Origin: Candidatus Gastranaerophilales bacterium
Lineage (GTDB): Bacteria > Cyanobacteriota > Vampirovibrionia > Gastranaerophilales > Gastranaerophilaceae
Assembly (NCBI GenBank): GCA_944322895.1
Contig: CALUQL010000009.1
Location: 1 to 44,317 of the forward strand
Direction of reading: 5' to 3'
DNA length: 44,317 nt
Both the position numbers and the translations under genes were made by a program. Below are positions 1 to 44,317 of this stretch, in pieces. The first letter of the stretch is position 1; every line of letters starts with the position of its first letter. The notes under the pieces are model-generated. The model was not told the origin of the DNA, ran no database searches, and saw nothing but the letters and a program-made list of their open reading frames with translations.

Positions 1-206
1 CAACTGTCAACTTGCATTGCAATATTTTCGAGTTTTTCTTTAATCTCTTCAAAATTTAATTTTGCTTGAGTATCTGTAATAAGGTTTTCTATTGATTCAA
101 CTGAATTCTTTATATCAAGGACATCCAGTTCTTTAACAGAATCTATATTATTAAGCTTTTCACATACTTCTTCCAAGATTTCTTCGTAATTATTTTCAGC
201 AGCCAT
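1..206 (-). CDS. 5' part of a coiled-coil protein, runs off the window
   Basis: Read on the minus strand, an ATG at 206 opens 68 codons that stay open to the window edge, so only the N-terminus is seen. A GAGAG motif sits about seven bases upstream of the ATG and supports this start. The visible part (beginning MAAENNYEEILEEV) is rich in Glu, Lys, Leu and Asn with hydrophobic residues at regular spacing, so it is probably a helical coiled coil. There is no signal peptide or membrane segment in what is visible. I do not recognise the family. The next 161 bases to the glycosylase gene hold nothing I can identify. Confidence 0.6.
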   Translation of the reverse strand, partial: MAAENNYEEILEEVCEKLNNIDSVKELDVLDIKNSVESIENLITDTQAKLNFEEIKEKLENIAMQVDS

Positions 207-367
207 TTTGCACTCTCTATTTTTCCACTTTATTAATTTTTATTTTATCAAACATACGCTATTACTGCACAGTTTGTAGTATTATTTTGTTCTTGTTTGT
301 TGCTCTGTCTATGAAAGCCTTGTGTTTATTGGATTTCCTGAAAAACAAATATTACAAATGATTAAGT

Positions 368-952
368 TTATTGCTCTGATATTTCTTTTATTTTATATAA
401 ATCTTGTTTTGTTAACCATCTTGGTGAACCATCCAATTCTGAATGATTTCTTAATAGATATGAAGGATGGAAAATTACTGTCGTATCAATATTGTCAAAA
501 AGCTTGTACCATTTGCCTCTTATTTCAGAAATTTTTATTTTGTTTCCTAAAAATGATTTTGCACTGGTGGCTCCGCATAGCACTATAACTTTAGGATTAA
601 CTGTTTTAATCTGTTCTAATAAATAATTTTCGCATAGTGCTTTCTCTTCATCAGTTGGTACTCTGTTTTCCGGTGGTCTGCATTTTACGGTGTTACATAT
701 ATAAAAATCATCTTTTCTGGAAAATCCGCATTCTTCAATAAGTTTGGTCAGTAATTTGCCGGCCCTTCCAACAAATGGAGTCCCTGTTGCATCTTCATCT
801 GCTCCGGGAGCTTCACCTATTAATAATATTTTTGCATTTGGATTTCCGTCTGAAAATACTATGTTTTTTCGTGTCTTTCCGAGTTCACACTTATAACAAT
901 TTTGGCATTCTTCTTTTATTTTGTTTAATTTTGTTTCTTTTTCTTTTGTCAT
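368..952 (-). CDS. family 4 uracil-DNA glycosylase (Fe-S type)
   Basis: It removes uracil from DNA as the first step of base excision repair, in the cytoplasm. The 194 residues match the usual family length. The GEAPG water-activating motif lies at 46-50, followed by GTPFVGRAGK at 57-66. The second active-site motif HPSYLLR starts at H162. Cys16, Cys19, Cys91 and Cys107 have the family-4 spacing for a [4Fe-4S] cluster (CxxC, then two Cys 16 apart), and CRPPENR follows at 91-97. The ATG at 952 has AGGA eight bases upstream. Relatives are often annotated as phage-type DNA polymerase because SPO1 polymerase carries this domain as an N-terminal fusion. No polymerase domain is present here. It is transcribed in the same direction as the GH57 gene 220 bases upstream but has its own candidate promoter. 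Confidence 0.93.
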   Translation of the reverse strand: MTKEKETKLNKIKEECQNCYKCELGKTRKNIVFSDGNPNAKILLIGEAPGADEDATGTPFVGRAGKLLTKLIEECGFSRKDDFYICNTVKCRPPENRVPTDEEKALCENYLLEQIKTVNPKVIVLCGATSAKSFLGNKIKISEIRGKWYKLFDNIDTTVIFHPSYLLRNHSELDGSPRWLTKQDLYKIKEISEQ

Positions 953-981
953 CTTTAATTCCTAAATTTTGTATATAGTTT

Positions 982-1010
982 ATTTTACATTAGTTAAAAT
1001 CACAATACAA
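982..1010 (-). promoter_or_regulatory. sigma70-type promoter for the uracil-DNA glycosylase gene
   Basis: On the minus strand TTGTAT (1010-1005) is followed after exactly 17 bases by TAAAAT (987-982), about 30 bases before the ATG at 952. The same TTGTAT-17-TAAAAT arrangement recurs upstream of ctpA, which adds some weight. Prediction from sequence only. Confidence 0.5.
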
Positions 1011-1145
1011 ATAAGATATTGGCTTTTTTAAACAAAAGTATAACTGATAAATATAGTTACTAAGTCCAATGAAGCCAAATGGTAAATCTTGTATTATATA
1101 AAAGTAAATCCTCAACTCTTCTGATTGCTTATTCTTAGTGCTCAT

Positions 1146-1170
1146 CCCCTTCTTTGAAGGGGTTTTCTTT
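1146..1170 (+). terminator. orphan plus-strand intrinsic terminator
   Basis: CCCCTTC (1146-1152) and GAAGGGG (1156-1162) form a seven-base-pair hairpin with a TTT loop, followed on the plus strand by a T-rich run from 1163. The orientation is odd: both flanking genes lie on the minus strand, where the hairpin is preceded by the A-rich run and has no U tract after it. Either a short plus-strand RNA ends here, or the hairpin serves another role at the 3' end of the GH57 mRNA. A TATTATATAA stretch near 1093 could be its -10 region. The rest of the 953-1174 gap holds only the glycosylase promoter. Confidence 0.55.
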
Positions 1171-1174
1171 TCTT

Positions 1175-3427
1175 TTATGTTGGACGCGTTAATGTTAATG
1201 GTATATCTTTAGGATAAATATCTTCTGTAACACCACTACAACCTGTTATAAAGAAGAAGTCAAAACTGTCTCCTGGTTTTATTCCTATATCGTCAAAAGG
1301 AATACTTGTTTCGAAAATTTCTTTATGTACATATTTTATATGATGTCCCCATTGCAATTCCCATAATCCATCTTTTACTGCTGTTGAGAACTGCAATGGA
1401 TATTTTCTGTTACTTGTTACTGCGAATTTTACTTCATGAGTATAACCATCTAGTAGTATTGGATGTATAAAATCTTTTTTGTTTGTTGTTCTTGATGGCG
1501 ATGTTAGTGTTAATGAATCATTGTATGCTTTTATGTATACATAAATTGAAAAATACTCTTTATAGCTTTCTTTACTGTCAAGTAGGTATTTATTTATATC
1601 AAAACGTATATATAAGTTATCTTTATCGGTTCCAAAATATATTCTGTTTAGTATTTTATTTTCTTGTATAACAGGTCCATCCGGAATATCAATACAACCT
1701 GCGTGTAGCCATTCATCATTGTCTTTTACCATCCCGTTTATTAATGGTGTAATCTGCCTTTTGGGTGTTCTTAATGGTTTCCCCATATATGACATTAATG
1801 GCATTTCTAAATAGCTTGGTATTGGTCTTTCTATTATTGTGTATACATTTTTAAGGTGTTCTCTGAACATAAAATCAAATATATGATCTTGACCGGAGTT
1901 ATTAGGTTCACCATACCACCAAAACCAGTCTGAACCTTCTGCTATGTATATTTCTGATCTTGCTGCTTTTATTTGTTCTTTTGTTAACCTGCCGGATTTC
2001 TCTGCCTCTTTTAAATCATTTCTGGCTTGAATTAGATATTTCCAAGCAATATTTTTTGTTGGTTCAGCAATCCATAATTGGAATTCTTGATTGACCCAAG
2101 AGCCTGTTGCTACTTTTTTTAGTGGCTTTTCAATTTTCTTGTTTTGATTGATAAAATCACTTATTAGTATTGTTTTTATATTTTTGTCTTCATTGATTAA
2201 AGAATATAATCTTTCTAAAAATATAGAACCATCTTCAGGATAAGAATCCCAACTGTTTTCTCCATCCATTGCTATAGTTAATATATGTTTTTTATCCGGA
2301 GAATTTTTGAGTTTGTCTTGTACTGTTTTTATTCTATCGAATAAATCATTTGCACATAAAACACTATCATGATGAGGATATTCGAAACCAATTAAGTTTG
2401 GAATGACTGAATCTCTGAATATTATATCTATTTCTTTATCTTGATTTGTTTTATATAAATATAATGAACAAACATCGTATGGATCTTCATAGCATCCTCT
2501 AAAATCCCTTACAAATTCTTTCTTTAATGAATTTGATAAAACACTCTCGTCTGTTATAACCCATTTTACTCCAAGATTTGCCAGAACGTCTAATGTTTTT
2601 TGGCTTATACAATGTTCACTTGGCCATATACCCTGTGGTTCTTTTCCAAAGGTATTTTTAATTTTATCGAAGGCCATTTTGATTTGTTCTTTTACATCTA
2701 GTATTAGTGATATTTTGCAATCAGGTAATTGATGTTTTAAAAATGGAGTCTTTAAATCTTTTGGATTTATTAATATAGGTAAAATGGGATGATTATATGG
2801 ACTTGTTAATATTTCTATTCTTCCGTCATCTTGATATTTTTTAAATGTTGGGATTATTTGTTTGATGATTTTTCTGTTTAAATCTATTAAATTTTTTCTG
2901 TCTTCAAGATTGTAATTTGAACCTTTATCTTCAAATTCTTTTAAATCCGGATATACTTTTTTCCATATTGGATCAAACCATACCAAATTGAATAACATCA
3001 TAATATCAGCATATTCTTGAAGTGAAAAATCATTTATGCCTATTTCTGAATCACTGTATCTTTTGGTGTACAATTCATTATATCTGGGATTTTTAGCTAT
3101 TAGATTTTCGTAATTAGCATCGAAAAAATAGTTTAAAATATAAAGTTTATCATCATCTGTAAGTTCTTCTGTTGGAGTTATTGTTAATTTGGAATGAATA
3201 TCGTGGCCATCATTGTATGCATAGTCTTCTATTGTATCTATAAGTGCAGGTACTATGCTGAAATTTAACTTTAAATTTGGAAATTTATCCAATAGAAGCA
3301 GCATATCAAGATAATCTTTTATGGCGTGTAATCTTGCCCAGGGCATAAGCCTTATGCCATTTGGCTGTGTTTGATAGTTAGGCTGATGGAAATGCCATAC
3401 GAAAGCTAATGATAATTCTTTTTGCAT
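1175..3427 (-). CDS. GH57 family glycoside hydrolase (amylase-like) with C-terminal beta domain
   Basis: Probably hydrolyses or rearranges alpha-glucans such as glycogen in the cytoplasm; no signal peptide is seen. I place the start at the ATG at 3427, which has AGGA eight bases upstream. An in-frame TTG at 3448 adds seven residues but lacks a ribosome site. Counting from the ATG gives 750 residues. Near the N-terminus the FHQPNY motif is GH57 region 1. GIWPSEH (Glu278 numbered from the TTG) carries the likely nucleophile, and AMDGENSW (Asp395) the likely acid/base. After about residue 600 comes a region with the look of a glucodextranase-like or DOMON-like beta sandwich (NRIYFGTDKDNLYIRFD). 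This layout resembles the long GH57 alpha-amylase/alpha-mannosidase group; substrate cannot be read from sequence. A TATAAT at 3488-3483 may be its -10 element. Confidence 0.9.
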   Translation of the reverse strand: MQKELSLAFVWHFHQPNYQTQPNGIRLMPWARLHAIKDYLDMLLLLDKFPNLKLNFSIVPALIDTIEDYAYNDGHDIHSKLTITPTEELTDDDKLYILNYFFDANYENLIAKNPRYNELYTKRYSDSEIGINDFSLQEYADIMMLFNLVWFDPIWKKVYPDLKEFEDKGSNYNLEDRKNLIDLNRKIIKQIIPTFKKYQDDGRIEILTSPYNHPILPILINPKDLKTPFLKHQLPDCKISLILDVKEQIKMAFDKIKNTFGKEPQGIWPSEHCISQKTLDVLANLGVKWVITDESVLSNSLKKEFVRDFRGCYEDPYDVCSLYLYKTNQDKEIDIIFRDSVIPNLIGFEYPHHDSVLCANDLFDRIKTVQDKLKNSPDKKHILTIAMDGENSWDSYPEDGSIFLERLYSLINEDKNIKTILISDFINQNKKIEKPLKKVATGSWVNQEFQLWIAEPTKNIAWKYLIQARNDLKEAEKSGRLTKEQIKAARSEIYIAEGSDWFWWYGEPNNSGQDHIFDFMFREHLKNVYTIIERPIPSYLEMPLMSYMGKPLRTPKRQITPLINGMVKDNDEWLHAGCIDIPDGPVIQENKILNRIYFGTDKDNLYIRFDINKYLLDSKESYKEYFSIYVYIKAYNDSLTLTSPSRTTNKKDFIHPILLDGYTHEVKFAVTSNRKYPLQFSTAVKDGLWELQWGHHIKYVHKEIFETSIPFDDIGIKPGDSFDFFFITGCSGVTEDIYPKDIPLTLTRPT

Positions 3428-3634
3428 ACTATAATTCCTGCTTGACAAAATGATATCATTTTATTCTCAAATATACAACTATATTATATTTTAGCCATCT
3501 TTCTTGAAATGTTAAGATATTTAACAAATACGTATAGTGAACAAATGCGTTAATATGGCTGAATGTTGAGTGTATTTCATACATTCATTGTGTAAAAAAA
3601 TCTCTTGGGTACTATACAATAAATGAAAATAATG

Positions 3635-3767
3635 CTTTAATGGTAAAGTAATGATTTAATAAGTGTTTACATCCTGTAAATTAAATAAAGTTTAGTCGAA
3701 AGACTATTAGGGAGAGGAGATTTGGAATAAAATCCAAACTGGCCGCAACGGAAATAGCGGCTTTTTT
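3635..3767 (+). ncRNA. candidate plus-strand structured RNA, five successive hairpins
   Basis: Between two minus-strand genes, the plus strand shows five short perfect stems in a row. They are CTTTA/TAAAG (3635-3648), TTTACA/TGTAAA (3666-3680), TAGTC/GACTA closing a GAAA tetraloop (3693-3706), TTTGGA/TCCAAA (3721-3738), and GCCGC/GCGGC (3742-3761) followed by six T. A purine-rich GGGAGAGGAG segment separates the third and fourth stems. A TACAAT at 3615-3620 is a possible -10 element. There is no plus-strand gene downstream, so a riboswitch is unlikely and a free-standing small RNA is more plausible. I could not match it to a known family. The rest of the gap from 3428 to 3634 shows only the putative GH57 promoter. 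Confidence 0.45.
3742..3767 (+). terminator. intrinsic terminator of the plus-strand RNA
   Basis: GCCGC (3742-3746) pairs with GCGGC (3757-3761) across a ten-base loop, and CTTTTTTATTTT follows. The U tract lies on the plus strand only, so it ends a plus-strand transcript. Confidence 0.7.
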
Positions 3768-3788
3768 ATTTTGTTTTAAAATAATAAA

Positions 3789-3950
3789 GCCCTATACAAG
3801 TACGATTTTGTTACCTGTGAATGCTCCACAGGTGGGTAAGTGCCTTAACAAATCCGTTTCCTGCTGCTTGGCAGGTCTACTGCATTGTTATTAGAGTCAT
3901 CTTTCCCTATTAATCAAGATGTAGGAACAAAATAAATACCCGTATAGAGC
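3789..3950 (-). ncRNA. structured non-coding RNA of about 162 nt, 6S-like outline
   Basis: The two ends of this segment fold into a long closing helix when read on the minus strand. 3950-3942 pairs with 3797-3789, 3941-3937 with 3802-3798, and, after a small internal loop, 3933-3926 with 3812-3805. Three of these pairs are G-U on the minus strand but C-A mismatches on the plus strand, which fixes the orientation. Inside are CATCTT/AAGATG, TAACAA/TTGTTA, CCTGC/GCAGG with a six-base loop, and ACCTGTG/CACAGGT. An extended -10 box (TGTTATAAT) ends six bases before G3950, exactly where the helix begins. The 3' helix strand is followed by a U-rich TTTATTATTTT. Long closing helix, large central bubble, a small hairpin on its 3' side and an apical stem recall 6S RNA. 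The family is not confirmed. Confidence 0.65.
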
Positions 3951-3956
3951 ATTTGT

Positions 3957-3985
3957 ATTATAACACTTTATTCTTTATTTTTCAC
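3957..3985 (-). promoter_or_regulatory. extended -10 promoter of the minus-strand RNA
   Basis: On the minus strand TG-T-TATAAT occupies 3965-3957, with GTGAAA (3985-3980) 17 bases upstream as a weak -35. Transcription would begin at about G3950, the first base of the closing helix of the RNA. The element lies across the ctpA stop codon at 3968-3970. Confidence 0.6.
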
Positions 3986-5239
3986 TAGCTCTCTGATTAT
4001 TTTTTTGGCTTTTCTTAATTGTTTATCATTTTTTTGTGTGAAGATGGTATCTTGTTTTATTACAATATCTGGTTCTAAACCTTTTCCGTATATATCATTT
4101 CCATCAGGAAGGATATATCTGTCAGTAGTTAATATAAGTCCTGTTTCGTTTGGCATAGGGATAACTTGTTGTATTGAGTTTTTTCCATAACTTCTTTCGC
4201 CTATTAATATAGCATCTAAGTTATCTTTTAACGTACCAGCAAGAATTTCTGATGCACTTGCAGTATTTCTGTTGATTAGGATTACAATGGGTTTGTTTTT
4301 AAATATCTTTTCCCCGTCTGAATATATTTGATATTTTGTATTAATTCTTGATTGTATACTTACAATTTTTCCTGTATCCATCATAAAGTTTGCCATTTGA
4401 ATTGCATTGGCAAGAACTCCGCCGTAGTTGTTTCTTAAATCAATAATTATCCCCTTTGTATTGTTTGTTTTTATAATAATATCTTTAAAATCTGAAACTG
4501 CTTTTTCCCCCATTATATTTGCCAGTGTTATAATGCCGATGTTATCTCTTGTAATTTTATATTCCATTGTTTTTATAGGAATAGCTTTTCTTTTAATTTT
4601 TTTTGTAATTAATAAATTATTTCTTTTTATAGTAATTTCAATCTCTTTATTATCTGTGTTTTCTATAGCTTTTATAATGGTTTTCATTTCTAATTTATCT
4701 GTTTTTTCTCCATTAACGGAAACTATCGTATCACCCGGAAGAATATTTGCACCTTGAGCTGGTGAATTATCCATAATATGGTTTATAACAACTTCATTAC
4801 CAGATTTATTGAATAATATGCCTATACCGGTAATTTCGGAATCTATTATCATTTTTTGTTTAGAGAATAAATCTGATTGTAGGAATTTACTATATGGATC
4901 ATTTAAGCTTGCCAGCATACTGTTAATAGCTATATTTGCGTCTTCAATTGTTTTTATATGTTTAAAATATCTCGTTCTCCATCTTATCCAATTTTGATTA
5001 TTCAATGTTTCATCTACATATGAATTTTTTGTTATTCTCCAGACATTTATAAATAAGCGTTGTGGAGCTATATTTTGAGATATTGTTATTTTTTGTAATG
5101 TCTTTGGTATTATATTGAAATTGATATAATTTTCAGTTTTGAAAAACAAGTTAAAAATAATTATTGTAATAATGAAGAATACTAAATAAAATATTATATT
5201 TCTTTGTTGAATCTCTTTATTCATGAACTTTGCACCCAT
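3968..5239 (-). CDS. ctpA: C-terminal processing peptidase, S41 family, membrane-anchored
   Basis: Envelope serine protease that trims or degrades exported proteins from their C-termini. The 423 residues show an N-terminal membrane anchor (about 14-33). A PDZ domain spans about 136-208, with the GDTIVSVNGE strand near 169-178, and the S41 catalytic domain spans about 225-395. The Ser/Lys dyad is likely Ser330 in NTASASEI and Lys353 in SYGKNSIQ. DLRNNYGGVL near 267-276 is also characteristic. The TAAAAT box ends five bases before the first ATG (5239), so the mRNA is either leaderless or starts at the second ATG (5224). The gene is divergent from the metallophosphoesterase gene, 79 bases away. 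Confidence 0.93.
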   Translation of the reverse strand: MGAKFMNKEIQQRNIIFYLVFFIITIIIFNLFFKTENYINFNIIPKTLQKITISQNIAPQRLFINVWRITKNSYVDETLNNQNWIRWRTRYFKHIKTIEDANIAINSMLASLNDPYSKFLQSDLFSKQKMIIDSEITGIGILFNKSGNEVVINHIMDNSPAQGANILPGDTIVSVNGEKTDKLEMKTIIKAIENTDNKEIEITIKRNNLLITKKIKRKAIPIKTMEYKITRDNIGIITLANIMGEKAVSDFKDIIIKTNNTKGIIIDLRNNYGGVLANAIQMANFMMDTGKIVSIQSRINTKYQIYSDGEKIFKNKPIVILINRNTASASEILAGTLKDNLDAILIGERSYGKNSIQQVIPMPNETGLILTTDRYILPDGNDIYGKGLEPDIVIKQDTIFTQKNDKQLRKAKKIIRELVKNKE

Positions 5240-5244
5240 ATTGT

Positions 5245-5273
5245 ATTTTATACTCTTTTATTTTTTTATACAA
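5245..5273 (-). promoter_or_regulatory. ctpA promoter, nearly leaderless
   Basis: TTGTAT (5273-5268), a 17-base spacer and TAAAAT (5250-5245) lie on the minus strand. The expected start of transcription falls on or next to the ATG at 5239. Confidence 0.5.
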
Positions 5274-5302
5274 TTATTTTCTGGTAAAAAGTTCTTTTTA
5301 TC

Positions 5303-5311
5303 TGATATAAT
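5303..5311 (+). promoter_or_regulatory. extended -10 promoter, leaderless metallophosphoesterase mRNA
   Basis: TG-A-TATAAT ends at 5311, seven bases before the ATG at 5319, so transcription should start at about 5318-5319. There is no Shine-Dalgarno sequence between them. No good -35 is visible, as is common with extended -10 promoters. Confidence 0.55.
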
Positions 5312-5318
5312 ATAGTCT

Positions 5319-6266
5319 ATGAAAAAGTTATTTAAGGATTGTCTTTATATACTTTTTGTTGTGATGGTTATGTTCTTCCTTAGTGACCAACCGTCATTTT
5401 CGCGTTCGATGAAGTTTGTTCAATTATCTGATATTCATTATTCTTTGATAAGGGATGATACCAGTTATAAACTTTTGTCCAAAACGAGACCTTTATTAAA
5501 GGATGCTATAAAACAAATTAACGCTCAAAGAAATATCAAGTTTGTTATGGTTACAGGTGATGGTATTGATAAACCTACTAAAGACTCATTATATAGTCTA
5601 ACAGAAGAACTTAATACCTTACATTCGCCTTGGTATTATGTTTTAGGTAATCATGACACTTCTACTGACGGTTTTTTGACAAAAATAAGATTTGTTGAGA
5701 TTCTTAAAGAAACAAATCCAAATTATGTTTTTGATTCTACTTATTACACATTCAAGCCACAAAAAGGTTATAGGGTAATTGTTTTGGATGGTGCAAAAAA
5801 TAAAGGCATATCTTCTCATGGTATTTTGCCTGAGGAGCAATTGCTTTGGCTTGATAGTATTTTAAGTAAATCTAAAAATGATACTGTGTTGATTTTTATA
5901 CATTTCCCTTTGTTACCACCTTACGAATCTAAAGGACATGAAATTATAAATGCAGATGAATTTAAAGCTGTTTTAAAAAAATATGATATGCCAATTGCCA
6001 TATTTTCTGGGCATTATCATGCAGCTAAAATTACCAAAAGAGGTAATATTTTACATGTATCATCACCAGCATTAGCTGGTTATCCTAATGCCTTTAGAGT
6101 AATTGAAGTCACTAATAAAGCAAAACAAACAATTTTTAAATTTAGCTTTTGTGAAACAAATTTAAAAGATTTACAAATGAAGACTAAGATTATGACTTTT
6201 GGTGGTGCCATATACTATGGAAAGCCTAAAGACAGAAACACAACAATTATAATAGAAAAAAAGTAG
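5319..6266 (+). CDS. calcineurin-like metallophosphoesterase, exported
   Basis: Predicted two-metal phosphoesterase acting outside the cytoplasmic membrane. The 315 residues begin with a hydrophobic segment (about 8-21) that looks like a signal peptide or anchor, just before the first metal motif. Motifs in order: DIH at 38-40, GDG at 80-82, GNHD at 110-113, His195 in FIHFP, and GHYH at 231-234. The complete set suggests an active enzyme. The substrate is unknown; relatives include phosphodiesterases and purple-phosphatase-like enzymes. The start is supported only by the promoter spacing because no ribosome site precedes it. It leads a likely three-gene operon with the MBL hydrolase (6-base gap) and the TPR protein. 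Confidence 0.88.
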   Translation: MKKLFKDCLYILFVVMVMFFLSDQPSFSRSMKFVQLSDIHYSLIRDDTSYKLLSKTRPLLKDAIKQINAQRNIKFVMVTGDGIDKPTKDSLYSLTEELNTLHSPWYYVLGNHDTSTDGFLTKIRFVEILKETNPNYVFDSTYYTFKPQKGYRVIVLDGAKNKGISSHGILPEEQLLWLDSILSKSKNDTVLIFIHFPLLPPYESKGHEIINADEFKAVLKKYDMPIAIFSGHYHAAKITKRGNILHVSSPALAGYPNAFRVIEVTNKAKQTIFKFSFCETNLKDLQMKTKIMTFGGAIYYGKPKDRNTTIIIEKK

Positions 6267-6272
6267 GAACTT

Positions 6273-7211
6273 ATGGAAAATTCTGATTTTAAAGTTAAAT
6301 TTTGGGGTGTTAGAGGTTCTTATCCCGTTGTAAATAAAGACTTTTTAGAGTATGGCGGTAATACTTCCTGTGTTGAAGTTATAGCTGGTTCTCACCGTAT
6401 AATCCTTGATGGGGGAACAGGGCTTATTGCTTTAGGTGATAAGATTTTTGAAGAATATATATCTTCTTCAGGTAATGTTTTTGATAGAAAGCCAATGAAT
6501 ATTACCATGCTTTTAAGTCATATTCATCAAGATCATATTCAAGGTTTAAACTTTTTTAAACCTATTAATGTTCTTACTACTCAGTTTTCTTTATTTGGAT
6601 ACAGTGGTTTTGATACTTCTTTAGATGAAACTTTGTCTGAGTTGATTTATGGTAAGTCTTTCCCTATAAATTTGTATGATATAACGGCAGATTGTACTAT
6701 TACTGATATTACAGAGTCCGAAGTTCTTGTTCTGGCTAAAGATAATACTAAACCTGTTCTTAAAAGGATTTCTTGCTTAGAAGATATAAATCCCAAAGAA
6801 GATGAAGTAATTATTTCGTTTATGAAGTCTAATGCTCATCCTAATTTTGGGGTTATGTGTTTTAAAATTAGTTATAAAGATAAGTCAATTGTATATGCTA
6901 CTGACACAGAATGTTATCTTGGCGGAGCTAAAAAACTTGAATTATTTGCAAAGGATACAGATTTATTAATTCATGACAGTCAATATACTAATGAGGACTA
7001 TCTTTCAAATGTGTCACCAAAGCAAGGTTTTGGACATTCTACTTTTGATATGGCATATCACGTTGCTGCTTCGGCAAATGTTAAACAGCTTGCATTTTTT
7101 CATTTTGATCCTTCTTATAATGATGAAAAATTGACAAATCTTGAAAATTTCTTTAAGAATAAAAATAAAAATTATTTCCTTGCAAAAGAAGGTATGGAAG
7201 TTTGTATTTAA
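6273..7211 (+). CDS. MBL-fold metallohydrolase
   Basis: The metallo-beta-lactamase fold hydrolase has a complete metal site: HIHQDH at 83-88, DTE near 212-214, and a later His in FFHFDP close to the C-terminus. GVRGSYP at 12-18 and YGGNTSCVEV near 27-36 are typical of the subgroup related to RNase Z and class II cyclic nucleotide phosphodiesterases (Lactamase_B_2). It has 312 residues and no signal peptide, so it is likely cytoplasmic. TAGGAA lies just upstream of the ATG. The substrate may be a phosphodiester or cyclic nucleotide, but that is a family-level guess. It is co-transcribed with the phosphoesterase before it. Confidence 0.85.
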   Translation: MENSDFKVKFWGVRGSYPVVNKDFLEYGGNTSCVEVIAGSHRIILDGGTGLIALGDKIFEEYISSSGNVFDRKPMNITMLLSHIHQDHIQGLNFFKPINVLTTQFSLFGYSGFDTSLDETLSELIYGKSFPINLYDITADCTITDITESEVLVLAKDNTKPVLKRISCLEDINPKEDEVIISFMKSNAHPNFGVMCFKISYKDKSIVYATDTECYLGGAKKLELFAKDTDLLIHDSQYTNEDYLSNVSPKQGFGHSTFDMAYHVAASANVKQLAFFHFDPSYNDEKLTNLENFFKNKNKNYFLAKEGMEVCI

Positions 7212-7753
7212 AAAGAATTTTTATAATTATTTTTTGTATACTCTTTTTCGGACAATATTGTTATGCCGCTCAGACTATTGATGCGGAGAAAAATGCATAC
7301 AGACATAATAATAAAGGAATTTTATATTTAAAAGAAAAATATTACTTTGGAGCTATAGAAGAATTTAAAATTGCTATTGATTTATTACCTAATTCTCAAG
7401 CAACTGCTGTATATTATTCAAACTTAGGCAGAACATATGAAGAAATTGGTTATCCGGAACTTGCTCGTTCTTGTTTTGAAAAAGCTGTCAGCATTAACGT
7501 TTTATGTTTTGATTATTATTTGAAATTGGCGCAAATTTATAGAAAACTTGGTATTGCAAATGAGAAACTGCTTGAATTTCAGAATAAAACAAATTCGCCT
7601 TTAAACGAAATTATGGTTGGACTTCTTTTTATTCAAAACGGGGATATTTCAACCGGAGTTACTGTTTTAGATGAATTTTGTAATAAAGAACCTAACCTTT
7701 TGATTACAGCTGGTGTTAAAGAATATTTAAAACAAATTACAAAATCTTTATAA
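7202..7753 (+). CDS. exported TPR-repeat protein
   Basis: The 183-residue protein has an N-terminal signal sequence (about 4-23, ending AYAA-type YCYAAQ). About two to three tetratricopeptide repeats follow between 30 and 125 (for example YYSNLGRTYEEIGYPELA), then a less regular helical tail. TPR domains bind partner proteins; none can be named. The start is a TTG inside the last codons of the MBL gene, a ten-base overlap pointing to translational coupling. The 3' end overlaps the convergent PHP gene by six bases. Confidence 0.8.
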   Translation: MYLKRIFIIIFCILFFGQYCYAAQTIDAEKNAYRHNNKGILYLKEKYYFGAIEEFKIAIDLLPNSQATAVYYSNLGRTYEEIGYPELARSCFEKAVSINVLCFDYYLKLAQIYRKLGIANEKLLEFQNKTNSPLNEIMVGLLFIQNGDISTGVTVLDEFCNKEPNLLITAGVKEYLKQITKSL

Positions 7754-8389
7754 CAATTCTTTATGATGAGAATCAGTTCCACCTGTCTTTATTAGGTTGT
7801 ATTTTTCAGCAATCTTGTTTATCGTGTATTTTGAGTGGAATTTTAAAATACCTCTTAACCCATTATATGGATAGTAAGTTTCTATTCCTTCTATGCCCAA
7901 ATTCATTAAATCTTTTATAAACGAATCAATATTGATGCACCAATAACAAGCAGGGTGTGCTAAAACTGCGATTCCTCCTGCTTTATTTATTTTCTCTATT
8001 ACTGTTTTGGGATTTCTCAATTTAAATATTCTGTATAAATTAAATTTTTTACCTAAGTTATTTGTGGCATACAAAGATTTAATATCTTCATTATCAATAT
8101 CTATTCCATAACCTAAAATGTGAATTAGAACTCCTTGGAAAAAGCAATCAAATTCAACTGCCGGTATAATAATTTCTTCTTTTAAAATATTTGTAGACAA
8201 ATACGCATCAATAGTATTATGATCTGAGATTGCGATATATTTCTTATTCTTTTTTCTAGCTTGTTCTATAATTTCATATGGAGTCATTTCCCCATCCGAT
8301 TCACAAGAGTGAATATGCAAATCAACATTTTTATAATAATCTTCTTCTTTAAAAGATAGTAATAAATTTTTTAAATCTTCTTTTATCAT
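7748..8389 (-). CDS. PHP-domain phosphoesterase
   Basis: This is a polymerase and histidinol phosphatase (PHP) domain protein, a metal-dependent phosphoesterase. DLHIHS (His25, His27), SDHN (Asp56, His57), Glu near VEFD, LAHPA and the final GGTDSHH all match PHP metal-binding positions. At 213 residues it is shorter than the usual 270-290-residue stand-alone YciV/RNase AM type, lacking part of the insertion, yet it keeps both termini of the domain. It could hydrolyse a 3',5'-bisnucleotide or a short RNA end; this is an inference from family members. It is a single gene, convergent with the TPR gene. Confidence 0.85.
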   Translation of the reverse strand: MIKEDLKNLLLSFKEEDYYKNVDLHIHSCESDGEMTPYEIIEQARKKNKKYIAISDHNTIDAYLSTNILKEEIIIPAVEFDCFFQGVLIHILGYGIDIDNEDIKSLYATNNLGKKFNLYRIFKLRNPKTVIEKINKAGGIAVLAHPACYWCINIDSFIKDLMNLGIEGIETYYPYNGLRGILKFHSKYTINKIAEKYNLIKTGGTDSHHKELL

Positions 8390-8450
8390 GATACACTTAA
8401 CTCAATAGTTTATAAATATATGCTAATATAAAACAAGAAAAAGAGGAAGT

Positions 8451-9407
8451 ATGACGAGAAAAAAATCTAATAAAATTATTGGTGTATTTCAGATATTTTT
8501 TTCAAGTATCCGGACTTATTTTTTATATTTGGATCAGTGTGTTAAATATTTATCTTTCCCTATTTTGGGTCAATTAATAAGTTTAACAATATTATTTACA
8601 CTTACTTATTATTTTATGACTAATATTGATAATATAATAAATCTTTCTCCTCTTTTTGAAAATTCTAAAAATTTGTATATATTATTTTGGTTGGTATTGT
8701 TGCCATTTTTCATTGTTTTCATTAAGGCTTTTTACGATTATATAATTGCTTTTTGTGCTTTAAATATATTGTTTTATACTGTTTCAAACAAGAAAAAGGT
8801 TAAAGATATTGATTTTAATTCAAATAAAAAGGTAATTGAGCGTAAGTTACTAAACTATATATTATTGATGTTCTTAGTCACAATATTGTTAATAGTTCCG
8901 CCTTTGTTATTTGTTGCTCCAATAGTTTGGATATTTTTATGTCTGTCTTTTCAGGTTCTTTCTTTTGAAGATAATATATCGGCAAGGGGTGCAATTTCAA
9001 GAAGTATTCAACTTGTTAAAGGAAATGTTATTTCAACTTTGATATTAATAGTGTTGTGTGCAATTCTTACATATTGGTTTTTACCTAGTATGTTTATTTG
9101 GGCTTGTGAGAAAGTTTCTTTTATAACTTTTTTAATTGGCAGATTTGAGCTCTTTGTAGGATTATTAAATCTAGATTCTTTAAATGATATGTTAGCTATT
9201 TTTAACATTAGTTTAGATTGTTTAACTATATCTAAATATCTTGCTGAAAATGTTGTTTCCATTGTGGTTATAGCATTTACTCTTCCTTTTAGATGTTGTT
9301 GTTTTACTCAATTGTATAAACTTTATGATTCAGAAAAAATTAAAGATTTCTCAAAAGAATCCGATGAAATAATTGCAAGGGCAACGGGTAAAAAGAGAAA
9401 GAGTTAG
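8451..9407 (+). CDS. multi-pass membrane protein of unknown function
   Basis: The 318-residue protein has about six to seven hydrophobic segments (roughly 35-57, 75-95, 96-111, 131-150, 150-168, 192-216 and 265-285) and a basic C-terminus. The segment SARGAISRSIQLVKGN, after a Pro-rich membrane region, resembles the loop seen in YciC/DUF975-type and EI24-type integral membrane proteins, but I cannot assign it. The ATG has a good AGGAAG site upstream. It precedes the zinc-ribbon gene by nine bases. Confidence 0.75.
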   Translation: MTRKKSNKIIGVFQIFFSSIRTYFLYLDQCVKYLSFPILGQLISLTILFTLTYYFMTNIDNIINLSPLFENSKNLYILFWLVLLPFFIVFIKAFYDYIIAFCALNILFYTVSNKKKVKDIDFNSNKKVIERKLLNYILLMFLVTILLIVPPLLFVAPIVWIFLCLSFQVLSFEDNISARGAISRSIQLVKGNVISTLILIVLCAILTYWFLPSMFIWACEKVSFITFLIGRFELFVGLLNLDSLNDMLAIFNISLDCLTISKYLAENVVSIVVIAFTLPFRCCCFTQLYKLYDSEKIKDFSKESDEIIARATGKKRKS

Positions 9408-9416
9408 TTAGGGATA

Positions 9417-9632
9417 ATGTTTAAATGTAAAAAATGTAATTCAATTGATAAATTTGAATTAATGTTCAGTCCTTCTTATTCCGGTTCAAAACAGTTTGAG
9501 GTTATATATACTAAGAATAATGATATAAAGATAAATGTAGATGGCTTTACTTTTATTCCGGATTTGTCATTTATGAATAGTCATGCTGTCTGTAGGTATT
9601 GTGGCAATATAAACTGTTGGGATTATAAATAA
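9417..9632 (+). CDS. small zinc-ribbon protein
   Basis: The 71-residue protein carries two Cys pairs, CKKC at 4-7 and CRYC near 59-62, with a further Cys in NCW. This is a zinc-ribbon arrangement. AGGGATA immediately upstream of the ATG supports the start, and the close spacing to the membrane protein suggests joint expression. Its role is unknown; such small ribbons often bind nucleic acid or act as metal-stabilised adaptors. Confidence 0.7.
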   Translation: MFKCKKCNSIDKFELMFSPSYSGSKQFEVIYTKNNDIKINVDGFTFIPDLSFMNSHAVCRYCGNINCWDYK

Positions 9633-9654
9633 TGTTGCATTTGCAACAAAAATT

Positions 9655-9682
9655 TTGCCTCATTTTACAATTTTGATATAAT
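9655..9682 (+). promoter_or_regulatory. extended -10 promoter before the transglutaminase gene
   Basis: TTGCCT (9655-9660) and TG-A-TATAAT (9674-9682) give a -35/-10 pair with a 16-base spacer. The nine-base TGATATAAT element is identical to the one before the metallophosphoesterase gene. It predicts a leader of about 50 bases. A second TATAAT at 9726-9731 is too close to the start to leave room for the ribosome site unless used as a near-leaderless promoter. Confidence 0.5.
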
Positions 9683-9742
9683 TTTTTTATCAATGCTTGA
9701 ATTATCAAGACATATACTATTGCTATATAATAAGGAAGTTTT

Positions 9743-10834
9743 ATGAAAAAGAAAAAAGAAGAAAAAGATTATTCAATCTTATTAAATATATTATTTTTGT
9801 CTATATTCTTGGGTGTTGGACTTTTTATATATATTTCCGGAGGTAAGAAAGATACTACGACATTAGTGAAACAGGTTGGCAAGACATATCAGGCAAGGCT
9901 TGAAGAACAAGCAAAACAGATATCTGATATGCCTAAGCAAGAGCCTAAAAAAGTTAATAAAGAAATTAAAAATATTCAACCATTTAATTCATTTAATTAT
10001 AAATATTCATATACAATTGATATTCAAGGATTTGTTAAACATTTTGAAATTGATATACCAATTCCATTGAATGAAAATGAAAAACAATATATTTCAAATA
10101 TGAAATCATCAATAAAACCGTCAAGAATATATAGTGACGGTGTTAATACAATAGCACAGTATACGTTTAATGATATTGGCTCTCAAAGAATAAATATTAT
10201 ATTAGAAGGAACGGCAAAAGTTAGAACTTACAATATCAAAAATGCTAAGATAATAAATAAAAACTTGACACCTGAAAAAAATTTAGATAGATATTTAAAA
10301 CCCGAGCCTCTTATTGAGTCAAATGATCCTTATATAAAAAGTATAGCGAAAAAAATAAAAGGTAATACTCAAGAAGAAATTCTTCAAAACATGTATGAAT
10401 ACATACAAAATAATATGAAATATAAAATTATGAATAATATAGGAGCAAAAAAAGCTTTACAGTTGGGGCGTGGTAAGTGTAGTGAGTATGCTGCAATTAT
10501 GGTCGCTTTGTGCAGAGCTAAGAATATTCCGGCAAGACTTGTATTAGGTAATATTGCAAGAGAGAAATATACACAGCATAACTGGGTTGAGGTTTACTAT
10601 AAAGAATATGGCTGGGTTATGTATGATCCTACTGTTCAGCCTGTTAATGTAAATGTTCGTCAAAATGGTAAATTGTTAAGAGTTGAAAAGAGATATGATA
10701 CATCAATAAATATTAATTATATTACTGCCGGACGTAATAAACTTTCTACATATACGACTTCTTATTCAGTTGGTGATTCAAGAAATGGTAGAGCGACTGT
10801 TACAGAAAATATACAAATATCAAAAATTAAGTAA
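9743..10834 (+). CDS. membrane-anchored transglutaminase-like cysteine protease fold protein
   Basis: The 363-residue protein has a basic N-terminus and one membrane segment (about 11-33), so the rest is probably extracytoplasmic. A linker with charged residues is followed by a mostly beta region (about 85-175). A transglutaminase-like domain (about 195-310) then has the full triad: Cys246 in GKCSEYA, His279 in QHNWVEVY and Asp295 in MYDPT. The domain may cleave or cross-link proteins or peptides. AAGGAAG lies upstream of the ATG. The next gene, a WG-repeat exported protein 48 bases downstream, is a possible partner or substrate. Confidence 0.88.
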   Translation: MKKKKEEKDYSILLNILFLSIFLGVGLFIYISGGKKDTTTLVKQVGKTYQARLEEQAKQISDMPKQEPKKVNKEIKNIQPFNSFNYKYSYTIDIQGFVKHFEIDIPIPLNENEKQYISNMKSSIKPSRIYSDGVNTIAQYTFNDIGSQRINIILEGTAKVRTYNIKNAKIINKNLTPEKNLDRYLKPEPLIESNDPYIKSIAKKIKGNTQEEILQNMYEYIQNNMKYKIMNNIGAKKALQLGRGKCSEYAAIMVALCRAKNIPARLVLGNIAREKYTQHNWVEVYYKEYGWVMYDPTVQPVNVNVRQNGKLLRVEKRYDTSININYITAGRNKLSTYTTSYSVGDSRNGRATVTENIQISKIK

Positions 10835-10882
10835 AAGCATTTAATATTATATAAATTTTTAAAAAGTTGAAGGAAAATATTT

Positions 10883-12586
10883 ATGAAAAATATATTGGTG
10901 TTTCTAATTGTTTTTTTGTTTATCTTTAATCTGAATCTGCCTATTTTTGCTATAAATGTTAGTAAAGATAAGAATTCTGCTGCTTCACTTCTAGAAATTA
11001 AAGATAAAGAGAAAAATACTTATATAATAAAAGATTCGATTCCTGAAAATATAAAAATACAAAAAATTCATGGTAAATATGGGGTTATAAATAAAGATAA
11101 TGGTAATGTTTTAATTCCATATAAATATGAAAAAATAAAAAAACTTGGTGTTGATACTGTTAAAGTAAAAGAAAACGGGAAATGGGGTATTTTAACATTA
11201 AATAATAAATTAGTTATGAAGTCCAATTTCGAAAAAATATATATTTGGGGGGTAAATAAAGATAAACCTAAAGATATTGTTCATTCTATTTATTTTGGTA
11301 AGAAAGGTAAAAATTTATATGCAGCAACGCCTGGAAGGACTTCAAAAGATTTATTTGAAAAAACATTTATCCAAAATAATAAAATTTCTTGGATAAAGTT
11401 TTATGACTATCCTCAAGAAGGGATTATTGTTCTTACAAATGGAAAAAAATATGGGTTTTTAATGACAAAGGGCGTTGAATCTTGGATTATTAGACCGCAA
11501 TATGATGATTTTTATATTCAAGACAGAGGTACTACCATATTCCAACAATTTAATGTTTCATATACAAATCCAGATAATATTATTGTAAAAAAAGGTGATA
11601 AATGGGGCATTCTTAATATAGATGGCTCTATTAGTGTCGATTTTCAATATGATAATGTCATAATGTTAGATTCTACTATTGAAGAAGATGTAATTGTCGG
11701 AAAAGATGAAATAGCATTATTTTATAAATCAATCACATTCCCGATGCAAGATAAATTAATTGCAAAACGAGATGGCTATACTTATATAATAGATAAAAAA
11801 GGTAACATTTATGCAAAGGTTCCTACTGTCCCAAATCAAATAACCTTTAATAATTATTCTTCAAATAATTTTTTAGAGGAAATATATAAAGAGAATAATT
11901 CAAAAGCTTTTGTAAAATTTGAAAATTTTCCGAAAACAGGTATGTATGTTACTAAAAGCAAACAGGGTAAATTGGGTATAGTTATTTGTAAGAATAATGG
12001 TAATAAGATTATTCCTCAAGAATATCAGGAATTTAAATTTCAAGATTCTAACACTGGTATATATAAGCAGCTTGGTATTTCTTTTGATAATCCCAATAGA
12101 ATTCTTGCAAAGAAAAATGATAAGTGGGGAATTATTGATGAAGATAATAATGTTGTAACAGATTTTATTTATGATTCGTTTGTTGTTCTTGCTGCAAGAC
12201 CTTTTTCTGTTACTAATTTTGATAAAAGTGGCGTAAATATCAAATATAAAAAGATTGAATTCCCGTATAGTAATATTTTATTGGCAAAAAAAGAAAAATT
12301 ATATGGTGTAATAAACAGAGATGGTGATGTTCTTATTCCATTCAAATATAAATTTGTTAAGAAGACAAATAAACATAAATATGCAATTGAAGATGGTGAT
12401 AAAATTGCAATGGTAAAAGAAGAACCATTAACTATGACAGATGCAATTATAACTTACAATAATAATTCAAATGGTTTTGGTGAAACAATTGGAATGATTA
12501 TTATGGCGCCATTTGCGTTGGCTGGTTTTATTATTTTATCTCCAATTCTTATTCCAATGATTATAGCTTTTGGTGGTGGATGCTAA
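10883..12586 (+). CDS. exported WG-repeat protein
   Basis: The 567 residues begin with a signal peptide (about 4-23). They contain repeated WG-type units such as KYGVINKDNGNVLIPYKY, KWGILTLNN, KWGILNIDG, KWGIIDEDN and LYGVINRDG. These fall in two clusters (about 60-130 and 230-260, then 400-500), with related F-Y-x-D segments between. A hydrophobic C-terminal stretch (about 535-565, rich in Ile, Leu and Gly) would anchor it in a membrane. WG repeats build a beta-rich surface structure of unknown function in many bacteria. AAGGA precedes the ATG. The next gene starts four bases after the stop. Confidence 0.85.
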   Translation: MKNILVFLIVFLFIFNLNLPIFAINVSKDKNSAASLLEIKDKEKNTYIIKDSIPENIKIQKIHGKYGVINKDNGNVLIPYKYEKIKKLGVDTVKVKENGKWGILTLNNKLVMKSNFEKIYIWGVNKDKPKDIVHSIYFGKKGKNLYAATPGRTSKDLFEKTFIQNNKISWIKFYDYPQEGIIVLTNGKKYGFLMTKGVESWIIRPQYDDFYIQDRGTTIFQQFNVSYTNPDNIIVKKGDKWGILNIDGSISVDFQYDNVIMLDSTIEEDVIVGKDEIALFYKSITFPMQDKLIAKRDGYTYIIDKKGNIYAKVPTVPNQITFNNYSSNNFLEEIYKENNSKAFVKFENFPKTGMYVTKSKQGKLGIVICKNNGNKIIPQEYQEFKFQDSNTGIYKQLGISFDNPNRILAKKNDKWGIIDEDNNVVTDFIYDSFVVLAARPFSVTNFDKSGVNIKYKKIEFPYSNILLAKKEKLYGVINRDGDVLIPFKYKFVKKTNKHKYAIEDGDKIAMVKEEPLTMTDAIITYNNNSNGFGETIGMIIMAPFALAGFIILSPILIPMIIAFGGGC

Positions 12587-12589
12587 TTT

Positions 12590-13723
12590 ATGAGAATTCT
12601 AGATAAGAAGTATTTGGAAGAGCATAATTTTGAAAATGATTTTTTAAGCTATATTTATGAAATCAAGAAAAGGGGAACTTCTTTCTTTATTTCCAATGTG
12701 AATTGTGAAGTTGAGATACTTGAAATCAACGAAAAATATTTTCCTATTGTAATCGCAAACGACAATTATAATGATTGTTTGTATGTTTCATTGATATCAC
12801 ATTATATTAAATATATAATTGAAGAATTTGAAAAATATAAAATACCTTTTGGTTTTATTTTTAAAATATTTGAAATTCTTTTAAAATTAAATAAAATAAA
12901 TAAAGTTGTTTATGTAAATCAAATGTTTCTATCAACTAATTTTTATCCTGATATAACATTTGAACAAATAAAAGAGATGGTTGTGTATTTAAATAAGATA
13001 TATCCTGATTATGCAATTGTGTTCAAAAATGTTAATAAACATTATGATTTAGAACTTTTTGAGAACTTAAAAAAGAATGGTTTCTTCGAAATTATAGGCA
13101 GACAAATTTATATTCTTGATAAAAAAATGAAACTCAAAAATAAATATAGACAGAAACAAAAAAAAGATTTTTCTTTTTATGAAAAATCCCATTATAAAAT
13201 TCAGGAACCAAAGGATGATAATGATTATAAAAGGATAGAAGAATTATATACACAACTTTATATCAAAAAATATTCTGAATATAATCCAAAATATAATTCT
13301 GAATTTTTTAGACTTGTTAAAGATAATAATTTATTTAATCTTAAAGTATTTAAATATGGTAATAAAATTGATGCTACTTATTTAATTTATAGTGTAGGAA
13401 ATATTATAACGGCACCTGCAGTGGGTTACAATATGGAGTTGCCTCAAGAAATTGGTCTATATAGAATGATTATTTCAAACTTATTGCGTGAATGCAAACT
13501 TAGCTATGAATGTTTTAATATGAGTGCTGGAGTTGGAAAGTATAAAATACAAAGAGGAGCAAAGCCTGTAGTAGAATATATCCTTATATATGATAAGCAT
13601 CTGAATTATATAAGAAGAATAATATACAAATTACTCCAAATGGTAGTTAATTTTACCATACCTTTTTTGTGTAAGAAGAATCTTTGTGGGTTTATAGATT
13701 CAGAATCTTTTCTGCACGATTAA
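12590..13723 (+). CDS. BioF2/FemAB-like GNAT-fold acyltransferase candidate
   Basis: The 377-residue soluble protein has no signal peptide. The C-terminal half, from about residue 220, contains GNIITAPAVGYNM and then FNMSAGVGKYKIQRGA. This serine, glycine and arginine-rich pattern resembles the end of BioF2-like (Acetyltransf_6) and FemAB-type acyltransferase domains. Such enzymes move acyl or aminoacyl groups onto cell-wall or lipid precursors. It is close to the WG gene but also adjacent, tail to tail with a 32-base overlap, to the radical SAM operon, and may belong functionally to either. The assignment is by pattern only. Confidence 0.6.
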   Translation: MRILDKKYLEEHNFENDFLSYIYEIKKRGTSFFISNVNCEVEILEINEKYFPIVIANDNYNDCLYVSLISHYIKYIIEEFEKYKIPFGFIFKIFEILLKLNKINKVVYVNQMFLSTNFYPDITFEQIKEMVVYLNKIYPDYAIVFKNVNKHYDLELFENLKKNGFFEIIGRQIYILDKKMKLKNKYRQKQKKDFSFYEKSHYKIQEPKDDNDYKRIEELYTQLYIKKYSEYNPKYNSEFFRLVKDNNLFNLKVFKYGNKIDATYLIYSVGNIITAPAVGYNMELPQEIGLYRMIISNLLRECKLSYECFNMSAGVGKYKIQRGAKPVVEYILIYDKHLNYIRRIIYKLLQMVVNFTIPFLCKKNLCGFIDSESFLHD

Positions 13724-14543
13724 ATATATCATTATCAAAGCCGATTTCTTTAAAGAAGTAATACCAGTCACTAAAAATATTTTCTTTTATATTATGTTTA
13801 TTAATATTAGGAAATGGATAAGATGGAAAGTCTGTTCCGAATATTAGTTTCGAACATAGAGTTTTATCTTTCAGAAGTTTTTTTATTATATCTTTTCTGT
13901 AAAAAGGAATCATCGCACTTAAATCTCCGTAAAAGTTTTCGTATTTATATGCAAGTTTGGACCATTCATCAAAATAATCTCTTTCCCAAAAATTTAATTT
14001 ACTTCCGCAGTGAGCAGCAATTATTATATTACCGTTTTTTGCTGCAGGCTCAAGCTTTTTAGGGTTATTTAGTTCTTGATTACCACCTTTTACTGTATGT
14101 TCGATTCCTGTATGAACAAGTAATGGAAGTTTATTTTCTTTTAATATTTCAAAGAATAATGAGCAATTTTTATCAGATAAATCAATATTTTGAAATGACG
14201 GTATAATTTTGACCAATACTGCATTATTTTTTATTTCTTGTTCTACTTTGTTTTCAATCTCTTTATCAGTAGGATTTAAATTTGTACCATATAAAAAATT
14301 CGGATTATTTTTACATATTTCTGCTGTTTGTTTATTATCTGAACAACACCATGTATTTTCTATTGCACACAATACGGTTTTGTCTATGGGACTTTCGTTT
14401 AAAGAATTTGTCATTTTTTTATAATATTCTTGATAATTTCTAACTTTTAATTTTAAGAAAAACATTTTTGTTGTGAAATTATGTTTAAATTTATTTAGGT
14501 TAAAGTTCTTATTAATCATATGAGAATGTATATCAATAATCAT
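13692..14543 (-). CDS. amidohydrolase-like metal-dependent hydrolase (Amidohydrolase_2)
   Basis: The 283-residue TIM-barrel hydrolase has the metal motif DIHSH (His6, His8) at its N-terminus, His in PLLVHTGIEH, IIAAHCGS in the middle, and LIFGTDFPSYPF near the end with the catalytic Asp. Relatives decarboxylate aromatic acids or hydrolyse lactones and amides. It is the last gene of the radical SAM operon, nine bases after the gene before it, with AGGA upstream of its ATG. It could finish or trim the cluster product. The 3' end overlaps the convergent acyltransferase gene by 32 bases, so transcription from the two strands collides here. Confidence 0.8.
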   Translation of the reverse strand: MIIDIHSHMINKNFNLNKFKHNFTTKMFFLKLKVRNYQEYYKKMTNSLNESPIDKTVLCAIENTWCCSDNKQTAEICKNNPNFLYGTNLNPTDKEIENKVEQEIKNNAVLVKIIPSFQNIDLSDKNCSLFFEILKENKLPLLVHTGIEHTVKGGNQELNNPKKLEPAAKNGNIIIAAHCGSKLNFWERDYFDEWSKLAYKYENFYGDLSAMIPFYRKDIIKKLLKDKTLCSKLIFGTDFPSYPFPNINKHNIKENIFSDWYYFFKEIGFDNDIFNRAEKILNL

Positions 14544-14552
14544 ATTTATTCC

Positions 14553-15593
14553 TTATAATAATCCGCATTCTATATATAAATCGTTGTTTCTGAATTTTTC
14601 AATATTGATATTTTTTTCCCAATCAACAATATATACAATACTTTTATATTCAATTGGTGCAAATCTATTATTAAATTTCTTTGTTGAACCATATACAAAA
14701 AAATCATAATCTATAAAATGAGAGATTTGTTTTATAAATTCTCTAAGTACGTTTTCATTCTTATATAAAACAAATGATAATGTTTGATATTTTATTATTT
14801 CATTTTCTTTAGGAAATTTTGGATACCCAAAAAACTTTAATAAGGGAGTAACCAAAGTTTTTAATATCTTAAACCTTTTAGAATAATGTTTTATAATTAA
14901 TTGTTTATAATCTGTTTGTTCCCATAAAGTTCCTGTTGCTAGTATATTTTTATTTTCATCTTCTAATATATAAAAATTTTGTAATTCAGGTATATTTTTA
15001 GGAAAAAATATTTTTGATTTTGATTCTTCAAGGATAAATTTTTCTAGTTTTTGAAAATCTTGTTTCTCTACTTTTTTACACTTGTATTTTGACTTAAACT
15101 TAATATTTTTGCCAAATATATTAACTGTATAATCAGATAATTTTTTATATTCAGGCATTGATTTACGTTTTTTTGTCAGCATTTTTTGTGCATATATATT
15201 ATCATTTAATATTGTAGTAAATGTGTATTCAGCTTTATTTTCTTTAATAAAGTTACCAAGAATATTATATGCTTCAATAATATTTAAAGAAGCATCTTTA
15301 TCAATTCTTAGTCCGCCTAAATATGCAATGTTACAAGCTTTGTTGTTTATATTCATTTTATAGATTGTACAAATCCCAATACCTTTGATTTGTTGTGTTT
15401 CCGTATCACGTCCTATAACAATTGCATTTTTATAAGAATCTTTATTTATAGATAAAACTGCATTTGGACGTCTTGAATATATAAGCTGAATATCCCCATC
15501 AAATGATGTTTTTTCCAGAAGTTTGGAAATTTCTTCTCCATCTTTTTCTTGGGCAAATTCATATTTATATTTTTTATTTTGATATTGTGTCAT
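14553..15593 (-). CDS. GNAT-family acetyltransferase-like protein
   Basis: I prefer the ATG at 15593 (346 residues), ten bases after an AGGA; a GTG at 15602 is the alternative. The N-terminal half looks like a GNAT fold: an early FAQEKDGEEISKLL helix, GIGICTIYKM strand and AYLGGLRI, the usual strand before the acetyl-CoA loop. The C-terminal half (about 190-346) seems to be a second related domain, beginning with a further helix-strand pattern and ending IVDWEKN. The start overlaps the stop of the radical SAM gene upstream by about 20 bases, so the two are translationally coupled. Substrate unknown; it may acylate an intermediate of the cluster. Confidence 0.65.
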   Translation of the reverse strand: MTQYQNKKYKYEFAQEKDGEEISKLLEKTSFDGDIQLIYSRRPNAVLSINKDSYKNAIVIGRDTETQQIKGIGICTIYKMNINNKACNIAYLGGLRIDKDASLNIIEAYNILGNFIKENKAEYTFTTILNDNIYAQKMLTKKRKSMPEYKKLSDYTVNIFGKNIKFKSKYKCKKVEKQDFQKLEKFILEESKSKIFFPKNIPELQNFYILEDENKNILATGTLWEQTDYKQLIIKHYSKRFKILKTLVTPLLKFFGYPKFPKENEIIKYQTLSFVLYKNENVLREFIKQISHFIDYDFFVYGSTKKFNNRFAPIEYKSIVYIVDWEKNINIEKFRNNDLYIECGLL

Positions 15594-16911
15594 CAAGCCC
15601 ACATCCTACAGGTAAATTTAATTTTTCATCAACTTCACGTCTTAAATTAAGATTTTGGCTGAAAAATATTAATAGTAAATATAAGTTCTTATTTCGTATA
15701 AACTGTGCAATACCTCTTTTTATAATATTTTTTATTGAAAAGAATTCCCTTCTTGCTTCTGCACAAAAATTTCTTAAATTTTCAGGACTCATTTGGGCCG
15801 GAACATATGGTATAGCACCATAGTTGTAGTTTTCTTGTAGCCACCATTTATCATATAGTAATCTTTTGGTATTTTTTAGTCTTTGATATAATTTAGTATC
15901 AGGAAATGGTAACAGATGATTAAATGCTGCAAAGAAAAATTTATGTTTTAATGCAAAATCAATTGTTCTTCTAAAATTTTGTGGATTGTCAAAGTCAAAA
16001 CCGAATAGAAATGTAGCATATATGCTTATCCCTGCTTTGTGTATTCTTTTTATTAGCTCATCAGTTTCTCCAAGTTTATAATTCCAACTTTTATTCATTT
16101 GATCAAGATTTCTTTCATCCATTGATTCAAATCCGATTAAAATATTTTTGCATCCGCTTTTTGCCATTAGTTCTAAAAGTTCTTCATCTTCTGCAACAGT
16201 TAATGTAGCTTGTGAGGTCCAATTTATTTTTAAAGGAATAAGTGCTTTACATAATTCTTTTAAATGTTTTTTATTTGCACAGATATTATCATCAACGAAA
16301 AATATCATTTTAGGTTTTGTTTGTTTTATTTCTGCAATAATTTGTTCTATTTTTCTTGCGTGGTAGGTATTTTCATAATAAGAAGCGATTGAGCAAAACT
16401 CACAATTATTAGGACATCCTCTGCCTGTTTCTATTAATGATATTGGTAAATATTTCTTATTTTTAAAAATGGAACGATCAGGCAACTTATCAGAGAATTC
16501 AGGTTTACCTATGTATTTTTCTTTTAAGTTATTATTTTTTAAGTCTTCAATAACAATGTTCCAAACGTTCTCTGCATTCCCTAAAATTAATACATCGGCA
16601 TGTTCTTTTGCTTCTTCTGGAACAGCTTTAACATGATAGCCGCCCATTAATACTTTTAATCCTTTGCTCCTAAATTTATCTGCTATTAAATATGCTCTGT
16701 GGGAAGTATATGTTTCTACTGATATTGCAACGATATCTGCTTGTATATCATAGTTAATATTTTCTATTCTATCATCATAGAATATTGTTTCAATATCATT
16801 TGGCGTTAAAGCTTTTAAGGTGGCAATGGTTAAAGGTTCCATTTTCCAAGTTCCAATGTATTTTTTATTATTCTTTTTTCCGATAGCTGGTAATATAAAT
16901 AAAATTCTCAT
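15574..16911 (-). CDS. B12-binding-type radical SAM enzyme (1 of 4)
   Basis: The 445-residue protein has an N-terminal Rossmann-like cobalamin-binding-type domain (about 1-130, with VLMGGYHVKAVPEEA near 87-101). A radical SAM domain follows whose iron-sulfur motif CxxxCxxC is Cys166, Cys170 and Cys173. The C-terminal part contains KWWLQENYNYGA and MSPENL, a pattern shared with the enzymes at 20352 and 21724. The layout matches class B-like enzymes such as BchE, HpnP and HpnJ that methylate or rearrange unactivated carbon. Cytoplasmic; start at ATG 16911, four bases after the stop of the previous gene. Confidence 0.88.
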   Translation of the reverse strand: MRILFILPAIGKKNNKKYIGTWKMEPLTIATLKALTPNDIETIFYDDRIENINYDIQADIVAISVETYTSHRAYLIADKFRSKGLKVLMGGYHVKAVPEEAKEHADVLILGNAENVWNIVIEDLKNNNLKEKYIGKPEFSDKLPDRSIFKNKKYLPISLIETGRGCPNNCEFCSIASYYENTYHARKIEQIIAEIKQTKPKMIFFVDDNICANKKHLKELCKALIPLKINWTSQATLTVAEDEELLELMAKSGCKNILIGFESMDERNLDQMNKSWNYKLGETDELIKRIHKAGISIYATFLFGFDFDNPQNFRRTIDFALKHKFFFAAFNHLLPFPDTKLYQRLKNTKRLLYDKWWLQENYNYGAIPYVPAQMSPENLRNFCAEARREFFSIKNIIKRGIAQFIRNKNLYLLLIFFSQNLNLRREVDEKLNLPVGCGLDDTISK

Positions 16912-16915
16912 AGCT

Positions 16916-18244
16916 TTAACCTATATCGCTATTATCACATAGACGTTCTTTTGTATATGTTTTAAATTTATCTGCCCAATGCATATATGCAAAGTTTGTT
17001 GCATATTTTATAATTAACATTTTATCTGGTTTAAAACCAAGTCTTTCTACAATATTCGATAATTTATATGTTTCTCGCCAAGCCCAATCAATTCCTTCAT
17101 AAAGTTCTTCAACTGTCATATTTTTAGGTTTAAAACATACATGTTCAACATCATACATTGCATTTTCTGTTTCTATTATTCTATTTTGTTTTAATAAATC
17201 ATAATAAAATGGTGTTCCGGGAAATGGAGTTATTATTGAGTATCTTGGCAAATCAATTTTAAGTTTTTGAACTGCTTCCACTGTTTGTTCAAAAACACTT
17301 TTATCGTCTTCGTCTCCACCAAAAGCAAAACATCCGTTTACGGTGACTCCTATATCATGAAGTTGTTTCATTAGGGTTTCATAATTTGCTGTTTTATTCA
17401 CTTTCTTATTTACAAATGCTTGAGCCCTTTGATTCACAGACTCAAAACCGATTAAAAGTCCTTTGCATCCGCTTTTCTCCAGTAATTGCATTAATTCTTT
17501 ATCTAAAATAACAGCAGATGTCGTAAGTCCGAACCACATCTTCTTTAAAGGTATCATTGCTTTAAATAATTTTTTTGCATAATCAATATCGCTTATAAGA
17601 TTTACATCAGGAAATAATACTTCCTTGCCTTTCAATGTTTTCATCTCAGCTATAATATCTTCTATTGGTCTATATAGTATTTTTTTTCCGAAAGCAGCGG
17701 GATACGCACAGAACGAACAACTGTGAGGGCATCCTCTTATTGCTTCCATTGTATTATATGTTATGTATGAGTTTTTTTTTAGCAAATCTCTTCTTGGAAA
17801 TGGTCTATTTGCAATAGAATTACTTTCATAATCTGAATATTCATCTTTTAAACATCCGTTTTTATAATCCATAAGTGCTTGAGGGAAAGTATAATCCCCG
17901 AGCCCTCTAAAAAGAACATCACAATGTTCCTTTGCTTCATCAGGTCTTAGTGATGGATGTACACCTCCTAAAAATACTTTTATACCCTTTTTTCTGAAGT
18001 AATCACCATAAGCGTATGCTCTTGATGCGGTACCTGTTATAGCTGTCATACATATAATATCTGCTTCTATATCTAATGGAACTTTTTCTACTGTTTCATC
18101 GTAAAACTTTACTTCTGCATTTAATTCTTCAGGAATTAGTGCTGCAAGTGTTGGAACTGTCATTGGCGCATAATGTAAGGCTTTCCCAAAACTTCCATTA
18201 TATCTGTGCATTGCACCAGCCGGTGATATGAAAACAATCTTCAT
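16916..18244 (-). CDS. B12-binding-type radical SAM enzyme (2 of 4), divergent member
   Basis: This 442-residue protein has the same two-domain plan: cobalamin-type domain with FLGGVHPSLRPDEA near 91-104 and CxxxCxxC at Cys172, Cys176 and Cys179. It differs from the other three. The residues before the cluster read EAIRGCPHSC, the C-terminal KWWL signature is missing, and CFKPKNMTVEEL occurs instead. It therefore likely catalyses a different step. The ATG at 18244 overlaps the TAA of the GH3 gene (TAATG), a classic termination-reinitiation junction. Confidence 0.88.
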   Translation of the reverse strand: MKIVFISPAGAMHRYNGSFGKALHYAPMTVPTLAALIPEELNAEVKFYDETVEKVPLDIEADIICMTAITGTASRAYAYGDYFRKKGIKVFLGGVHPSLRPDEAKEHCDVLFRGLGDYTFPQALMDYKNGCLKDEYSDYESNSIANRPFPRRDLLKKNSYITYNTMEAIRGCPHSCSFCAYPAAFGKKILYRPIEDIIAEMKTLKGKEVLFPDVNLISDIDYAKKLFKAMIPLKKMWFGLTTSAVILDKELMQLLEKSGCKGLLIGFESVNQRAQAFVNKKVNKTANYETLMKQLHDIGVTVNGCFAFGGDEDDKSVFEQTVEAVQKLKIDLPRYSIITPFPGTPFYYDLLKQNRIIETENAMYDVEHVCFKPKNMTVEELYEGIDWAWRETYKLSNIVERLGFKPDKMLIIKYATNFAYMHWADKFKTYTKERLCDNSDIG

Positions 18245-19671
18245 TAATATAATTCTCCATCTAGATTATAATCTAAACTATTAGAAAAAGTCTTTGGTTT
18301 TATATTACCTAATTTTTGCCCTTTTTCTATACATTTTTCTATATATTGTTTCATTCCGTATTTTACAATACATATTCTGAAGGGTTCTAGTTGTTTAAGT
18401 TCTCTTGAGTATTTATAATGGAAATTATTCTGCAATTCACGTTCAATTTCTAATTTTAACTTTTTTATGTTTATTTGTTCAGTTAACTCTATATATAAGA
18501 CATAACCAATTCTACTTTTATATTTTTGTGGTGCAAACATATAAAATTTTGAAATATTTGAAATATTATATTTATTGAGAATATTTTTTATGAATTCTTC
18601 GTTTAATTTTTCGCCGGTATAATCTGAAATATTGTTTGCTCGGGATTGAAAACTTATTAGAGGGCAATTTTTATATTTATCGTAACACTTAATAATGTCA
18701 CCTATTTTGTATCGATATAATCCACCTTGTGTTGTTATAATGATTGAATATTCTTTCCCTTTTTCAAGTTCATTAAGAAGTTTTATTTCATTTGTTTGAA
18801 TATCAATAAACTCATAAAAATGAGATTCTATACAAGGAACTTTTCCTATTTTTTCTATTGGAATAGTCATAATACCTTCTGTTGCAAGAAGTCCTTTGCC
18901 TTGAATATAACTGTTTGGGAAATTATCTTTTAGTAATCTTGCATAATCTTTTGAATTACCTTCATCCCAGCAGCTTATAAATTTTGTATTTTTTAGATTA
19001 TTACTTTTGTCACTGTTTTCTAAAATTAATATCAAAAGATATGGATTCCAAATAGAAATTAAACCAATATTTTCTATTTTAGATAAAAACTGTGCTGTTT
19101 TATTAATGAATTCATCTTTATTTGAGTTTGGAACTATAATAATATTTTTTTGTATTATTTCTTTAAAGTCTTTATTCAAATAATCCAGGTCATTGTCAAA
19201 ACCAATTCTTATTTTAGATTTTATATTTGGACTTTGCGTTTTTGGTGTAATAGACCAATACATTGGCATATTCATTAATTCAGGATGATTTAAAAAAATA
19301 TCAGAAAGCCAAGGTTCTATTCCTCTGTTAAAAGCCTGTTTTAATGGTTCGTTATATGGTATTAATTTGTTTATACCTGTTGATCCACTCGTTGGTTCCA
19401 GTAAAAGTATATTTTCTTTTGTTAGGACATTATTATTGCCTGATTTTATTTGTTCTATATATTCTATATAATCTTCATATGTTGTTATTGGAACATATTT
19501 TTGAAAATCTTTTATTGTTTTAATTTTTTTAAATTGGTGCTTTGTGCCATATATGGTATTTGTGTTATTTCTTATAATCTCAAATAAAATTTTTTCTTGT
19601 ATGAATTCATATTTTTCTATGGCAGATAAGAAAGCATTTCTCTTTTGTATTAATAAATTTTTATATTCCAA
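18244..19671 (-). CDS. GH3-family acyl-adenylating ligase
   Basis: Members of the GH3 family (first known as plant auxin-conjugating enzymes) activate a carboxylic acid with ATP and join it to an amino group. The 475 residues show the ATP-binding loop TSGSTG at 94-99 after LLLEP. ATEGIMT is found in the middle, GLYRYKIGDIIKC near 315-327, and SRANNISDYTGEKL as the hinge before the small C-terminal domain. All key regions are present. The start is a TTG at 19671 with AAGGA about ten bases upstream and an 11-base overlap with the preceding gene. In this operon it probably links an acyl or carboxyl intermediate to an amine. Confidence 0.88.
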   Translation of the reverse strand: MEYKNLLIQKRNAFLSAIEKYEFIQEKILFEIIRNNTNTIYGTKHQFKKIKTIKDFQKYVPITTYEDYIEYIEQIKSGNNNVLTKENILLLEPTSGSTGINKLIPYNEPLKQAFNRGIEPWLSDIFLNHPELMNMPMYWSITPKTQSPNIKSKIRIGFDNDLDYLNKDFKEIIQKNIIIVPNSNKDEFINKTAQFLSKIENIGLISIWNPYLLILILENSDKSNNLKNTKFISCWDEGNSKDYARLLKDNFPNSYIQGKGLLATEGIMTIPIEKIGKVPCIESHFYEFIDIQTNEIKLLNELEKGKEYSIIITTQGGLYRYKIGDIIKCYDKYKNCPLISFQSRANNISDYTGEKLNEEFIKNILNKYNISNISKFYMFAPQKYKSRIGYVLYIELTEQINIKKLKLEIERELQNNFHYKYSRELKQLEPFRICIVKYGMKQYIEKCIEKGQKLGNIKPKTFSNSLDYNLDGELY

Positions 19672-20365
19672 AAATTCGTTTTCCTTTTTTATTTAAGTTA
19701 TCAAGACTGAGTTCTGTTATACAGACAAGTTCGTTACCTTCATAATATTTAGGATTCTTTTTTATGAAAAATTCAATATTTTTATCTTTTAATTTTTCAT
19801 TAGGAATTTTAGAGTATTCGGATTTTAAATAATCTTGTTCTTTATTCATAACTATAATACCACTTTGTGAATTATATTTATCAGGGTAAAAAGTTTCTCC
19901 GAATTTATCTATTATTTTTTGCTCAAAAACTGGTGTTACTTTATTATATCTTGGATAAAATTCATCGTAAAAGGAACTTAAATATTTATATGTTTTATAT
20001 CCTTTTGAAATTAAAAGCCAATAAAATTTTTCATTAAATCCTTTTTTTAGTTCTATAGCATTTTGAATCCATACTTGCATTAAGTCATTTTTAGACCAAA
20101 AGGATTTATCTATTATTGTATCACCAGAAAATAAAAGTTTGATAGGTATATTGTCAACAGTAATGTCATATAATACCAATGTTGAAAAACCTTTAATTAA
20201 GTTATTTTCTTCATCCTTTAATATTATAACTTGATATTTATTAGATAAATCATACAAAAAGTTTTCTCTTTTTATATTTTCATAATACAAGCTCATTAAT
20301 TGATACATAGTATCAATATCATTTTGAGAAAGCTCATCTATTTTATAAACATTACCTCTCAGCAT
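19661..20365 (-). CDS. GNAT-like protein of the radical SAM cluster
   Basis: The 234-residue protein has weak GNAT features: a first helix with NDIDTMYQLMSLYY, the strand KGFSTLVLYDI, and LFSGDTIIDKSFW, which parallels the beta-4 region before the acetyl-CoA loop in some GNAT enzymes. The loop itself is not clear, so catalytic activity is uncertain. ATG at 20365 follows GAGG by about ten bases. It overlaps its neighbours by 14 bases upstream and 11 bases downstream. Position beside the GH3 ligase suggests a shared acyl substrate. Confidence 0.5.
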   Translation of the reverse strand: MLRGNVYKIDELSQNDIDTMYQLMSLYYENIKRENFLYDLSNKYQVIILKDEENNLIKGFSTLVLYDITVDNIPIKLLFSGDTIIDKSFWSKNDLMQVWIQNAIELKKGFNEKFYWLLISKGYKTYKYLSSFYDEFYPRYNKVTPVFEQKIIDKFGETFYPDKYNSQSGIIVMNKEQDYLKSEYSKIPNEKLKDKNIEFFIKKNPKYYEGNELVCITELSLDNLNKKGKRIFGI

Positions 20366-21734
20366 ATTTCTTGCCCTCTAAATATCTATTTAGACCAAAT
20401 AACATTCCTTGTTTTTTATATACTTCTTTTCTGAATAATGGTGTATATAACCAGTAAGTTATGAACTTTTTAAATGTTGCCATATTGGTTCTTGGCTCAT
20501 ACATTCTGTATAAAAGTGAAGAAGGCTTGTTGAATTCTTTTCTACAGTAAAAACCTACTTGTGTTAATTCATCAGGAGTCATATTTTTGGGAATAAATGC
20601 CGCATTATTAAATCTGTAATCATCAGATAACCACCATTTACCATTATATAATAATCTGTTTTCTTCCTTTAATTGTTTATATAGTTGTGTATTTGGATAT
20701 GGCATTAAAATATTATAGGCTGCAAAAGTGAATTTATTTTGCAGTGCGAATTCGCAAGTAGCTTTGATTGATTCAATGGTATCAGTATCATGACCTATTG
20801 TAAATGCAGCCCAAGTTTGAAGTCCCCAATATCTTAATCTTTCCACTTCCCATTTATACTTGTTGAATCCGTGTAATTTATTAACTTTTTTTCCCATATA
20901 ATCAAGACTTGCTTCATTTATAGATTCAAAACCTATTATAAAACCCATACCGCCTGATTTTACTATTAATTCCATTAATTCATCATCATAAAGCATATCT
21001 ATGCTACCTTGACTAACCCAATTTATTTTTAATGGAATTAAAGCCTTTAATAATTCTTTTACTTTTGGTTTATTTGCTGTGAAATTGTCATCTACAAAGA
21101 ATAAAAATTTTTTATCTTGCATTTCTATTTCTTTTATTACGTCTGAAATGTTGCGGCAATAATGTTTTTGATTAAAATATTGGCTTACTGCACAATAGTT
21201 ACAATTATATATGCAGCCTCTTGAAAATTGTATTAAAGATAAAGGAAGATATCCTTTGTTCTTAAATAATTCACGTCTTGGGAAAATTCCTTTTTGAGGT
21301 GGTGTTGTTATTTGTCCATAGTATATCCTTTGTAAATTGCTCTTTTTGTAATCTTCAATTAGTGTATCTATTATTTCTTCTGCATCTCCCAATATTATAC
21401 AATCACAATGTTCTAAGACTTCTTCAGGTATTAATTTAGCATGCATTCCTCCCATGATAACTGTTGTATTCCTTTTCTTGAATTCAGCTGCTATTTCATA
21501 TGCTCTTCTGGCTGTATAAGTTTCAACAGTAATCATTGCTATATTAAAATTCTCATCATATTTGATTTTTTCCATTCTGTCATCAAACATTTTTATTTCA
21601 ATATCGTTGGGGATAAGTCCTCCAAGTACACCAAGTTGTAAAGGTTCCATTCTTCCTTCATCTACATATAAAGAATGAAGTTTTGTTCCTATTGTTGGTT
21701 TTATTAATGCAATTTTTATATCCTTATTTTCCAC
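20352..21734 (-). CDS. B12-binding-type radical SAM enzyme (3 of 4)
   Basis: The 460-residue protein has a cobalamin-type domain with VIMGGMHAKLIPEE near 92-105, then the cluster motif at Cys174, Cys178 and Cys181 preceded by LIQFSRG. The C-terminal signature KWWLSDDYRF and MTPDEL match the paralogues at 15574 and 21724. The start is a GTG at 21734, inside the last codons of the upstream gene (11-base overlap). Among the three similar enzymes it shares the FSRGC sequence with 21724 and the DDRMEK and TVETYTARRAY segments with 15574. Confidence 0.88.
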   Translation of the reverse strand: MENKDIKIALIKPTIGTKLHSLYVDEGRMEPLQLGVLGGLIPNDIEIKMFDDRMEKIKYDENFNIAMITVETYTARRAYEIAAEFKKRNTTVIMGGMHAKLIPEEVLEHCDCIILGDAEEIIDTLIEDYKKSNLQRIYYGQITTPPQKGIFPRRELFKNKGYLPLSLIQFSRGCIYNCNYCAVSQYFNQKHYCRNISDVIKEIEMQDKKFLFFVDDNFTANKPKVKELLKALIPLKINWVSQGSIDMLYDDELMELIVKSGGMGFIIGFESINEASLDYMGKKVNKLHGFNKYKWEVERLRYWGLQTWAAFTIGHDTDTIESIKATCEFALQNKFTFAAYNILMPYPNTQLYKQLKEENRLLYNGKWWLSDDYRFNNAAFIPKNMTPDELTQVGFYCRKEFNKPSSLLYRMYEPRTNMATFKKFITYWLYTPLFRKEVYKKQGMLFGLNRYLEGKKYAER

Positions 21735-23019
21735 CTAATTTTTTTCCTTGTTTTATTTTTATTTCTGATTTTGAAATAAGATTAGCTAATAAAAAAATCT
21801 TTATATTGCAAATATTACTCCAGTTTAATAATCGGTAGAATATATTTATATAGGAATTGAATTTATACCTTGCCTTTTTACAACTTTCCATTAAATCGGT
21901 AGGTGACATATTTTTAGGAATTAACATTCCGTCACCATATGAATAATTATTGTCTAGCCACCATTTTTTATATGTTAACTTATTTTTTTCTTTTAAGTTT
22001 TTATATAATTTTGTTCCAGGCATTGGCATTAACGGATTGAAATTTGCAATAGCAAATTTATTTTTTAATGCAAAATCCATTAATTCTATTGCAGTTTCTT
22101 TTGTATCAGTATCATAACCTATTAAAAATGTTCCATATATCATAATATGTGCATTATAGATATTTCTTATAATCTGTTCATAGTTATTGTATTTTATATT
22201 GGGAACTTTTCCCATTTGTCGTAGATTTTCAATATTTAATGATTCAAACCCTATTAATACAAGAATGCATCCGCTTTTTCTCATAAGTTTTAACAGTTCA
22301 ATATTCTTAGCTGTATCTATGCTAATTTGACAAGCCCACTTTTTCTTTAAGGGTATTAAACTTTTGAATAATTTTATTGCTTCTTCTTCATTTGAAAATA
22401 GATTATCATCAATAAAAAATATAAATTTTTCTTTTATTTTTTTTATTTCTTCTAAAATAATTTCTATAGGCTTTGTTCTTATTGAATTTTTGAAAAAAGC
22501 ATGAACAGAACAGAATTCACAATTAAATTTACATCCTCTTGAAAATTGAACAAGTCCTATTTTATTATATTTTTTTCCTTTAAATACAGAATAATCATAT
22601 TTAATTGCAGCTAAATCGGTTAATGTTTTAGATTCATATATTTTCTTTAGAGAATTATTTTCTAAATCAGAAATTACTTTATTCCATATATTTTCAATTT
22701 CTCCTATTATAATTGAATCACAGTATTCAAGAGCTTCATCAGGTTCGGCACTTATATGAAAGCCACCCATAATAACTTTTTTACCTTGGAGTTTGTATTT
22801 TTCTGCCAAAAGATATGCTCTTTTTGCCGAAAAAGTTTCTACTGTCATTGCGATTATGTCAGCATCTATATATGTTGGTAATTCTTCAATGTGTTCATCA
22901 AAAAATGATATATCTATATTTTTAGGTGTTATTGCTTTAACTATTGCAAAAACAAGAGGATACATTGTATCTTTTGATTTAATACCAAACATGCTTGGTC
23001 TTATAAATGCTATTTTCAA
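21724..23019 (-). CDS. B12-binding-type radical SAM enzyme (4 of 4)
   Basis: The 431-residue protein has a cobalamin-type domain with VIMGGFHISAEPDEA near 83-97 and the cluster motif at Cys163, Cys167 and Cys170. It shares KWWLDNNYSYG and MSPTDL with two other members. The start is a TTG at 23019 whose last bases form the TGA stop of the membrane-protein gene (TTGA). A GGAGG ribosome site lies about eight bases upstream, which makes this unusual start convincing. Confidence 0.88.
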   Translation of the reverse strand: MKIAFIRPSMFGIKSKDTMYPLVFAIVKAITPKNIDISFFDEHIEELPTYIDADIIAMTVETFSAKRAYLLAEKYKLQGKKVIMGGFHISAEPDEALEYCDSIIIGEIENIWNKVISDLENNSLKKIYESKTLTDLAAIKYDYSVFKGKKYNKIGLVQFSRGCKFNCEFCSVHAFFKNSIRTKPIEIILEEIKKIKEKFIFFIDDNLFSNEEEAIKLFKSLIPLKKKWACQISIDTAKNIELLKLMRKSGCILVLIGFESLNIENLRQMGKVPNIKYNNYEQIIRNIYNAHIMIYGTFLIGYDTDTKETAIELMDFALKNKFAIANFNPLMPMPGTKLYKNLKEKNKLTYKKWWLDNNYSYGDGMLIPKNMSPTDLMESCKKARYKFNSYINIFYRLLNWSNICNIKIFLLANLISKSEIKIKQGKKLGGK

Positions 23020-23684
23020 TGTTTTTCCTCCAGTGGAATATATTTACCTATTTCAAATATTCCATATTTTATTTTTGATGAAAATGCATATAGGATAGGA
23101 GGAATTGTTAATGAAGCTATGTGGAAATAGATTAAGAAAATATTTAATAGATTGTTTGTTGATATCGAATATTCAAGGTATTTTATATATAACGAATATA
23201 TGAATCCGAATGCATAAAAATACACAGGAGCATAATCAAATACTATTTCATGGGCAGATTTTTTTTCATAAGCAGATTTATTGTTTATTATAATAAATCC
23301 GCATTTAACGGCAAAAATGTCATAAATCCAGTTCCAAAAAGCAATAAAAGCTCCGCAAATAGTTGCAAAAATTAATGAATTAATTATTCCATTATAATTA
23401 GGTGATATTTTATAGAACATAAAGCCAAATAAACTAGTAACAGAACCAAGAACAAAACCATGATAAATTCTGAATTTCCCAATCATAAAACGGGTATTAA
23501 ATTCCCATAATCTTGTAACATTAGTTCCAATAGCCGGTATGATATAAGCAGTTAGTATTGGCAAACTTAAGAATAAAAATGCAAATTTTATATTAGAAAA
23601 TTCTTTATACCAAATAAACAATGTTAAAGGGAATATAACTATAAAAGCAATATATTGATAAATATTAAAGAAGTTTCTATTCAA
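23016..23684 (-). CDS. multi-pass membrane protein, first gene of the radical SAM operon
   Basis: The 222-residue protein is almost entirely hydrophobic, with about six membrane helices. The segment from about 52 to 90 (IGTNVTRLWEF, then GKFRIYHGFVLG) is faintly like the GK-HG loop of CarS/CDP-alcohol cytidylyltransferase-like membrane enzymes, a comparison I hold weakly. If correct it would point to a lipid product. The start is a TTG at 23684 with no strong ribosome site. It ends in TGA overlapping the next start. It may be a lipid enzyme or an exporter for the cluster product. Confidence 0.65.
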   Translation of the reverse strand: MNRNFFNIYQYIAFIVIFPLTLFIWYKEFSNIKFAFLFLSLPILTAYIIPAIGTNVTRLWEFNTRFMIGKFRIYHGFVLGSVTSLFGFMFYKISPNYNGIINSLIFATICGAFIAFWNWIYDIFAVKCGFIIINNKSAYEKKSAHEIVFDYAPVYFYAFGFIYSLYIKYLEYSISTNNLLNIFLIYFHIASLTIPPILYAFSSKIKYGIFEIGKYIPLEEKH

Positions 23685-23714
23685 AATTTACTTTCTATAA
23701 CTATTCTATAATAT

Positions 23715-23720
23715 ATTATA
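23715..23720 (-). promoter_or_regulatory. possible -10 of the radical SAM operon
   Basis: TATAAT on the minus strand lies about 30 bases before the first start codon of the operon at 23684. No convincing -35 accompanies it, and the whole stretch is AT-rich. The remaining bases to the tRNA terminator contain nothing else recognisable. Confidence 0.3.
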
Positions 23721-23835
23721 CATAATAATTGAAATTCTAATTTATTATTTATAAAATATTTTTTTATTAAAGATTATGTTGCTTGCTTGTCTTTGTTTAA
23801 GCTTAATTTTGGAGTCTTAATTATTGTATTTCCAT

Positions 23836-23858
23836 AAAAAAACACCCTTTGCGGGCGT
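23836..23858 (-). terminator. intrinsic terminator after tRNA-Gly
   Basis: On the minus strand ACGCCC (23858-23853) pairs with GGGTGT (23847-23842) through a five-base loop, including one G-U pair, followed by a run of T. The G-U pair becomes a mismatch on the plus strand, so it belongs to the tRNA transcript. Confidence 0.8.
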
Positions 23859-23869
23859 TATTTTCTAAA

Positions 23870-23944
23870 TGGAGCGAGAGACGAGGCTCGAACTCGCGAC
23901 ATCTTCCTTGGCAAGGAAGCATTCTACCACTGAATTACTCTCGC
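23870..23944 (-). tRNA. tRNA-Gly (anticodon GCC), CCA encoded
   Basis: Read on the minus strand, GCGAGAG (23944-23938) pairs with CTCTCGC to form the acceptor stem. A U discriminator and an encoded CCA end at 23870. The D arm (TTCAGTGGTAGAA), the anticodon GCC at 23912-23910 in a CTTGCCAAG loop and the TTCGAGC T-loop are all in place. The T stem is closed by five pairs including one G-U. It decodes GGC and GGU. Confidence 0.97.
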
Positions 23945-23961
23945 ATCCTCTTATGGATTTT

Positions 23962-23989
23962 ATTATACATGCACAATTTTTTATTTCAA
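23962..23989 (-). promoter_or_regulatory. tRNA-Gly promoter
   Basis: TTGAAA (23989-23984), a 16-base spacer and TATAAT (23967-23962) lie 18 bases upstream of the mature 5' end on the minus strand. Confidence 0.7.
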
Positions 23990-24017
23990 GTCTTTTTTAT
24001 AAAATGATTTAATTTAA

Positions 24018-24215
24018 TTATCTTCCTAATAATAAATCAAATACATTTCTATATTTAACGGTTGTATAACCACCATCTTCGTGTTCGATAATTTTTTCCT
24101 GACGTGCTTTCACTGCTGACTCGTCAAAATAATTTATAATTCCGTTAAACATTCCTGCTTGGTATGCGAAATATATACCTGCAAAAATAATTATCCATAC
24201 AATTAATTTAAACAT
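24018..24215 (-). CDS. small single-pass membrane protein
   Basis: The 65-residue protein has one N-terminal membrane helix (about 3-20) followed by a charged tail with the sequence HEDGGYTTVKYRN. GAGG lies seven bases before the ATG, which makes it a real gene rather than a chance frame. I do not recognise the family. It is 27 bases downstream of the other small protein at 24243 and probably expressed with it. Confidence 0.65.
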   Translation of the reverse strand: MFKLIVWIIIFAGIYFAYQAGMFNGIINYFDESAVKARQEKIIEHEDGGYTTVKYRNVFDLLLGR

Positions 24216-24242
24216 ATATCTACCTCTTTTTATTAAGATAGT

Positions 24243-24608
24243 TTATTTTGGGGTTTTAGTCAAATCTTTGTTTCTAATTAAGTATGGTTTTACAAAATTG
24301 TATGTGCCGTATATGGAAATTACACTTGCTGCTATCTTTAAACCTTTTGTGAATTTATTATCTTTTAGTAATGAGGCAATCGCATTAATTGTAGTGCCTG
24401 CAGTAAAACATAGATAACCTTTAAATATCGCCCTCGGGGTTGTTACCATGTCATTTAAATCGTTCTTGTTCACAACTTTTTCGCTAAGTATATCTAAGAT
24501 GTCAGCTTTATATTCTTGTTGTGTGACAACTTTTTCTGTTTTCTTTATTTCGGTCTTTTTATTTATATTGTTAGTTGTAATTTGTGTAAAATTATCAAAA
24601 ATATTCAT
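24243..24608 (-). CDS. small membrane-associated protein of unknown function
   Basis: The 121 residues consist of a polar, Lys/Thr-rich N-terminus (1-60) and then two weak hydrophobic segments (about 66-83 and 90-108) ending in a basic tail. AGGGAT lies about ten bases upstream of the ATG. No family is recognised. It is divergent from the polyprenyl synthase gene and upstream of another small membrane protein. Confidence 0.6.
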   Translation of the reverse strand: MNIFDNFTQITTNNINKKTEIKKTEKVVTQQEYKADILDILSEKVVNKNDLNDMVTTPRAIFKGYLCFTAGTTINAIASLLKDNKFTKGLKIAASVISIYGTYNFVKPYLIRNKDLTKTPK

Positions 24609-24654
24609 AATTATATATCCCTGTTGAGGTTATAAAAATTAAACAAAAAATAAT

Positions 24655-24683
24655 TTGTCACTCTATATTTTAGTATTTATAAT
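24655..24683 (+). promoter_or_regulatory. promoter of the polyprenyl synthase-lepB operon
   Basis: TTGTCA (24655-24660), a 17-base spacer and TATAAT (24678-24683) predict a leader of about 23 bases that contains the AGAGGA ribosome site of the first gene. Confidence 0.7.
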
Positions 24684-24712
24684 AAAATAATAGTTAAAGA
24701 GGATATTTTGTA

Positions 24713-25621
24713 ATGTTAGTGCAAAAAGAACTTGAAAAACTTAACCAATATTTAGTCAATAGTTTGGTTGATGATAAAAATCGTATATCGGAAGATATTT
24801 GTGATTATTTATGTTCAAAGTCAAAAAGAATAAGACCTGTACTTGTCTTTCTTTTTGCAAAAGCAATGGGTATTGAGCTTGATGATAAAGTTTATCATCT
24901 TGCTTGCAGTGTCGAATTGGTTCATAATTCTACTTTAGTTCATGATGATATTCTTGATAATGCTGATACAAGAAGGGGGAAAGTTTCTTTAAACTATAAG
25001 CTAGGTAATAATTTAAGTGTTCTAGCCGGAGATATTTTGCTTTCTGTTGCATTAAGGGAACTTGTTAAATGTGGTAGTGTAGAAGCTATTGATACGTTTG
25101 CTGAATCTATATATTTGATGTGTAAAGGTGAAATAAATCAAAATTTTACAATTGGAAAGCTTCCTACTATGGAAGAATACATTCAGAAATCAGAATATAA
25201 AACAGCAGAGCTTTTCAAGGCGCCATTAACTTCTCTTTGTTTAATTAAAGATAAATCAGTAAAAGATAATGTTTTATCTTTTGCCAGAAATTTTGGTATT
25301 GCTTTTCAAATAAAAGATGATTTACTTAACATCTTAAAAAATGATCCGACAAAACCCGTTATGAGTGATATTCATAATGGTATATATACCGCGCCTGTTT
25401 TATTTCTTAATGATGATATAAATTGTTTCTCAGAGCTTTCTGAAGATGAGATAATCGAAAAACTTCAGGCTGATAACAAATACATTTATAAAACGGTTGA
25501 TTTAATAAAAAAATACGCAGATAAGGCAATTGAATCAATAGGTTTTATAGAAGATAATCAATATAAACAGGAAATTATAAGTTTAACCAAAAACCTTTAT
25601 GAGGCAGGAATATATGAATAA
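24713..25621 (+). CDS. polyprenyl diphosphate synthase
   Basis: It condenses isopentenyl diphosphate with allylic diphosphates to give a long isoprenoid chain for quinones or lipid carriers. The 302 residues include the first Asp-rich motif DDILD at 78-82 followed by NADTRRG, and the family lead-in SKRIRPVL near 36-43. The second motif reads DDLLN near 205-209, with Asn in place of the last Asp. The following loop is PTKPVMSD rather than the common GKP-xx-D form. The FARM and basic residues are intact, so the enzyme is likely active, but chain length cannot be read with confidence. AGAGGA precedes the ATG. lepB overlaps the end. Confidence 0.88.
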   Translation: MLVQKELEKLNQYLVNSLVDDKNRISEDICDYLCSKSKRIRPVLVFLFAKAMGIELDDKVYHLACSVELVHNSTLVHDDILDNADTRRGKVSLNYKLGNNLSVLAGDILLSVALRELVKCGSVEAIDTFAESIYLMCKGEINQNFTIGKLPTMEEYIQKSEYKTAELFKAPLTSLCLIKDKSVKDNVLSFARNFGIAFQIKDDLLNILKNDPTKPVMSDIHNGIYTAPVLFLNDDINCFSELSEDEIIEKLQADNKYIYKTVDLIKKYADKAIESIGFIEDNQYKQEIISLTKNLYEAGIYE

Positions 25622-26225
25622 AATGGTATTAAAAGAAACTGTTGAAACAGTTGTATTTGTCATAGTTGCAATAATTATAATAAGATTTTACTTGGGAGAA
25701 ATACGTTGGATTCCTTCAGGTTCTATGAAACCTACATTAGTAGAAGGGGATAGAGTCTTTGTCGAAAGACTTTCTCGTTTTTATAGAACACCAACAAGGG
25801 GTGATATTATGGTTTTCTATCCGCCTCAAGAAACTTTAAGCGCAAACCCTATTGCTGTTTTTTCTCGCTTAACCGGATTTTTCTGCAAAGATATTGCTTA
25901 TATTAAAAGAGTAATAGGTCTTCCAAATGAGAAACTGGAAATAGTTCAAAACGATGATGGATCTACCGAGGTGTATATAAATGATAAAAAGTTAAATGAA
26001 CCATATATTATGGATAAATATGATTATACTATATGTACATCTGATATGAATTGCGGTCCTATAGTTTTAGGTGATGATGAATATTTTATGATGGGAGATA
26101 ACAGAGGTCATTCTTCAGATTCCAGATATTGGGGAGTACTAAATAAAGACCGTTTTATTGGCAGAGCTAAACTTTTATTTTGGCCGTTTACTCATTTTAA
26201 GTATTTTGAAAAAAAATCATATTAA
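25614..26225 (+). CDS. lepB: type I signal peptidase
   Basis: Membrane serine protease that removes signal peptides from exported proteins. I choose the ATG at 25614 because AGGA lies four bases before it; an ATG at 25599 has no ribosome site. The resulting 203 residues have one N-terminal membrane helix (about 8-24). The catalytic Ser is in SGSMKPTL and the catalytic Lys in YIKRVIGLP. Between them is a stretch with a short extra hydrophobic segment (about 78-90). MGDNRGHSSDSRYWG is the conserved box E. It overlaps the end of the polyprenyl synthase gene by eight bases and ends tail to tail with pncC. Confidence 0.93.
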   Translation: MNKMVLKETVETVVFVIVAIIIIRFYLGEIRWIPSGSMKPTLVEGDRVFVERLSRFYRTPTRGDIMVFYPPQETLSANPIAVFSRLTGFFCKDIAYIKRVIGLPNEKLEIVQNDDGSTEVYINDKKLNEPYIMDKYDYTICTSDMNCGPIVLGDDEYFMMGDNRGHSSDSRYWGVLNKDRFIGRAKLLFWPFTHFKYFEKKSY

Positions 26226-26770
26226 TAATTTTCTTTGATAAAATCTAAGAGCACATCAAGTGCTTTTGTAGAAAATGCATATTTCATTATTCTTCTGTAT
26301 AGTAGTGGATTAGCTTCAAACTTATATGATTTTTTATTTTTTCCGTCTGTTATTCCAATATATATTAGACCTACGGGTTTTGTTTCTGTTGCTCCCAAAG
26401 GTCCTGCTATTCCTGTTGTTGCAATTGCTATTGTGCAATTATATTTTTTTAATAAACCCTCTGCCATTTCTATTGCTACTTCTGAACTTACTACCCCATT
26501 TTGTTCTATTGTTTTAGGATTTACTCCTAAAATTGAAATTTTAGCGGCATTTGCATATGTAACAAAGTTTTGGAAAATATATCTGCTGGAACCTGAAATA
26601 TCTGTCAATCTTGAACTTATTAAACCGCCTGTGCAAGATTCTGCTATTGAAAGTCTTAATGCATTTCTTATTAATAATTTTGCTATCTTTTTTTCTTTTG
26701 ATAGCAAAATTATTGGGATAATATTTTTAATGATAAAAATACCATTAGCTGTCAGCCGTTTGAAAAACAT
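26222..26770 (-). CDS. pncC: CinA C-terminal-type nicotinamide-nucleotide amidohydrolase
   Basis: Deamidates nicotinamide mononucleotide in the pyridine nucleotide salvage cycle. The stand-alone domain of about 160 residues begins near SKEKKIAKLL. It contains AESCTGGLISSRL, FVTYANAAK, NGVVSSEVA and ATTGIAGP, all hallmarks of the CinA C-terminal family. The ATG at 26770 adds about 22 mostly hydrophobic residues before the domain and has no clear ribosome site. The true start may be internal. The gene follows the exported protein gene by one base and overlaps lepB at its 3' end by four bases. Confidence 0.88.
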   Translation of the reverse strand: MFFKRLTANGIFIIKNIIPIILLSKEKKIAKLLIRNALRLSIAESCTGGLISSRLTDISGSSRYIFQNFVTYANAAKISILGVNPKTIEQNGVVSSEVAIEMAEGLLKKYNCTIAIATTGIAGPLGATETKPVGLIYIGITDGKNKKSYKFEANPLLYRRIMKYAFSTKALDVLLDFIKENY

Positions 26771-26771
26771 A

Positions 26772-27476
26772 TTAATAAACCGGCATGTCTAAAGGTTTTA
26801 ACAATTGTACCTGAAGAGTTTCCCCTTGGTTGATATAGATATTTTCACCTTTTTTGAATATATCTGCTATAGAGTCACCAATAAAGTATATACCTGCAAC
26901 CGGAGCACTTACTATTGCTGTCAAAGGAGCAAAGATATATTTTGGAGAACCGTTCAGTAAATCTTCTCCTTTCTCCCAAGCCCAAGTTGTTGGTTTTACT
27001 ACTATATTTTTTGTTGTTTGAGCTGTTTTGGTAAATGCTGTTTTATATGTTGTTTTAGAACTTAAAGCTCCGTCATATGTTACATTTTTGTTGTTGCAGA
27101 TACCTGCATAAAAAGGAACTTGTTTACCTGTAGCACTTACAATGTGGTCAAAATATAATCTTATTATTCCGCCTTTGTATAAAATTTTAGGAGCGGAAAC
27201 TTCTTCTATTGAACCTCTTATAACACTTCCTTGAGGTATTACAATGGAGTTATCAACTTTTATATTTTCTGTTACCATCAAATCAAATTGGTCACCTAAA
27301 GATGATGTAGATGAACCTACCGGATCCAATACTTTTAGTGTAATTATAGTACCAGACGGTACTCTTTTTGTTTTTATGTTCGCATTAATCTTTTTATTTA
27401 CTGCACAATCTGCTCCAATACCTGTAAATAAAAACATTGCACATATTGCAATTAAAACAGAAAATATTTTTTTCAT
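26772..27476 (-). CDS. exported beta-barrel-like protein of unknown function
   Basis: The 234 residues begin with a signal peptide (about 3-25). A beta-rich domain (about 38-120) follows with RVPSGTIITLKVLDPV, SLGDQFDLMV and VIPQGSVIRGSIEEV. This pattern resembles the TrbI/VirB10-like fold found in many envelope proteins without a conjugation role. The rest has a Trp and Gly-containing section and ends with a GETLQVQLLKPL strand. AGAGGG precedes the ATG by seven bases. It sits between the HD exonuclease and pncC in the same operon. Confidence 0.7.
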   Translation of the reverse strand: MKKIFSVLIAICAMFLFTGIGADCAVNKKINANIKTKRVPSGTIITLKVLDPVGSSTSSLGDQFDLMVTENIKVDNSIVIPQGSVIRGSIEEVSAPKILYKGGIIRLYFDHIVSATGKQVPFYAGICNNKNVTYDGALSSKTTYKTAFTKTAQTTKNIVVKPTTWAWEKGEDLLNGSPKYIFAPLTAIVSAPVAGIYFIGDSIADIFKKGENIYINQGETLQVQLLKPLDMPVY

Positions 27477-27487
27477 TATATATCCCT

Positions 27488-28318
27488 CTAATTTATATCT
27501 GTTATTGATATTTTACCAAATTTTGCAGATAAATCATCAATGTGATGAATTATGTACATAAATGGTTCAGCATCTTTATCATTTAAGTCTATTAATGCAC
27601 CCCAGTCTGTTCTTCCGTGATGAGCTGCTATCATTTTGGCAATATCTTTAAACCCGTTATTCATACATATTGAAAATCCCCATTGAGAGTGGGTTCTCCA
27701 GTCTTTTCTGAATTCTTCGTTATATTCTATTAAGCCTGTTTCTTCATCTACTATATATTCAAATATTTTTCCGAAATCGTGTAAAATGCAAGCTGCATAT
27801 ACTATATCCGGATTTATTTTGTTATTGCATTTTGAAAGAATAATATCAGCAAAATCTAAGCATTCAAGTGTGTGTTCAAGCAAACCGCCAATATAGTTAT
27901 GGTGCATTAGTTTTGCTGCCGGTGCTTTTTTAAATTGTTCTTCATGTTCAAATAATAGTGATGAAACAAATTCGGCAAGTTTTTTATCATTAATTTTGTT
28001 TACATAGTCCATTATCTTAGAAAAGAGGTCATCTTTTTGTTCTGAAGATAATCCAAGTTTTGCTTCTTTTACAAGACAGATATCAGATATTAAACAATTA
28101 TTATATTTTTCGTTGTAGGTTCCGGAGTTAATTCTTATTTGGTTATTTGTTCTAAATAGTTTTGAGTCTAATCTGTTTAAAGTTTCTTCCCATAATATAC
28201 AATTAAGTACAGTACCGTCTTCAAGATTTTTAACTTGAAGTTTTCCCATTTTTGAGCCTGCTTTTGTATCTCCTATTGCAAACGTTATTACTTCATATAT
28301 TGCGTGTAAGTCTAACAT
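27488..28318 (-). CDS. YhaM-like 3'-5' exoribonuclease (OB + HD domain)
   Basis: The 276 residues have an N-terminal OB-fold region (about 10-85, with LQVKNLEDGTVLNCILW). A C-terminal HD domain has His140 region HHNYIGGLLEHT (His149), HDFGK (His180, Asp181), then HS near 214 and AHHGRTDWGAL. This arrangement is the signature of YhaM/CBF1-type exoribonucleases that trim RNA from the 3' end. It is shorter than B. subtilis YhaM (about 314 residues). GAGAG lies upstream of the ATG. It follows the formyltransferase gene by 41 bases and precedes the exported protein by 11. Confidence 0.85.
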   Translation of the reverse strand: MLDLHAIYEVITFAIGDTKAGSKMGKLQVKNLEDGTVLNCILWEETLNRLDSKLFRTNNQIRINSGTYNEKYNNCLISDICLVKEAKLGLSSEQKDDLFSKIMDYVNKINDKKLAEFVSSLLFEHEEQFKKAPAAKLMHHNYIGGLLEHTLECLDFADIILSKCNNKINPDIVYAACILHDFGKIFEYIVDEETGLIEYNEEFRKDWRTHSQWGFSICMNNGFKDIAKMIAAHHGRTDWGALIDLNDKDAEPFMYIIHHIDDLSAKFGKISITDIN

Positions 28319-28359
28319 AATTTCTCTCTTTTCTTATTGATTTTTATTATACAACAATT

Positions 28360-29310
28360 TTATATTGCTTGTTCATTAGTTTTAATAATTTTTTCTAAAT
28401 ATAACTTGGTGAAAAACGCAGAAAACGGACGTTTTATTTTTATAGCGCAAAATTCTATTACATAACCATCTTTGCAGACAATAAATAATGAATTGTTAGT
28501 CTTTTTTACTATTGAAGCAGGTCTTTTTTTTGATTTTTTTTGATAAATTTTATAACTTTCAAATGTAAAAAAATCATTTTTATAAGGTATATGGCATTTT
28601 AACCAAGGGGTTAGTGCTCGTATTCTTTTATCTATTTCTATTGATGTTTCTTTTTCAAAATCCAAAATTGAATCTGCTAATGAAATTTGATGTTGGTATG
28701 TTGATTCTTGTTCATTTTGGCTTTTTTGTTCTTTTAACTTTTGGGGTAGTTCATTTAATAAATTAATAATTTCATTTCTTGCTAAATCACAGCATCTGTG
28801 TTTTAAACTTTCCCCTGTCTCTGTTTTCAATATTTCTGTTTCAGCTTGATGTAATATAGCTCCTGTATCATAATTAACATCCATTAAATGAAAAGTAACA
28901 CCTGTTTTTTGTTCATTGTTTAGGATTACTTGCAAGTATGGATTTGGACCTCTGTATTTCGGTAATAATGATGGATGAGTATTTATGCAGGCAACTTTAG
29001 GTGCATTTATTGTTTGTAAGGAAAATTTCTCACTCCAAGATCCAACAAGTATAACGTCTGTTTTAAGCTTTTTTATAGCATTAATAAAATCTTGAGAATT
29101 AACACTTTTTGCTTTAATTTCCTTTAATTGATGAGTTCTTATAAAGTTATAATCGTCTGTTGGTTGTAAAAAATCATATATAAATTTTTTTAATGGCGGA
29201 TATTTAATATTTTCTTCCCTAAATACACCAACAATTTCATGTTTGGTTTTAAGCACTCCCGAGATGAGTGCCCTCAACATTTCACCATAGCCTACAATAA
29301 CAATTTTCAT
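28360..29310 (-). CDS. Fmt-like formyltransferase
   Basis: The 316-residue protein has the N-formyltransferase fold with the catalytic triad Asn110, His112 and Asp148 in INTHPSLLPKYRG and DTGAI. It also has a C-terminal Fmt_C-type segment containing ILDFEKETSIEID and RALTPW. It could be the methionyl-tRNA formyltransferase of this genome. The usual Fmt N-terminal TPxFA motif is absent (here IVGYGEMLRAL), so a formyltransferase acting on an amino sugar or another amine remains possible. It starts a four-gene minus operon reaching pncC. Confidence 0.75.
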   Translation of the reverse strand: MKIVIVGYGEMLRALISGVLKTKHEIVGVFREENIKYPPLKKFIYDFLQPTDDYNFIRTHQLKEIKAKSVNSQDFINAIKKLKTDVILVGSWSEKFSLQTINAPKVACINTHPSLLPKYRGPNPYLQVILNNEQKTGVTFHLMDVNYDTGAILHQAETEILKTETGESLKHRCCDLARNEIINLLNELPQKLKEQKSQNEQESTYQHQISLADSILDFEKETSIEIDKRIRALTPWLKCHIPYKNDFFTFESYKIYQKKSKKRPASIVKKTNNSLFIVCKDGYVIEFCAIKIKRPFSAFFTKLYLEKIIKTNEQAI

Positions 29311-29458
29311 AAGTAATATAATATTTTAGACAAAGTTAAAAATCAAAGTTAAAAGAAATAATGTAAATTAAGTATTCGTTTTTGTAATAAAAAATATTAA
29401 AATGGTTTTATAATGGTTTATTTTCTTATACAATAAAACCGGAAAGAGAAGGAATTTT

Positions 29459-30088
29459 TTGAGCGGAAATTTTGATGATTTAGAAACAACGGCAAGGAAG
29501 TCGTCTGTTATACAAGAAAGAATGAGTCTTGTATCAAGTCATATGTATAAACAATTTTTGGAATATCAGCAATCGAATGCTAATACTGCTGTTTTGTTTG
29601 AGAAAATGGTTGAAAATATGGCGCTTACTGTTGAATATTTAAAGCAATCTTTTACGGTAAGAGGTATTCCTTCTGAAAATATCTATTATGAATACGATAA
29701 GCAAAGACATATTGCTATTATGAATATTCTTTGGCATTCAATAACTTTTTATTCCAATATGAAAGATAAGCCAAAAGCTTTGCACAGAGAAAAAGATGTA
29801 CCTTTGTTTACGGGAAGAATTATTGCTATAAAAGGAATGCTTCCTGAATTGTTGCAAGGATACAATGATGAAACAGAACAAAAATTATTAGATATGGAAG
29901 TTGCATCTTTATATGTTCCTGCAGATAAAAGCGGTAAAGCAATAATAAAGATACGTCATCTTGGAAATCAAGAGTTTTATATTAATCAAATGGAAGCACC
30001 GAGAGAATTTTTATTAAAAGTAATTGAAACTATCTGTGGTGGCGGTAACTACCATAAAGAAGGTTCAAGGGTTACTATTAGTATTTAA
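29459..30088 (+). CDS. conserved-looking soluble protein of unknown function
   Basis: The 209-residue protein starts at a TTG at 29459 with GAAGGA six bases upstream. It is mostly helical at first (about 10-100, with an acidic/amphipathic pattern), then has a GRIIAIKGMLPELL segment and a beta-rich end (SLYVPAD, AIIKIRHLG, REFLLKVIETI, GGGNYHKEGSRVTISI). There is no signal peptide, and I cannot place the family. It stands alone, divergent from the formyltransferase operon. TACAAT at 29429-29434 is a possible -10. Confidence 0.7.
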   Translation: MSGNFDDLETTARKSSVIQERMSLVSSHMYKQFLEYQQSNANTAVLFEKMVENMALTVEYLKQSFTVRGIPSENIYYEYDKQRHIAIMNILWHSITFYSNMKDKPKALHREKDVPLFTGRIIAIKGMLPELLQGYNDETEQKLLDMEVASLYVPADKSGKAIIKIRHLGNQEFYINQMEAPREFLLKVIETICGGGNYHKEGSRVTISI

Positions 30089-30096
30089 TGTTTTAC

Positions 30097-30303
30097 TTAT
30101 TTTTTATTAAAACTAATATTATAACCGAGTTTTTCAAGAATTATTTCCAATTCGGTTATATTCAAAGTACCTTTTTTTATTTTTGTCGACAGGTTCTGAA
30201 TAGAATATGCTCTTTGTTTTTTATTTTCTATATATTTTGCCAGTTCAGTTAATGTAACATTTTCCTGCATGGCAAGTTTTCTAATTTCAACACGTAAATC
30301 CAT
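30097..30303 (-). CDS. small helix-turn-helix protein (XRE-like)
   Basis: The 68 residues hold a helix-turn-helix domain. LTELAKYIENK is the first helix pair, with SIQNLSTKIKKGTLNITELEIILEKLGY as the recognition and following helices, matching the Cro/XRE type. It resembles the regulators that sit beside toxin genes or small mobile elements. It is divergent from a 78-residue gene with a 127-base AT-rich gap between them, and convergent with the gene at 29459. The start is not firmly fixed. Confidence 0.7.
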   Translation of the reverse strand: MDLRVEIRKLAMQENVTLTELAKYIENKKQRAYSIQNLSTKIKKGTLNITELEIILEKLGYNISFNKK

Positions 30304-30354
30304 AATTTAAAAATATAATACATTTTTAAAATTAAAAAAATAATTAAAAAATCA

Positions 30355-30383
30355 TTGCACTTTTTTAAATAATATTTTAAAAT
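30355..30383 (+). promoter_or_regulatory. promoter for the 78-residue gene
   Basis: TTGCAC (30355-30360), a 17-base spacer and TAAAAT (30378-30383) lie in an AT-only tract rich in short inverted repeats. The tract may also be bound by the divergent HTH protein; that is inference. Confidence 0.5.
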
Positions 30384-30430
30384 TAAATTATTATTTAAAA
30401 AATATTAAATAATTTTAAGAAGGAGACCCG

Positions 30431-30667
30431 ATGAATAAAAAACTTGCAAATAAGCTTGAACTTCAGATGATAAACATAAGCAGTAACTTATCTATAATTA
30501 AGACAATTATTGATATATTAAAAAATGAATTTGAAGAATCTTATAATTCATATGATAATAACATTATTAATTTGATAATACTTTCTCAAAGGTTAATCAG
30601 TACTACCAAAAATAAATTTGGCAAATGTAGTAAACTTTCTTTTAAACTCACACAAACAAAACAATAG
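30431..30667 (+). CDS. small helical protein opposite an HTH regulator
   Basis: The 78-residue protein follows a perfect AAGGAG site seven bases before its ATG and a good promoter, so it is very likely translated. It is Asn, Ile and Lys-rich and predicted helical, with a basic C-terminus and no membrane segment. I do not recognise it. It ends one base before the leuC stop on the other strand. The pair with the HTH gene suggests a regulatory or small accessory unit. Confidence 0.6.
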   Translation: MNKKLANKLELQMINISSNLSIIKTIIDILKNEFEESYNSYDNNIINLIILSQRLISTTKNKFGKCSKLSFKLTQTKQ

Positions 30668-31933
30668 TTACAGCTCTTCAGGAGATATAATCCTTCCTGC
30701 AATAGCACTTGCTGCTGCTACATATGGTGATGCTAGATATACTTCGCTTTCTACGTGTCCCATTCTTCCTACAAAGTTTCTGTTTGTAGTTGATATTGCT
30801 CTTTCGCCTGCCGCTAATATTCCTGCGTGTCCGCCTAAACAAGGTCCGCATGTAGGTGTTGATACAGCTCCGCCTGCTTCAATTATTGTTTCTAAGTATC
30901 CTGCTCTTAGAGCTTCTAAATATATTTGTTGAGTTGCAGGAAATACTATTAAACGAACATCTTTATGTACTTTTCTGCCTTTTAAAATTTCTGCTGCCGC
31001 TCTTATATCCGATAATCTTCCGTTTGTACAGCTGCCTATTACTGCTTGGTCAATTTTTACATCGCCTGCTTTTGAAACAGGTCTTGTATTACCAGGTAAA
31101 TGCGGGAATGCTACAACCGGTTCAATTTCTTCGGTATTATATACAATTACTTTTTCGTATTGGGCATCTTTATCGCTTGTATAAAATTTAGGTGTTCTTA
31201 TACTTCTGTCTTTTAAATATGCTTTTGTTATTTCATCAGGTTCTATAATGCCGTTTTTTGCACCTGCTTCTATTGCCATATTACAGATGGTAAATCTTCC
31301 GTCCATTGGCATTTCGCGTATTGTACTGCCGCCTATTTCAAGTGTTTTATATAAAGCACCGTCAACGCCAATATCACCAATTAAATATAAAATTAAGTCT
31401 TTAGCTGTTACGTATTTGTTTAATTTACCGTTAAACTCAACTTTAATTGCAGATGGAACTTTAAGCCAAGTATCGCCTGAAGCCATAGCGCAAGCTATAT
31501 CTGTTGAGCCCATACCTGTTGAAAAAGCACCTATTGCGCCATATGTACATGTATGAGAATCTGCACCTATAACTATATCACCTGCCGTAACTATTCCGTT
31601 ATCAGGTAAAAGTGCATGTTCTATGCCCATTCTTCCAACTTCAAAGAAATGTTTAAGTTCTTGTTCACGAGAAAATTCTCTAACTTGTTTTACTTGCTGT
31701 GCTGATTTTATATCTCTATTCGGAACAAAGTGGTCAGGAACAAAAACTACTCTTTCCTTATCAAAAACTTTTTTTACACCTATTTTATTGAATTCATTTA
31801 TAGCTACAGGCCCTGTTATATCGTTAGCAAGAGTTATATCTACTTTTGCCGTTATTAATTGCCCTGCTTTTACTTCATTTAGACCTGCGTGGTCTGCTAA
31901 AATTTTTTCTGTAATATTCATAGGTTTTGTCAT
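30668..31933 (-). CDS. leuC: 3-isopropylmalate dehydratase large subunit, short (type 2) form
   Basis: Isomerises 2- and 3-isopropylmalate in leucine synthesis, using a [4Fe-4S] cluster and the LeuD small subunit. The ATG at 31933 with GAGGA eight bases upstream gives 421 residues, the length of the archaeal/Thermotoga-like LeuC2 and homoaconitase branch rather than the roughly 470-residue E. coli form. Cluster Cys are in VIGSCTNGR and [31 protein letters not shown] and [15 protein letters not shown] are conserved aconitase-family segments. A longer TTG start at 31951 lacks support. leuD is not in the window, so it must be encoded elsewhere. The short type overlaps in sequence with homoaconitase, so substrate is likely but not certain. 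Confidence 0.88.
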
Positions 31934-31963
31934 AATAAAATCCTCACACAAAAACTATTTAAA

Positions 31964-31973
31964 TGATATTATA
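31964..31973. promoter_or_regulatory. overlapping divergent -10 boxes of leuC and tsaD
   Basis: TG-A-TATTAT (31964-31972) reads toward tsaD, and TATAAT on the minus strand (31973-31968) reads toward leuC. The two share five bases, so one RNA polymerase would exclude the other. No -35 is clear on either side. Confidence 0.4.
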
Positions 31974-32003
31974 AAATAAGGAAAAAGCCAAAGGAAAAAT
32001 AAA

Positions 32004-33059
32004 ATGCCCGTTAAAGAATTTAGAACACCAATTAGTGATAAACCTGTTTTAATAGGTCCTGAAAGTGGAAAAGATAATATTATCTTCGCAATTGAATCAA
32101 GCTGTGATGAAACTGCAGCGGCTATAGTAAAGAACGGGCGTGAGGTTTTGTCTAACGTTGTAGCTTCGCAAATAAAAACACATATTGAATTTGGCGGTGT
32201 TGTTCCTGAAGTTGCTGCAAGAGAACATTTGGAAGCTATTAATGTTGTTATAGCTCAAGCATTTGAGCAAGCAGGTTTGACTGCTGATGATATTACTGCT
32301 TTTGCTGCAACTGTTGGTCCGGGTTTAGTCGGTTCATTACTTGTTGGAATGAATGCAGGAAAGGCGCTTGCCATTGCGAATGATAAGCCCTTTATAGGTG
32401 TTAACCACTTAAATGCACATGTTTGTGCAAATTATCTTAACACTGAACTTGAACCACCATTTGTTGCTCTTTTGATCAGTGGAGGACATACTCAAATAAT
32501 AGAGGTTAAAAGTTATTTGGAACAAAAAATAATAGGTGAAACTATTGATGATGCGATAGGGGAAGCTTATGACAAAGTTGCAAGATTAATAGGTCTTCCG
32601 TATCCTGGGGGTGTAAATCTTGATAAATTGGCTCAAACAGGAAATCCTTTTGCTTTTAAACTGCCTGAGGCTAAACTTCAAAATGAATATGATTTTAGTT
32701 TCTCAGGTCTAAAAACAGCTTCTTTACAATTAATACAAAAATTGAAAAAAGAATATGAAGAACTTCCTAAAGCTGATATAGCAGCAAGTTTTCAGGAAAA
32801 TGTTACATCTACTTTGTTTAAGAAAACTAAAAAAGCCGCAGATAATATAGACGCAAAAACAATTGTTTTAGCTGGTGGAGTCGCTGCTAATTCTGAAATA
32901 AGGAAGAAATTTTTTGCATTAAGAGAACAAGGCTATAAAATTTATGCACCAGAAATGAAATATTGTACAGATAATGCTTCAATGATTGCATCAAGTGCTT
33001 ATTTCTTGGCAAATACAACAGGTAATCTTGAAATAGAAGTTTTTTCAAGAATGTCATAA
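32004..33059 (+). CDS. tsaD: tRNA N6-threonylcarbamoyladenosine transferase
   Basis: Transfers the threonylcarbamoyl group to A37 of tRNAs that read ANN codons, together with TsaB and TsaE. Family features: AIESSCDETAAA near 29-40, GVVPEVAAREH, HLNAH metal site in GVNHLNAH, LLISGGHTQ, DNASMIA near the end. The 351 residues include an N-terminal extension of about 26 residues before the first strand, longer than usual. The ATG at 32004 has AAGGA eight bases upstream, so the extension is probably real. It is divergent from leuC and convergent with the winged-helix gene. Confidence 0.95.
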   Translation: MPVKEFRTPISDKPVLIGPESGKDNIIFAIESSCDETAAAIVKNGREVLSNVVASQIKTHIEFGGVVPEVAAREHLEAINVVIAQAFEQAGLTADDITAFAATVGPGLVGSLLVGMNAGKALAIANDKPFIGVNHLNAHVCANYLNTELEPPFVALLISGGHTQIIEVKSYLEQKIIGETIDDAIGEAYDKVARLIGLPYPGGVNLDKLAQTGNPFAFKLPEAKLQNEYDFSFSGLKTASLQLIQKLKKEYEELPKADIAASFQENVTSTLFKKTKKAADNIDAKTIVLAGGVAANSEIRKKFFALREQGYKIYAPEMKYCTDNASMIASSAYFLANTTGNLEIEVFSRMS

Positions 33060-33063
33060 TGTA

Positions 33064-33378
33064 TTAGTTATAAGAAAAATATCTGTCAAAATCTACATCG
33101 TCAAAGTTGCATAAGAGTCTGTAAACATCATCATCTTCATCCATTTTTTGGAATTTATATTCATCAAATTTCCATAACTTAGGATTTATTCCGTATACTC
33201 TTATTATTTCTTTATCTAATAAAATTTTTAATTTCTTTTTTACAACATCAAGAGGCATATCAAGTGATTTAGCAAGTTCAACAGCAGAAATTCCACCTTC
33301 TCTTGAACACTTTTCAGGTGTAAGGAACATTAATTCCAAGCCTACTTTCTTTAAATCACTGTCTTCTTGTGTTACCAT
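33064..33378 (-). CDS. winged-helix DNA-binding protein
   Basis: The 104 residues contain a winged-helix domain (about 28-75: ISAVELAKSLDMPLDVVKKK, then LLDKEIIRVYG as the wing). An acidic C-terminus (DEDDDVYRLL, DDVDFDRYF) follows. It lacks a ligand domain, so it is a simple regulator or a subunit of a DNA-binding complex. The start has only a weak CGGAAA upstream. It ends four bases from tsaD. The 127 bases between its start and the glycosyltransferase operon hold the likely promoter of that operon. Confidence 0.7.
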   Translation of the reverse strand: MVTQEDSDLKKVGLELMFLTPEKCSREGGISAVELAKSLDMPLDVVKKKLKILLDKEIIRVYGINPKLWKFDEYKFQKMDEDDDVYRLLCNFDDVDFDRYFSYN

Positions 33379-33505
33379 TTTCCGTTACCATATTTTACAT
33401 AAATATTTTCGTCATTTTTTTAAAATACTTTAATTATTTTATATTAAATATATTTTTTTTTCTGTAATTATTGTACAATCAAAGGGGTAGATTGGGATAA
33501 ATTAT

Positions 33506-35989
33506 ATGCAAGAATATAATATTTGTTACAGTTTAGACTCTGCATATGTTGAACAGCTTGCAGTTTCTATTGCTTCAATTTTAAAAAATGCTGATGTTAA
33601 TGAAAATATCAACTTTTATATTCTTGATGGCGGATTAACAAAAAAAGATAAAAAAGAAATTGAGTCTTTAAAAAACATTAAAAATTTTAATATTGAATAT
33701 TTATCTGTGAATATCAATGACTTTTCTGATTATCCTTTATTGAAAAAAGATAATATTGATTACAAAGACTATCATGTAACTTTACCTACTTATTTTAGAT
33801 TTAAGCTTCCTACTTTATTAAATTCATTAAGCAAAGTTTTGTATTTGGATTGTGATGTAATTATAAATAATTCTTTAAAAGGAATTTTTGATGCAAATAT
33901 AGATAATTATGCTGTTGCAATGGTTCTTGATGCTGACAGTACAAAAGAATCAAAAAGACTAGGGTTGAAAAAATATTTTAATGCCGGTGTAATGCTTTTA
34001 AATCTTGATTTTTGGCGAAAGAATAATTTAGAGTTAAGTCTTCTTGATTATGCAAAAAAGAACAAATCCAAAATTTTATGGCAAGATCAAGATATTGTTA
34101 ATAGTGTTTTATCTGAAAATATAAAAGAATTATCAAATATTTGGAATTATCAATATTTACAATATGAAAATGTTGATTCAAGTAAACTTGATAAGGCTGT
34201 AATTTTTCATCTTGCAGGTCGCTTTAAACCTTGGTTAATTCCTTTTGAGCATTTTATCTATGACTTGTATTATTATTATTTGGATTTTACTCCTTTTAGA
34301 AATAAAATTATTGAATATAAACAAAAATCTTCCGGCAAATTTCTAAAAGATGATATTGGTGGTAGTACAACAAATATAAGACTATTTGCAAATGATGAAG
34401 ATATACAAAAAATATATTCTGAAATATCTGCTGCTTATGAATTTATTAAGGGACAAGTTGTTTTATTAAATGCTAACTCTGATAATAAAACTTCGAAAGT
34501 CTATGAGGAAATTTCAAAGAACTATGAATATACAAAAGAAAGTGATAAAAGACTTCAAGAACAATTGAATAATAATGTCGATGAAAAAATAGGTAAAGTT
34601 TATGAAGAAATTTCCAAGAATTATGAATATACAAAACAAAGTGATGAAAAACTTCAAGAACAGTTGAATAACGAAACATACACTAAAATAGGTAAAGTCT
34701 ATGAAGAAATTTCAAAGAACTATGATTACACAAAAGAAAGTGATGAAAGACTTCAAGAGAAGCTAAATAATAATGTCGATGAAAAAATCGGTAAGGTCTA
34801 CGAAGAAATTTCAAAAAATTATGATTACACAAAAGAAAATGATGAAAGACTTCAAGAACAGCTAAATAATAATGTTGTTGAAAAAGTTAGTAAAGTCTAT
34901 GAAGAAATTTCAAAGAACTATGATTATACAAAAGAAAATGATAAATTAATTAAATTTCAGTTGAATAATGAAACAGACACTAAAATAGGTAAAGTCTATG
35001 AAGAAATTTCAAGAAATTATGATTATACAAATGAAAATGATGAAAAACTTAAAGAACAGCTGAATAATAATGTCGATGAGAAAATCAGTAAAGTTTATGA
35101 AGAAATTTCAAAAAATTATAATAATGTAAATGATTTCATTTCAAAAGTTCAAGAAAATTTTTCTGATAAATTGAATACAATTACGTCTGAAAATAATGAA
35201 AGAATTAATATATTCGAGATTGCTGTTTCAGATAAGATAAATGAATCTGAAACAAATATTAGAAATGATATAAAAAATATCGAGAAAAATATATATGAAG
35301 AAATAACCAAAAATAACAGTTATACAGAATATTTAGTGCAAACGGTTGAAGAAAAACAGAACCAAAAAAGGTCAGAAACTTTAAATGAAATTAACTCTTC
35401 TATATATAATTTAAAAATAGATACAGAAAATAAAATAAATTCAGAAATAAATTTTTTAAAGATAAAAACAGAGGAAAATATAAAGTCTCTAGAAGAAAAA
35501 TTTTCTATAGAAACTAAAGTATTAGATGAAAAACACACTAAAGAAACTAATCATAAAGTTAGTGAAATATATTCGTATACAAATGAAAACTTTTCTAAAC
35601 TTTATAAAGAGATTAAGGATTCCCATCTAAAAATTGAGAATATTTTAAATTCAAATACCATTGAATTAAAAATTAGTAATGAAAATCTGTTATCAGAAAT
35701 AAATTATGTGAAAGAAAATGTTGATAGAAAGATTAGTACTGAGACTTTAAAATCAATTATGTTAGATATGGAAAATAAACTAACGCAACAAAAAGAGGAA
35801 TATGATAAAAATGTTATCAACTTGCAATCAGACTTTGATGAAAAAATAAATCAACAAAGAATAAAATATGAAAATAAGCTAATAAATATGGAAAATCAAA
35901 TAGTTCAAATGCGAATTGAAATGGATGAAAAAAGAAAGAATTTATTCCAAAAATTAATTCAAAAAATAAGAAAAACAAAAAAGAGATAA
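33506..35989 (+). CDS. GT8 glycosyltransferase fused to a repeat-built coiled coil
   Basis: The 827-residue protein has a GT8 domain (about 1-270) that adds hexoses from UDP-sugars, as in LgtC and WaaI. Motifs are NICYSLDSAY, Asp115-Cys-Asp117 in YLDCDV, FNAGVMLLNL near 158, WQDQD near 200 and FHLAGRFKPW. From about 280 to the end it is a long helical rod. Six complete and one partial 33-residue units begin at residue 331, each opening KVYEEISKNYxYT, followed by irregular coiled coil and a basic tail. There is no signal peptide or membrane segment. TACAAT at 33474 is a possible -10. It leads a seven-gene operon. The 33-residue period equals three 11-residue (hendecad) turns. Confidence 0.9.
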   Translation: MQEYNICYSLDSAYVEQLAVSIASILKNADVNENINFYILDGGLTKKDKKEIESLKNIKNFNIEYLSVNINDFSDYPLLKKDNIDYKDYHVTLPTYFRFKLPTLLNSLSKVLYLDCDVIINNSLKGIFDANIDNYAVAMVLDADSTKESKRLGLKKYFNAGVMLLNLDFWRKNNLELSLLDYAKKNKSKILWQDQDIVNSVLSENIKELSNIWNYQYLQYENVDSSKLDKAVIFHLAGRFKPWLIPFEHFIYDLYYYYLDFTPFRNKIIEYKQKSSGKFLKDDIGGSTTNIRLFANDEDIQKIYSEISAAYEFIKGQVVLLNANSDNKTSKVYEEISKNYEYTKESDKRLQEQLNNNVDEKIGKVYEEISKNYEYTKQSDEKLQEQLNNETYTKIGKVYEEISKNYDYTKESDERLQEKLNNNVDEKIGKVYEEISKNYDYTKENDERLQEQLNNNVVEKVSKVYEEISKNYDYTKENDKLIKFQLNNETDTKIGKVYEEISRNYDYTNENDEKLKEQLNNNVDEKISKVYEEISKNYNNVNDFISKVQENFSDKLNTITSENNERINIFEIAVSDKINESETNIRNDIKNIEKNIYEEITKNNSYTEYLVQTVEEKQNQKRSETLNEINSSIYNLKIDTENKINSEINFLKIKTEENIKSLEEKFSIETKVLDEKHTKETNHKVSEIYSYTNENFSKLYKEIKDSHLKIENILNSNTIELKISNENLLSEINYVKENVDRKISTETLKSIMLDMENKLTQQKEEYDKNVINLQSDFDEKINQQRIKYENKLINMENQIVQMRIEMDEKRKNLFQKLIQKIRKTKKR
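34496..35188 (+). repeat. 99-base tandem repeat, six full copies and one partial
   Basis: Copies start at 34496, 34595, 34694, 34793, 34892, 34991 and 35090, exactly 99 bases apart without a single indel. Each begins with an AAAGTCTATGAAGAAAT-like segment. The copies differ at the third codon position and at the unit end, so they are not recent, but they are similar enough for slippage or recombination. The last copy loses similarity after its first 40 bases. Confidence 0.93.
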
Positions 35990-35992
35990 AAT

Positions 35993-37198
35993 ATGAAATC
36001 GCCAAAAGTATCTTTAATTTTAATATATGATAAGCAAGATAATTTGAAGGAATGTTTAAGTAGCCTTATAAATCAATCATTTAAGGATATTGAGATTATA
36101 TGTATAAATAATGCTTCAAAAGATGAAGCAGAAAATATAGTAAAAGAAGTAGCTTTAAAAGAAGAACGAATTAAATTGATCTGTTTGCCAATTTCTGAGG
36201 ATAATATATCAGCTAAAAAAATAGCACTTGGTGTAGCTGGTGGTGATTTTGTTTGTTTTGTTAATACTAATGAAATATATGATACTGATTTTGTCAAAAA
36301 TTTATATTTAAAATCTATAGAAGAACAAGTAATAAATACGAAGGAAAATCATTTTTATAGAAGAAATTTTCTTGAAAATGACGAAGAAATAGCTCAACTT
36401 ATAAGTGATAAAGTCGATCAAGAAATTCAGAAATATAAAGGCGTTATCAATAATCAAAATGATTTGATAAAAAATGAATTCAATAAATTCTATCAGAATA
36501 ATCTAGAAACTATAAAAAATAATTCTTACGAGGTTTTGTGTCGTTTTAATCAGCTTGAAAAAGTATTTTATGATAAAGACTACCAGAATCAGATAAAAAA
36601 TAATGAATTGTTTAATGAAGTAAGTTCCAAAAATGAAGATTTGACTAAACAAATTTATGAAGATATTGCCAAGGTTTATGATTATATCAATTCAGAAATA
36701 AATAAAAAAGGTATGGAAGTAAACCACGTATATGATGAGATAAGTAAAAATTATCAATATACAGAAAAATTAATTTCTGATAAAAGTAATGAAATATCAT
36801 CTATTATTAATAGTGGAAAAGATGATATTTGGAATAAAATATCAGAACTAGAAAAAGAAATAATAGTAAGATATGTTAATCTAAAGCGATTATTAGATAT
36901 TCAAATAGATGAGATTGATTCTAAACTAAAAGCATTGAATAATGGTAATTTGTCTGAATATAGAGTAATAGATTTGGAAAAAATAGTTTCTGAAAATTTA
37001 GATAAAATGTATGAACACATGAATAGTATGTCTTCTGTTTTTTATGAAGAACTTACCAAAATTTATAAAGAGCTGAACGAAAAATTATGTCAAAAAAGAG
37101 AAGAAGACAAATATTTCTTTGAACAAAAAATAACTGAATTAAGAACTGAATTTGATGAAAAGTTAAAAAATCTAAAGAAAGAATTACAGGATAATTAA
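35993..37198 (+). CDS. degenerate GT2 domain with coiled coil, likely catalytically dead
   Basis: The 401-residue protein starts like a GT2 enzyme (KVSLILIYDKQDNLKECL and IEIICINNASKDEA) and continues to the strand that should carry the DxD metal site. There VNTNE (residues 90-94) replaces the VDSDD of its neighbours. After about residue 110 the acceptor half is missing and a coiled coil runs to the end. It contains IYEDIAKVYDYI, VYDEISKNYQYTEKL and FYEELTKIYKEL, relatives of the repeat in the GT8 protein. It is probably a scaffold or regulatory partner. The gene begins four bases after the GT8 stop. Confidence 0.75.
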   Translation: MKSPKVSLILIYDKQDNLKECLSSLINQSFKDIEIICINNASKDEAENIVKEVALKEERIKLICLPISEDNISAKKIALGVAGGDFVCFVNTNEIYDTDFVKNLYLKSIEEQVINTKENHFYRRNFLENDEEIAQLISDKVDQEIQKYKGVINNQNDLIKNEFNKFYQNNLETIKNNSYEVLCRFNQLEKVFYDKDYQNQIKNNELFNEVSSKNEDLTKQIYEDIAKVYDYINSEINKKGMEVNHVYDEISKNYQYTEKLISDKSNEISSIINSGKDDIWNKISELEKEIIVRYVNLKRLLDIQIDEIDSKLKALNNGNLSEYRVIDLEKIVSENLDKMYEHMNSMSSVFYEELTKIYKELNEKLCQKREEDKYFFEQKITELRTEFDEKLKNLKKELQDN

Positions 37199-37200
37199 TA

Positions 37201-39354
37201 ATGCCAAAAGTATCAGTAATAATACCATTTAATAATGTTGAAAACTATATTGAAGAGTGTCTTAATGGTGTGTTATCTCAAACACTTGAGGACATAGAAG
37301 TTATTTTAATAAATGATGCATCTACTGATAGAACATTAGAAATTGTTGAAGGGTATTTACAAAAAGATTCCAGAATAAAACTTATAAATATAACAGAGCG
37401 AAAAGGTCAGGGTTTTGCAAGAAATAGAGGTATAGAAATAGCAACTGGTGAATATATCGGATTTGTTGATTCTGATGACTTCATTGAGCCGGATATGTTT
37501 GCGTGTTTATATAATAGTGCAAAAGCTAATGATACTGATATATCTATGTGCCAAGTTAGAGAATATGATGATATAAATGAAAACTATATAACATCTGATT
37601 ATTATTCTTTATCTTGTTTATCTTCTTTTCAAAATGATGTTTTTAGTGCAGAAGACACAAAAGACTGTATTTTAGATATAAATGTTGCCCTATGGAACAA
37701 AATTTATAAAAGAGAATATTTAAACAATATAGGTGAAAAATTTCCAGAAGGTTTTATTTATGAAGATTTACCTTTTTTCTTTGGTACATATCTTAGCGCA
37801 AAAAGAATTCAAATAGTATGGAAAAATCTATACAGTTATAGAATCAATCGTAAAAATTCTACAATGCAGCAGTTTAATAATAAAATATTGGATCGTTTGC
37901 CTATGGTTTCTCTTACATATGAAAAATTAAAAAAAGTTCCATATTTAAGTGATTTAAAACAAAGAATTCAAGCTTGGATTATAAATGATTTATTTCACAG
38001 ATATTCACTTTTGAAAGAAAACTACCATAAAGAATTTTTCTTTCAAATGAAAAAAATTTTTCAGAGTTTGGAAATAGAAAATATTGAAGATGATTATTGG
38101 AAAAGAGTTTATCATTTTCAGGGATATCTTCTTGTTATGAATAATACTTTTGAAGATTTTAATAACAAAGTTTTTACTGAGTACCTTGATATACATAAAG
38201 TAGAAGATAGACTTCGTTCTGAAATTATTGGCATAGAAGAAATTGATACTCGCTTTAATTCTGTGTATCAAGAAATAACAAAAAATTATAAATATACTGA
38301 AGATTTATTCTCAGAATTAAAAGACAAAAATGTTGAATTTTCTAATGAAATAAAAAAAGTTTTTGAAGATATAGAATTAAATAGAACAGAATTATATTCA
38401 AATATAGAAAAAAATAATATAAACATCGAGCAAAAAACTGACTCTAAAATTTCTGATGTATATGAAGAAATAACAAAAAATTATAAATATACAGAGGAAT
38501 TGTTTTCAAAGCTAAATGAGGAAAAGTCTGAAATTTATAATAAAATAGAAGACGAAAAATCAGGTTTAGTTAAAGATACTGATTTAAAAATTTCTCAAAT
38601 TTATGATGAAATAACAAAAAGTTATAAGTATACAGAGGAATTGTTTTCAAAGCTAAATGAAGAGACGTCTGAAATTTATAATAAGATAGAAGAAGAAAAA
38701 TCAGGTTTAGTCAAAGATACTGATATAAAAATTTCTCAAATTTATGATGAAATAACAAGAAATTATAAGTATACAGAAGAACTAGTACAAAGAAATTTTG
38801 AGAAACTTGATTCCAAAATAGATTTGGATTTGAAAAATAGTTATAATCATTTAAATGAATGTCTCGAAGAAAAGGCTAAATATTTATACAATGATATAAA
38901 AGATTTATCGTTTGTACTTCAAAATAATTTTGTAGAGTTAAATAAAGAGCAAGACAAAATATTAGAGAAAAATAAACAAATAGTTGCAAATATTGAGGTT
39001 TATAAACAAAAGAATGAAGAAAAAATTTCTGATTTAAGAAAAGAATATAAAGAAATTATTTCTTCAAGAATTCAAAATATTTCAAATAATCTTGAACAAT
39101 TTGATATTGAAATAAAAAATCATATTGATACTATTCAAAAGCAACTTGAAACAGAAAAACTGCAAAATATTAGAAATATAGAAGAACTAAAATCTCAATT
39201 CAGTATAGAGTTGGAAGTTCAACAGAAAAAACATGATGAAGAAATTGAAACTCTAAAAAAACAAATGCAAGAAGTGGAAGTTAAACTTAGAGAAGAAATG
39301 AAATCTCCAATTCAAAAATTAATAGAAAAATATAAAACAAAATCGGAGAAATAA
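37201..39354 (+). CDS. GT2 glycosyltransferase with repeat-built coiled coil
   Basis: The 717-residue protein has a full GT2 domain (about 1-330): VSVIIPFNNVENYI, INDASTDRT, FARNRG, Asp90-Ser-Asp-Asp93 and ALWNKIYKREYL. These are followed by GFIYEDLPFFFGTYL and YRINRKNSTMQ, an acceptor-side signature shared with the gene at 41755. From about 340 on it is coiled coil, with four YxEITKxYKYTEEL modules. Three of them are in a 47-residue tandem repeat (see the repeat at 38455). The C-terminus is highly charged. Two bases separate it from the gene before. Confidence 0.9.
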   Translation: MPKVSVIIPFNNVENYIEECLNGVLSQTLEDIEVILINDASTDRTLEIVEGYLQKDSRIKLINITERKGQGFARNRGIEIATGEYIGFVDSDDFIEPDMFACLYNSAKANDTDISMCQVREYDDINENYITSDYYSLSCLSSFQNDVFSAEDTKDCILDINVALWNKIYKREYLNNIGEKFPEGFIYEDLPFFFGTYLSAKRIQIVWKNLYSYRINRKNSTMQQFNNKILDRLPMVSLTYEKLKKVPYLSDLKQRIQAWIINDLFHRYSLLKENYHKEFFFQMKKIFQSLEIENIEDDYWKRVYHFQGYLLVMNNTFEDFNNKVFTEYLDIHKVEDRLRSEIIGIEEIDTRFNSVYQEITKNYKYTEDLFSELKDKNVEFSNEIKKVFEDIELNRTELYSNIEKNNINIEQKTDSKISDVYEEITKNYKYTEELFSKLNEEKSEIYNKIEDEKSGLVKDTDLKISQIYDEITKSYKYTEELFSKLNEETSEIYNKIEEEKSGLVKDTDIKISQIYDEITRNYKYTEELVQRNFEKLDSKIDLDLKNSYNHLNECLEEKAKYLYNDIKDLSFVLQNNFVELNKEQDKILEKNKQIVANIEVYKQKNEEKISDLRKEYKEIISSRIQNISNNLEQFDIEIKNHIDTIQKQLETEKLQNIRNIEELKSQFSIELEVQQKKHDEEIETLKKQMQEVEVKLREEMKSPIQKLIEKYKTKSEK
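38455..38790 (+). repeat. 141-base tandem repeat, two full copies and a partial third
   Basis: Units begin at 38455, 38596 and 38737, spaced 141 bases. They encode a 47-residue unit made of the YEEITKNYKYTEELFSKL module plus a second helical piece (EIYNKIEDEKSGLVKDTD). The first two are nearly identical at the DNA level (for example TCAGGTTTAGTTAAAGATAC-like stretches), indicating a recent duplication. Confidence 0.88.
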
Positions 39355-39356
39355 AG

Positions 39357-40550
39357 TTGGCAGAAATTTCTGTAATAGTACCTGTTTATAATGTTGAAAA
39401 ATATCTTGAAAAATGTTTGGATACAATTGTTAATCAGACATTTTCTGATATAGAGATTATATGTGTAAATGATGGTTCAAAAGATAATTCAAGAAAAATT
39501 ATTGAAGAATATAAGCAGAATGATTCTCGAATTAAGATAATAGATAAAGAAAATGGCGGGTTGTCGTCTGCTCGCAATGCAGGACTGAAGGTTGCTACTG
39601 GTAAGTATATAAGTTTTATTGATTCAGATGATTGGGTTGATTTAACTATGTTAGAAAAGTTATATCAAAATATCAAAACTCTTAATACTGATATTTCAAT
39701 TTGCGCGGTTAATCTTTTTGATGAACAGGAACAAAAAATAAAGGAAGCAGGGCCTTATTTTGATCTTAGTTATTTTGACTCATCTTTTGAGGGTAAAGTC
39801 TTTTCTTATAATGATACAAAAGATTTTTTGATGGATGTTTGTGTCATGGCTTGGAATAAGTTATATAGAAAAAGTTTTTTAGATGAATGTAAGGCAGAAT
39901 TTCCTGAGGGTTTAATTTTTGAGGATGGTCCTTTCTTTTTTTCTATATTTTTCAAAACTCAAAGAGTTTCAATAGTTAGGGATTTTTTATATTACTACAG
40001 AATAAATAGAACAGGCTCAATTGTCCAAAAAGGCGGTATAAAGTTCTTGGATATTATAGATGTTGTTAATTTAATGTATTCTTCTTTGGAAAAAAACGAT
40101 ATTTGGGAATCTTTAAAATATGAGTTTTTTCATCGAAAAGCTGATGATATAATTTACAGATATGAATTAATTCCTTTAAAACTGAAGAATAAATTTTCTA
40201 AAAAATTAAAAAAAGAATCAATACTATTGAATGAATCGATATTTGATTTTGCATATATAAATAAAGAATATCCTATAACATATAGAAGTCTTTGTGCAAT
40301 AAAAAATAATACAAGTATTTTAAGTTTTTATTATAGAAAATTTATTATAAGGCTAATGTATAAAATAATGCAGGTTTTGTATACAGAAGAAAATATTTAT
40401 TATTTTAAATTTTGGAATTTTAAATTAAGGTTAAAAAAACGAGCAAATTTGTATGATGTATGGTATGAAAATGATAAAATTTATGTAGTTTTATTTATGA
40501 AAATAAAGTTTAGTTTCAAATTTGAATATTCAAAGTTAGAGCAAAAATAA
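39357..40550 (+). CDS. GT2 glycosyltransferase, EDGPFFF type, copy 1
   Basis: The 397-residue GT2 enzyme has VSVIVPVYNVEKYL-like start (ISVIVPVYN), VNDGSKDNS, SSARNAG and Asp89-Ser-Asp-Asp92. The acceptor half carries GLIFEDGPFFFSIFFKTQ and YYRINRTGSI. No coiled coil is attached. The C-terminal 60 residues include YENDKIYVVLFMKIKFSF, also present in the next gene. The start is a TTG at 39357 with CGGAG nine bases upstream. It is a tandem paralogue of the gene at 40554. Confidence 0.9.
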   Translation: MAEISVIVPVYNVEKYLEKCLDTIVNQTFSDIEIICVNDGSKDNSRKIIEEYKQNDSRIKIIDKENGGLSSARNAGLKVATGKYISFIDSDDWVDLTMLEKLYQNIKTLNTDISICAVNLFDEQEQKIKEAGPYFDLSYFDSSFEGKVFSYNDTKDFLMDVCVMAWNKLYRKSFLDECKAEFPEGLIFEDGPFFFSIFFKTQRVSIVRDFLYYYRINRTGSIVQKGGIKFLDIIDVVNLMYSSLEKNDIWESLKYEFFHRKADDIIYRYELIPLKLKNKFSKKLKKESILLNESIFDFAYINKEYPITYRSLCAIKNNTSILSFYYRKFIIRLMYKIMQVLYTEENIYYFKFWNFKLRLKKRANLYDVWYENDKIYVVLFMKIKFSFKFEYSKLEQK

Positions 40551-40553
40551 AGT

Positions 40554-41762
40554 ATGAAAGAGCCTAAAATATCTGTAATAGTTCCTGTTTATAATGTGGA
40601 GAAATATTTGCCAAAATGTTTGGATAGTATTTTATGTCAAACTTTTTCAAATATAGAGATTATATGTGTAAATGATGGCTCAACCGATAATTCAAGAAGA
40701 ATACTGGAAGAATATAAAAATAAAGACTCACGAATAATTATAGTAGATAAAAAAAATGGCGGATTATCATCAGCACGTAATGCAGGGATGAAAGTAGCAA
40801 AAGGTGAGTTTTTTAGTTTTATTGACTCTGATGACTGGATAGATTCTGCAATGCTTGAAAAGTTATATAAAAATATAACTTCACTTGATACCGATATTTC
40901 AATATGTGCAGTTCATCAGTTTGATGAAACAAATCAAAAAATAGATGATTCAAATCCTTATTATACCTTAGAGTATTTTGATTCAAGCTTTGATAATAGA
41001 GCATTTTCATATAAAGATACAAAACCATTTATAATGGATGTTTGTGTTATGGCATGGAATAAACTATATCGAAGGAGCTTAATTGATGAGTGTCAGGCAG
41101 AGTTTCCCGATGGGTTAATATTCGAAGACGGCCCATTTTTCTTTACTATTTTCTTTAAAACTCAAAAGATTTCTATTGTTAGAGAATTTTTATATTATTA
41201 TCGTGTAAATAGAACTGGCTCAATTATTCAAAAAGCAGGTAAAAAGTTCTTACATATTATTGATGTTGCAGAAATTATGTATAACAAGATAAAAGATTTA
41301 CCTGATTTTGATGATATTAAATATATATTTTTCCGAAAAAAGGTTGAAGACTTTATATATCGTTTTGAACATCTTAATCCAAAATATAAATCCGCCTTTG
41401 CTAAAAAAATGAAAAAGGAAAGTTCTCTGGTTAATGAAAATATATTTCCTCCATCTATGGTAAAAGGCAGATTCAAATATAATTATTTTCTTTTTAAAAA
41501 CTTAAAAACAGGCAGTATTTTGTATTATGAATTTCAGAAATATAAAATGAAGTCTATGTATAAATTAATGGAAATACTCTATAAAGAAGATGGTGTATAT
41601 TATTTAAAATACAAGAGCTATATTGCCAAATTTAAGAAATGTCCTCAAATATTTGATATTTATTACTCAAATGATAGAATCTATGTACGGATATTTAAAA
41701 AAATAAAGTTCGATTTTACATTTAAGTTTTCAGAGTTGGAGAAGTTAAACGAAGATGACTAA
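40554..41762 (+). CDS. GT2 glycosyltransferase, EDGPFFF type, copy 2
   Basis: The 402-residue GT2 enzyme is very similar along its whole length to the gene before it: ISVIVPVYNVEKYL, VNDGSTDNS, SSARNAG, Asp91-Ser-Asp-Asp94, GLIFEDGPFFFTIFF and YYRVNRTGSI. The conserved tail YSNDRIYVRIFKKIKFDF is also present. The pair arose by tandem duplication and most likely transfers similar sugars to different acceptors. The stop overlaps the next start (ATGACTAA). Confidence 0.9.
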   Translation: MKEPKISVIVPVYNVEKYLPKCLDSILCQTFSNIEIICVNDGSTDNSRRILEEYKNKDSRIIIVDKKNGGLSSARNAGMKVAKGEFFSFIDSDDWIDSAMLEKLYKNITSLDTDISICAVHQFDETNQKIDDSNPYYTLEYFDSSFDNRAFSYKDTKPFIMDVCVMAWNKLYRRSLIDECQAEFPDGLIFEDGPFFFTIFFKTQKISIVREFLYYYRVNRTGSIIQKAGKKFLHIIDVAEIMYNKIKDLPDFDDIKYIFFRKKVEDFIYRFEHLNPKYKSAFAKKMKKESSLVNENIFPPSMVKGRFKYNYFLFKNLKTGSILYYEFQKYKMKSMYKLMEILYKEDGVYYLKYKSYIAKFKKCPQIFDIYYSNDRIYVRIFKKIKFDFTFKFSELEKLNEDD

Positions 41763-43221
41763 AGTATCAATAATAGTACCATTTCATAATGTAGAAAAAT
41801 ATATTTCCAAGTGTTTGACTTCATTAATATACCAGTCATTAGAAGATATAGAAATTATTTGTGTTAATGATGCATCTACTGATGATTCAAAAAATATAGT
41901 GCAACATTATTTAGAAAATGATAAAAGAATAATTTTATTAAATATAGATAATGTTTCAGGCCAATCATATGCGAGAAATTTAGGAATGGAAGTTGCATCT
42001 GGTGAATACATAGGTTTTGTTGACTCTGATGATTGGGTTGAACTTGATATGTTTGAAAAAATGTATAATAAAGCAAAGAGTGTTGATTCAGATATAACAA
42101 TGTGTCAATCACAATTATATGATGATAAAGAGCAAACATTTTATACAAATGATTATTATAGTTTAAAATCTTTAGAAAAATATGAGGATAAAGTATTTAC
42201 ACCGGAAGAAACAAAAGATGAAATTTTAAATATTAATGTTGTACTTTGGAACAAGATATATAAACGAGAGTTTTTGCAAAATACTTTGGTTAAATTTCAA
42301 AATGGATATATTTATGAAGATTTACCTTTCTTTTTTGAAATATATTTAAAAGCTCAAAGGATAAATATTTTATGGGAAGCACCATATTATTACAGGCAAA
42401 ACAGGCAATTTTCAACAATGCAGAATTCCGATAAAAAGGTTTATGACAGAATTCCAATGGTTGAAAGAACATATAATGTACTAAAACAAACACCATTTTT
42501 TGAAGAGAAAAAAACAGAGATAATAAGCTGGATAATAGATGATATTTTTCACCGCTATACACTTTTAGAAGATAGATATTATGAAGATTATTTTGGAAAA
42601 ATGAAAGAGTTTTTTCAAAGAATTGAACTTACAAAAGAAGCTGAGCAAGAGCTTGCTAAAAGTTATTGCTATGATGAGTTTAAGAATATATTAGAGCGTT
42701 CATATTACGGATTTTGGAATTTTTTAGTAGAAAAATATAAAACTTCAAATAAAAGAATAAAAGCAGCAGAACATAAATGTAATTTAGATATTATAGCTAT
42801 TAAAGAATATCTGGAACAATATAAGAAAGAAGCAAATGAAGAAAAAAACAAAATAGAAGAATGGTGGAAAAACCATTGTGATGAAGAAGTAAAAAAGAAA
42901 ATAGATGAACAATTCCATTATATGGAAGCAAAAAAATCTGAAGAATTAAAAGCTGCATATGAAGAATGGCATTCAAAACTTGTAAAACAAGAGTATGAAT
43001 TAAAAGCATGGCAAGCTGAATCAGTAAAGCAAGTCAGTGAAAAATTAAAAGCTGATTATGAATGGAAATTGGAAGAACAAAAACAACACTATCAAGAAGC
43101 TTTAATAAAACAAAAAGAATATTATGAAAATAATTATTTATTGGTTAAAATAATATTAAAGTTTTATAAAAAAGTAGAACAGTTGAAAAATAAAATAAAG
43201 AAAATAATAAAGAAAAATTAA
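41755..43221 (+). CDS. GT2 glycosyltransferase, EDLPFFF type, with Trp-rich coiled coil
   Basis: The 488-residue protein has a GT2 domain (about 1-330) with VSIIVPFHNVEKYI, VNDASTDDS, YARNLG, Asp90-Ser-Asp-Asp93, GYIYEDLPFFFEIYL and YYRQNRQFSTMQ. The last two features pair it with the gene at 37201. The C-terminus (about 345-488) is a coiled coil unlike the others, rich in Trp and Glu (EEWWKNHCDEE, EEWHSKLVKQEYELKAWQ), ending in a basic stretch. The start overlaps the previous gene by eight bases. Confidence 0.9.
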   Translation: MTKVSIIVPFHNVEKYISKCLTSLIYQSLEDIEIICVNDASTDDSKNIVQHYLENDKRIILLNIDNVSGQSYARNLGMEVASGEYIGFVDSDDWVELDMFEKMYNKAKSVDSDITMCQSQLYDDKEQTFYTNDYYSLKSLEKYEDKVFTPEETKDEILNINVVLWNKIYKREFLQNTLVKFQNGYIYEDLPFFFEIYLKAQRINILWEAPYYYRQNRQFSTMQNSDKKVYDRIPMVERTYNVLKQTPFFEEKKTEIISWIIDDIFHRYTLLEDRYYEDYFGKMKEFFQRIELTKEAEQELAKSYCYDEFKNILERSYYGFWNFLVEKYKTSNKRIKAAEHKCNLDIIAIKEYLEQYKKEANEEKNKIEEWWKNHCDEEVKKKIDEQFHYMEAKKSEELKAAYEEWHSKLVKQEYELKAWQAESVKQVSEKLKADYEWKLEEQKQHYQEALIKQKEYYENNYLLVKIILKFYKKVEQLKNKIKKIIKKN

Positions 43222-43229
43222 GGTTCATA

Positions 43230-44317
43230 ATGACAGATATTCAGGAACAATTTGTAAAACTTGAAAAAGAATTTCAACAAGAAATTGCAGTTCAGAAAAG
43301 ATTTTATGAAAGTGAAATAGAATTTCTAAAATCTAAATTTGAATATGAAAAAGAAAAATTAAAAATTGAATATGAAAATAAACTAATTGAAGAAAAAAAA
43401 GCAATTGAGGCATTTTATAATGTAAAATCAGTTGAAGATTTGGAAAAACAAAAAGATTATTATCTGTCAGAACTTGAATCTCAAAAAGATTGGTATGAAA
43501 AAGAAATTTTAAGACGTCAAAAAGAAACTGAAATCTGGCATGTTAATAATTTAGAAAAACAAATATCTGACTTAAAAAAAGGCTATGAAGAAATGCTGAA
43601 AGCTCAGCAAGATAGGTTTAATGTTCAAGAAGAAGCTTTGAGTTTTCATATTCTTGAACAGAAAAAATATTATGAAGAACAATTAAAACCGTATAAAAAG
43701 TTAATTAAGTTTGGAAATAAAATTCAAAAAAAATTACATTTGAAGACAAAAAGCAAAGAAGAAAATAAAAAAGAAGATATAGTTATAACAGATATAATAA
43801 ATGAATGCGAAACAAACAATGAAAAGCCAAAAGTATCCGTAATTCTGCCTGTTTATAATGTAGGCAAATATTTGAGGTCGTCTCTTGATAGTTTGATGAA
43901 TCAGACATTAAAAGATATTGAAATTATATGTGTAGATGACGGTTCTACAGATGATAGTTATGATATTTTAGAAGAATATAAACAAAAAGATGCAAGAATA
44001 AAAGTTATTCATAAGGAAAATAAAGGTACAGGTGCGGCAAGGAATGACGGATTAAGACTTGCTACAGGTGAATGTATAGGTTTTGTTGATCCTGATGATT
44101 GGGTTAAACCTAATATGTTTGAAAGATTATATGAGCTAATAAAAGAGAAAAATCTTGATATAGCAATGTGTATGCCTGATGGTTATGATGAAAAAAATGG
44201 AATAAATACACCGTTCCCGTATTTTGTAGATGCAAATTTCGAAAATATTATAGATGACAGAGTCTTTAATTGGCGAGATTTATCACCGTTTAGTTATCCA
44301 ATGTGCGTTTGGAATAA
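43230..44317 (+). CDS. coiled coil followed by GT2 glycosyltransferase, incomplete at window end
   Basis: An ATG at 43230, with AGG seven bases upstream and eight bases after the previous stop, opens 362 codons that remain open at the window edge. Here the order is reversed: residues 1 to about 190 are coiled coil (segments such as EKQKDYYLSELESQKDWYEKE), then a linker. The GT2 domain starts at about 199 with KPKVSVILPVYNVGKYL, VDDGSTDDS, GAARNDG and VDPDDW (Pro in place of Ser in the usual VDSDD). The acceptor half is cut off at CVWNK. The coiled coil is closest in style to the Trp-rich tail of the gene before it. Confidence 0.85.
   Translation, partial: MTDIQEQFVKLEKEFQQEIAVQKRFYESEIEFLKSKFEYEKEKLKIEYENKLIEEKKAIEAFYNVKSVEDLEKQKDYYLSELESQKDWYEKEILRRQKETEIWHVNNLEKQISDLKKGYEEMLKAQQDRFNVQEEALSFHILEQKKYYEEQLKPYKKLIKFGNKIQKKLHLKTKSKEENKKEDIVITDIINECETNNEKPKVSVILPVYNVGKYLRSSLDSLMNQTLKDIEIICVDDGSTDDSYDILEEYKQKDARIKVIHKENKGTGAARNDGLRLATGECIGFVDPDDWVKPNMFERLYELIKEKNLDIAMCMPDGYDEKNGINTPFPYFVDANFENIIDDRVFNWRDLSPFSYPMCVWN

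Follow-up and report, generated by a model that had tools for sequence, protein, structure and literature searches.

The window, an entire 44317-base contig, holds an operon of seven plus-strand ORFs in a row. The close packing described in the first-pass annotation is borne out by the ORF coordinates: proceeding from gene 1, the intergenic spacings are 3, 2, 2 and 3 bases, genes 5 and 6 overlap by 8 bases, and 8 bases separate genes 6 and 7. The contig ends within the ORF of gene 7. The features of the locus are as follows.

33064..33378, minus strand: divergent 104-aa HTH-like gene, the left border of the operon site and a flanking marker outside the system, which most sampled genomes of the order possess
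33506..35989, plus strand: gene 1, GT8 catalytic domain (residues 5-244, PF01501), then a helical rod of about 530 residues recognised by periodicity, with eight modules, and tail A
34475..35365, plus strand: gene 1 rod, eight copies of the 33-residue module (V/I)Y(E/D)EI(S/T)KNYxYT, residues 332-596, mostly at a period of 33 residues
35819..35974, plus strand: tail A of gene 1, residues 772-823, a conserved C-terminal segment found on gene 3 instead in one clade
35993..37198, plus strand: gene 2, half of a GT2 GT-A domain (residues 1 to about 128) without DxD, then a helical rod with one module
36704..36802, plus strand: module copy of gene 2
37201..39354, plus strand: gene 3, full GT2 (residues 1 to about 330), helical rod with four modules, tail B
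38239..38814, plus strand: gene 3 rod, four module copies, the last three at a period of 47 residues
39175..39351, plus strand: tail B of gene 3, residues 659-717
39357..40550, plus strand: gene 4, rodless GT2 with a TTG start
40554..41762, plus strand: gene 5, rodless GT2 paralogous to gene 4; its 25 complete copies are 400-413 aa long
41755..43221, plus strand: gene 6, GT2 and paralogue of gene 3, with a charged extension of about 170 residues that ends in a strongly basic amphipathic tail
43230..44315, plus strand: gene 7 (cut by the contig end), charged N-terminal segment of about 190 residues, then GT2

Gene 1 belongs to GT8 (PF01501, 4.9e-45, Pfam match) and genes 2-7 all match GT2 (PF00535), which agrees with the initial count of one GT8 and six GT2 proteins except that the GT2 domain of gene 2 is truncated. 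Full domains with DxD-type motifs are present in six glycosyltransferases, one GT8 and five GT2, among them gene 7, which is judged from its relatives to encode a complete GT2.

The Pfam match of gene 2 spans only positions 4-105 of the 168 in the profile, and its AlphaFold model consists of the first half of a GT-A domain alone, followed by a helix. It aligns with residues 10-111 of GalT1 (5hea), and the model compares with GT-A enzymes over about 107 columns. The catalytic folds of genes 2-7 are like those of GalT1 and other GT-A GT2s, but these solved relatives are longer, whereas gene 2 ends after the nucleotide-binding half. In the window FVNTNE stands at the DxD position, and D-x-D is absent in all 28 loci listed, where gene 2 keeps its long extension at a total length of 316-410 aa. 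A complete GT-A domain and DxD are expected of a catalytically active GT2; both are missing here, and gene 2 is probably a pseudoenzyme or scaffold.

The repeat module and the helical rods

The strict form of the motif occurs in seven copies, distributed 5/1/1 over genes 1, 2 and 3, and inclusion of close variants raises this to 13 copies (8/1/4). Searched across the entire 2.15-Mb genome, a 33-residue profile built from these 13 copies gives 13 matches among those listed, every one inside the operon. The occurrence of one module on proteins whose catalytic domains differ had been noticed at the outset, and it recurs in many genomes of the genus. At the DNA level the repeats are tandem units of high identity, 99 bp (33 residues) in gene 1 and 141 bp (47 residues) in gene 3. 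The hydrophobic stripe of the module contains bulky side chains, aromatic or branched (Y, I, V, L). The module spacings (range 15-59 residues) are of the form 11a+7b in 161 of 168 cases, but this amounts to 12 of the 16 distinct values against 58% of integers; read from sequence, they weakly suggest that the helical register is unbroken.

Hydrophobic periodicity in the rods of genes 1, 2 and 3 peaks at 3.67, 3.61 and 3.63, respectively, above the 99% shuffle level and of the 11/3 type, rather than at the 3.5 of a classical heptad coiled coil. Five long coiled coils had been proposed; the rods of genes 1-3 are indeed periodic, but the periodicity of genes 6 and 7 does not rise above shuffles, and the linker of a natural fusion protein in the outgroup locus L089 is also without clear coiled-coil periodicity. 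A crude scan for charged segments was non-specific, flagging many GT2s of other AT-rich organisms, and its hits were not counted as coiled coil. For the module region of gene 1, AlphaFold confidence is low (pLDDT about 33-46), and the prediction shows no more than helix. The tails carry a mean net charge of +3.8 to +8.7 per 22 residues, compared with -0.3 to -1.3 in rod windows, and are most strongly basic in genes 6 and 7; those of genes 1 and 3 are basic, yet no more amphipathic than rod windows.

Distribution of the operon and transfer of a rod

The profile search finds the module in 35 of 41 same-genus genomes of Candidatus Gastranaerophilales (among the matches listed), and a sample of 386 genomes from across the phylum added, among the matches listed, no strong one outside the genus. 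Among the matches listed, the module proves neither generic nor attached to unrelated enzymes: they lie on contigs with the operon, and just two fall outside contigs where the operon was seen, one on G030:C109, which carries the HTH-like gene that borders the operon on the left, and a weak one in G264 (E 7.9e-4). The HTH-like gene itself was rejected as a dedicated operon regulator because it occurs regardless of the operon, in 102 of 147 related genomes.

All seven genes are consecutive in 13 loci, nine of which are ordered 1-2-3 and four 1-3-2. Some genomes have a broken or incomplete operon: gene 4 lies away from gene 5 in G008 and G021, G037 has no gene 4 between genes 2 and 5, and G035 has no gene 6 between genes 5 and 7. 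In 4 of the 41 same-genus genomes the operon is absent and the empty site is intact. The operon of the outgroups L088 and L089 opens with a rod-only protein, and in L089 genes 6 and 7 are fused into one 884-aa protein. Genes 4-7 are almost constant in size across loci. The rod enzymes vary in length, from 414 to 1315 aa in complete gene 1 copies (n=19) and from 489 to 1154 aa in gene 3 (n=24), although rod lengths may be wrong since many contigs break inside the rods.

Are modules still passed between the genes of one genome? Module likeness was compared over those of the 295 module matches whose ORF bears the label gene 1, 2 or 3, leaving aside G052 and 41 matches that fall in partial ORFs. 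Between genes 1 and 3, modules are as alike within genomes as between them (0.349 vs 0.349, p 0.49, 21 genomes); ongoing exchange is thus unsupported, and the sharing of the module is old. Copies within a single gene are more alike within a genome (0.514) than between genomes (0.391), and the repeats are therefore renewed within genes.

The first-pass annotation held that the rod has been moved between enzymes as a unit, and one such transfer, from the GT8 to the gene-3 GT2, stands. In one clade a GT8-type rod with tail A is carried by the gene-3 GT2, and the GT8 there has a shorter rod (G027, whose GT8 ORF is open at the 5' end, was left out of the swapped-genome rod-length comparison). Scored against standard rods of both kinds, the swapped gene-3 rod fits those of the GT8 better than those of gene 3 in 7/7 genomes tested, and does so to its last residue. 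Tail A is present on exactly one of the two enzymes in all 18 genomes with both ends visible, a count that represents one inherited event and uses a tail profile made from the same sequences. The eight placeable swapped genomes form one clade with a support of 1.000, so there was a single move of the rod, in which neither catalytic domain was lost. Because of this common clade, a Fisher test on the data was left out of account.

Co-variation of rod length between genes 1 and 3 was dropped as a candidate (rho 0.46, p 0.15, n=11 without G008); G008, whose GT8 ORF is 5'-cut, would bring this to p 0.047 at n=12 and was excluded from the final count. Rods in tight pairs might be expected to show both significant co-variation and within-genome module matching.

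Possible assembly of the enzymes

What could be the role of rods shared by different glycosyltransferases? We see about an even chance that the operon encodes one cytoplasmic glycan-building complex of Gastranaerophilales, whose enzymes are assembled by the rods. Six full glycosyltransferases and the half-GT2 would be made together from one operon, and we infer that the non-heptad rods of the GT8, the presumably inactive half-GT2 and the gene-3 GT2 bundle with one another, which would place the enzymes side by side. The rods would then be exchangeable assembly parts, not private to one enzyme. The basic tails at the rod ends, above all those of genes 6 and 7, would dock the assembly on the cytoplasmic membrane at its inner face, and several sugars would there be added to an acceptor (a lipid-linked sugar, LPS core or protein) to give a common product. 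As support for this assembly we take the conservation of the operon, the restriction of the module, the loss of DxD in gene 2, the rod transfer, the rod-only and fused relatives and the basic tails; the passing of a rod between enzymes, in particular, suggests that they work as one assembly. Genes 4 and 5, being rodless, are placed in the complex by the operon alone, and the operon is incomplete in some genomes. Also counting against the assembly are the low AlphaFold confidence in the gene 1 rod, the absence of module matching and of significant length co-variation between genes 1 and 3, the want of clear coiled-coil periodicity in genes 6 and 7, and the tails of genes 1 and 3, which do not exceed rod windows in amphipathicity.

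An unlikely alternative is that the rods do not join unlike enzymes, but form homodimers or long amphipathic helices lying flat on the membrane, with the shared module reflecting common ancestry only. The periodicity of 3.61-3.67, not 3.5, is in keeping with this, as 11-residue periodicity is found also in lipid-binding helices; so are Apolipoprotein matches, weak and below threshold, in genes 2 and 3 and one rod-only relative, and the absence of inter-gene module matching within genomes. A Y/I/V/L stripe and net negative rods are, however, less usual in membrane helices, and the transfer of a rod with the tail count kept at one is easier if the rods share one structure.

Returning to the complex, we propose more tentatively, and with some doubt, that its scaffold consists of interchangeable rods belonging to the enzymes themselves. 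The GT8, the GT2 and a GT-derived pseudoenzyme would interlock through a lineage-specific 33-residue hendecad module, a rod could move between catalytic domains without loss of the system, and the arrangement would have come about in steps, inside a single bacterial family, starting from an operon that had a free-standing rod protein. The idea is testable with cloned proteins, since evolution has already made the rod-swap, rod-only and fusion variants. To our knowledge, how the many enzymes of a bacterial glycan pathway stay together has for the most part been inferred, few scaffolds have been described, and this would be the first such system known in Gastranaerophilales.

Comparison with described glycan systems

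Glycosyltransferase complexes organised by coiled coils are known for O-polysaccharides (PMC11231755). In the WbdD/WbdA and WbbB-type systems (E. coli O9a, Klebsiella O3, O4, O7 and O12), glycosyltransferase modules are likewise set around an extended coiled coil and are divided among complex-forming proteins of one or several modules; each system has one coiled-coil protein and a chain terminator and belongs to ABC-exporter pathways, and the coiled coil of WbdD has a membrane-associated end (PMC11231755). The earlier impression that no such system had been described is accordingly narrowed, in that coiled-coil glycosyltransferase complexes have been described, but none with the present composition in the part of the source considered (PMC11231755). 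Unlike them, the operon has three rod enzymes with a common repeat, a GT2 without DxD and non-heptad rods. Read from sequence, gene 1 runs from a catalytic domain at its N-terminus through the rod to a C-terminal tail that is basic, with amphipathicity no higher than in the rod; this order of domains is the one given there for WbdD (PMC11231755).

The domain search found no methyltransferase or kinase family of a WbdD-type terminator in the seven proteins, among which the GT8 might possibly take a terminating role, and no ABC exporter (Wzm/Wzt) is found among the seven genes or the eight flank proteins scanned. The Wzt_C domain, present in only some such exporters, is absent from the 93%-complete genome, a search that covers only exporters bearing it. 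The best reading by analogy is that the operon would work like the WbdD/WbdA coiled-coil O-antigen complexes, yet stands outside them on these features.

Could the rods then act as a molecular ruler, as in WbdD? The GT8, held at the distal end of a rod anchored in the membrane, would cap the chains that reach it, the rod length would set glycan length, and its variation between strains would be antigenic variation. The WbdD-like domain order of gene 1 (PMC11231755) and the wide range of rod length in genes 1 and 3, set against the near-constant genes 4 and 5, would suit a ruler. We nevertheless think it quite improbable: the operon is without methyltransferase, kinase and transporter families and the genome without Wzt_C, the long rod is on the GT2 rather than the GT8 in one clade, many operons have two different long-rod enzymes, and contigs broken inside rods cast doubt on the lengths themselves. 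An ordinary outer-glycan locus, whose repeat-rich rods grow and shrink neutrally without a shared role while the enzymes act sequentially as free proteins, agrees with the high-identity tandem repeats, the strong length variation, the intact empty sites and the few genomes with split or missing genes, but is very unlikely given that the genus has conserved the module sequence and the tails through its divergence, and the DxD-less gene 2 with its long extension in the 28 loci listed.

Glycosylation of serine-rich-repeat adhesins involves a GtfA/GtfB pair, an adhesin substrate and accessory Sec genes in the locus; the operon has GT8 and GT2 families only, and these features are absent from the eight flank proteins scanned. 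The literature searched held nothing on coiled-coil glycosyltransferase operons in Melainabacteria and, among the matches listed, nothing on rod-bearing bacterial glycosyltransferase operons; papers on Gastranaerophilales that mention glycosyltransferases concern, judged by listing, other subjects. The NCBIfam model nearest to gene 1 is the LPS 3-alpha-galactosyltransferase of GT8 (NF011718), whose match, at residues 3-243, does not include the rod and scores 81.7 bits, far under the 461 bits of the curated cut-off.

The operon and its genomic site

Seven plus-strand genes, numbered 1 to 7 here, close the window, which is one entire contig of 44317 bases from a 2.15 Mb genome (93% complete); the first begins at 33506 and the last runs off the contig end. 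Gene 1 is assigned to family GT8 and genes 2-7 match GT2, and none of the six proteins scanned (genes 1-4, 6 and 7) reached a curated NCBIfam cut-off. The first-pass annotation, which described one GT8 and six GT2-type proteins in a row, was right in families and strand and mostly right overall, but three points needed correction: gene 2 holds half a GT2 domain, gene 7 is cut by the contig end, and the helices are of another nature than described. Other features of the contig and of the operon's borders are as follows:

9743-13723, plus strand: three genes, for a transglutaminase-like protein, a WG-repeat protein and a protein that matches no Pfam family
13692-23684, minus strand: gene run; the four scanned encode two B12-binding radical SAM proteins, one GH3-family adenylating enzyme and one amidohydrolase-like protein
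33064-33378, minus strand: divergent HTH-like gene, 104 aa, strongly conserved, without curated family above cut-off
L038:15630-16172, in a related locus: 180-aa protein between operon and ftsZ, without Pfam or NCBIfam match
L181, L182, L183, L184: empty-site loci of same-genus genomes

The gene-5 profile retrieved 77 loci, 16 of them at 70-84% identity, all from Candidatus Gastranaerophilales except one each named 'Cyanobacteria bacterium SIG29' and 'Bacterium isolate RGIG1973'; judged by these matches, the closest named relatives of the source genome are Candidatus Gastranaerophilales gut genomes. The complete seven-gene row was found at 13 of the loci examined, nine in the order 1-2-3 and four in the order 1-3-2, many of the remaining loci being truncated by contig ends. 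The operon appears split in G021 (L170, L171, L169) and G008 (L172, L174, L173), where genes 1-3 occupy one contig, gene 4 a second and genes 5-7 a third; gene 4 does not adjoin gene 5 in the visible sequence, and other sequence flanks the pieces. No gene 4 stands between genes 2 and 5 in G037, and no gene 6 between genes 5 and 7 in G035. Among complete proteins, the product of gene 1 has 414-1315 aa (n=19) and that of gene 3 has 489-1154 aa (n=24), some of these rod lengths possibly being wrong because contigs often end within rods; the ranges are 396-411 aa for gene 4 (n=24), 400-413 aa for gene 5 (n=25), 465-518 aa for gene 6 (n=24) and 487-540 aa for gene 7 (n=23).

Across 25 loci the distance between gene 1 and the HTH-like gene is -14 to 353 bases; the HTH-like gene precedes the rod-only first gene of the related locus L088, and is on a different contig in G052 and G058, two genomes from outside the genus. 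With one match each in 102 of 147 related genomes, it is ruled out as an operon-specific gene. Downstream of gene 7, 22 of 34 loci have a gene of 170-200 aa, recognized by size and place, and the L038 180-aa protein has homologues also in genomes without the operon. Four of the five operon-free genomes of the same genus (G007, G018, G039, G040) display an empty site, where the HTH-like gene adjoins a homologue of the L038 gene at 126-174 bases and the ~11-kb operon is absent; in the fifth, G032, the two genes are not together.

Rods and their repeat module

Extensions of the catalytic domains in genes 1-3 form helical rods. Hydrophobic periodicity peaks at 3.67 in gene 1 (power 27.5), 3.61 in gene 2 (13.6) and 3.63 in gene 3 (33.0), against a 99% level of ~7 in shuffled controls, which is slightly low since only one period in three was scored for the shuffles. 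Because the peaks fall at 3.61-3.67 and the power at the heptad value of 3.50 is <1 in all three, these rods are, as far as periodicity can tell, hendecad-like helices, which may be coiled coils or membrane-surface helices. Powers no higher than those of the respective shuffles were obtained for gene 6 (5.2), gene 7 (6.5), gene 4 as a control (3.2) and the linker within a natural fusion of genes 6 and 7 (3.6). The rod-only protein of G058 exceeds its shuffles, with a power of 10.9 at 3.77. The proposal that five of the proteins carry long coiled coils thus holds for helical periodicity in genes 1-3, but the helices are non-heptad and genes 6 and 7 remain at shuffle level.

The 33-aa module occurs in 13 copies, split 8/1/4 over genes 1/2/3, with Y10, E12 and I13 invariant in the 13-row alignment. 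Its profile was run against three samples of overlapping membership. Among relatives it was found in 36 of 147 genomes (35 of 41 in the same genus, plus G052 of another genus in the same family); among the matches listed, it was found in 30 of 383 genomes of the order (29 of the same genus plus G052) and in 10 of 386 of the phylum (nine of the same genus plus G264, a weak match at 7.9e-4). For the matches listed, which are the stronger ones of each sample, the contig was seen to bear the operon in all but G264 and G030:C109, the latter a contig with the HTH-like gene that borders the operon. The module is therefore lineage-specific within the samples searched rather than a generic coiled coil; the contrary outcome foreseen by the first-pass annotation, a generic module joined to unrelated enzymes, did not occur among the matches listed. 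The lack of a match in G038, which has genes 4-7, is uninformative because its rod genes would lie beyond the contig end.

Gene 2 is probably a pseudoenzyme, judging from its sequence and predicted fold. Of the 168 positions of the GT2 profile it matches 4-105, and at the DxD position D-x-D occurs in 0 of the 28 loci listed, the residues reading FVNTNE, FINSNE, FLTPDK, FIDPEQ and similar (11 of the 28 aligned). The AlphaFold model (mean pLDDT 70.6, pTM 0.35) alternates strands and helices as half a GT-A domain to about residue 128, with helices thereafter to the C-terminus; Foldseek aligns the half domain to GT-A enzymes, with 5hea over 107 columns (rmsd 1.5).

Transfer of the GT8 rod and the scaffold reading

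Where the order is 1-3-2, gene 1 is short and lacks its usual C-terminal segment, tail A, which forms the end of gene 3 instead. Tail A (at least 40 bits) is on exactly one of the two proteins in 18 of 18 genomes with both ends visible, on GT8 in 12 and on gene 3 in six. The tail profile was derived from both standard and swapped groups, hence a BLAST check was made with ten standard genomes as reference, composition correction and low-complexity filter off and one alignment per pair. For all seven swapped gene-3 rods, GT8 rods outscore the gene-3 rods of standard genomes (e.g. 386 vs 218 bits) and the GT8 match reaches the last residue (7/7), the best match being every time that of G001. In the operon-protein tree the eight placeable swapped genomes form one clade (support 1.000), sister to G001 + G031 (0.769), and the order 1-3-2 comes out as derived when G052 and G058 serve as the root. 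Because the swapped genomes are one clade with a derived order, and their gene-3 rods resemble GT8 rods to the end, a GT8 rod has moved once to another enzyme, both enzymes being retained. The suggestion that the rod was moved between enzymes as a unit is borne out for this one transfer from GT8 to gene 3, but not as a continuing exchange: no later module-by-module exchange between genes was seen.

Relatives beyond the genus show other arrangements. The operons of L089 (genome G058) and L088 begin with a gene whose product consists of the rod and nothing else, 441 and 498 aa long respectively and without any Pfam domain above cut-off; next come GT2s resembling genes 4 and 3. The last gene of L089 encodes 884 aa arranged GT2-helix-GT2, its ends matching genes 6 and 7; the L088 contig piece is too short to reach that far. 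The operon of L162 (genome G052) comprises four genes: a GT8 that carries a rod, a GT2 whose end resembles tail A, and genes 4 and 7. Fused and rod-only forms would be a classic sign of proteins acting together. The best reading, to which we give about an even chance, is that the rods are a scaffold for the glycosyltransferases. The strongest support for this reading is the single rod transfer together with the rod-only and fused relatives, and its weakest point is the pairing of unlike rods, which is putative.

In O-polysaccharide multiprotein complexes a coiled-coil protein bears the chain terminator and recruits or carries glycosyltransferase modules, and the coiled coil of WbdD terminates in an amphipathic helix that associates with the membrane (PMC11231755). 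The operon would work like these WbdD-type complexes. It is not classed with them because neither a terminator family nor an exporter was found and because its rods differ in periodicity and number. No published account of such an operon was found in the literature searched, largely open-access papers. The structure of WbdD is reportedly the subject of PMC3482155.

The charged-segment scan also brought up a 901-aa protein of Methanosphaera (L096:4051-6756), in which a charged segment is flanked by two GT2 matches, a layout that is also that of the gene 6-7 fusion in L089.

Possible membrane docking and possible product

Genes 1, 3 and 6 end in basic segments, with mean net charges of 4.3, 3.8 and 7.8 per 22 residues (n=22, 27 and 33; the samples include swapped GT8s, which are without tail), and the segment before GT2 in gene 7 has a charge of 8.7, a biased value since the window was picked as the most basic. 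An increase in amphipathic moment is confined to genes 6 and 7 (0.52 and 0.46 vs 0.25 and 0.23) and is not seen at the ends of genes 1 and 3. These basic ends and raised moments suggest that the tails dock on the inner membrane, genes 6 and 7 more firmly.

The whole genome has 19 GT2 matches, six of them in the operon. Neither Wzt_C nor a Bac_transf-type initiating transferase was found in this 93%-complete genome. It probably makes LPS, because a Kdo transferase is encoded. A second, conventional cluster (10 ORFs scanned) combines GT4-like, GT2, GT8 and GT11 families with an epimerase and has no module. Extension of the LPS core, a lipid-linked oligosaccharide and protein glycosylation would all fit as product. 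A few operon flanks in other genomes were scanned and showed no DegT-type aminotransferase gene; in G052 a DegT/DnrJ/EryC1 sugar aminotransferase gene (L162:8611-9726) lies 114 bases upstream of GT8 on the same strand, and this adjacency hints at an amino sugar in that genome.
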